Source of the DNA: Panorpa germanica
Lineage: Eukaryota > Arthropoda > Insecta > Mecoptera > Panorpidae
DNA length: 64,000 nt
Direction: 5' to 3'
Assembly: GCA_963678705.1 (NCBI GenBank)
Contig: OY783208.1
Location: forward strand, 24,640,207-24,704,206
Shown: piece after piece, positions 1 through 64,000 of the stretch
Numbering within the stretch: the stretch's first letter is position 1
How the letters are laid out: every line of letters begins with the position of its first letter
Program-made: the position numbers and the translations under genes
The notes under the pieces: generated by a model
Database searches by the model: none
The model's input: the letters and a program-made list of their open reading frames with translations, nothing else
Told to the model about the DNA's origin: nothing

Positions 1-113
1 TCTATTTTATTAAATATCTAAATATTGACGGAGATATAGCAATTAAAAGTTTGAATTTTAGTTTTAGCGCTAGAAATGGTCGGCCATATTTGTATGACGT
101 AACATGTAGTGGA
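1..113 (+). repeat. Family A MITE, truncated copy
   Basis: This is an internal stretch of the family A element that is nearly complete at 18189-18791. It carries the shared core with the words GACGGAGATATAGCAATTAA and GCGCTAGAAATGGTCGGCC. It begins inside the element at the window edge and stops at about 113. It lies downstream of BTB exon 2 in the direction of transcription, so it is probably in a BTB intron. Confidence 0.8.
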
Positions 114-151
114 ATAGATCAGTTTATTTTGTGTTAAGTACTTATTTATAC

Positions 152-1179
152 CTGCATACATTTCTCCATCAACACAGGCTCTTCAAATAATTTAGCAAAT
201 TCATAGGCGCGCACTGCATTCTGGGAATGGAGATCTGCCCACATATACTTGGTGCATTTTTCAACTAAGTGAGGCAGCATATATTTCTTAGCTCCGTAAC
301 AAAGTTCACAAGCTTTTTCAAAAGATGTAATTGTGACAGTATCCGTATAAATATAACTGAAAGAAGAAGAAGATATTAGAAATAAGACTAGATACAATCG
401 TAGACAAAAGTATAGTCTGATATTAAATACAAAAGTTACGGGGTTCGATATAGGATAGTATTTTAGGAGTGTACTCAATATATATTAGCTTTTATTTTAG
501 TTTAAATATATATCAACTTTAAACGTGTATATATTTTTTCCTAAGTGGTCAAACATTCTAAAAACCAGTCAAAATGTTCCTTAATTTATTCCTCTGCAAT
601 ATATCAGTTTTTTATAGAAATCTGTACAACCGTTCTCGAGAAATACGTTAAAACGTTGCCTCCCTTTTTTATACTTTGTAGGTTAAATATGCAAAATTTA
701 ATTATTAATATCTCGCTTGACTGCTGGTCAAAACTTTTGAAACTTTGTCATTAAATTAAGGACACTTATATTAACACCATACTAAAATTTCATCAAGTTC
801 GTATTTGTTTTTATCAGCAAACAAGAACTTGGCAAAGTGCCAGCTACTTGTAAACAATTAAAAATAGCAATTTGACATAAAATAATTGTTAAAATGGTAC
901 TCACTTTAGCAGAGCCTTAAACGCATCAGGTTGAACATCCAATATAGGAATTGGATCATTTTTCTCAGCCATATTACCAAAAAACATAGCTTCAAAAACT
1001 GGAGAAGCTATTGCTAAAAATAATTTGTGACCTTCCAAAATTTGTTGGTTAGGTTCTTCACCAACAAGAAATCGACAATCTGACCATTGTCCTGTTTCTA
1101 ATAAATATTGAGCTCTTTGGCTAATTTCTTTTCGAGATATTTGCCAATCTATTTGTTGTTGGCCTTTATTATGATCCAT
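152..1179 (-). CDS. BTBD1/2/3/6-like BTB/POZ protein, 5' part of gene (two exons)
   Basis: N-terminal part of a BTB-BACK protein of the BTBD1/2/3/6 group, which generally act as Cul3 ubiquitin-ligase adaptors. Exon 1 is 1179-905 with donor GTGAGTA. Exon 2 is 356-152, with acceptor TTTCAG and donor GTATAA, and a codon is split across the junction. The joined frame has the BTB signatures WSDCRFLVG, GHKLFLAIASPVFEAMFFG and YIYTD, then AAKKY-like GAKKYMLPHL and LFEEPVLMEKCMQV, which enters the BACK region. The rest of BACK and any PHR domain must lie left of position 1. The start ATG at 1179 follows a pyrimidine-rich TTTATTTATAG on this strand, so an upstream leader exon ending just before the ATG is possible. 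The gene is divergent from Rok. Identity to a single paralogue cannot be settled from this fragment. Confidence 0.85.
380..780. repeat. Dispersed repeat fragments in BTB intron 1
   Basis: Two fragments recur elsewhere. Positions 380-435 (word CAATCGTAGACAAAAGTATAG) recur at about 16660-16710. Positions 545-780 recur inverted at about 60425-60560 and in direct orientation, more diverged, at 28575-28740. The small plus-strand ORF here is fortuitous. They look like old transposon debris. Confidence 0.6.
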
Positions 1180-2425
1180 CTATAAATAAATAAAAATAAA
1201 ACGTACATAACCTCTTAAACGTCAAAAAAATATTTTGACAATTATTTTATTTAGTTATTTATAGTTATATACACGTTATTTTTATTACTAATGTACCTTC
1301 TTAATTTAAATATGATTAACAATTAATTTTCGTATCGTTTTCGAAATCAATTTTAATTAGAAATAATATTTATTACAATAGTTTTGTGTATAAGACTTTT
1401 CACTACTCAGGCGGCCATTTGTAATCCATTGCAAGATTTATATGTCAAAGTCTTAGACTATAAATACATGGACTGCTCAACACACTGGATAATTTGAAAA
1501 CAATCAACTTTTAATTTAGTAAAGTAGTATAGAAAAACGTGAAACACACCACTGATTCTTAATAATATATTTGCATATAATCAATCAGGAAAGGAAATAA
1601 GCTAAGAGTCTTGCTACAAAATGTATTTACTATAACTTAAAGTTAGTAGGCAGTCCATGTATAATGTTTCTAAGATTATCAAGTTTCATTGAACTCAAAT
1701 TATAATTATCATTGACATGGGGTTATGGCATTGTTTATATAATATAAAAAATAAAATATATTAAAATAATGATTATTATTTACTTAATTACTTGAAAATT
1801 AATTATATATTTTAATACATTTTTAGAAATATTATAATTATTTCTAAACCACAACAAGGCATCATGACTCATTGGCTCAATTTTTATTGGTCATGTTTTT
1901 TCGGAATATTAAATTATATCATAAATATTTACTTTAAATGAACTTATATTTTATATAAATATATATCTAATAATGTATTTATAATAATTAAATATGAATT
2001 TAGTAAAAAAACATTATTTGAAATAATAAAAACGCATACTTCACTCTGGTGTTTCACTACTGACAAATGAGTTTATGCATTAAAATTGATAAGAGTTGAA
2101 TTATTATGTGTTTGTTGTGATAATATTAATATAAATTCATAAATTAATTACAGAAAGGTATAATTACTATCAAATTTAAATATAACATACAATTAATAAC
2201 ATATATTTAATATATAAAGTGATTTTTTCATACTTATAAGTTCCACCTTTATATATGTCAAACTTATAATTTTCTATATTTATTAAAATAATATATAAAT
2301 AATATTTATTATATATTAATATATAGTGTTAATTAAATTTACAGAAATGGATTTACCTAAAAGTTAAATATTTTACCTAATAAATTGAATTATAACCTCT
2401 AATTATTATATACTCTAATATCAAT
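1180..2425. promoter_or_regulatory. Divergent 5' region shared by the BTB gene and Rok
   Basis: The start codons of two divergent genes are 1.25 kb apart, so both promoters, or their leader exons, should lie here or in adjacent introns. The stretch is very AT-rich. No convincing TATA box or initiator could be assigned. A short inverted pair CATGGACTGC / GCAGTCCATG at about 1468 and 1651 suggests transposon remains. No coding sequence is visible. Confidence 0.4.
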
Positions 2426-15460
<13,035 letters not shown>

Positions 15461-15681
15461 CCAAAATTTCATAAAAATGCTTTAACATCATCAAAATCAT
15501 TTTACACTCTTTTAAAGCATAAATAATTTTAAAGAACTCATCAAATTTACATAATATTTTAAAATATAAATAATTCATTTTATGCGTAATTAAAGAGATA
15601 TACTTTTATCGATTAAGTTTAATAATAATTCAACGCGGGAAATTTAAAAAAAATATTTATATTTAATAATGTGTTGTTTTT

Positions 15682-15687
15682 AATAAA
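15682..15687 (+). terminator. Candidate poly(A) signal for Rok
   Basis: AATAAA lies 222 bp after the Rok stop codon in an AT-rich, T-rich context. Other AT-rich hexamer variants are close by, so the exact cleavage site is uncertain. Confidence 0.35.
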
Positions 15688-15701
15688 TATATATATATCA
15701 T

Positions 15702-15875
15702 CAGGTAATACTTAAACGCGGGAAATTTTAAAATTATTTTACAGGTTCTACCACCCTGAAAAACTAAAAAAAGAAATTTGTTTTTATGGATTTTTTTTTA
15801 ACCTACATAAAAATGTACTTTTATTTTAGTATCTCAGGGTGGAGTTGCTTTTAAAATGTATTACCTGATATGCTA
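15702..15875. repeat. Small imperfect palindrome downstream of Rok
   Basis: ATCAGGTAATAC and CTACCACCCTGA on the left pair with TCAGGGTGGAGTTGC and GTATTACCTGATA on the right. It looks like a short foldback MITE of about 170 bp. Confidence 0.6.
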
Positions 15876-17587
15876 CCAAATTTGCTACTGAAATAAATAT
15901 GGTAGCAACACTTCTTGTAAATTTAAACATGGTGCATTTGCATGAAATTTTAAAAATATTTTAAGTATTTATTTATCATAATGAAGTTAATAAGATCGAT
16001 AAATATTTCTTTAATTTGCCAAAAAATGAAGTATTTATTTTATTACATGACCTCTTCTTTTTAACATGGAGTTTGATAAAGAAATGTCAAAAAAAAAGTA
16101 AGGTTAAATGAGATTTCTTTATTTGAATTACGTAATTTTTAATTGTTGTAAATACATTCTAATAAATATGCTTCAATTTGTATTAATAATTAATTAATTA
16201 ATTAATAATAATATTAATAAATATTTATTATTAATAATAATAATATTTAAAATTAATAAAATAACAATATACGTATAAGAATAATGAAAAATTCTTAAAT
16301 GTATTATTGCATAAGGACCTTTTCTGTTTTAATAGCTTTTTTAATATTTCTCTTAATTACAAAATCTATTTGGTTACCATTTTTATTCAAAATGGCGGAT
16401 ATATGTTTCGTTAAACATAAAACTAATAATATTTTTAGGTTAATAAAAATGAAATAATATTAAAAAAGCTATTTCACACGACTGCGCCAATTGTGTCTTT
16501 ATAATATAAGAAAGAGAGAGACAATCATATCTATACAGTAATATGTTAGAAAGGGATGATGATAGATTAAGCTATAACCTCCAAAGTGTGACAATATATA
16601 AATTCAAAAATTTATCAGCTGAACCAGCTAGAGTGTTCAGGGTTTTCAAAATATCATTAGTGCCAATCGTAGACAAAAGTATAGTTCGATATTAAGTACA
16701 AAATTAATTTAAAGTATTTTATTTATCAATTAATAAGTTCGTAGGATGATATAATCTAATCTTTATCTAATTTTTAGATATTACGAAGTTATTGATTGAC
16801 GTGATTTGTATTTCGCATGTTTACGCACCTAAAACACGACAAAATACCACGTTGCCAAGTTGCGATAGCTTTAACTGGTCTAACAATCTAAAAAACAGTC
16901 AAAACTTTTTTAATTTATTTCTAACTTTAATGGACAGTGTTGCCATATGTCTCAGCAGTGTGCTTGTCTGTAATATCTAGCTATACTTTCGCTTATGTTA
17001 AACTACATTAAAATTAGAAAAAACTTTGTCGTATTTTGAATTTCCCGCTGTTTTTTTTATTATGTTGTACGCCATTAATTTTTGAATTTCTATTGAAACA
17101 ACTTCACACTGTAAATGATATTTTTGAATAATTCTAGTATCAATTGCATCCAAATAATATTTAGTATGCCTCTTTTAATATTAATGTACAAATATACCTT
17201 TTACAATAATTAATTTTAAGATAGGTTTTAAAACTGTGATTAATTAATTATTGTTTAATAATTAGTTATGGATTTCTGTCACAGATGGCGTTGATATTTA
17301 ATTAAAAATTTAGGTAATTTTTAACGTAAATTTTACTCTTATGGTGCTTAAAATATACCGTAATTTCTACTATACATAAAAAGGTGCCTTTTTCTACCTT
17401 TATTTAAAATATATTGAGCTATTTTTTTAATCGTATGTTTTATTTTAAATTTGCCGCCATTTTCATTTTTAATTTATATGTTTTTCTTTTTTGCTTACAT
17501 TCCTTTGATTTTATTGTTTAAGTTTGTATTATATATTAAACTGATAATATACATAATTATAAAAAAACAATTGTCTTTAACTTCACC
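15876..17587. other. Intergenic DNA without a gene; repeat debris
   Basis: AT-rich spacer after Rok. I recognise only fragments: a copy of the CAATCGTAGACAAAAGTATAG repeat near 16665 and a block near 16850-16980 similar to the repeats at 545-620 and 2990-3060. A run of TTAATTAATTAATTAATAA lies at about 16188-16210. The short ORFs here have no coding character. Confidence 0.6.
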
Positions 17588-17870
17588 AGGTAATCCCGAG
17601 CATTCACGAGTCAACCCGAACACCACAACAAATAATCAAATAAATTTGCTAAAAAAATTTACAAGACACGACAACAAAAATTCGTATTTTTGATTGTGAA
17701 CACATAATTTTTGAATGAGATTTATTATTTATGAATTTATAACTTGCATAAACTTGTCTGTTTCTGCGGGGGGTGGGGTTAAAAAATGAAGCCAACCAAT
17801 AGGAGCGTTTTGTTAATTACACAAAGTACACTCACCCTTGAATTAACTTTAAATTAAATATTATAAATTC
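17588..17870 (+). repeat. Family F repeat copy
   Basis: Runs from CAGGTAATCCCGAGCATTCA to an end with ACACAAAGTACACTCACCC, and contains the G-run GCGGGGGGTGGGGTT near 17766. A close copy is at 58215-58500 and partial heads are at 60714-60750 and in Rok intron 8. The overlapping small ORF is not a gene. Confidence 0.7.
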
Positions 17871-18188
17871 ATCGAACATTTTATTGTATGTATCTCTATA
17901 TAGAATTTCTGTATTTTTAGTTTCTAGTGTAATGCGTACTTGTTGTTGAGTAACACGGTCTTGCTGTGGAATGTCATATTACAAAAGATATTAACAATTA
18001 AAATACTGTGTGTGTGTGTGTAAAACGTCATAAATTAACCTATATTTTTATAATAAATGAAATATACAACCCTCCCCTCCCTATCAATGAGTTACCCCAC
18101 CTTGTGACCATCATATTTTCTAATTAAGGTACTTTCAGAATACACAATGTTAGAATAGTTGCATACTGCAGGCGTTTTGTTATTTTGA

Positions 18189-18791
18189 CAATGGGCTTGT
18201 GTCCTCATTTTTTAGTGGTCGATTTTTCAATTGTTGATTGAAATTGATGTTAATAAATGTGTATTGGTGTGTCTATTTTATTAAATATCTAAATGTTGAC
18301 GGAGATATAGCAATTAAAAGTTTGAATTGTAGTTTTAGCGCTAGAAATGGTCGGCCATATTTGTATGACGTGAAATGCATTTTAACGTCAGTTATTTGTT
18401 GAGTAGGTCAGTGCTGTGGTAATGTTTTGTAGCTGTTGGTAGTCAAATAATCAAGTCAAGTCAAAGAATAATAAGTTTTTATTTTATTTAACTCTGCTAA
18501 GGCAGACATAATATTGAAATTTTATTGTTCCTTGAAATAGCTGTAAATAATATTTGATATTTTGATATATAAATACATATAGCAGAGATTTATGAGCTGT
18601 AAGGTTGGCAGCGATTGTGATGTCACATGCATTTGGAATGTGTATAACGTTGAATACCTTTAATAAATAAAGAGACAAAATGACTTTTTTAATTGTTAAT
18701 ATCTCCTAACATATAAGGAGTTCCAGTAACCCACTTTATCAATATGTAGTACACTTTTATAGAAATTAAGACATAGGACACTAGCCCATTG
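18189..18791 (+). mobile_element. Family A MITE, nearly complete reference copy
   Basis: About 600 bp with imperfect terminal inverted repeats CAATGGGCTTGTGTCCT at the left and the complement of CAATGGGCTAGTGTCCT at the right. The body contains GACGGAGATATAGCAATTAA, TTTTTATTTTATTTAAC and CCTTGAAATAGCTGTAAATA. No transposase. Target duplications are not clear, so the superfamily is unassigned. About a dozen full or partial copies occur in the window on both strands. Confidence 0.8.
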
Positions 18792-18859
18792 TTTCATAGT
18801 ATAGAACACTTTAATTTGAGTTGTGAACAATGAAAAGAAATGAAAAAAGTAATATTCAA

Positions 18860-19065
18860 ACCAAATATTTCAATTTAATAATTGAATTAATATTAGAAAT
18901 GAAATTACGAATTATTTTATTCACTGCGCCTGGATGTTATGCAACTCAAGTCACACTACAAATATAATACGTTTTCATCCTGCTGTGCTACGTTTATACA
19001 AGTTTAAGATTCAAATTTCCCGCGCTTAAAAAATGAGCATGGCTTAATTTGTATAAAACTGTATT
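18860..19065. repeat. Spacer repeat (family P) between two inverted family A copies
   Basis: Contains GCGCCTGGATGTTATGCAAC. A related block, GCGCCTGGGTGCTATGCAAC, lies immediately after the family A copy at 33681-34186. The recurrence of P beside A suggests that both belong to one larger composite element. Confidence 0.5.
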
Positions 19066-19084
19066 ATATATTGGCAGAGTAATA

Positions 19085-19510
19085 ATTCTCCTTATATGTT
19101 AGGAGATATTAACAATTAAAAAAGTCAGGTTACCAACCTTACAGCTCATAAATCTCTGCTATATGTATTTATATATCAAAATATCAAATATTATTTACAG
19201 ATATTTCAAGGAACAATCAAATTTTAATATTATGTCTGCTGTAACAGGGTTAAATAAAATAAAAACTTATTATTCTTTGATTTGACTTGATTATTTGACT
19301 ACCAACAGCTACAAAACATTACCACAGCACTGACCTACTCAACAAATAACTGACCTAGTGCTAAAACTACAATTCAAACTTTTAATTGCTATATCTCCGT
19401 CAACATTTAGATATTTAATAAAATAGACACGCCAATACACATTTATTAACATCAATTTCAATCAAAAATTTAAAAATCGACCACTACAAAATGAGGACAC
19501 AAGCCCACTG
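19085..19510 (-). repeat. Family A MITE, inverted partial copy
   Basis: Reverse-orientation copy ending with CGACCACTACAAAATGAGGA and ACACAAGCCCACTG. Together with 18189-18791 it makes a large inverted pair around the family P spacer. One terminus is missing. Confidence 0.75.
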
Positions 19511-20240
19511 AATTATAAGCAAGATACAAATTCACTGATTGTACAGAAGAAGGTTGAATTTTGTACTTATGAGTATTTCTTGTGCTTGGGTCTTCACTTA
19601 ACGCTGTTTGAGGAACCGCGTTATTCAGGGGCCTAGCCTCACTTATATTTAGCCTAGAGCATATCATTAGGGGGGCTACTAATAAGGCTAAACCAATTCA
19701 GTTGTCAACTGATTTAATATTCACATATAAGCGTTGTGAATTATTGTTACAAGCCATTGACTCTTTGCTGTAATTAATGTGTTTTGATTTTAAAATAATC
19801 GTGACACTTTATTCATAATTATAGAAAATATTTACTGAAATATTATTTAATCAATTTTAAGGTTGTATTTTATTTTAGTGAGCTGTCAGTTCACGAAGAT
19901 GACAACTAGCGCCATCTACTAGATACTAGCGACACTAAATGAATTTAATTAAAAGATAAAATAACTAATAATTAATTAAAAATCCTATAAAACAACAAGA
20001 AATATTTAAAAAATATATATATAACACAGAGCTATTTGCTAATTGGTTTAATTTATTATTTTAATTGTTGTTAAATTGTCCACACGCGTAATCAAGTGAC
20101 CCGCGCTTTTCAAACAAAACACAAACCATATTATTTCTTTAGCCGCGTGAGCGCACGCACGTTTTGTTATACAATTTATTTTTCTATTTATTTACATTTG
20201 GTTAAATTTTATATCTATTTTTTTTTATAAAAAAAGTGCA
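19511..20240 (+). promoter_or_regulatory. 5' region of the secreted-protein gene
   Basis: Non-repetitive stretch before the ATG at 20241, with the GC-richer part at 20080-20165. It should hold the promoter and 5' leader of the downstream gene. No TATA box or initiator could be fixed with confidence. Confidence 0.35.
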
Positions 20241-23200
20241 ATGAACCTAAACGACGTAAAGGTGCTCCTCTTTGCTTTCGTGGCATTCTTCGTCTTACTA
20301 GTCCGCGTGGACGGAAGAACCAGATACGGAAGGAAGAATTCCTCTTCCGGGAACAACACGGAAGGACAGGCCTGTAAGTATCTAAAGGATTTCATCTTAC
20401 AAAGTTTATTAGTTTTGCGTTTTTGGTTTTAATTGATGTTTCTTTTTGTTCCAGTCAATAATATCTACAGCCCCTTTGATAACGTAAAGAGCTCTCACTC
20501 TGGACTCCTAGATAACCTCACTTTAAACGCCTCCTCCACCTCCTCACAGTCTAAAGAAAATGAGAATATAAGTTTTGATTCGTCCTCCTCGGAAGACGGT
20601 AAATATTGGGCCCGTTGTTTCAATAATTCGCTGTTAAACGCACAAAACATTTTTTGATCATTTTTTTCTTTATTTGCAGATAGCAGCCATTATACCGAAG
20701 AGAAAAGCGAGAGAGAACGAAAACAACACCCCAAAAGTGAGTACCCCTTTAAGCATTCCATTAATTTACAATTAGCTTCTTCCTGTCCCTTTAAATCGCA
20801 CTTTCAATTGGGTAGTGGACTCATTTCTTAATTCTTTATTGAAATATTGGTTATTAAACGTATATTGGTGTTTTCATTTTGTTAAATGTCCAAAAATTGA
20901 CGGAGATATATCTATTTAAAGTTTGAATTTCTTTTAACTGCGTAATATTGCTATTTTTATCCCAGTAGTTGATGACGTCACGAACTAAATAGAATTTAAT
21001 AAGTAATGTTATTTATTTTTCGTTTTATGTCACGACATTGTATTGAAACATTATGGGTCGACGCAACAGCTGCTATAGCTTTGACGTTTAATTCTGCATC
21101 TCTTTTGCACTTCTCTTGTTTAACAAGGATGGTAAATGGTAGTGGGGAAGAAGGTGAGGAAGCAATGACTATTGCAATCGTTAATAATTTCTATAATATT
21201 GCGAAATGAATAAAAATAATTGAATATTTGAGGTTATGATGGTTAACTTTATCAATATACGGTGCAGTTGGCTATCATAACCTCAAATATCTAACGATTT
21301 TTATTCAATTCGCCATACTTTAGAAGTTATTACCGATTGAAATAGTTATTGCTTCCTCACCTTCTTCCCGACTACCATTTACAATCGCTGTTAAACAAGA
21401 GAAGTGCAAAAGAGATGCAGAATAAAACGTCAAAGCTATAGCAGCTGTTGCGTCGACCCATAATGTTTCAATATAATGTCGTGACATAAAACGAAAAACA
21501 AATAACATTACTTATTAAATTCTATTCAGTTCGTGACGTCATCAACTACTGAGATGAAAATAGGAATATTACGCAGTAAATTGAAACTTCAAATAGAATA
21601 GATAAATTAAAAACACCAATGTACGTTTACAAGCGTTTACCCCGTTGCAAAGCGACGTCTTCTTCTTGCCTTTTGATTTGGATTCAATAAAATAATTCGT
21701 AATTTCATTTCAAATTTTAATTCCATTTTTAATTTGGATTTTTTGGTTTAACTATTGCACAAAATGCAGTTTTGCAACTTCTTTTCAAAATTTGGGAATT
21801 TCTAAATTAGGTACCAAATGCAAAAATAAGATTTTCTGCGTTCCTTGAGAAGTAAGGAGGTTGCACTCTTGTTGAAAATGATGAAAATGTCGTATTTTGA
21901 TTTTTAACAGAAATTAGATTTTCTTAAATTCATGAACATCTTTTTTTAAAACTAAATTTAATTGTTTTCTTGCGTAGTTTTTTAAACTGATTTCAAAAAG
22001 GCTAATTATTTTTATAAATATCTATTACGGTTAGACATTAATATGCTGATATCTCGTAAACCAAAACACTTATCTAAAAATTAATTCCAAATTTGTAATC
22101 AGCGTTTAAAATTATGTGAAACCCCGTTATAAAACTAAGACATTTCTTTTTCAACTTTTGTAAAAGGTAAGAAGAGTACAGTCTTCTTACTTTTCATAAA
22201 AATTGAAGAAATAAATTTGTTACTTTTATAACGGGGTTTCACATAATTCTGAATGCAGATATCAAATTTGGAATTAATTTTTAAATAAGTGTTTTGGTTT
22301 ACGAGATATCTGCATATTAATGTCGAACCGTAATAGATGTGTATAAAAATGATTTACCTTTTTGAAATCAGTTTAAAAAACTACGTTAGAAAATATAAAT
22401 CAAGCCCCATTTCCACTCACTGTTTTTATAGTTTTAATTTAAAGTTTTAACCTTAAATATAATTTTGAACTTGTGCATACATTATTTTGTTATAATTACT
22501 ATCTTTATTTAGTATAATTAGTTTGTTTCTTTATATTTAACATTTACGACACTTGGCGTCCCAGAATGCATTTTTTTTGGGGAAAACAGCCCCTAAAAGC
22601 TAGAACCGCGTGGATATTTAAAATGTAAAGACGCAGTTCTTTATTTTCGAGCCTACCGAACATAACTGCATCAAAACATTTCAAGAATGGGTTTGTGTCC
22701 TATGTCTTAATTTCTATAAAAGTGTACCACAAATTGATAAAGTGGGTTACTAAAACTCCTTATATGTTAAGAGATATTAACAATTAAAAAAGTCATTTTG
22801 TCTCTTTAATTATTAAAAGGATTCAAAGTTGTACACATTCCAAATGCATGTGACATCACAACCGCTGTCAACCTTACAGCTCATAAATCTCTGCTATATG
22901 TATTTATATATCAAAATATCAAATATTATTTACAGCTATTTCAAGGAACAATCAAATTCCAATATTATGTCTGCCTTAACAGGGTTAAATAAAATGAAAA
23001 CTTATTATTCTTTGATTTGACTTGATTATTTGACTACCAACAGCTACAAAACATTACCACAGCACTGACCTATTCAACAAATAACTGACCTAGCGCTAAA
23101 ACTACAATTCAAACTTTTAATTGCTATATCTCCGTCAACATTTAGATATTTAATAAAATAGACACGTCAGTACACATTTATTAACATCAAATTCAAACGA

Positions 23201-25574
23201 CCACTAAAAAATGAGGACACAAGCCCATTGTAATTTCTTTTCTTGAAAACATGGTCTATGGAAAGAAAAACGTTTTTCTAACGGAAGAATAACTCTCCTT
23301 CAAATTGTTGATGCAGTTATGTTCAGTAGGCTCGAAAATAAGGAACTGCGTCTTTACATTTTAAATATCTACGTGATTCTGACTTTTAGTGGACATTTTC
23401 CCCAAAAAGAAATACATTCTGGGACGCCAATTCACACTCACTTTGGTTTATAGTGTTCAATAAAGGTTTTAATTATAAATGTAATTTAGAACTTGTAAAA
23501 CCATGCGTCAGTAATATAAATTATTTGTAATAATTAGTAACTTTATTTACTCTAGTTATTGTATTTAATGTAATTAATATTACGGTCATTATTCGATATA
23601 GCTACACCTTTTGTTTTGAACCTCATTAAAAAACTATTACACTTTCATATATTTCATGATGTTTTTATTATAGTGAAAACATGTACAAATCACACGTAAT
23701 ATACCTTATACAATTTATTATTAAAAAATAAACAGGATTTATGCTTAAAGTTGACCAATAAATGTGAAATATGACGACATTTTTACTTACATGTATATAT
23801 GGAAGATTGTCATTTTTTTTTCTAACCTCAAATTTGAACATTTAACTTTAACCATTAATATTGTGTATTTCTAAATAAAAAGGGGTATAATGTATATTAC
23901 GTAAGATTTGTGCATGTTTTGAGTATACAACAATCGCTATAAAACACACAACAATGCAGTAGTTTTTTAATGAGACTCAAAACAACAGGTGTAGCTATAT
24001 CGAATAATGACCACAAAATTAATTACATTAAATACAATAACTCTAGAGTAAATAAAGTTACTAATTATTACAAATAATTTATATTACTGACACATGGTTT
24101 TACAAGTTCTAAATTACATTTTTAATTAAAACCTTTAATGAACACTAGAAACCAAAGTAAGTGGGAATGGTGCCTTAGGGTTTATAAACATACACCTGGA
24201 ACATTATAATAGTGAGATGAACCGATATTTCAATAAACGATTCTAAAATCGATTTCACTTCTAATAACAAATAAATTCTGTAATGAATTCAAGTAGTGAT
24301 CGTTGAATGGAGTTTGAGAGTAAGGACACTACCTAATTGTGCTCTGTCTAAGTGTTGAACTGTTGAATGTTGTTTGTGCGTGGACCAGCGTTCTTTGTAA
24401 TGTGGTTGTGTTCTTATTGCAGGGAAATGGGAAAAACGTCAACGTGTTGATGCTGATCCTGAAGGAACAGATGACGACCAACAATGTGGGTTGGGTTATA
24501 TTACGCTTTGTTGTAACGGTGAACTGGAAGATAGTCTGTGTGCTTGTCGCTGCAACGCGCCGACGAGCGATAACCCATCCGGCAAAGCTACATGCGCTAT
24601 AGGTAAGTCATCCCTCACCACACCACCTGACACCACCACTCACATTATAGTGGGGGTAAGTGAGTATGCATAATATGAGGAACGAATTCTGACAACTGAT
24701 TTGAGTTCTAGGTGTGTTATATAACAATAATATAAAGGTAAATGTAAAAATTACTACGAGAGAATGTATTTCAATATCTGTATAGCCTTGGAATTTTATT
24801 TTTTAGGAATGCTAATTAGGTTTATGGAATAAAATATTGTACAAAATAAGTATTAAGTTAAATAATATATAAAATGTTTAAATAAAACTACAAATCTAAA
24901 CTAACATTTTTTATTGTTTTTGTTATAAACAATAATCTTCTTTGCATTATTGTATATTATTTAACTTAATACTTATTTTGTACAATATTTTATTCCTTAA
25001 ACCTAATTAGTATTCCTAAAAAGTTAAATTAACCCTCAATATCTTCTATTTCTTAATAAAAAGTGGTAAAATAAATATTACGTAGTGAATTTGACATGTT
25101 TTGAGAATACAATAAGCATAATAAAACATACAAAAATGCAGTAGTTTTTGTACAAAGTGAAAAACAAAAGTGTATAGTCATATTTCATAATTACCAGTAA
25201 TTTTTACATGGAGAATAAAAAAAAGTGCGACAAATTTTCAACTGGCAACATTCATATTATTGTTCTACTCGTATAATTCGTTCCTCATATTAAACATACT
25301 CACTTACCTCCAGCGCCTGCACTATAACCACACACGAACTTTGTGAAAATAACCCGCTGTGTTTTTGTTTACAGATATGGGGGCATGGGACCCCCTGCCT
25401 ACACTGTACAAAGATCCTGCCATCGGTGAAGGCGCAGGGGGCCCTGGGGGCTCAGACTCTTCAACAGCCTCCCGAACAATAACAATAGACCTGATGTCCA
25501 TTTTACGAACTATAGGATCAACAGGATTCCTCGTAGGAATAATTTCGTGCGTTTTACTCATCTGCGCGTTCTAA
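20241..25574 (+). CDS. Secreted cysteine-containing protein with GPI-signal-like C-terminus, unrecognised
   Basis: Five exons: 20241-20373, 20455-20598, 20680-20736, 24423-24602 and 25375-25574. Lengths 133, 144, 57, 180 and 200 nt close in frame for 237 aa. Residues about 7-22 form a hydrophobic signal peptide (VLLFAFVAFFVLL). A Ser/Asn-rich segment with NxS/T sequons follows (NNT, NLT, NAS, NIS), then a charged stretch with the possible furin site RKWEKRQR. Next is a compact module with the cysteine spacing C-x8-CC-x8-C-x-C-x-C and one further Cys. After a Gly/Ser-rich linker, the last 20 residues are strongly hydrophobic and end at the stop with no cytoplasmic tail, as in GPI-attachment signals; a tail-less membrane helix is the alternative. 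The cysteine pattern is not EGF or any family I recognise. All exon borders are GT/AG. The gene lies just before PGAP5, a GPI-processing gene, which may be coincidence. Confidence 0.8.
20855..21630. mobile_element. Foldback element H in intron 3
   Basis: Left arm about 20855-21246 and right arm about 21268-21630, nearly perfect inverted copies around a centre of about 20 bp. Outer ends are AAACGTATATTGGTGTTTT and its near complement. Each arm encodes the same reading frame of about 60 residues running toward the centre, including FRFMSRH and ETLWVDATAAIALTF. No known transposase motif is seen. Confidence 0.8.
21960..22400. repeat. Foldback element I in intron 3
   Basis: About 21962-22168 pairs with 22183-22396. 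Examples are GAAACCCCGTTATAAAAC with its complement, and ATGCTGATATCTCGTAAACC with GGTTTACGAGATATCTGCAT. The loop is short, so the single strand could fold into a hairpin of about 200 bp. Confidence 0.8.
22550..23455. repeat. Family J inverted repeat pair surrounding a family A insertion
   Basis: The left part (22550-22686) has TTGGCGTCCCAGAATGCAT, then CGCAGTTCTTTATTTTCGAG and GAACATAACTGCATCAAA. The right part (about 23300-23455) carries the same words inverted. Family A occupies 22687-23230 between them, as if it had landed near the centre of a palindrome. The GATGCAGTTATGTTC and AACTGCGT words link this element to the satellite at 62505-64000. Confidence 0.7.
22687..23230 (-). mobile_element. 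Family A MITE, inverted copy in intron 3
   Basis: Begins GGGTTTGTGTCCTATGTC and ends with AATGAGGACACAAGCCCATT, so both termini are present. It matches the reference copy at 18189-18791 in reverse, with small deletions. Confidence 0.8.
23465..24170. repeat. Nested palindromes (family L) in intron 3
   Basis: The outer arms, about 23465-23590 and 24005-24145, are inverted copies (TAGAACTTGTAAAACCATG versus its complement). At their inner edges is the inverted pair GTCATTATTCGATATAGCTA / TAGCTATATCGAATAATGAC. The interior shows CTTTAACCATTAATATTG. A diverged relative with ends ACCTACACCTT / AAGGTGTAGGT lies in PGAP5 intron 1. Confidence 0.65.
24805..25025. repeat. Inverted repeat in intron 4
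   Basis: ATTGTACAAAATAAGTATTA at about 24856 pairs with its complement at about 24967. Flanking words for GGAATGCTAATTAGGTTTA also pair. The interior is AT-rich. The rest of intron 4 (25026-25374) shows only weak similarity to family L. Confidence 0.65.
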
Positions 25575-25688
25575 ACTAACCTAACTAAACCCGGCTAACT
25601 CAACCCTCAACGATTTCGAACTTTAACTAAATGTGAAGCACAGTGCCACCCTTAATTAATTGTAACAAACTGTTCGATACCCGAAAAC

Positions 25689-25694
25689 AATAAA
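25689..25694 (+). terminator. Poly(A) signal of the secreted-protein gene
   Basis: AATAAA lies 115 bp after the stop codon. It is followed within 30 bp by GT/T-rich sequence (TTGTGCTG and CCTTGTTGTTTA), a normal arrangement for a cleavage site. Confidence 0.7.
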
Positions 25695-25699
25695 TCCCT

Positions 25700-26329
25700 T
25701 GTGCTGATTCTATTTGCCTTGTTGTTTATTTCAGGTTTTCTTTATTTTTAACTTCACTTGTCATGCATTCATTTTGACATTTGATAAACAGAATCTTTTG
25801 TAGAGGTCATTGTCAAGGTCAAGGTTATTTTGGTAACATCATTAAATTTAATTTAAGAGTTAATAAAACAACAAAACTCTTAAAATGTTATAAATATAAA
25901 TAACATTACTATATTTTACGTAAAGTTATACATATTTTTTATTAAAACAATCAATAATTACAAAAATTCTACTTTGGGGCTACCATTTATACCTAGAAAC
26001 CATTACACTTTCAAAAGGTTTCAAATTAATAAAAAAGATTACTTATTATTAAAACATCTATTACTAAACAATTTAACTAATATTTATGTTATAATAATTT
26101 CAATTTTATCATTATTAATAATAATAATATATATTTAATTAAATTTCTTTAAACATTACTAGTTCCAATGGTTCCAATACAATTCCGTGAGTGGCGTCTT
26201 GGTCGTTATCGATGTGTTAGAAAATTAGAACTGTCAAACATCAATACAATTTACAACAATTTATAAATGATTTTAAAATTTAAGTTTAATTATTATATTT
26301 AAAATAACATTCTAAATTGTATAGTAATT
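25700..26329 (+). promoter_or_regulatory. Short intergenic gap before PGAP5
   Basis: About 630 bp separate the likely 3' end of the upstream gene from the PGAP5 start codon. No repeat family or coding sequence is visible. The PGAP5 promoter is expected here; no core element is obvious. Confidence 0.35.
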
Positions 26330-29300
26330 ATGAAACCATTACATAAATTATGTATAATGTTAATTGCTCTGTTTTGTTTTTGTGAATTTTTTATATATTA
26401 TCTTGTACAATCTATGGTAAGTAACAATATAATAATTATTATTTATACATTGTATATATTATTATTTATCAAGCTGTGAAATATTGTTTTCTTTGTAAAA
26501 CCTGTGTTGTTTGTTAATTAATATATAACACATTGTGGGGTAATTATTATTCAATATACCTACACCTTATGTTATGTAATTTATGATAAAATCTAATTCA
26601 TTTTTGTATGTTTTATGGGGTTTATTCTATAGTCAAAATATGTTTAAATTACTGAGTAATATTCCTTTCACCACTTTTTATTAAGAAATGAACAATATTA
26701 AGGGTTAAAATTGAAGCTTCAACTTTGAGGTTAGGAATAAGATGACATTTATTCGTCAACTTTAACCATTGACACTGCCTACTTCGTAATGTAAAACGGT
26801 TTAGTAAATATTACGTAACAATTTGTACATATTTTAATTATATAACCAACACCATAAGATATATAAAAGTGCACTAGTGTTTTTATAAATTAAAAAAGAA
26901 AAGGTGTAGGTACATTGAATGTTGTTTCTTTTCTAAATCTTTATTTTATTTTTGTTGACAGAACGTCTTGACATTTTTACGTAAATTAAAGCGAACATAT
27001 TTTTCTCCAGTGCGATTGGCCCCATGTGAAGCAAGAGGACCCCAATTTGGAGCCCGTGAAGGCGATGATCCTGGCTGACACTCATTTATTGGGGATACGG
27101 AAGGGCCACTGGTTCGACCAACTAAGGAGAGAGTCTCAAATGCAGCGGGCGTTTCAAGCAGCTTTATTCCTCCACCAACCTGAGGTTGTCTTCGTGCTAG
27201 GTAAAGTGAGCCCCCTTACAAATAACAAAACAACGCAGAAATTAACATTTTCTGTTTTATTTCAGGCGATGTCTTCGACGAGGGGCTTTGGGCTTCTGAA
27301 CAGGAGCTATCAGAATACGTGAAACGATTCCATGAGATATTTAGCGTCCCCAAGGACACCAGGCTGTACGTGGTGGCAGGAAACCACGACATAGGCTTCC
27401 ACTACGAGATCTATGCCTTTGTTGATCACCAGTTCACGGAGAAAATGAACGCCAGGCCTGTTTCAATGGTCACCATTCGCGACGTTCATTTTGTTTTGGT
27501 GAATTCAATGGCCATGGAGGGGGACGGATGCGAATTGTGCTCCAGAGCAGAAAACCAACTCCGTGGTATTGCTGGTACGTCAATAAAAGGGCCCCGTTTA
27601 GGTGCAGAAGGGACTAATTCACTTTTAAGGGGGTTTTACATGACAAGGATTATTTGATATCAGTGTCGGATCACCCCCTCGTTTCTAGAGCTCCTGCGCC
27701 TACAACAGAAAATGTTCTCCTTGTAAAATGTTGTTCTTCAGATCCAGAATTAAGTTTTAAGTTAAATAACGAACGAATAAGTCTTTCTGGACCTCTAAAT
27801 GCACGACCCCTGGGGCTCTGTACTTTATTATCATTCTCCGGGTGTGTTTTTATATGGTTGCTATTGAATTTTGTATGCTAGCTCGAAAACGGATTTGGAG
27901 AAGTTTTTGAAAATTTTATGTTTCGTAGAGAAAAAAATTCTTAAACTTTTGGCGTCCTCGGATTTTTCAACAACATTCCTGGAAACCCGTAATTTTGGAA
28001 AAACTGGGAGAAAACAATGCGCTGTAATAACTTTGTATTCGTAGAAGTTAGTAAGGTGAAATTAATTATGCTATTGAATGGGAACTTATTTCTAAATTTA
28101 GAAATTGAACAATTTATGAAAGGGGCGCTGAAGAAATTAGGGGGACCACCTACGAAACTTTGAAGAAAGATCGAATTTTTGATTGTTTAATAATTGAATA
28201 CCGTATTAAAAAAAAATAATTCAAAATTCAAATATGTTTTTTGGGGGCACGTACGCGCTTTGTACCATGGGTAAAAATTGTGCTAGAAAGTTGAAATTTT
28301 GTATATGTGCTAACTTAGGTACCTAATTTACGAATCAAAAGAAACAATCCCAAATTTTGAAGAAAGAATTGGTCAAATAACGCATAAATTGAAAATATTA
28401 TATATTTTTTTAGTTACTTTATATGTAAAATGAAAATGGAATTAATATTTTTCAGCTAAACTTAAATGTGCTGGCGGATTAGGACCTTGTAAAAATGCAG
28501 AAGGCATCAAGAAATACAGCCGCCCAATTTTAATGCAGGTATTAATTAAAAACATAGACTAAATACAATGGCACTACAATTAACTGGTCAAAGAATCTAA
28601 AAAACAATCAAAACTTTCCCTAATTATTTCTCTACAATAAATGAGTATCTTCTTTTGAACCTGTAGAAGCATTCTCGAGATGCCTCCCTATTTTCATTAT
28701 TTATAACTCGCTTCACAGCTGGATTAACAACATATTTAAATTTGATTAAATGATGAATTATTTTAATAAATATTTTCTTTGTTTTAGCATTTCCCATTAT
28801 ATCGACCTTCTGACGCTGACTGCAATGAGTGGGACTCCCCTCCAGCGCCTGGAAAATTTAAGAAGTTCAAGGAACGCATGGATTGTCTTTCTCCAGATGC
28901 AACTGATCTTCTGCATGAGGAACTTCGGTTTCGAGTTGCTTGGTCTGGACATACTCACCATGGCTGTGTCTACAAACAACGGGATGTCCTGGAATACACA
29001 GTAGGATCCTTCAACTGGAGAAATCGAAACGACCCCAGTTATTTCCTGGTAAGATTCAAACTCGGAGTGTTACCTATTGCTGATGTGAATCGTTTGATCT
29101 TCAAAATTTAAATGTGATATGTTTTAAATAGTCGCTATGTTATTAACATAGATATAAACAATTAAAGAACCAGGGACCAAACTTTGCAAACATTATTAGT
29201 TCATTTAAATATTTTAGTAAAGGAATAAGAGATAGAGTTTCGTTGATTTGAAATAACAAGGTTCTGCTATTACTAAACACTTACACCAAGAAAATATATT

Positions 29301-30580
29301 TTTATTAATGTATTTTATACGTAGAAAAGTTTGCGGTACTACATTTTAAGTTTTTGACGATAAAATTTGGTCAAAAATAACAATGGTCATTTTCTCGGAT
29401 TCTTTTGAAGAACTTAGAATCTGACAAATATTGTCGTGTAAAGAAAATTACATCTTCAAAAGTAATACAGGCTGTAGCTCAGTCAATTATGTATATTTTC
29501 CTTTAATATTTTAAGACAGTCTTATTAACACATTAAATTTCACGGAAAATACACCACTGTTACATTTGGCCCTCTCTGGTGTTGATGATGGTCACATTTC
29601 ATCCGATGAGTAACACTTCGAGTGACGACTCTTATATACATACAGGGTGTCCCAAAATTCAACGATAAGCCGGCACCAGAAGGTGGTCCTGCTCATGACT
29701 ACACAAGAAAAAAAGAAAAAAAGTTTTTATCTCATTTTTTAAAAAGAAATTTTTTTTTCGAAAATCGAAACACCTTAAGATGTTTTTAACTACCATGACC
29801 ACAATTTTTCAAATATTTCTGATTTTCTTTTTGTATCGGCAACCTAAATAGCACTGCTATCCACCACAACCATTAAAACTCCCAGAATGCTAGTAGTTTT
29901 TGCAACAAAAATTTATGAAATTTGGTTCTTGTTTAGAAATAGTATGCATAATTTTTTTTTATTGCTAGTTTTCCTGGAGTATTATACGATTTTGGAATCC
30001 TGAAGAGTTGCGCCAATTTTTAAAAAAACTTGCCATAGTAGTGTTCCTACTTTTTTTTTACACCACGATGAGTTAAAGTTGACTGAAAGTAAAAATCTTT
30101 AAAAAATTTAGGGAAAAAAATAATTTCGATTAAATTTTGTATAAAAACTACTAGCATTCTGGGAGTTTTAATGGTTGTGGTGGATAGCAGTGCTATTTAG
30201 GTCTCCGATACAAGAAAAAAATCAGAAATATTTGAAAAATTGTGGTCATGGTAGTTAAAAACATCTTAAGGTGTTTCAATTTTCGAAAAAAAAATTTCTT
30301 TTTAAAAAATGAGATAAAAACTTTTTTTCTTTTTTTCTTGTGTAGTCATGAGCAGGACCACCTTCTGGTGTCGGCTTATCGTTGAATTTTGGGACACCCT
30401 GTATATACACAACAATTTATTAATTTGATAAAATTTTACATTTTCCAGGCGAAATTCACTCCAGAAAATTACTCAATTTCTAAATGCGCTTTGCCTAAGG
30501 AGACAGCTGTTATCACTGTATATTTCCTTGGATTTCTCTTATCATTAATATTATCGCGAAGAAGATTCCGATTTAAATAG
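26330..30580 (+). CDS. PGAP5: Metallophosphoesterase 1 / PGAP5 (GPI ethanolamine-phosphate phosphodiesterase)
   Basis: Family role: an ER-exit-site enzyme that removes the side-chain ethanolamine phosphate from the second mannose of GPI anchors, aiding export of GPI proteins. Exons: 26330-26416, 27011-27200, 27266-27574, 28456-28538, 28788-29048 and 30449-30580. They total 1062 nt and give 353 aa, a normal length. Residues about 8-27 form an N-terminal membrane anchor. The binuclear metal motifs appear in order: LADTH, GDVFDEG (split across exons 2/3), AGNHDIG, HFPLYR and SGHTHHG. The late sequence [13 protein letters not shown] matches the FSWRNRNNPSF of the vertebrate protein. A second hydrophobic span (about 332-346) precedes a short basic tail ending RRRFRFK. 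All catalytic residues look intact. Introns 1, 3, 4 and 5 carry repeats. Confidence 0.95.
26540..26915. repeat. Family L-like element in PGAP5 intron 1
   Basis: Outer words ATTCAATATACCTACACCTT and AAGGTGTAGGTACATTGAAT are inverted. The interior shares AACTTTAACCATTGA and AATATTACGTAA-type words with 23740-23910. It is strongly diverged. Confidence 0.6.
27880..28440 (+). repeat. Family K repeat in PGAP5 intron 3
   Basis: Opposite-strand relative of 6290-6950 in Rok intron 3. It contains GGAAACCCGTAATTTTGGAA, a G-rich run near 28140 and GGTCAAATAACGCATAAATT. It ends near the exon 4 acceptor at 28455. Fragments also occur at 36430-36620 and 46285-46460. Confidence 0.65.
28575..28745 (+). repeat. 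Dispersed repeat (family M) in PGAP5 intron 4
   Basis: Diverged copy of the BTB-intron repeat at 545-750, sharing CATTCTCGAGA-like and AACTCGCTTCACAGCTGG-like words. The same family is inverted near 60425-60560. Confidence 0.5.
29643..30401. mobile_element. 759-bp palindromic MITE in PGAP5 intron 5
   Basis: Terminal CAGGGTGTCCCAAAATTCAA and its complement sit at the two ends, directly flanked by TA on each side, suggesting a TA target duplication as in Tc1/mariner-type elements. The inverted arms extend far inward: AGAATGCTAGTAGTTTTT and AAAACTACTAGCATTCT lie near 29887 and 30145. No ORF of note. The rest of intron 5 (29049-29640) holds a family Q fragment at 29380-29455. Confidence 0.85.
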
Positions 30581-30586
30581 AACTGT

Positions 30587-30633
30587 AATAAAATAATTAA
30601 ACTTATAAATATACTCAACTTAAATTAAATAAA
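30587..30633 (+). terminator. Candidate poly(A) signals of PGAP5
   Basis: AATAAA occurs at 30587-30592, only 7 nt after the stop codon, and again at 30628-30633. The second allows a more usual 3' untranslated length. Which one is used is not decidable here. Confidence 0.5.
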
Positions 30634-30639
30634 ATATAA

Positions 30640-31039
30640 TTCAAGATCCATTATTATATAATAAGCAAAGACTTATTCGGCAGGTTAGTCAACAATTAAT
30701 ATTATTACGTTTCCAACAAAATGTGTTCAACTTCTAAAGGCAGGGATTTAAATTAAGGTCATTATTTGTACATAACAAAACTATATATATTACGTTAAGT
30801 TTTAAATATAAACATATTAAAATAACATCAAGTTGTAATACTTTGTGTTTTATTTATTTAAGGTTTATTTTACATAAAAGAGTTTACATGTTACATATAA
30901 CATAACAATAGTTGGCTTTTGTTATAAAATAACATTTTCTGACAACACATATTACACTAGTATATTATTGATATAAATGTACAACATATTAAGTTTATTG
31001 TGTGAAAATTAGAAGTCGATTGGAGTAAAACTGTCGGAG
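30640..31039. other. AT-rich spacer downstream of PGAP5
   Basis: I see no gene and no recognisable repeat family in this 400-bp stretch. Confidence 0.5.
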
Positions 31040-31480
31040 ATATAGAGTTTTACGTCTTCACCTCTCTGGTCTGGTTTCGTCTTTTTGGTTGAAACTTTTA
31101 AACGCGTTTTTCTCACACTCAACTTTTTCAGAGTCTAGCTCAAAATCTACTGCACCGATCCGCAATGAAATTTTGCACACTCTTTCTTTACATAAATGCC
31201 GAGGTAACGCTGTCGAGTTACTTAACAGGGTGTCCTGCAGAAACTTATCAACTAATGAAATCATTTTGGTTTTTTGATTTCAAATAATCCAGTGATGAGT
31301 TATGAGTTACTTTTTTTGTGACGTCACCGGAGATTCGCTGTCAATGGCTCATTTCTTGATATTTATTTATGAAAATTTCACAAAGTATTCTTTAAATGTT
31401 ATTTTATCATGTAGTAATTATAGAAATAATTATATATTAACTGTGACGTCAAAAAACATTAACGAAAATATACTTTTTTG
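31040..31480 (+). repeat. Family C repeat
   Basis: The right half (about 31230-31480: GGGTGTCCTGCAG, ATGAGTTATGAGTTAC, GTGACGTCACCGGAGATTCG) recurs inverted at 43480-43730 and, truncated, at 52720-52797. The left half encodes an antisense frame of 68 codons that overlaps a sense frame of 62 codons; neither resembles a known protein. Confidence 0.6.
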
Positions 31481-31976
31481 TATCGATTTGACCATACAAG
31501 TATGTTAGTTTTCAATTAATAATAAAACGTAACGCTAGGTAAAAAATATTACGTTAAATAATACATCAGTTTAGTTAATGGGGTCTTTATAAATATGCAT
31601 AATAAAGAATCTATGTAATACATTTCATTTTTTCAGATTGCTGTCTTAAAGTTTTTTAAAATACGTTCATTTTTTCATTTAGTTTTTGATTGATGTAAAG
31701 GTTAGTATATCTATATTGTCGTTTTTATTATTCAGATATCTAAAAGTAAACGAAGTTATAGCTTTATCAAATTTAAATTTCAGTTTTGCTGCTTGTTTTA
31801 ACACAGCGTGTGACGTCACTGAAGAAATACGCAATCGAGATTATTTTTACAAGGATCGTGATATAAAATTTGATGGGATCCACAACACAATTGTAAGTTT
31901 CAAACGAACTAATAATTAATATTTTATAACGTTGAATCCCTTTAATAATTAAATGGACAAGAATAACTGTTTTAAT

Positions 31977-32700
31977 GGGCTTGTGTCCTCATTTTTTAGT
32001 GGTCTATTTTATTAAATATCTAAATGTTGTCGGAGATATAGCAATTAAAAGTTTGAATTGTAGTTTTAGCGCTAGAAATGGTCGACCATATTTATGACGT
32101 GAAATACATTTTAACGTCAGTTATTTGTTGAGTAGGTCAGTGCTGCGGTAATGTTTTGCAGCTGTTAGTAGTCGAAATAATCAAGTCAAATCAAAGAATA
32201 ATAAGTTTTTATTTTATTTAACCCTGCTAAGGCAGACATGATATTGAAATTTTATTGTTCCTTGAAATAGCTGTAAATAATATTTGATATATAAATACAT
32301 AGTGTACTTTAGGTTGCCCGCTCTTCAGGCGTAAAAATTTAGCAGCTATCAGAACCTCAAATGTACAATGGGTTTGTGTCCTATGTCTTAATTTCTATAA
32401 AAGTGTACTACATATTGATAAAGTGGGTTACTAGAACTCCTTATATGTTAAGAGATATTAACAATTAAAAAAGTCATTTGGTCTCTTTAATTATTAAAGG
32501 GATTCAACGTTGTACACATTCCAAATGCATGTGACAGCTCGTAAATCTCTGCTATATGTATTTATATATCAAAATATCAAATATTATTTACAGCTATTTC
32601 AAGGAACAATCAAATTTCAATATAATGTCTGCCTTAGCAGGGTTAAATAAAATAAAAACGTATTATTCTTTGACTTGACTTGATTATTTCGACTACCAAC
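31977..32700. mobile_element. Two family A half-copies head to head
   Basis: 31977-32325 is a plus-orientation left part starting AATGGGCTTGTGTCCTC. 32367-32700 is a minus-orientation part starting AATGGGTTTGTGTCCTATG and ending in GATTATTTCGACTACCAAC. They face each other across about 40 bp of unrelated sequence. Confidence 0.7.
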
Positions 32701-33680
32701 CTCTTCCGTAAGTAGTTCTTCGCGGTGACCATCAGAACATTTAATTGGATTATTTAAAATCAATAAAATAAATAAAAAACATTAGTTTAATAATAAATCT
32801 AATCTTTAATCGCAGACTAAAGTCTCTTTTTCTAAAAATTACCAAAATGGCGGTTTTTAACAATTTTAAAGTATTAGTTTATAATTAAAAAAAAAATTGT
32901 TTCCTTTAAGGACTCATTTTTGATACTATTAGAAAGCTGTAAAAATTTCAATCTCAATTTCAATTTCAAAACAATAATTTTTCGCCTTTCGTGTCAGCAT
33001 GTTTAGAATCTATTTTTTTTCTGTGTAGAAGTGAGAATTGGGTCCACAAATAATTGTAAGTGTGTTCATAAAATGTAATAATGAATGTACTGTACCTTCG
33101 TTAAATATACAAGCAGCAACATATGCACCCATTTTTACAATGGTACTGCTATTTTTAAGCTCATTTTTCACATTGAATCCACCGATACACCTAAAGAGTA
33201 TATATCACACAGATCTTCATAATTGGCGATAATCTTCCTTGTACCTTAGTAGGATATGTCAGAGACTATTCATCCGATTAACGTCGCTGCTTTGGTCGCT
33301 AAAATATTTATTAAAAAACATAATATTTTGTACCTAACGTTACGTTTTATAATTTACTAAAAATTAACATACTTATTTTATATTGTCAATGAATAAGGCA
33401 AAAAACAATAAAACTCTTTAACAAATATCCATGTAATCCTTAAACTAATGTCAGAAAAACATAAATTGATGTCAAAAGATAACTTTTATCATGTATTATT
33501 ACATAATATTAACCTGAAAAACATTGTTAAAGACAAAATCTGTCATGTTAAGAATGCATAAATTACGTCACACAAATTACATGATTTTTAGGCATGCCTG
33601 GTACATCTTCTTCGCTTTGTAACCTCATTCTCGATTTAAGTCTCAGCTCTAGATTTTCAGTTTATTTTCTGTGATTCCAA
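32701..33680. other. Intergenic DNA without a recognised gene
   Basis: AT-rich and largely free of the repeat families named here. A 64-codon plus-strand ORF at 33038-33232 has no recognisable similarity and no supporting signals. I cannot assign a function to this stretch. Confidence 0.5.
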
Positions 33681-34186
33681 TAGTTGATTGAAATTGATGT
33701 TAATAAATGTGTATTGGCGTGTCTATTTTATTAAATATCTAAATGTTGACGGAGATATAGCAATTAAAAATTTGAATTGTAGTTTTAGTGCTAGGTCAGT
33801 TATTTGTTGAGTAGGTCAGTGCTGTGGTAATGTTTTGTAGCTGTTGGTAGTCGAAATAATCAAGTCAAGTCAAAGAATAATAAGTTTTTATTTTATTTAA
33901 CCCTGCTAAGGCAGACATAATATTGAAATTTTATTGTTCCTTGAAATAGCTGTAAATAATATTTGATATTTTGATATATAAATACACATAGCAGAGATTT
34001 ATGAGCTGTAAGGTTGTGATGTCACATGCATTTGGAATGTGTACAACGTTGAATCCCTTTAATAATTAAAGAGACAAAATGACTTTTTTAATTGTTAATA
34101 TCTCCTAACATGTAAGGAGTTCTAGTAACCAACTTTATCAATATGTGGTACACTTTTATAGAAATTAAGACATAGGACACAAGCCC
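33681..34186 (+). mobile_element. Family A MITE downstream of the Dap160 exon
   Basis: Plus-orientation copy lacking the first 60 bp or so, with an internal deletion after GTGCTAGGTCAG. It ends GGACACAAGCCCA. On the minus strand it supplies AATAAA (complement of 33930-33935), the first canonical poly(A) hexamer after the Dap160 stop codon. Confidence 0.75.
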
Positions 34187-34306
34187 AAGTAAACCAACGC
34201 GCCTGGGTGCTATGCAACTCAACTCACACCAAAATTAATATACCATTGATTCAAAAAATAACTATTGCATTCTATTTATGACGTATGATAAGTTACGTAA
34301 TTGTCT

Positions 34307-34494
34307 TTAGACAGCTTTGACTGTACCTGCAAGAGGGCCTACATAGTTGCTGGGAAAGAGTCCTGAAACTCCATTTTTCTCTCCTCGCCACCAAGCTTGC
34401 TCGTCACGTCCTGTAACACTAATTATGTCGTCCTTTTCAAAACTCAATTCGTCGTCATTTTGAGCGGTGTAAGGATACAAAGCTACAACCTTAT
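34307..34494 (-). CDS. Dap160: Dap160/intersectin, last exon only (C-terminal SH3 domain)
   Basis: The exon runs from the acceptor TATTTCAG (exon starts at 34494, codon split) to a stop at 34307-34309. It encodes one complete SH3 domain: ALYPYTAQNDDELSFEKDD, the WW pair in QAWWRGEKNG, and GLFPSNYVGPL. The TAQNDDEL and GLFPSNYV words are characteristic of the last SH3 of intersectin/Dap160, an endocytic scaffold binding dynamin. Other SH3 scaffolds are the alternative. No upstream exon was found on the minus strand between here and 64 kb, although only readily visible frames could be examined. The two LRR segmental copies begin 47 bp upstream of this exon (34541), inside what should be its intron. 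Confidence 0.75.
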
Positions 34495-35898
34495 CTGAAA
34501 TAAATAAAAACATCTATAGTAATACAGAAATGATCCTGACAACATTTTAAATAATAATATCTCGATAACGACGTGGTCAATAATGTTCATTTTTCTTTAT
34601 GACGTCTGTGACTACGATTTTTGTAACACATTAAATTTTCATGAAGTTCCTGCATTACGTTTGGAATTTAAACCAACAAATGTGTATTCTCCATAAGACC
34701 ACGTGTTCAAATTACTCAATTTTGATTTCGTTTCCAATAAAAACGGCGTGGTCGTTTTTAAATTAATTAGGCTCATAAGAATTGTACTTAATTAAAGAAC
34801 AATTAAGGATGTATGAGCGAGGGCGTGGTGTAATAGTGAATTTTACATTTGGCAACACCGCTTTTTTTGGTTAGTTTTTTCTCGGTGACATTTGAATGTT
34901 TTGTAAAGATGGATATACCTCAAAAACGTAACAAGCAAGGATTATTTTGTAAAAAACGACCACTAGAAATAGTTAATAATTTACATAGTAAAATAATAAA
35001 ACAAATGATTATAAAGTCGTCATTAATTCAAAAACGTATCTACATAAATTTGAATCACTACTATTATAATTTTGAGGTTATGTTATTAAATTATTAAAGT
35101 GTTTATAAATATTTTAATTCTATATACCATATGTGCTATTTTCTTAATTTTTGTACTTAATTTCAGCTGTTACTATCACGTAATATTTACGTAATTTTGA
35201 CAGTTCTGAACGAGGTTATATTTAAATCTTTAATTACCGTTTTTCCCGCTGTCGTGTTGTGGCGCTTATTATAGCAGTGCGACGTTGCCAATAGCGAAAA
35301 ATAATTTATTAAATATCATAATTTGAATTTCATTTCTAATTTTCTTTTCAGGATGAACGGATACATAGTATTTTTAAAATATTGACCTGTCACGCCAATA
35401 TTCACCTTTCTAATGAATAGTTTTTTTTTATACGACACAATATAGAACATACTCATATTTATTGATTTATGATCACATGTACCCATTTCTCCATAAGAGC
35501 AATGTATTTTATGTCAATTTTCAACAATTAATTTCTTTAAAATATGAACGGTTACCTACCCTGAAATTTTAATGGTAAATTCTTTGAACAGACAAATATT
35601 TGAGCCTTTAAATCGAATTTTATTTTCTCGCTTCCTTTATTCATTGTTACCAGTATATTTACTCGTCTGATTGCAGGTCGTAAAACAGACATTTTCAGAG
35701 CCTAAGTAAACAACATTCTGGAAAAGAGCAGGACCTTTTTGTCGGTTTGCAAAAACGATTAAGACATTCCAGTGATAGCGCCAGGACAATCCGATACTTT
35801 TCTACCTGATAAAACCAAAACAAATTTATCAACCCTAAAATTGAAATAATTTGCATTCCTACAAATTCAAATCTTATGTTAAAAATGTTAATCAAACA

Positions 35899-36431
35899 AT
35901 GGGCTTGTGTCCTCATTTTTTAGTGGTCGATTTTTCAATTGTTGATTGAAATTGATGTTAATAAATGTGTATTGGCGTGTCTATTTTATTAAATATCTAA
36001 ATGTTGACGGAGATATAGCAATTAAAAATTTGAATTGTAGTTTTAGCGCTAGAAATGGTCGGCCATATTTGTATGACGTGAAATGCATTTTAATGTCAGT
36101 TATTTGTTACGTAGGTCAGTGCTGTGGCAATGTTTTGTAGCTGTTGGTAGTCAAATAATCAAGTCAAGTCAAAGAATAATAAGTTTTTATTTTATTTAAC
36201 CCTGCTGAGGCAGACATAATATTGAAATTTGATTGTTCCTTGAAATAGCTGTAAATAATATTTGATATTTTGATATATAAATACATATAGCAGAGATTTA
36301 TGAGCTGTAAGGTTGGCAAAATGACTTTTTTAATTGTTAATATCTCCTAACATATAAGGAGTTCTAGTAACCCACTTTATCAATATATAGTACACTTTTA
36401 TAGAAATTAAGACATAGGACACAAGCCCATT
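35899..36431 (+). mobile_element. Family A MITE inside copy 1
   Basis: Has the left end AATGGGCTTGTGTCCTC and the right end GGACACAAGCCCATTT, with an internal deletion after GTAAGGTTGGC. The counterpart at 45756-46285 has the same deletion, so this insertion predates the duplication. Confidence 0.8.
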
Positions 36432-36801
36432 TACAAATTTTGAAAAAAAGTTAGTCATTTAACGAATAAATTGAACAAAAAATTTATTTTGGGAAAAAAA
36501 ATATATTTTTTTAGTTAGTTTATATGAAAAATTATTTGTTGTTATTTGTAAAATTAATATGGAACGAGTTAAATATTCCAATTTAAAAATGAAATTAAAA
36601 TTTGACATTAAATTCAATTCACACACAAAAGGCAGTCGTCGCTTGTGACAGGGGTAAAGTTTAGTATATTGATAAAATGGGTTACTAGAACTTCTTATAT
36701 GTTAGGAAATATTAACAATTAAAAAAGTCATTTTGTCTCTTTAATTATTAAAGGGATTCAACGTTGTACACATTCCAAGAGGTGAATCATTTCTGCAATG
36801 T

Positions 36802-36841
36802 TGCTATCTCTTTTACACAACACAGCGTAAAAGAGATAGCA
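36802..36841. repeat. Perfect 15-bp-stem hairpin, copy 1
   Basis: TGCTATCTCTTTTAC, a 10-nt loop ACAACACAGC, then GTAAAAGAGATAGCA. The stem is perfect and is preserved base for base at 46656-46695. Confidence 0.75.
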
Positions 36842-38289
36842 TATTTATGACAGTACCTGATTTCTATACCTCACAAACCTTTTCTGCAGAGGGAGTATAC
36901 TTTAATTGTTTACACCTCATTTCCTTCCCCTTCCATCGCCCTTAAAGCGGCTCAATTCCTGTCAGACATTTTTAAGCTAAGTGATAGGACCTGATTTGAA
37001 GACAACTCATTTACAGTGGAACCAGTGAACAGGACGCATCTACCTGACTTAAGGTATGTCAAACTTTGTATACATAACCTCAAATATTGAATTTCATTTG
37101 TATTGTCATAGTGCCACGTGTTTTGAAATTATCTTCGTTATTTTAAAGCTCTTATACGCCTAAGCATTTTACTTAATTAGCTATTCAACTTATTAAAAAT
37201 GTTTTAGATATAAAAAAAATACCTTAATTGCATTTTATATTTAATTAATAAATATAAAAATACGTCCTATATTATAATGTTCCAAGTGAATGTTTATATG
37301 TTTACGCGATTCGTTTGGTAGCTCGAAAATTCCAACACTTTTAGTGGCCTCAGATTTTGGAAAAACTAAAAGAAAGTTTTTTAATTTTTGCTGTATTACT
37401 TTTAATTCATATAAAAATAGAAATTTGAAAATTTGCTTGTGTATTACGCGCTATTTATTGCATCACTCTTAAAAATTTTCGGATTATTTTTAAGACAAAG
37501 TTTCTAAAGCAAATTTGAGAAACCGGTATTAAAAAAAATTAATATATTGTGCCTTAATTTCGTTTACCATACCAGTGCATTAAACCCATTTAAGACACAT
37601 TTGTGCATTAATTTTGTATGAAATTTAATAATCGAATTTTTAAAATAACATATTTATTTCATTTATTGAAAATTATTTTACGTTAATAATACATACTGTA
37701 TAAATAATGTACTGTGGAATGTAATAATATACTGTGATTTATTTTAATAATAATACAATAAATAATTTTCTTCATAATCAACAAATTAAATGCTTCATTA
37801 AATAGGTCGACTTCTTCTATAAACTCTTTCAGTCGGGGTTCAATTGTAGTTTTACTTCTTTTAACTTTATTTTTACTTCCCGTTGTTGGATATATTTCAA
37901 GAAATATCCTAGAAAAACAGTAGCAAATATTATCATTAGTAGTAAAATTAATTTAATCTAAGTTAAGTTAATAGTTCAAACCCTTGAATCAATTCCAATG
38001 TTCTTTTCACTTCGGGAGGATAGCAATACCATCAATTAAAATTGGAAAAATAACTCCAATGTTTGGAATTTCAGTGTTCATAATATGTGCTTAACGTTCT
38101 GCATTAGATGGCATGGTCTGCACATATAATAATTCTAATGGTGGTTTATTTCCATTATCTTTTCGTATAGAATCTATTTGCTCCCAACATTCAACGGCCT
38201 TTAAATATTTCTTTATGGGATCAAGCGACTGCATTTATTGACAATATATGAGAGACATACATTAGTTCAATTGTTTTTACATAAAGCAT

Positions 38290-38590
38290 ACTATTATATC
38301 TTAATATATATAAATTACGTGTCACTGTGATGTCCGCTATGGACTCCTAAACTACTTAACCGATTTTAATGAAATTTGTACACCGTGTGCAGTTTGTTGG
38401 ATAGCTTACATCTCAATTTATTTATCTTATTGCTAATTATTTGTCTATTAATTATCTGTATATGACATCGGGCGACGATGATGGCGACATCTGTTGACTA
38501 GATTGAGTAAATATTCAATAGATGGCGCTATGTAATGTAATATGACAAAAACGTTAGTCACAGCAACGCGTGGCCGGGACAGCTAGTAGT
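38290..38590 (-). mobile_element. Retroelement-like tail (RTE/SINE type), copy 1
   Basis: Reverse-strand relative of 14751-15083. It ends with CAACGCGTGGCCGGGACAGC followed by TAG. About 30 bp present in the 48310-48620 counterpart (GACCCAACTTGAAAGATAGG region) is missing here. No ORF. Confidence 0.65.
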
Positions 38591-38660
38591 TCTATAGATT
38601 TAGTATCTGTATGAAGTTCTATGAACTAAAATTACAACGGCGACTCAACGTAAGAAGGGA

Positions 38661-38744
38661 ATGAAGGGGGAAGATGGTACACCTAAAAAAACCGTGTACA
38701 GCGCCCCCTCCCCGTCCTCCCACTTCCAAGGCGGCATCGAATAA
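38661..38744 (+). other. GC-rich island with a 27-codon ORF, copy 1
   Basis: In an AT-rich neighbourhood, about 100 bp here are rich in C and G (GCGCCCCCTCCCCGTCCTCC). An ORF MKGEDGTPKKTVYSAPSPSS plus seven residues ends at TAA. The frame is open about 12 codons further upstream. The same stretch at 48693-48776 appears identical. It could be an exon remnant, a promoter island of the downstream LRR gene, or a transposon piece. I do not recognise it. Confidence 0.3.
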
Positions 38745-39567
38745 TTATCCATAATACAATTACTTTATTACTTATACATGATTGAAATTATTTATGAATT
38801 TTAGTAATGTTAGGTTAATCTGTCTTCATTTTATGTATCACATGTGTTACTGTTCGATACAGGAGAGCTAGGAGGTCAGAAATTCGAGACCTGATGTATC
38901 TCGGTTGATGCACAAAATTAGACTCCCGTTAAAATCTAAATTGGCAACATTGTATATCGTTTTGAATTATTCCGAGCAAGCAAATAAAAGACGCTATATA
39001 GCCATGTCATGTGTCCCGTAGTCCCTCATGTAACCCATTGATTCTCGGAATGTTGTGAGGGTGTAATTATGCATCTGACTCCAGATATAGTAATAATTAG
39101 TTCCATCTGATCGACGCATGTATGTTTTTGGATTAGGTCGATCTCATTATGCAAGTTGTTAGGGATGACTGATTGTAAACTTAAATAATTAAGCTTCCTT
39201 ATTTTAATATATCTAATACTGTGAAATTTTAGGAATCACATTGAAACAAGTAATTGGAATAAATCCACGTAATAAAAACCCGCCGATTACACAACTGTTC
39301 ATAATTATAATTATGAATATTATCGAATATATAAATTCAAGTTTGAATTAAATCATTATTGACTTCAAATCATACATGTAAAACAGACGTCGCTATGCGA
39401 CGGGGTAAACGCTATTTACTTTTAATAACTTCAGAATAAAATTAAAAATAATACGTCTTAATTTTATTTAATACACCCAGGTAGTAATTTTACCATTAAA
39501 TCTGTATTAAATTTAATATATATTTTTTATTTGGTCTAGACCTCGAAAGTTTAGGGTATTTTGAGGA

Positions 39568-39791
39568 ATGTCTGTTTATAATAAAAATAATGAAAAACGG
39601 TATTTTAACTTTTTAGGGTTATTATCACACTTATTCTACAAACCAAAAAATCTTTTGTGAAATTTAAAAATATTGTTAAGTATGTTAAAAATGACGGTGA
39701 AATAGACCCTGTCCAAAAATTGTACCTGGACGGTGTTGCCGAATTTGGCTCTTCTATTTATCTGAGAAATAAGAACCAAGAAAATTATTAA
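39568..39791 (+). pseudogene. Short ORF with ATP synthase coupling factor 6-like core, frameshifted (copy 1)
   Basis: The ATG frame starts MSVYNKNNEKRYFNFLGLLS but stops about 30 codons in. A second frame resumes just beyond with KNIVKYVKNDGE and then DPVQKLYLDGVAEFG, ending NQENY. The core resembles the DPIQKLFLDKIREY motif of mitochondrial ATP synthase coupling factor 6. The break shows this copy cannot make the full product. The similarity spans only about 14 residues, so the assignment is tentative. No introns or presequence are evident. Confidence 0.35.
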
Positions 39792-40026
39792 TTAGTATGA
39801 GTACAGCTACAATTGGAACTAGAGATACCAAAAATAATTGTAAATTGACAAAATGGCGCGCTTTTCAAATTCTAATTCTAAAAACAGGGTTTTTTTTAAT
39901 AGTTATTTAATGAAAAAAATACGAAATTTGTGAAATAAATCAATATTGTGAATAACATATTAAAATTTCAGACGATTCGGTTTTTCTCTTTTTCTACAAC
40001 ACCACGCCGAAAAAAGTAGTTAAAAA

Positions 40027-40250
40027 AAGATATAGTCCAAATCACGATAGTTCGGCGGTGACTTATACTTAAAACAGGTTATAAGAGCGGTATAAATCTA
40101 TAATACGATAATGAATTTTATCTTATTCGTTTCTATATACATTAGAGAAAATTGAGTGAGTCTGTGCTTTTTAGTTATATCGGCAGTTTATACCCCACAA
40201 CTTGTTTTAAGTATGAGTCGCCGCCGAACTCTCGTAATTTGAACTATATA
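40027..40250. repeat. Inverted repeat upstream of LRR gene 1
   Basis: CAAATCACGATAGTTCGGCG and ACTTATACTTAAAACAGG pair with CTTGTTTTAAGTATGAGT and CGCCGAACTCTCGTAATTTG. The same structure occurs in copy 2 at about 50030-50250. It lies about 1 kb upstream of the start codon in copy 1 and about 250 bp upstream in copy 2. Confidence 0.7.
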
Positions 40251-40411
40251 TGCTAAAACGGCTGTAGAAACGAATCTATTGTAAAAACAAAAGTCCCCCT
40301 TAACATTTTGCAGACCACCATTTTGAAAAATCTTTTTTTAACCTCATTAAACATAATAGTAGTAATCCATACCGCTAGATGTCTCTAGTCGTATTAATTC
40401 TGGTTTCTATA

Positions 40412-41178
40412 TTACTATTTATTATATTAATTGTGTGCCTTTCGGCTTTACAATCTACATTATTATATTTCTTAATGCATTTCATATAAAGTCAAAGTTA
40501 AAACTAAACTTAAACTATTCTAGACTATTACTACTTCGAATAGTACTTTCTGTTTCTTCTGTTCTTGATCCTCTCTCTTCATGTCCCCTACTCCTCCTTT
40601 ATTCACACCCTTTCCTGCTTCTCCTTACTTATTGCCTGTATCTTCATCTATCACCTCTTGCCTTCCTTGTCTCCTCTCGACAAACCCTCTATTATCTTTT
40701 CACTATCCTTCCTGCCTTCTCTCTTCGTTTTCACTTCTCCACTTATGTCTATTACAGGCATAGACGCTCTATTTTTACTATTTTATTATTGTCTCTATCT
40801 CCGTCATCCACCTCTTGTCCTCATCTCCTTTCCGCAAATCCTCTATTTTTCTGGACTGAAGTTTAACTGTTTCCTCGCTACTTCTTTCTTTCTCCTGCTT
40901 CCTTCACTGCCTCTCTTTAATAGCTGGCCAATATTCATCTCGCTCCCTACTTTTTCCTTACACTCAAACTTAACGTGCTCCAGTGTTTCGTCCTCCGTTC
41001 CGCACACTCTACACTTTCTTTCCTCACTACTTTCACAGTATCTGTTTCCTTTTTCCTCATTTCCCAATCTAAACCTTGCTGTCCTTCTTATGCTTTTTAT
41101 ATCTTTTTCTATTAGGTACTGAGGTACATTACTTCCCCAAATCCTTTTATATCTTGTATTGTATCTGGTTTCTTCCGG
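40412..41178 (-). mobile_element. 5'-truncated LINE inserted only in copy 1
   Basis: Minus-strand frame from about 41175 to 40843: RYNTRYKRIWG, SIRRTARFRLG, then the zinc motif CRVCGTEDETLEHVKFEC and a stop. This is the C-terminal end of a non-LTR retrotransposon ORF2. The 3' region ends in an AATAATA-type tail at the left. GGTTTCTATAT occurs at both borders (near 40401 and 41179) and once in the empty site of copy 2, so it is a target duplication of about 11 bp. The CT-rich plus-strand ORFs here are shadows. Confidence 0.85.
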
Positions 41179-41264
41179 TTTCTATATATTGACTTTAAAG
41201 TAATTTTTGTTTCTAGGTGAATCTCTTCTGTTGAAATAGTTTTCCAACTTATTAATTCGTCGTC

Positions 41265-43397
41265 ATGTTAATCACAGAATTAGACACTTACTGCATGGAG
41301 CACTTGGTGTCCTTCTTGGACAAGCCAGATGTCTTAGAGTTCAGCAAAGTTGGCCTGGATCAGGAAGCCACAGATGCCTACTGGCGAAAAACAACTGTGA
41401 TACGATTTAGCGAATGTATGACGGTAGATGACAAGCTCCTGCAATATTTGCGGTTGTGTCCTTCCCTTAAAGAATTGGTCATACGTTGTTCCATGAGTGT
41501 CCCCATGACGCACTCACTCCTAAACACGATTGGTCTTCATTCTCGCGCTCTGGAAACACTGGACATCTCCGAGATAAACCTGACATCTTACAAAACAAGT
41601 TTTCTAAGCTCCTGCCCACAGTTGAAGTCTTTAAGTGTTCGTATTCCATTCTTTTACCTGAAAACACCTTCGCGTGGATTATTCCACCCAGAAACCCAGC
41701 TGGAACACCTATCCGTGGATGGATATGTAAAAAGATGGAGAGGACAAGCGAATAATGTGACTACGAGTCTGTTCTTTTTATCAGATGTTGCTGCAACGCA
41801 AAGATCTTTGAAATCTTTAACGATTGATACCATCGATGAAGACATCGTTGGTGAGATCTTTGCCAACAACCCACACCTTGAGGTCGTGACCGTGACAGGG
41901 AACGACAGGGTAGACATGAGATGTCTACTCCAATTACCGAAGACCCTGAAACATTTGCGTGTGCTCCATTGTGGTAGAATGGCCACAACCACATTAATAG
42001 AGTTTTTCCGAGGTTGGCATCTCGATTCCTTTACCATGGACGCTGTCTTGATAGATCTCTACCCAAATATAATGGCTGAACTGCCACCCTTAAGACGCCT
42101 AGAAATAAAGTTCTGTTTCTATCCTTTCTGGCCTTCCTTGGGCTCCTTAAGGAATCTAAGGCACTTACGAAGTCTCAGTTTGACAAATTTTACGAACACC
42201 CATAATGCCGGACTTACGCTGATATTCCGCAGCTGTGTCAACGTGGCCTCCCTTATTATCGATGGAAAACGCATGAGTTTTAGCCCAGATTTGTTTAAAA
42301 TAATTGCGGAAATGCCAAAGCTAAAGGACATTAGAATCGGGCATGACAGGAGAGATACGGATTACACGGCATTGATGCGTTGGCTCTCAACTAGCAAGAC
42401 TTTGGCGTCAGTAAATTTAAGATGGTTCAAAGGTTTGGAGACCAAAGATATCCTAATGCTGATCCAGGGTTCCAGCATTTTAGAGGTGAGTTTTAAAACT
42501 ATCATTTTAATTATTTCCTATAGATTAACAGTGTGTCCAAAATGTGTGCGAGAGAGAAAGGTATATGTTCTTATTTGTGCTCTATGCGCATGCGTCGAAA
42601 GTGACAGCTGTCTAGATATAATAAATATTAAATATATAAAGAAATTATATTTCTTTAGTTGGTACAAAGCTCGTCTGTCGGTAAAACAGTGACCGTTCAG
42701 TGAAAAGATATACTCATGAACGCCATAGATGTCGCTGTATTTATATTTATACATATCTACATTATTCTACATCAATATAATGTCATATTTAACAACTGTC
42801 ACGTATTATATCTAGACAGCTGTGACTTGACAACTGTCACTTTCGACGCATGCGCATAGAGAACAAATAAGAACAAATATACCTTTCTCTCTCTATAAGC
42901 CTACATATTACGTCATACAAATATGGCCGACCATTTCTAGAGCTAAAACTACAATTCCAGTTTTTAATTGCTATATCTCTGTCAACATTTAGATATTTAA
43001 TAAAATAGACACGCCAATACACATTTATTAACATCAATTGGAAAATCGACCACTAAGAAATGAGGATACAAGCCCCTTGCTCTAAATAACTGGTATTTTT
43101 TTTTGCAGAATTTGGAGCTAAGTGGAAACACACTAGAACCAGATTTAGTCCTGAAAATAATCGAAGTTCTGACGCAACAAAAAAACAGGACGAATATTTT
43201 AGACGTAACGTTCCATGAAGTTGAATTTCATAAAGAGGTTTGTACTAACAACTTTAATAACATTTTTAAAATACATAAACTAACATATTGCCCCTGGAGG
43301 TTATGTGACATCTTTAACATTGTTTTAATTTCTAATAATTTTGCAGGACATTCCAAAAGGAAGCTGTCATCCTCTACTGCGGGTGCAATTTAAATAG
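41265..43397 (+). CDS. F-box-like/LRR protein, paralogue 1
   Basis: Three exons, 41265-42485, 43109-43237 and 43347-43397, all phase 0, giving 466 aa. Residues about 1-30 (ITELDTYCMEHLVSFLDKPD) look like a weak F-box, the Skp1-binding motif of SCF ubiquitin ligases. The rest is a run of about a dozen LxxLxL leucine-rich repeats: LKELVI, LETLDIS, LKSLSV, LEHLSV, LKSLTID, LKHLRV, LRRLEIK, LRSLSL, LKDIRI, and LELSGNTL in exon 2. By family analogy it would be a substrate receptor; the target is unknown. The ATG at 41265 is followed at once by the F-box. A TTTGTTTCTAG acceptor at about 41217 suggests a spliced leader exon. Failure to splice intron 1 would add 68 codons from family B sequence before a stop. 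The paralogue is at 50490. The protein family is insect-typical but I cannot name an orthologue. Confidence 0.85.
42527..43074. repeat. Family B foldback plus inverted family A fragment in LRR1 intron 1
   Basis: 42527-42900 is family B, with arms GAGAGAAAGGTATATGTTC and ACCTTTCTCTCTCTATAAG and an internal GACATCTATGGCG-complement block. 42905-43074 is the left part of family A in reverse, ending AATGAGGATACAAGCCCC. Both are present at the same places in copy 2. Confidence 0.8.
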
Positions 43398-43434
43398 ACT
43401 TCAATAGTTTTTAACTCTTATATATAATTGGCAA

Positions 43435-43440
43435 AATAAA
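43435..43440 (+). terminator. Poly(A) signal of LRR gene 1
   Basis: AATAAA lies 37 nt downstream of the stop codon. The same spacing occurs in copy 2, at 52669-52674. Confidence 0.6.
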
Positions 43441-43561
43441 TTAATTAGAAATACATCTAGGGTTTTATTTTTAATTTAATCATATTTTCGATAATGTTTT
43501 TTGACGACACAGTTAATATATAATTACTTCTATAATTACTACATGATAAAATAACATTTAA

Positions 43562-44387
43562 AGAATACTTTGTGAAATTTTCATAAATAAATATCAAGAA
43601 ATGAGCCATTGACAGCGAATCTCCGATGACGTCACAAAAAAAGTAACTCATAACTCATCACTGGATTATTTGAAATCAAAAAACCAAAATGATTTCATTA
43701 GTTGATAAGTTCCTGCAGGACACCCTGTCGAGTTTTTTAATTGAGTTATGTCCGCTACACTTTAAATTGATAAACTGTTTAATTAAATTTCCTTAATCTT
43801 TGCTATTTTGGCTTTTTTGCAATTTTTTCTCAATTCATAGGCTTTTTCTTAGAAATCTAGTTATTCTTTTCAATTTCTTTGATGCAGTTATGTTCGCTAT
43901 GCTCTAAAATAGAAAATAACATCATTAGATTTTAAATACCTACGCAATTCTGGCTTTTATGCAAGCTTTTTTTATTTTCATAGATATGTTTAAAAAAAGA
44001 TTAAAATCCTATATTATAATGTTCCAAGTGAAAGTTTATATGTTCACGCGATTCGTATAATGGCGTAATATTTCTTCCGTCTTCAATTAATTGTTAGGTT
44101 TAGTCTGCAAATATTGTCAGAAAATAATAGCAAAATACATGACTTTCTAGTTTTGTGTTATTTAGAAATGTTGGACTTTGTAAGGTTCTAAAAAAACCAA
44201 GAAAACGTAAATTAGGTTCTATCAAATCAAATCAGGAGCTGTGAATTTTTATCCTGTCTACAGAAAAACAGAAAATTACATTTTTCCCCTGGAACATAAA
44301 AATAAAAACAACAATTTCATTTTCAATACAAGTTTCTTTATTTTTCGTTTTGTAAAAATGATTGTAGCAAAGGTTAGTTCAAATATC
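43562..44387. other. Spacer between the two segmental copies
   Basis: Starts within an inverted family C copy (43480-43730, last landmark GATAAGTTCCTGCAGGACAC). It then carries a family J-like fragment with GATGCAGTTATGTTCGCTAT (near 43882) and the CTATATTATAATGTTCCAAG end (near 44010). No gene. It meets copy 2 at 44388. Confidence 0.6.
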
Positions 44388-45755
44388 AACATTTTAAATA
44401 ATAATATCTTGATAACGACGTGGTCAATAATGTTCATTTTTCTTTATGAGGTCTGTGACTACGATTTTTATAACATATCAAATTTTCATGAAGTTCCTGC
44501 ATTACGTTTGGAATTTAAACCAACAAATGTGTATTCTCCATAAGAGCCCGTGTTCTAATTACTCAATTTTGATTTCGTTTCCAATAAAAACGGCGTGGTC
44601 ATTTTTAAAATAATTAGGCTCATAAGAATTGTATTTAATCCAAGAATAATTAAGGATGTATGAGCGAGGGCGTGGTGTAATAGTGAATTTTACATTTGAC
44701 AACACCGCTTTTTTTGGTTAGTTTTTTCCCGGTGACATTTGAATGTTTTGTAAAGATGGATATACCTCAAAAACGTAACAAGCAAGGATTATTTTGTAAA
44801 AAACGACCACTAGAAATAGATAATAATTAACATAGTAAAATAAAAAAACAAATGATTATAAAGTCGTCATTAATTCAAAACGTATCTACATAAATTTGAA
44901 TCACTACTATTATAATTTTTAGGTTATGTTATTAAATTATTAAATTATTAAAGTGTTTATAAATATTTTAATTCTATATACCATATGTGCTATTTTCTTA
45001 ATTTTTGTACTTAATTTTAGCTGTTACTATCACGTAATATTTACGTAATTTTGACAGTTCTGAACGAGGTTATATTTAAATCTTTAATTACCGTTTTTCC
45101 CGCTGTCGTGTTGTGGCGCTTATTATAGCAGTGCGACGTTGCCAATGGCGAAAAATAATTTATTAAATATCATAATTTGAATTTAATTTCTAATTTTCTT
45201 TTCAGGATGAACGGATACATAGTATTTTTAAAATATTGACCTGTCACGCCAATATTCACCTTTCTAATGAATAGTTTTTTTTTATACGACACAATATAGA
45301 ACATACTCATATTTATTGATTTATGATCACATGTACCCATTTCTCCATAAGAGCAATGTATTTTATGTCAATTTTCAACAATTCATTTCTTTAAAATATA
45401 AACGGTTACCTACCCTGAAATTTTAATGGTAAATTCTTTGAACAGACAAATATTTGAGCCTTTAAATCGAATTTTATTTTCTCGCTTATTTTCTTAATTG
45501 GTACCAGTATATTTACTCGTTTGATTGCAGGTCGTAAAACAGACATTTTCAGAGCCTAAGTAAACAACATTCTGGAAAAGAGCAGGACCTTTTTGTCGGT
45601 TTGCAAAAACGATTAAGACATTCCAGGGATAGCGCCAGGACAACCCGACACTTTTCTACCTGATAAAACCAAAACAAATTTATCAACCCTAAAACTGAAA
45701 TAATTTGCATTCCTACAAATTCAAATCTTATGTTAAAAATGTTAATCAAACAATA

Positions 45756-46285
45756 GGCTTGTGTCCTCATTTATTAGTGGTCGATTTTTCAATTGTTGAT
45801 TGAAATTGATGTTAATAAATGTGTATTGGTGTGTCTATTTTATTAAATATCTAAATATTGACGGAGATATAGCAATTAAAAATTTAAATTGTAGTTTTAG
45901 CGCTAGAAATGGTCGGCCATATTTGTATGACGTGAAATGCATTTTAACGTCAGTTATTTGTTACGTAGGTCAGTGCTGTGGTAATGTTTTGTAGCTGTTG
46001 GTAGTCAAATAATCAAGTCAAGTCAAAGAATAATAAGTTTTTATTTTATTTAACCCTGTTAAGGCAGACATAATATTGAAATTTGATTGTTCCTTGAAAT
46101 AGCTGTAAATAATATTTGATATTTTGATATATAAATACATATAGCAGAGATTTATGAGCTGTAAGGTTGGCAAAATGACTTTTTTAATTGTTAATATCTC
46201 CTAACATATAAGGAGTTCTATTAACCCACTTTATCAATATATAGTACACTTTTATAGAAATTAAGACATAGGACACTAGCCCATT
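45756..46285 (+). mobile_element. Family A MITE inside copy 2
   Basis: Counterpart of 35899-36431, with the same internal deletion. It begins CAATAGGCTTGTGTCCTC and ends GGACACTAGCCCATTT. Confidence 0.8.
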
Positions 46286-46655
46286 TACAAATTTTGAAAA
46301 AAAGTTAGTCATTTAACGAATAAATTGAACAAAAAATTTATTTTGGGGAAAAAAATATATTTTTTTAGTTAGTTTATATGAAAAATTATTTGTTGTTATT
46401 TGTAAAATTAATATGGAACGAGTTAAATATTCCAATTTAAAAATGAAATTAAAATTTGACATTAAATTCAATTCACACACAAAAGGCAGTCGTCGCTTGT
46501 GACAGGGGTAAAGTTTAGTATATTGATAAAATGGGTTACTAGAACTTCTTATATGTTAGGAAATATTAACAATTAAAAAAGTCTTTGTGTTTTTTTAATT
46601 GTTAAAGGGATTCAACGTTGTACACATTCCAAGAGGTGAATCAGTTCTGAAATGT

Positions 46656-46695
46656 TGCTATCTCTTTTACACAACACAGCGTAAAAGAGATAGCA
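46656..46695. repeat. Perfect 15-bp-stem hairpin, copy 2
   Basis: Identical in stem and loop to 36802-36841. Flanking sequence differs slightly, for example AATCAGTTCTGAAA against AATCATTTCTGCAA. A 78-codon ORF spanning it is judged fortuitous. Confidence 0.75.
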
Positions 46696-47444
46696 TATTT
46701 ATGACAGTACCTGATTTCTATACCTCACAAACCTTTTCTGCAGAGGGAGTATACTTTAAAATGTTTACACCTCATTTCCTTCCCCTTCCATCACCCCTAA
46801 AGCGGCTCAATTCCTGTCAGACATTTTTAAGCTAAGTGATAGGACCTGATTTGAAGACAACTCATTTACAGTGGAACCAGTAAATGAACAGGACACATCT
46901 ACCTGACTTAAGGTATGTCAAACTTTGTATACATAACCTCAAATATTGAATTTCATTTGTATTGTCATAGTGCCACGTGTTTTGAAATTATCTTCGTTAT
47001 TTTAAAGCTCTTATACGCCTAAGCATTTTACTTAATTAGTTATTCAACTTATTAAAAATGTTTTAGATATAAAAGAATACCTTAATTACATTTTATATTT
47101 AATTAATAAATATAAAAATACGTCCTATATTATAATGTTCCAAGTGAATGTTTATATGTTTACGCGATTCGTTTGTTAGCTCGAAAATTCCAACACTTTT
47201 GGTGGCCTCAGATTTTGGAAAAACTAAAAGAAAGTTTTTTAATTTTTGCTGTATTACTTTTAATTCGTAAAAGATAGAAATTTGAAAATTTGCTTGTGTA
47301 TTACGCGCTATTTATTGCATCACTCTTAAAAATTTTCGGATTATTTTTAAGACAAAGTTTCTAAAGCAAATTTGAGAAACCGGTATTAAAAAAAATTAAT
47401 ATACCGTGCCTTAATTTCGTTTACCATACCAGTGCATTAAACCC

Positions 47445-47670
47445 ATTTAAGACACATTTGTGCATTAATTTTGTATGAAATTTAATAACCATATTTTTAA
47501 AATTTAAGACACGTGTATTAATTTTGTATGAAATTTAATAATCGAATTTTTAAAATTTAAGACACATGTGTATTAATTTTGTATGAAATTTATTAATCGA
47601 ATTTTTGAAATTTAAGACACATTTGTGCATTAATTTTGTATGAAATTTAATAACCATTTTTTTAAAATAA
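47445..47670 (+). repeat. Minisatellite of about 55 bp, four copies
   Basis: Repeats of a unit containing TTTAAGACACATTTGTGCAT and TTTTGTATGAAATTTAATAA. GACAC occurs at 47451, 47508, 47561 and 47616. Copy 1 has a single unit at about 37580-37650, so the array expanded in copy 2 or contracted in copy 1. Confidence 0.85.
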
Positions 47671-48309
47671 CATATTTATTTCATTTATTGAAAATTATTT
47701 TACATTAATAATACATATACTGTATAAATAATGTACTGTGGAGTGTAATAATATACTGTGACTTATTTTAATAATAATACAATAAATAATTTTCTTCATA
47801 ATCAACAAATTAAATGCTTCATTAAATAGGTCGACTTCTTCTATAAACTCTTTCAGTCGGGGTTCAATTGTAGTGTTACTTCTTTTAACTTTATTTTTAC
47901 TTCCCGTTGTTGGATATATTTCAAGAAATATCCTAGAAAAACAGTAGCAAATATTACCATTAGTAGTAAAATTAAGTTAATCTAAGTTAAGTTAATAGTT
48001 CAAACCCTTGAATCAATTCCAATGTTCTTTTCACTTCGGAATCAATTAAAATTGGAAAAATAACTCCAATGTTTGGAATTTCAGTGTTCATAATATGTGC
48101 TTAACGTTCTGCATTAGATGGCATGGTCTGCACATATAATAATTCTAATGGTGGTTCATTTCCATTATCTTTTCATATAGCATCTATTTACTTCCAACAT
48201 TCAACGGCCTTTAAATATTTCTTTATGGGATCAAGCGACTGCATTTATTGACAACATATGAGAGACATACATTAGTTCCATTGTTTTTACATAAAGCGTA
48301 CTATTATAT

Positions 48310-48620
48310 CTTAATATATATAAATTACGTGTCACTGTGTTGTCCGCTATGGACTCCTAAACTACTTAACCGATTTTAATGAAATTTGTACACCGTGTGC
48401 AGTTTGACCCAACTTGAAAGATAGGATAGCTTACATCTCAATTTATTTATCTTATTGCTAATTATTTGTCTATTAATTATCTGTATATGACATATGACAT
48501 CGGGCGACGATGATGGCGACATCTGTTGACTAGATTGAGTAAATATTCAATAGATGGCGCTATGTAATGTAATATGACAAAAACGTTAGTCACAGCAACG
48601 CGTGGCCGGGACAGCTAGTA
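48310..48620 (-). mobile_element. Retroelement-like tail (RTE/SINE type), copy 2
   Basis: Partner of 38290-38590 and more complete, retaining the block around GACCCAACTTGAAAGATAGG. It ends CAACGCGTGGCCGGGACAGC. Confidence 0.65.
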
Positions 48621-48692
48621 GTTCTATAGATTTAGTATCTGTATGAAGTTCTATGAACTAAAATTACAACGGCGACTCAACGTAAGAAGGGA

Positions 48693-48776
48693 ATGAAGGG
48701 GGAAGATGGTACACCTAAAAAAACCGTGTACAGCGCCCCCTCCCCGTCCTCCCACTTCCAAGGCGGCATCGAATAA
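48693..48776 (+). other. GC-rich island with a 27-codon ORF, copy 2
   Basis: Appears identical to 38661-38744, including the stop. It is about 1.7 kb upstream of LRR gene 2. Function unknown. Confidence 0.3.
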
Positions 48777-49599
48777 TTATCCATAATACAATTACTTTAT
48801 TACTTATACATGATTGAAATTATTTATGAATTTTAGTAATGTTAGGTTAATCTGTCTTCATTTTATGTATCACATGTGTTACTGTTCGATACAGGAGAGC
48901 TAGGAGGTCAGGAATTCGAGACCTGATGTATCTCGGTTGATGCACAAAATTAGACTCCCGTTAAAATCTAAATTGGCAACATTGTATATCGTTTTGAATT
49001 ATTCCGAGCAAGCAAATAAAAGACGCTATATAGCCATGTCATGTGTCCCGTAGTCCCTCATGAAACCCGTTGATTCTCGGAATGTTGTGAGGGTGTAATT
49101 ATGCATCTCACTCCAGATATAGTAATAATTAGTTCCATCTGATCGACGCATGTATGTTTTTGGATTAGGTCGATCTCATTATGCAAGTTGTTAGGGATGA
49201 CTGATTGTAAACTTAAATAATTAAGCTTCCTTATTTTAATATATCTAATACTGTGAAATTTTAGGAATCACATTGAAACAAGTAATTGGAATAAATCCAC
49301 GTAATGAAAAGCCGCCGATTACACAACTGTTCATAATTATAATTATGAATATTATCGAATATATAAATTCAAGTTTGAATTAAATCATTATTGACTTCAA
49401 ATCATACATGTAAAACAGACGTCGCTATGCGACGGGGTAAACGCTATTTACTTTTAATAACTTCAGAATAAAATTAAAAATAATACGTCTTAATTTTATT
49501 TAATACACCCAGGTAGTAATTTTACCATTAAATCTGTATTAAATTTAATATATATTTTTTATTTGGTCTAGACCTCGAAAGTTTAGGGTATTTTGAGGA

Positions 49600-49794
49600 A
49601 TGTCGGTTTATAATAAAAATAATGAAAAACGGTATTTTAACTTTTTAGGGTTATTATCACACTTATTCTACAAACCAACAATGTATGTTAAAAATGACGG
49701 TGAAGTAGACCCTGTCCAAAAATTGTACCTGGACGGTGTTGCCGAATTTGGCTCTTCTATTTATCTGAGAAATAAGAACCAAGAAAATTATTAA
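49600..49794 (+). pseudogene. Short ORF with ATP synthase coupling factor 6-like core (copy 2)
   Basis: 64-codon open frame. A deletion relative to copy 1 joins FYKPT directly to MYVKNDGE, followed by DPVQKLYLDGVAEFG and ending NQENY. The frame is open but the middle is shortened, so a functional coupling factor is unlikely. The similarity is limited to the short DPxQKL core. It is probably a decayed gene or retrocopy duplicated with the segment. Confidence 0.35.
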
Positions 49795-50489
49795 TTAGTA
49801 TGAGTACAGCTACAATTGGAACTAGAGATACCAAAAATAATTGTAAATTGACAAAATGGCGCGCTTTTCAAATTCTAATTCTAAAAACAGGGTTTTTTTT
49901 AATAGTTATTTAATGAAAAAAATACGAAATTTGTGAAATAAATCAATATTGTGAATAACATATTAAAATTTCAGACGATTCGGTTTTTCTCTTTTTCTAC
50001 AACACCACGCCGAAAAAAGTAGTTTTAAGATATAGTCCAAATCACGATAGTTCAGCGGCGACTTATACTTAAAACAGGTTATAAGAGCGGTATAAATCTA
50101 TAATACGATAATGAATTTTATCTTATTCGTTTCTATATACATTAGAGAAAATTAAGTGAGTCTGTGCTTTTTAGTTATATCGGCAGTTTATACCCCACAA
50201 CTTGTTTTAAGTATGAGTCGCCGCCGAACTCTCGTAATTTGAACTATATATGCTAAAACGGCTGTAGAAACGAATCTATTGTAAAAACAAAAGTCCCCCT
50301 TAACATTTTGCAGACCACCATTTTGAAAAATCTTTTTTTAACCTCATTAAACATAATAGTAGTAATCCATACCGCTAGATGTCTCTAGTCGTATTAATTC
50401 TGGTTTCTATATATTGACTTTAAAGTAATTTTTGTTTCTAGGTGAATCTCTCCTGTTGAAATAGTTTTCCAACTTATTAATTCGTCGCC

Positions 50490-52631
50490 ATGTTAATCAC
50501 AGAATTAGACACTTACTGCATGGAGCACTTGGTGTCCTTCTTGGACAAGCCAGATGTCTTAGAGTTTAGCAAAGTTGGCCTGGATCAGGAAGCCACAGAT
50601 GCCTATTGGCGAAAAACAACTGTGATACGATTTAGTGAATGTATGACGGTAGATGACAAGCTCCTGCAATATTTGCGGTTGTGTCCTTCCCTTAAAGAAT
50701 TGGTCATAAGTTGTTCCATGAGTGTCCCCATGACACACTCGCTCCTAAACACGATTGGTCTTCATTCTCGCGCTCTGGAAACACTGGACATCTCCGGGAT
50801 AAACCTGACATCTTACAAAACAAGTTTTCTAAGCTCCTGCCCACAGTTGAAGTCTTTAAGTGTTCGTATTCCATTCTTTTACCTGAAAAAACCTTCGCGT
50901 GGATTATTCCACCCAGAAACCCAGCTGGAACACCTATCCGTGGATGGATATATAAAAAGATGGAGAAGATGGATAAGACAAGCGAATAATGAGACTAGGA
51001 GTCTGTTCTTTTTATCAGATGTTGCTGCAACGCAAAGATCTTTGAAATCTTTAACGATTGAAACCATCGATGAAGACATCGTTGGTGAGATCTTTGCCAA
51101 CAACCCACACCTTGAGGTCGTGACCGTGACAGGGAACGAGCTGAGAGACATGAGATGTCTACTCCAATTACCGAAGACCTTAAAACATTTGCGTGTACGT
51201 TATTGTGGTGAAATAGCCACAACCACATTAATAGAGTTTTTCCGAGGTTGGCATCTCGATTCCTTCACCATGGACGCTGTCTTGATAGTTGCCTGCCCAA
51301 ATATAATGGCTGAACTGCCACCCTTAAGACACCTAGAAATAAAGCGCAGTGTGAATTCTTTCTGGCCTTCCTTGGGCTCCTTAAGGAATCTAAGTCACTT
51401 ACGAAGTCTCAGTTTGACAGAATTTGAGTACACCCATAATGCCAGACTTACGGAGATATTCCGCAGCTGTGTCAACGTGGCCTCCCTGGATATCGATGGA
51501 AGAGGCATGAGATTTAGCCCAGATTTGTTTAAAATAATTGCGGAAATGCCAAAGCTAAAGGACATTAGAATCGGGCATGACAGGAGAGATACGGATTACA
51601 TGGCATTGATGCGTTGGCTCTCAACAAGCAAGACTTTGACGTCAGTAAATTTAAGATGGTTCCAAGGTTTGGAGACCAAAGATATCCTAATGCTGATCCA
51701 GGGTTCCAGCATTTTAGAGGTGAGTTTTAAAACTATCATTTTAATTATTTCCTATAGATTAACAGTGTGTCCAAAATGTGTGCGAGAGAGAAAGGTATAT
51801 GTTCTTATTTGTGCTCTATGCGCATGCGTCGAAAGTGACAGCTGTCTAGATATAATAAATATTAAATATATAAAGAAATTATATTTCCTTAGTTGGTACA
51901 AAGCTCGTCTGTCGGTAAAACAGTGACCGTTCAGTGAAAAGATATACTCATGAACGCCATAGATGTCGCTGTATTTATATTTATACATATCTACATTATT
52001 CTACATCAATATAATGTCATATTTAACATATGTCACGTATTATATCTAGACAGCTGTGACTTGACCACTGTCACTTTCGACGCATGCGCATAGAGAACAA
52101 ATAGAAACATATAGCTTTCTGTCGCTATAAGCCTACATGTTACGTCATACAAATATGGCCGACCATTTCTAGAGCTAAAACTACAATTCCAGTTTTTAAT
52201 TGCTATATCTCTGTCAACATTTAGATATTTAATAAAATAGACACGCCAATACACATTTATTAACATCAATTGAAAAATCGACCACTAAGAAATGAGGATA
52301 CAAGCCCCTTGCTCTAAATAACTGGTATTTTTTTTTTTGCAGAATTTGGAGCTAAGTGGAAACACACTAGAACCAGATTTAGTCCTGAAAATAATCGAAG
52401 TTCTGACGCAACAAAAAAACAGGACGAATATTTTAGATGTAACGTTCCATGAAGTTGAATTTCATAAAGAGGTTTGTACTAACAACTTTAATAACATTTT
52501 TAAAATACATAAACTAACATATTGCCCCTGGAGGTTATGTGACATCTTTAACATTGTTTTAATTTCTAATTATTTTGCAGGACATTCCAAAAGGAAGCTG
52601 TCATTCTCTACTGCGGGTGCAATTTAAATAG
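50490..52631 (+). CDS. F-box-like/LRR protein, paralogue 2
   Basis: Exons 50490-51719, 52343-52471 and 52581-52631, all phase 0, give 469 aa; the three extra residues come from a 9-bp insertion near codon 157 (RRWI). The architecture matches paralogue 1: an N-terminal F-box-like segment followed by LRRs. In exon 1 I count about 37 amino-acid-changing and 10 silent codon differences from paralogue 1. About 33 of the changing ones lie after residue 140, mostly just after LxxLxL strands: VRYCGEIA for VLHCGRMA, IVACPN for IDLYPN, KRSVNSF for KFCFYPF, and TEFEYTHNARLTE for TNFTNTHNAGLTL. The first 140 codons and exons 2-3 are almost unchanged. No stop or frameshift is seen. An acceptor before the ATG (about 50441) again suggests a leader exon. 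Intron retention would add the same family B-derived tail. Confidence 0.85.
51762..52312. repeat. Family B foldback plus inverted family A fragment in LRR2 intron 1
   Basis: Counterpart of 42527-43074, with the same junctions. The family B right arm has decayed further here (ATAGCTTTCTGTCGCTATAAG). Confidence 0.8.
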
Positions 52632-52668
52632 ACTTCAATAGTTTTTAACTCTTATATATAATTGGCAA

Positions 52669-52674
52669 AATAAA
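52669..52674 (+). terminator. Poly(A) signal of LRR gene 2
   Basis: AATAAA lies 37 nt after the stop codon, the same spacing as in paralogue 1. Confidence 0.6.
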
Positions 52675-52796
52675 TTAATTAGAAATACATCTAGGGTTTT
52701 ATTTTTAATTTAATCACATTTTCGATAATGTTTTTTGGCGTCACAGTTAATATATAATTACTTCTATAATTACTACATGATAAAATAACATTTAAA

Positions 52797-52940
52797 ATGC
52801 ATTTCACGTCATACAAATATGGCCGACCATTTCTAGCGCTAAAACTACAATTCAAACTTTTAATTGTTATATCTCCGTCAACATTTAGATATTTAATAAA
52901 ATAGACACGCCAATACACATTTATTAACATCAATTTCAAT
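52797..52940 (-). repeat. Family A MITE fragment at the end of copy 2
   Basis: Inverted fragment starting TGCATTTCACGTCATACAAA and ending in ATTAACATCAATTTC. It truncates the family C sequence, so it marks either a later insertion or the duplication junction. Confidence 0.7.
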
Positions 52941-54070
52941 ATCTAGGCTTAAAGCGGAACAACTGATAACCAACTTTATCAATATATAGTACAGTTTTAT
53001 AGTCACAGTTTGCGAGACTGTACCACTGCAAAATAGAGCCTTTTAGACAAACATAATTTGGTAATATTCTTCATGGAATCTTTAGGAAGCTAATTTACTA
53101 CATCGTATATTTCTTAGATTGACGCAAATCCCACAATAACAAAACAAGTAAAGCGTTGTTTTTCTTCGTACGTCAAAAGTAGTTTATAAAAGTGACGTTA
53201 GATGTCATTAGTGTCGCTAACAAAATAATAATTCCAAAGAAACGTCATTTATTATTCTTAAGAAATTAAATATTCAATATACGCGTATTTTTCTAGTTAA
53301 ACAATAATAAAAACATAATGCGCTGTAGCTAACACCCTGTAAATATATAAATATTTACATATATAAAGTTCACGATGTGTTAAAATAAAATTTCCATATT
53401 TTTAAAAGATTTTTGCGATTTTAATAAATATTGCGTCAACCTTTCACATAGTAGATTTTAGAACTTCAGGATCCTGTATTGATAACGGATAGATTACCAT
53501 CGTAACTACTTTCTCCAGGGCCGCATTCGTAGTAATACAAAAAATATATTTAACTTTTACTTATTAAAATGGATGACATATACTTGCCGTACTACTTTCT
53601 TTTAATTATAACTCGATAAATATTAGTCCGTTTTTAACGAAAAAATTCACGAGGATAGAAAAAGGTATAGTCAGCAATCTCTGCAATTTTCAGAAAAATC
53701 GGTGGTCAATTTTCGTCAAAAAAAATTATTAAAAAACAACGCTCTTAATTTGTATGTATAACGCCTGAAAAGATGCAACCATAATAGCTTACAAGTCACG
53801 TGATATTTAATTTGCATTCTAATTCTTCCCCTGTCTTCTAATTCGTCCCTGTTAATTAATTAGTGTTACTAATAAACAACATTATAGCCCCCAGCATCTC
53901 TCTACATCATGTCACCGATATCTCAACTTAAGATTAATACAAATAAACAATCTATGTTAAATTTTGATTTCTTTCATCATCTCTGATTGAGATTAGGACA
54001 CGCCCCCTTGTTGTCGCGAAAACAGGATTCTATCGCTTGTCAAAATAACTCAGAGAATGTTAAACTCAGA
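52941..54070. other. Intergenic DNA without a recognised gene
   Basis: A short family A-like scrap (CAACTTTATCAATATATAGT near 52970) is followed by AT-rich sequence. No open frame of interest on either strand and no dominant repeat family. Confidence 0.5.
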
Positions 54071-55030
54071 TGCTGGATCTGAAAGTGTGTCCAAAATGTG
54101 TGCTCATTTTTTAGTGGTCGATTTTTCAATTGTTGATTGAAATTGATGTTAATAAATGTGTATTGGCGTGTTTATTTTATTAAATATCTAAATGTTGACG
54201 GAGGTATAGCAATTAAAAGTTTGAATTGTAGTTTTAGCGCTAGAAATGGTCGGCCATGTTTATATGACGTGAAATACATTTTAACGTCAGTTATTTATTG
54301 AGTAGGTCAGTGCTGTGGTAATGTTTTGTAGCTGTTGGTAGTCAAATAATCAAGTCAAGTCAAAGAATAATAAGTTTTTATGTCATTTAACCCTGTTACG
54401 GCAGACATAATATTGAAATTTTATTGTTCCTTGAAATAGCTGTAAATAATATTTGATATTTTGATATATAAATACATAAATACATATAGCAGAGATTTAT
54501 GTAAGGTTGGCAGCGGTTGTGATGTCACATGCATTTGGAATGTGTACAACGTTGAATATCTTTAATAATTAAAGAGACAAGATGACTTTTTTAATTGTTA
54601 ATATCTCTTAACATATAAGGAGTTCTAGTAACCCACTTTATCTATATGTGGGACACTTTTATAGAAATTAAGACATAGGACACAAACCTATTGTCAAGTC
54701 AGAGCTGTCTAGATATAATACGTGACAGTTGTTAAATATGACATTATATTGATGTAGAATAATGTAGATAAGTATTAATATAAATACAGCGACATCTATG
54801 GCGTTCATGAGTATATATTTTCACTGAACGATCACTGTTTTACCGACAGACGAACTTTGTACCAACTAAAGAAATATAATTTCTTTACATATTTAATATT
54901 TGTTATATCTTAATAGAATATTAATATTTATTATATCTAGACAGCTGTCACTTTCGACGCATGCGCATAGAGAACAAATACGAACATATACCTTTCTCTC
55001 CCGCACACATTTTGAACACACTTTTAATCT
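54071..55030. mobile_element. Family B MITE split by a nested family A MITE
   Basis: GCTGGATCTGAAAGTGTGTC (family B left end) runs to about 54103. Family A in plus orientation follows from GCTCATTTTTTAGTGGTCG to ACACAAACCTATTG (about 54104-54692). Family B resumes with GTCAAGTCAGAGCTGTC and runs to its right arm near 55020. About 85 bp of the family B left arm are missing at the junction. Confidence 0.75.
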
Positions 55031-55154
55031 ATTGGAAATATAGGCTATTCACCGATGCATAGTTTGAGAACCTGTGGTTGTAATTCACATGTCAGACATG
55101 TGTTGATTCTCATCAGGCAATACTAATCACATTTCGTGATATATAGCTTCGGCC

Positions 55155-55304
55155 AACGGACAGTAGCCTCATTATTATACAATACTTGTTCGATCAAAGT
55201 TGCAGTGCCTTGTATTTGTACCAAGTGTCAAATTAAGTGAAAAATTGAAGTGAATATTAAAGTAATTAGTGTTAATATTAATTATTAAGTGTTCTCAGTA
55301 AATG
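55155..55304 (+). promoter_or_regulatory. Possible leader exon and promoter of the b5-domain gene
   Basis: A repeat-free stretch ends in TCAGTAAATG followed by the strong donor GTAAGT (55305). An initiator-like TCATT is near 55168. The next plausible acceptor in the gene's direction is TTTTTTTACAG at 59007, just upstream of the coding start at 59129. If so spliced, the ATG at the donor would open a six-codon upstream ORF ending in TAG. This is inference from splice signals only. Confidence 0.35.
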
Positions 55305-56428
55305 GTAAGTTAATTTTAAGCTACTGTCAAGTCTGTTTCCATGGTAACAATGCTTCCATGGTATTAGAATGAGGTTAAATTGTTGTTTTTTATTTCTTTT
55401 AATTTCAATATCATATTAAAGTAATATCACTAGACATACGTCGTTGTAGCATAGTTCAAATGTTGACAATAATTAGTGTGATATATAGTTGAGAATATGT
55501 ATATATTTGCTAGCTTATCATATCATGAATTTTTTGTCTGGAACGTGTTCGTTTTCTATTCAGTCGTTCAAAGGAAAGGTCCTTTTTATGAGCTACAGAC
55601 ATTGCAACGACGGTTCACTGCTGAATTAAAAGCGGAGTCGGTTTATGATTTATGACCGGATAATAAAAATATACCCATGTGGGAAAGAAACAGAAATACT
55701 TAATGAATGATGTTGGAAAAAGAAAGAATATTATTATGAAAAACTAACACAAAATCTGTGACAGGTAGAGAACTTGTAAAGCGTTAGAATAGAATTGTAC
55801 GAGTGACTCGAACTTCACCAAATAGGACACTTCACCAAATTGTTTACTGGGTGGTGCCCTTTTATATGTAGAAGGTATTTAAAAAGTCACGCATCTACGT
55901 GAAAATATGATGGCTCGTCATTGTATTTACGATATCACGAACAGCAGCTTATTAATCAGGAAAACGATATGATTTTTAGATAACACCAACCTTCAAACGA
56001 TTTGTGTTAAAATGTCATAACATTCCGACCATTAGTTTATGAAGTATAGTGGTTTAAATGATGATTGATTTTTACACGAAAATTACAAAAGTAGCGTTAC
56101 TAAAAACCAATATAACTCGTGAACTAATAGTCGAATTGTCATGAAATTTTAACACAAATCGTTTGACGATTGGTGCTATCTAAAAATCATATGAATCCTA
56201 CGAACTTATTGAGTGGTTTATTTGATTCATCTCATGATAAAGTTTACCCTACTGAAAAAGTCGTTGCTTGAAAAGTAGTCGGATGAAAGCAAAAGGTATC
56301 TCGAACAACACAAAAAGTTTTGATATTATAAAGTGATAAACAAAGAAAAATAAAATTTTAAATAGCTATATCTCCATTTACTTTTTGATATTTAATTAAT
56401 TAAAAACCTAATAGAGATAAATTGTTTT
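55305..56428. other. Spacer or intron without a recognised gene
   Basis: No coding frame and no strong repeat match. Possibly the first intron of the b5-domain gene. Confidence 0.5.
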
Positions 56429-57189
56429 TTAAGGAGGTACAGGACGTACCGTCAATAGAAAAAGTTTATCTCTCGGTAATACGAAATGCAAAATACGAAG
56501 TACATGAGGGACGAGCAAATATTGGGACTGTATCTTTGAAAATGAATTTTTCAATTCCCTATTAAACTGCTTTTTGCTTGTTAAAATGATTTTTTATGCA
56601 TATAATAGTTTAATAAATTAAAAATTACCTATAATTAATATCAAATTTATATTAATTCAATTTAAATTCAAATTAAATATTTTGAAAAAGGAATAATAAA
56701 TTTGGCAACGCTGTAAATTTACGTGTGTTGACGCATGCGTGATTTGGTTCTTTGACCAATAAATTGTTATATTTTATATAATATTTATTCCGATTTTGAA
56801 TTTCCCGCTCAAATTGGCATTTGCAACGTTGCCGGCTTATAACCTACATTTACTGTTTCTTAAAGGTTTTATTTAAATATTTTCGTAAATAGGTATCCTT
56901 TTGATAATTTTCTTTTTGCAATAGTTACAGAAAAGATTCTTTTATATACACCTAGTTTTTGAAAGCCGTGTCACCATTTTTTTATAGTTAAAAGTTATAT
57001 TATGTGGTGAAATTGAGCTAAAAATTATGATTTGTATGGAAAATGACTATTTTTAATCATGTATAAAAAGAAAACTATGAACCCTAGGTCTCTAAAATTT
57101 TGAGACAGCATGTATTTTAACTATTTGTATCGACCCTCCAAATTTTACAACGTTTTCATCATTTACGTTAACGTCCTGTACCTCCTTAA
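56429..57189 (-). mobile_element. Family D piggyBac-like MITE, complete copy
   Basis: Flanked by TTAA on both sides, with 15-bp terminal repeats GGAGGTACAGGACGT and complement. It is colinear with Rok intron 2 in reverse orientation. No coding capacity; it would need a transposase from elsewhere. Confidence 0.85.
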
Positions 57190-57574
57190 TGATGGATAAT
57201 TTAGTGGATATAATGTATAATTCATTTCAATCCGGTACATGAAATTAATATATGTCACCAGGAGTAAACTAGTTTATCCAGTTTCCACAAGAGGCGCTGT
57301 TAATGACATAATTTCTGTGCTAAAACAAAAACAAGTTAATCTGAGTTATGTAATTTAATGATTTTCATATCTACAAATGATAATGACTATAATATATTTT
57401 ATTTTAACCTTATGATTAATAAATACTGAATATTAAAATAGATTAACGTTTACACCGTTGATAACAACGTACAAATAATACAGTTATGCATTCTGGGTAC
57501 TATAACACACGCGCGCGGGAAATTTAAAATTCAGAACATTTTTCTGATTCATTTTTGTATACTTTTTAAAACTT

Positions 57575-58860
57575 TTTTCGCAATATCTTCTTACCAGTGT
57601 GTCCTACGATAAAAATAGTTATTATAAATCTGATAGAGAGCTCAATTTCCTACAATTTGTGTATACAACATTTTTTTGTATGTCTGATAGGTATTGTGCT
57701 ACACCGCTGTAAAGTTGACCACTTCACTTCGAGTGCATGCGCTTTCTATTTTGCCCATATCTCCTAAACCCGTTACAGTATCTAAACTTATCAGCCATCT
57801 TTTTAAAGGTGTTTCAACGATCTACTACTTTTATTTGAACATTTTTTTGATAACATCAATAGTTTGTATATAATTGCGTTAACGAGTGTCCTCTATTTTT
57901 ATCAATTGTGTCATTTTACAACAGCTCATATATCACGTGACAATTTCTTTTCGTAATTTGATTAAGAAAGTTAAATAATGTAAGATTAAGATAAGGCTAG
58001 GTCAGTCGTTGACCTTACGACCCGACCAACTGTGAGGTCACTTTACTAAGATTTGCTCTAGTAACAAATTAAATGCAACATCATCGTATTTCTTAAAAGC
58101 AAATTAATTATATTTAGATAATTTTAATTATTTAGAAATATTTGATTGTATTGGTTTCACGTGACCCTTATGCATACCTGCCATAAGAGTTATTATTCAA
58201 TCTCGATATAACAGCTAGCAGGTAATCCCGAGCATTCACGAGTCAACCCGAACACCACAACAAATAATCGAATAAATTTACTTCAAATTATTACAAGACA
58301 CAAAAACAAAAATTCGTATTTTTGATTGTGAACACATAATTTTTGAATGAGATTTATTATTTATGAATTTATAACGTGCATAAACTTGTCTGTTTCTGCG
58401 GGGGGTGGGGTTAGAAAATGAAGCCAACCAATAGGAACGTTTCACTAATTACACAAAGTACACTCACCCTTGAAATTAAGTTTAAACTTTAAATATTATA
58501 AATTATAGATAGTAGTCAGTAAATTTAGTTTAGTTTAAAATTTGCTGAACTCATAATTATTAATTTGCTAATATCTCGTTACCGGTGCATCCTACGATAA
58601 AAATAGTTATCACCAATCTGATAGAGCACTCAATTTCCTACAATTTGTGTATACAACATTTTTTTGTATGTCTGATAGATATTGCGCTACACCGCTGTAA
58701 AGTTGACCACTACACTTCAAGTGCATGCGCTTACATTTTTGCACATACCTCCTAAACCCGTTACAGTATCTAAACTTATCAGCCATCATTTTAAAGGTGT
58801 TTTAACGGTCAACAACTTTTATTTAAACATTTTTTTAATAAAATTAATAGTTTACTTAGA
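57575..58860 (+). repeat. Family E, F, E repeat cluster
   Basis: 57575-57880 and 58565-58860 are family E copies (CCTACGATAAAAATAGTTAT, CTACACCGCTGTAAAGTTGA, AAACCCGTTACAGTATCTAA). 58215-58500 is family F (GCAGGTAATCCCGAGCATTC through ACACAAAGTACACTCACCC). Between 57880 and 58215 nothing is recognised. Confidence 0.7.
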
Positions 58861-59128
58861 AATTTGTATATAAAATCAAAAATATTTAAATACATTATAT
58901 GTATTAAAACACAGATCTGGTTTAACGTATTATTATCTTTGTTTTCGATTAATACGTCAGAATAAACATTAGCATAACACACTTAACAGGTTTCCCTTTT
59001 TTTACAGGTTATTCGCATGAAATAGGATCCTGTCCAAGAAACCACAATAATTCAATAAATAAAAAGAAACCCCACAAACAAAAGTATCATCTGTCAAAAA
59101 AACTGCAAGTGTCATATAAAAATCAAAC

Positions 59129-60285
59129 ATGGCGGCCATTCAACCTCCAATTGAGCGTGACGTCACGGGAAATAGACCTTCTTTTATAGCGTACGCAATG
59201 ACAGCCTTGAGATATGCTGGAGGTGGATTAATAACAACCCCCACCAGCCCCCCCAGAGAGAGGATCATAACCTTAGATGAAGTTTCTTATCACGATCAGC
59301 CAAATGACTGTTGGGTTATTATATATGACAGAATTTATGATATTACGTCATTTCTATCACAGGTAAACAAACTATAGCTATCTCTTTCTTATTGTATATA
59401 TTCTATATTTTTTATCTCTCTCTAGCTAATGTATTTTGTGATATGCATATTAAACTTAACCTACAATGCTCAGTGTGAACGTATTAGAACGTTTTTTACC
59501 TTTGAGTATATATATATGGAGAGAAAATGCGGACCTGAAAGTGCGTTCAAAATGTGTGCGAGAGAGAAAGGTATATGTTCGTATTTGTTCTCTATGCACA
59601 TGCGTCGAAAGTGACAGTTGTTAAATATGACATTATATTGATATGTATAAATATAAATAAACTATATATAAATATAAATATAACTAAAAACGTGAGTTCT
59701 GTCCACTCCAAATATCAACTGCGACATCTATAGCGTTCATGAGTATATGTGTTCACTGTTTTACCGACAGACGAGCTTTGTACCAACTAAAGAAATATAA
59801 TTTCTTTACATGTTTAATATTTATTATATCTTAATAGAATATTAATATTTATTATTTCTAGACAGCTGTCACTTTCGACGCATGCGCATAGAGAACAACT
59901 TTTAGCACACATTTTTGATACACTTTTAATCTTCACATTGCATTCCATATATATATATGCTCAAAGATCGAGTTAGATGTATCACATAACTATCAGGGGT
60001 TAACACAATCTCTCTCTCTCTCTCTTTTCAACATCATACAATTCAAGTTATATATAGATGCTATCTCTTTCTTTTTTTTAACAATTGGTTTGTTTCCAGC
60101 ACCCAGGAGGTTTTGACGTCCTTCTAGAATACGCCGGTCGTGACGCAAGTCTTCCATTTCGTGGCACCGGACATTCTAAAGCCGCCATCTTGTCCCTAGA
60201 ACAATATCTTATTGGGCAACTTCCGCTACACGAAAGAATATTTCGAACGGCCAAAGGAATTTCACTAAGTGATCTACCGGAGTAA
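59129..60285 (+). CDS. Cytochrome b5-like haem-binding domain protein
   Basis: Two coding exons, 59129-59362 and 60100-60285, phase 0, give 139 aa. The b5 fold covers about residues 46-120. ITLDEVSYHDQPNDCWVII gives the first strands and YDITSFLSQ precedes the haem-ligand loop HPGG at residues 79-82 (axial His79). The second axial ligand is His103 in GTGHS, followed by QYLIGQL. The domain shuttles electrons through bound haem. There is no C-terminal membrane tail, so it is predicted to be soluble, unlike classical microsomal b5. The N-terminal 45 residues are of low complexity. The start ATG sits in ATGGCGGCC, a good context. The intron splits the protein just before HPGG and carries a family B MITE. 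Insect genomes hold several b5-domain genes, so exact orthology is open. Confidence 0.9.
59503..59966. mobile_element. Family B foldback MITE in the b5 gene intron
   Basis: Complete termini: TTTGAG then (TA)n-TGGA at the left, TCCA-(TA)n then GCTCAAA at the right. The arms contain GAGAGAGAAAGGTATATG and CATGCGCATAGAGAAC. It is the best copy for defining the family ends. A (TC)n run follows at about 60010-60027. Confidence 0.8.
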
Positions 60286-60424
60286 GATGAAACTAAAAAG
60301 AAACTTTCCTATTCAAGTTCCAAACCATTATCAAGTTCCAATATTCACCACTAGGGTGTACTTAGTTGATATATTTATTTGCGTTAAGGTTGACTTAATC
60401 AGAGTTGATAAAATTTAAATATAG

Positions 60425-60750
60425 TGTTAATATAAGTGTCCTTAAATTAATGGTAAAGTTTCAAATATTTTGACCAGCTGTGAAGCGAGATATTACTAAT
60501 TAAAGTGCTTATATTTGTACTTAATGTCCAGCTATACTTTTGCCTACTGTTGTACACAAGGCAACGTTTTAATTATTTATAAATATTGTACTTAAGTATT
60601 TTATTAAAAGACAAAAAGAAGCGGTAGTTTTGAAAATAGATGGCGACCTAAGACTATCACGTGACCCTTATGCATATCTGCCATAAGAGTTATTATTCAA
60701 TCTCTAGCTAGCAGGTAATCCCGAGCAATCACGAGCCAACCCGATCGACC
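60425..60750. repeat. Repeat fragments downstream of the b5 gene
   Basis: 60425-60560 is the inverted relative of 545-780 (GTGTTAATATAAGTGTCC, TTTTGACCAGCTGTGAAGCG). 60640-60750 resembles 58150-58245, including CACGTGACCCTTATGCATA and CAGGTAATCCCGAGCAATCA (the head of family F). Confidence 0.65.
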
Positions 60751-61129
60751 ACTTCGTTGTTAACACAAGCAATTCCTCCAATAATTAGTGGAAAATATTT
60801 CATCACAACTAACGCCATCTGTTACCAATTATATGAACTACTCTACCGCTTTTTTTTTAAATATTATTTTATCAGTTTTATTTGTTTTCAGTATTTGAAT
60901 ATATTTTTAATTTATTTATAAAAGATAATGTGTTTTAAGATTAAGGAGCGTCAATACTGGTCCATCTTTTTTCGTTTCAACAAAGTTTTTGGTTTTTTTA
61001 AAGAACATCAATTTCTTATTTATTATTGAATGTTGTATCAGTATAGACGCTGCTTAATTTTCTTAAAAGTAGTCAGTCAAATTTGTAATTGAACAGATTT
61101 ATATTTTAATTTTCAGAGTTGGGGGCCAT

Positions 61130-61480
61130 TTTGAAAATGAAAGTGCTATCAGTTTTCTTTGATTATCTCGTAAACTATAGCTCGTATAAAAATGTTGTAA
61201 AAACCTTTTTTGTAGTTAATAATATTATCTACAACTTTTATTTATAACTTTTTGCTGTAACTTTTCTAATAAAAAAGTTATAAGCTAAGAATTATATTTA
61301 ATTAGGTGATTAAGATTTATTTTTGCTTATAACTTTTTTATTAGAAAAGTGACAACAAAAACTTATTAATAAAAGTTGTAGGTAATAATATTATCTACAA
61401 AAAAGGTTTTAACAACATTTTTGTGGGACCTATACTTTACAAGATAATCACTGATAACACTTTTATTTTCACCCACATTT
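61130..61480. repeat. Family G foldback
   Basis: About 61130-61286 pairs with 61315-61478: GATTATCTCGTAAACTATAG with its near complement, and TACAACTTTTATTTATAAC with TTATTAATAAAAGTTGTAG. A single-arm copy is in Rok intron 8. The stretch 60751-61129 shows nothing recognised. Confidence 0.75.
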
Positions 61481-62504
61481 TTCTGACTACAAATAATTTT
61501 AATTATATTTTTAAAAATTACTATTTATTATTATCACTATTTATTAATTTAAATATTTATTTTGTTATATTAAAACTATGATTATATAAAAGTAAAAGTT
61601 TGTCTTGTTATTTATTTTGATGTTGTGTTCGCCAGACCCGATGTAACCCGAATTAACCCGTTAGATTTGTCACATAACCTTCAGGGGCTTAGAATTTATT
61701 ATTATAGAAGAAGTTTCAATACAATGCATTGATTTGCATTTTTAACATACGAACCCTAATTGACCTATGTTGAAACGGAAACGGAAGTTTTGTGATATAA
61801 CAATGGTCATTTTCTTACGATTCTTTGGGAATATGACAAATATTGTCGTGTAAAGAACATTACATCAAGCGGTATTGTACACGTGTTAACTTCGATTTAT
61901 GAATAATTTATGCCCCTGAAAGTTATGTGATCCTTTAAACACTTCTCCCAGTTAACAACAACACAGGGTTATTAACCTTTTACCATTGAAAGTTATACAC
62001 GTGTTTCCCCTTCTCCTCTACCTGTTGTAGTATAGGATTTCGCTTGTTGACATGACGTGCGGTTAAAGTTATTCCGCATGAACGGGCAGAGGTGTGAGAA
62101 AGAAATATTCGCATGGTGTTAAGTTACAACGTGTTATCTTATACTAGCTCTTCGCCCCATTGCCTGGCAACGGGTGTGTATTACACGTTTGTTATAGAAA
62201 CAGAAACTTCTAGAGCGATGAAAATTCTTTGATAATCTTTATTTCTTATTTGTCTAATTTTTAATAGGGTAATATCCGCTACACGTTAAATTAAAATTTA
62301 AAATATGTACAATTTTCTGGCTTTTTGTAATCTTTTCTATATTTATAGGCTTTTTTCAAAAATAAAAGTTTATTTGTTTTTCATGGTTTGATGCAACTGC
62401 TTTATTACACTTTGACCATCAATGCTTTTTAGGTTTCTATGCGACCTTTTTTTAATTCATGGACATTTTATTCTACAGAAAATTTAGGATCTTTGAAAAC
62501 TTTT
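61481..62504. other. Spacer before the satellite
   Basis: Holds a family Q copy at 61795-61875 (CAATGGTCATTTTCTTACG, ACAAATATTGTCGTGTAAAG) and a retroelement-like head TACTAGCTCTTCGCCC near 62143. The last 300 bp contain degenerate satellite-like words (GATGCAACTGC near 62390). No gene. Confidence 0.55.
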
Positions 62505-63834
62505 GATGCAGTTATATCCACTAAACTTTAAGAAGACGAACTGTGTTAAAAAATTTAAAGTATCTTAATTATTTTGGATTTTATAGGGGGTTCAAAAAAT
62601 TCATGGACTTTTTTTTTTATAAGAAAAATTATTGATTTCTTAATATTTTTTGTTGCAGTTATGTTCATTTATATTTAAGAAGACGAACTGCATTAAATTT
62701 TTTAAATATCTTCAGTATTATGGATTTTATAGGGGGTTCTAAGAATTCATGGACTTTTTTTTTTAAAAGAAAAATTATTGATTTCTTAATATTTTTTGAT
62801 GCAGTTATGTTCATTTATATTTAAGAAGACGAACTGCGTTAAAAAATTTAAAATATCTTAATTATTTTGGATTTTATAGGGGGTTCAAAAAATTCATGGA
62901 CTTTTTTTTATAAAAGATAAATTATTGATTTCTTAATATTTTTTGATGCAGTTATGTTCATTTATATTTAAGAAGACGAACTGCGTTAAAAAATTTAAAA
63001 TATCTTAATTATTTTGGATTTTATAGGGGGTTCTAAAAATTCATGGACTTTTTTTTATAAGAAAAATTATTGATTTCTTAATATTTATTGATGCAGTTAT
63101 GTTCATTTATATTTATCATTTATATTTAAGAAGACGAACTGCGTTAAAAAATTTAAAATATCTTCATTATTTTGGTTTATATAGGGAGTTCAAAAAATTC
63201 ATGGACTTTTTTTTTATAAAGAAAAATTATTGATTTCTTAATATTTTTTGATGCAGTTATGTTCATTTATATTTAAGAAGACGAACTGCGTTAAAATTTC
63301 TTTAATATCTTAATTATTTTGGATTTTATAGGGGGTTCAAAAAATTCATGGACTTTTATTTTATAAAGAAAAATTATTGATTTCTTAATATTTTTTGATG
63401 CAGTTATGTTCATTTATATTTAACAAGACGAACTGCGTTAAAATTTCTTTAATATCTTAATTATTTTAGATTTTATAGGGGGTTCTAAAAATTCATGGAC
63501 TTTTTTTTAAAAAAGAAAAATTATTGATTTCTTAATATTTTTTGATGCAGTTATGTTCATTTATATTTAACAAGACGAACTGCGTTAAAATTTCTTTATT
63601 ATCTTAATTATTTTGGATTTTATAGAGGGTTCAAAAAATTTATGGACTTTTTTTTTATAAAGAAAAATTATTGATTTCTTAATATTTTTTGATGCAGTTA
63701 TGTTCATTTATATTTAACAAGACGAACTGCGTTAAAATTTCTTTATTATCTTAATTATTTTAGATTTTATAGGGGGTTCTAAAAATTCATGGACTTTTTT
63801 TTAAAAAAGAAAAATTATTGATTTCTTAATATTT
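62505..63834 (+). repeat. 147-bp satellite array, forward part
   Basis: Monomers start with GATGCAGTTATGTTCATTT at 62505, 62652, 62808, 62945, 63090, 63250, 63397, 63544 and 63691. Spacings are 147, 156, 137, 145, 160, 147, 147 and 147, so the unit is 147 bp. Each has GACGAACTGCGTTAAAA about 30 bp in, then ATTTTATAGGGGGTTC and AATTCATGGACTTTTTTTT. Two variants, GGTTCTAAAAATTC and GGTTCAAAAAATTC, mostly alternate, suggesting a 294-bp dimer. Confidence 0.9.
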
Positions 63835-64000
63835 TTAGAACCCCCTATAAAATCTAAAATAATTAAGATATTAAAGAAATTTTAACGCAGTTCGTCTTCT
63901 TAAATATAAATGAACATAACTGCATCAAAAAATATTAAGAAATCAATAATTTTTCTTTTAAAAGAAAAGTCCAAGAATTTTTAGAACCCCTTATAAAATC
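63835..64000 (-). repeat. 147-bp satellite array, inverted part
   Basis: After AATATTTTT at 63834 the sequence continues AGAACCCCCTATAAAATCTA, the reverse complement of the monomer. It carries ACGCAGTTCGTCTTCTTAAA and ACATAACTGCATCAAAAAAT. It runs to the window edge, so its extent is unknown. Confidence 0.9.

What the first reader, a model, noticed from the sequence alone, without database searches (positions are those of the whole stretch)
41265..52631. Paralogous F-box-like/LRR genes differ mainly by amino-acid-changing substitutions on the LRR face
Hand alignment of exon 1 gives about 37 changed codons with replacement against about 10 silent, plus a 9-bp indel. About 33 replacements versus 5 silent fall after residue 140, often two to five neighbouring codons with several bases changed each. 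They cluster just after LxxLxL strands, which in LRR proteins is the ligand-facing side. The first 140 codons, exons 2-3 and the flanking noncoding DNA are much more alike. Diversifying selection, or conversion from a third paralogue, would explain this. It suggests a fast-evolving recognition protein such as an SCF substrate receptor in an arms race.
Basis: partly seen in the sequence, partly recalled or inferred. Interest (0 to 1): 0.8.

Follow-up and report, generated by a model that had tools for sequence, protein, structure and literature searches.

The report
Fast-evolving F-box/LRR-like gene family
Two neighbouring genes belong to a large family of leucine-rich-repeat proteins whose probable binding surface is changing by natural selection and by exchange of pieces between copies, perhaps because the proteins must keep recognising changing targets.

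Summary
Exon 1 of the two open genes differs at 37 replacement and 10 silent codons plus a 9-bp indel. They lie in a ~9-kb tandem duplication whose noncoding DNA differs by 1.7%. In codons 141-346 replacement divergence is 9.0%, five times noncoding (P=4e-14). Against silent sites the pair alone gives dN/dS 1.7 (P=0.13) or 2.5 by likelihood (2dlnL 5.0). The genome holds about 90 related loci. Seven close copies support omega>1 at many sites (2dlnL 55-57; at most 16.7 in 100 null simulations with recombination). Of 38 A/B replacements, 24 fall in the six positions after LxxLxL (P=1e-8). A second clade shows the same excess in one stretch. FBXL-type LRRs are well supported; an F-box in the window copies is not established. 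Positive selection on F-box substrate domains is already known, so this is a new member of a known kind.

The parts
34540..43562 (+). duplicated unit, copy A (about 9 kb)
   Evidence: self-BLAST pieces 96-99% identical to 44387-52796; noncoding divergence 116/6652
44387..52796 (+). duplicated unit, copy B
40412..41172 (-). 3' end of a LINE-like element upstream of gene A; also in copies C, D, E, F; absent from B, G, H
   Evidence: gap in alignment; 112-aa ORF with weak zf-RVT match, E 0.0084, below the family's cut-off; copies compared
41265..42485 (+). gene A exon 1: F-box-like N terminus (about codons 1-45, unproven) and LRRs 1-13
   Evidence: LRR_4 27.8 bits, cut-off 27
43109..43237 (+). 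gene A exon 2
   Evidence: GT/AG splice sites and frame
43347..43397 (+). gene A exon 3 with stop; protein 466 aa
   Evidence: end counted from the protein length
50490..51719 (+). gene B exon 1, with a 9-bp insertion relative to A
   Evidence: LRR_4 28.5 bits
52343..52471 (+). gene B exon 2
52581..52631 (+). gene B exon 3 with stop; protein 469 aa
   Evidence: end counted from the protein length
41685..42293 (+). hypervariable LRR core of gene A (alignment codons 141-346; residues 141-343 of A): 31 replacement, 4 silent codons against B
50910..51527 (+). hypervariable LRR core of gene B (codons 141-346)

Best explanation
The two genes are young members of a large F-box/LRR-derived (FBXL-like) family in an insect-like genome. 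Shown here: the N-terminal 67 residues and the LRR scaffold are constrained, while residues just after the LRR beta-strands, mostly in repeats 4-11, change faster than noncoding DNA; and dispersed copies exchange blocks, so that copies carry different combinations of surface blocks. Inferred: the N terminus binds Skp1 and so docks on a Cullin-1 ubiquitin ligase, the LRR surface grips a target protein, and copies diversify because targets (foreign proteins, symbiont or virus proteins, or rival host factors) escape recognition. Gene conversion would keep the scaffold uniform and move surface blocks between copies.
For: LRR core divergence 5x noncoding; with the neutral rate fixed from noncoding DNA omega is 5.8, 2dlnL 72.9. 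Seven copies A-G: 53 replacement-variable against 6 silent-only columns in 141-346, 16 against 11 in 1-140 (Fisher P=0.0024); post-strand positions of 141-346, 27 against 0. Mixture model with omega>1: 2dlnL 55-57; block 141-346 on its own tree 41.0, block 1-140 only 1.6; 100 null simulations of the whole exon with block-wise recombination gave at most 16.7. Register: 24 of 90 post-strand codons replaced between A and B against 14 of 309 other LRR codons; 0 of 45 at the three scaffold positions. Exchange: 638 of 1711 informative site pairs incompatible, PHI permutation P<1/2000; region trees reject each other by AU in 11 of 12 comparisons; insertion markers disagree with LRR blocks. Second clade, 11 genes: 66 replacement against 5 silent-only columns in alignment columns 104-208 (P=0.0005). 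FBXL identity: family profile hits FBXL17 (2e-18) and FBXL2 (2e-16) first, then other LRR proteins, COI1, TIR1 and SKP2 among them.
Against: The A/B dN/dS test without a noncoding yardstick is weak (P=0.13). Over all repeats the post-strand positions give dN/dS 1.42 with 15 of 21 pairs above 1, weaker than in 141-346. Codon models assume one tree, which is false here; the simulations used three blocks and cover finer exchange only partly. Silent divergence of exon 1 also exceeds noncoding divergence (P=0.017). No Pfam F-box model matches A or B, only 2 of 22 members match one, and the N-terminal family profile reaches F-box proteins of the PDB at E 0.22-1.7, mixed with unrelated proteins at similar E-values. 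There are no expression, binding or target data.
Confidence: 0.65

Rival explanations
1. Conversion from older paralogues without positive selection: the LRR core of A or B was overwritten by a diverged copy, which raised all divergence locally.
For: Exchange between copies is real; exon-1 silent divergence is above noncoding.
Against: Imported neutral or constrained sequence should bring silent changes at least in proportion (inference); post-strand positions of 141-346 show 27 replacement and 0 silent-only variable columns, and 0 of 39 scaffold positions vary in A-G.
Confidence: 0.12
2. Relaxed constraint or early pseudogenisation of redundant copies.
For: Broken copies exist in the same family (stops inside several matches).
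Against: Relaxation should not exceed the neutral rate, but LRR-core replacement divergence is five times noncoding; exon 1 is open in all nine copies A-I that I aligned; the N terminus stays constrained.
Confidence: 0.04
3. The proteins bind targets with the LRR surface but are no longer ubiquitin-ligase receptors: the F-box has decayed and they act as binders, decoys or secreted proteins.
For: No Pfam F-box match in A or B; 2 of 22 family members matched an F-box model; among SSGP-71 effectors of the Hessian fly one is reported without an F-box (passage in PMC4617103).
Against: Codons 1-67 are constrained (mean dN/dS 0.31 over 21 pairs); the N terminus aligns with the F-box of L043 (PF00646 2.5e-7); no signal peptide is apparent by eye and an in-frame stop ends 9 nt before the ATG.
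Confidence: 0.25
4. Mutational hotspot or clustered multi-nucleotide mutation, without selection.
For: 11 of 31 replaced codons in 141-346 have two changes and the changes cluster.
Against: A mutational cause should not spare silent sites and scaffold positions nor follow the LRR register; intron 1 beside it differs at 11 of 621 sites.
Confidence: 0.05

Closest known systems
Nematode and plant F-box families with positively selected substrate domains (Thomas 2006: not held, known from recall and from citations; Caenorhabditis survey PMC8665587: passages read)
   Same: Constrained N-terminal F-box, C-terminal substrate region with dN/dS peaks between paralogues (73 of 95 C. elegans and 25 of 37 C. 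briggsae pairs in the survey); degradation of foreign proteins was conjectured
   Different: In the passages read, LRR is named only among domains found in few members; whole-gene dN/dS was below 1 in all pairs but one. Here the changes follow the LRR register and block exchange between copies is shown
F-box/LRR expansions in the aphid parasitoids Aphidius ervi (232 genes) and Lysiphlebus fabarum (68) (PMC7257214, passages read)
   Same: Insect F-box/LRR family expanded in one lineage; an arms race was proposed
   Different: The passages read give gene numbers, no selection test; whether that family is related to the present one could not be tested here
SSGP-71 effectors of the Hessian fly (PMC4617103, passages read)
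   Same: N-terminal F-box in most, typically 13 degenerate LRRs of about 20-30 residues; a large family (size recalled)
   Different: SSGP-71 proteins are described as effectors likely acting inside host plant cells; the present proteins show no apparent signal peptide
FBXL proteins (FBXL17, FBXL2, SKP2, TIR1, COI1)
   Same: The 22-member profile matches FBXL17 best among solved structures (2.3e-18)
   Different: Those are mostly conserved single genes (recalled); the N terminus of the present copies does not pass as an F-box by sequence

Membership tests
FBXL (F-box/LRR) proteins | C-terminal array of LRRs of about 26 residues | tested here: met
   15 repeats, assigned by eye, spaced 23-31 alignment columns with one of 39; LRR_4 above cut-off in A and B; FBXL17 and FBXL2 are the best PDB matches of the family profile
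FBXL (F-box/LRR) proteins | N-terminal F-box | tested here: inconclusive
   No match in A or B or in the first 52 codons of A. Of 22 members scanned 2 match: L043 passes PF00646 (30.8 vs 20.5 bits), L041 falls short (PF12937 19.7 vs 24.3, PF00646 16.9 vs 20.5). N-terminal profile: 5 of 18 PDB sequences at E up to 10 are F-box proteins, best E 0.22
FBXL (F-box/LRR) proteins | binds Skp1 and brings a substrate to a Cullin-1 ligase | not testable with these tools
   needs biochemistry
F-box families under diversifying selection | dN/dS>1 in the substrate domain, purifying selection in the N-terminal domain | tested here: met
   21 pairs of A-G: mean dN/dS 2.18 at post-strand positions of 141-346, 0.79 in the rest of the LRRs, 0.31 before the LRRs. 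The N-terminal domain itself is not established as an F-box
SSGP-71-like secreted effectors | signal peptide and salivary expression | tested here: inconclusive
   N terminus with in-frame stop ending 9 nt before the ATG; no signal peptide by eye, no predictor and no expression data

The most novel reading that the evidence does not exclude
An insect-like genome keeps a repertoire of tens of intracellular, ubiquitin-linked LRR receptors whose surface blocks are assorted between loci by gene conversion and then selected. That would be an arthropod counterpart, inside the cell, of the receptor repertoires of plants (NLR clusters), with protein destruction as its output.
Probability: 0.25. Interest if true: 0.75.

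Novelty: new member of a known kind. Interest (0 to 1): 0.55.

Why it matters
Insect immunity is usually described through secreted and membrane receptors (recalled). A family of putative cytosolic ubiquitin-ligase receptors evolving like plant resistance genes would point to intracellular recognition of pathogens, symbionts or selfish elements in insects. The variable positions named here give a direct map for binding tests.

Tried and rejected
Conversion alone, relaxed constraint and mutation hotspot were tested against silent sites, noncoding DNA and LRR register and disfavoured. One viral-contig scan gave no relative. F-box tests on the window N terminus gave nothing significant. The telomere patterns TTAGG and TCAGG, meant to place the insect order, found 0 matches each; the tool says that DNA search skips simple repeats, so nothing is concluded, and species and order stay unknown. 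'Insect-like' rests on the look of the neighbouring Rho-kinase gene and of the noncoding DNA, not on a test.

Limits of the statistics. The LRR register was assigned by eye and six sets of positions were tried (6-11, 6-13, 0-5, 4, {1,2,4}, {0,3,5}); 6-11 is the sharpest, 6-13 also holds (26/120 vs 12/279, P=3e-7), and positions 4 and {1,2,4} show no effect. In one search the single-omega fit did not move from its start, so its omega of 1.00 is no result; the mixture comparison there used a fixed kappa and a grid of tree scales. Its sub-blocks gave 10.1, 13.4 and 9.0, but the simulations calibrate the whole exon only. AU tests used 5000 replicates, below the program's advice, and copies C (upstream) and H (downstream) were partial. 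Rows dropped: the 7-copy tests leave out H and I (80% and 77%) and J and K (J has stops, K matches from about residue 56 on). With nine copies A-I the register effect is weaker but holds (46/78 vs 83/265, P=2e-5), and 6 of 39 scaffold positions vary. Second clade by subsets: 5 genes 20/0 (P=0.006), 3 genes 15/1 (P=0.10). Locus counts: 102 of 372 first-look candidates were scored, so they are lower bounds; some identical loci (L018 and L019, for example) may be assembly duplicates.

Literature: searches listed 7, 4, 3, 1 and 2 papers; apart from PMC7257214 I read none of these, so they may hold relevant lines. Searches were listings from which two papers were read in passages (PMC4617103, PMC8665587).
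Full report
What is there. Genes A (41265-42485, 43109-43237, 43347-43397) and B (50490-51719, 52343-52471, 52581-52631) encode 466 and 469 residues, both open, with matching splice sites. They lie in two copies of a ~9-kb unit, 34540-43562 and 44387-52796. Of the two, only copy A carries a ~760-bp LINE-like 3' end just upstream of the gene.

Check of the counts. Exon 1 has 37 replacement and 10 silent codons and a 9-bp indel; after codon 140, 34 and 5. Noncoding divergence is 116/6652 (1.74%) or 119/6744 with the 5' leader. Replacement divergence is 0.009 in codons 1-140, 0.090 in 141-346 and 0.014 beyond; silent divergence is 0.055, 0.053 and 0.026. Against noncoding DNA the core is 5x faster (P=4e-14). 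Against its own silent sites the excess is 1.70 (Fisher P=0.13) by counting and 2.49 by likelihood (2dlnL 5.03); with the neutral rate fixed from noncoding DNA omega is 5.77 (2dlnL 72.9); for the whole coding sequence the free estimate is 1.35 (2dlnL 0.94). So the pair alone supports positive selection mainly through the noncoding yardstick. Exon-1 silent sites are themselves faster than noncoding DNA (11/271, P=0.017), partly a GC effect.

Where the changes fall. Fifteen LRRs were written in register by eye. The six positions after LxxLxL hold 24 of 38 replacements in 90 of 399 LRR codons (P=1.4e-8); the strand positions hold 3 of 38, and the three scaffold positions 0 of 45 codons. The variable residues are therefore at the C-terminal ends of strands and in the following loops rather than on the strand face proper. 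In known FBXL receptors this region takes part in binding (recalled).

The genome. The window is C5:24640207-24704206 of a 464-Mb assembly. Exon 1 of A has 141 matches, which cluster into 90 loci, 62 of them on C5; 67 have an open frame of at least 340 codons and no stop in a match. Only 102 of 372 first candidates were scored, so these are lower bounds; assembly duplicates may inflate them. Seven copies, A itself included, are about 90% or more identical to A: A and B at 24.68-24.69 Mb, C and G at 24.03-24.05 Mb, E and F at 22.2 Mb, D on another contig; H is 80% and I 77%. Exon 1 is open in all nine.

Selection across copies. In A-G, codons 141-346 have 53 replacement-variable and 6 silent-only columns, codons 1-140 have 16 and 11 (Fisher P=0.0024); post-strand positions in 141-346 have 27 and 0 (binomial P=0.001), over all repeats 33 and 3 (P=0.025). 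Mean dN/dS over 21 pairs is 2.18 at post-strand positions of 141-346, 1.42 at those of all repeats, 0.79 in the rest of the LRRs and 0.31 before them. A site-mixture codon model prefers omega>1 with 2dlnL 55.1 (7 copies) and 55.7 (9 copies), 56.5 in a second, coarser implementation, 41.0 for block 141-346 alone and 1.6 for block 1-140. One hundred simulations without positive selection but with three blocks on different trees gave a mean of 3.5 and a maximum of 16.7.

Exchange between copies. Variable blocks are shared in conflicting patterns: the RWI insertion is in B and G only among A-I; alignment columns 311-314 read EFEY in B, E, F, EFTN in C, D, G and NFTN in A; the LINE end is in A, C, D, E, F and not in B, G, H. 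Thus E and F share an insertion with A, C, D but LRR blocks with B. PHI rejects one history (P<1/2000; 638 of 1711 pairs incompatible). AU tests reject the tree of another region in 11 of 12 comparisons; the exception is the upstream alignment with the downstream tree (P=0.052), and the upstream alignment is the least decisive by the KH and SH tests too.

Repeat in a second clade. Eleven related genes at C5 22.75-22.93 Mb show the same excess in one stretch: 66 replacement and 5 silent-only columns in alignment columns 104-208 (P=0.0005), and no significant excess in the other three (29/6, 38/8, 23/6). One close pair (L022, L023) has 14 replacement and 0 silent changes there.

Identity. A 22-member profile finds FBXL17 (2.3e-18) and FBXL2 (2.4e-16), and then other LRR proteins including TLR9, LGR5, COI1, TIR1 and SKP2 (171 matches, best 60 shown). 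The F-box is clear only in the distant member L043 (PF00646, 2.5e-7, 30.8 bits against a cut-off of 20.5) and suggestive in L041. The genome-wide PF12937 search found 57 matches; the loci of L041 and L043 were just below the cut-off (23.1 and 22 against 24.3 bits) and the exons of A and B were not listed. The N-terminal profile gives F-box proteins only at E 0.22 and above, mixed with unrelated proteins. I therefore call A and B F-box-derived at most.

Mechanism. Shown: constrained N terminus and scaffold, fast-changing surface positions, exchange of blocks. Inferred: Skp1 docking, substrate capture, and an arms race as the driver. The known parallels are dN/dS peaks in the C-terminal region of nematode F-box proteins (PMC8665587, passages), and F-box/LRR expansions in aphid parasitoids with a proposed arms race (PMC7257214, passages). 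In the listings of my searches I saw no title or abstract on selection or conversion in insect F-box/LRR genes; that is a statement about those listings only.

Noticed in passing
window 4644-11535 (+): Rho-associated kinase (ROCK)-like gene: kinase domain 5.7e-52 in 4644-6224 and Rho-binding domain 6.9e-17 in 10654-11535.
   Followed up: partly
window 62454-63836: Tandem array with a period near 147 bp, longer copy matches mostly 86-91% alike.
   Followed up: no
window 18188-19510, 35896-36431, 45750-46285, 52792-52940, 54097-54694: A dispersed short repeat family of MITE-like look recurs through the window; pieces of it lie in intron 1 of both genes (42904-43039, 52136-52271) and at the 3' border of duplicated unit B.
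   Followed up: no
G000 contig C5: 62 of 90 family loci lie on one 24.8-Mb contig, with inverted pairs (F/E at 22.22/22.25 Mb, G/C at 24.03/24.05 Mb) and the direct pair A/B.
   Followed up: partly
L047, L048, L049: Three genes at C5 22.77 Mb carry an internal duplication of a stretch of about 26 residues near residue 75, so repeat number may change too.
   Followed up: no
L016 and C5 8-16 Mb: Several fragmentary family copies, some with internal stops, a sign of birth and death in the family.
   Followed up: no
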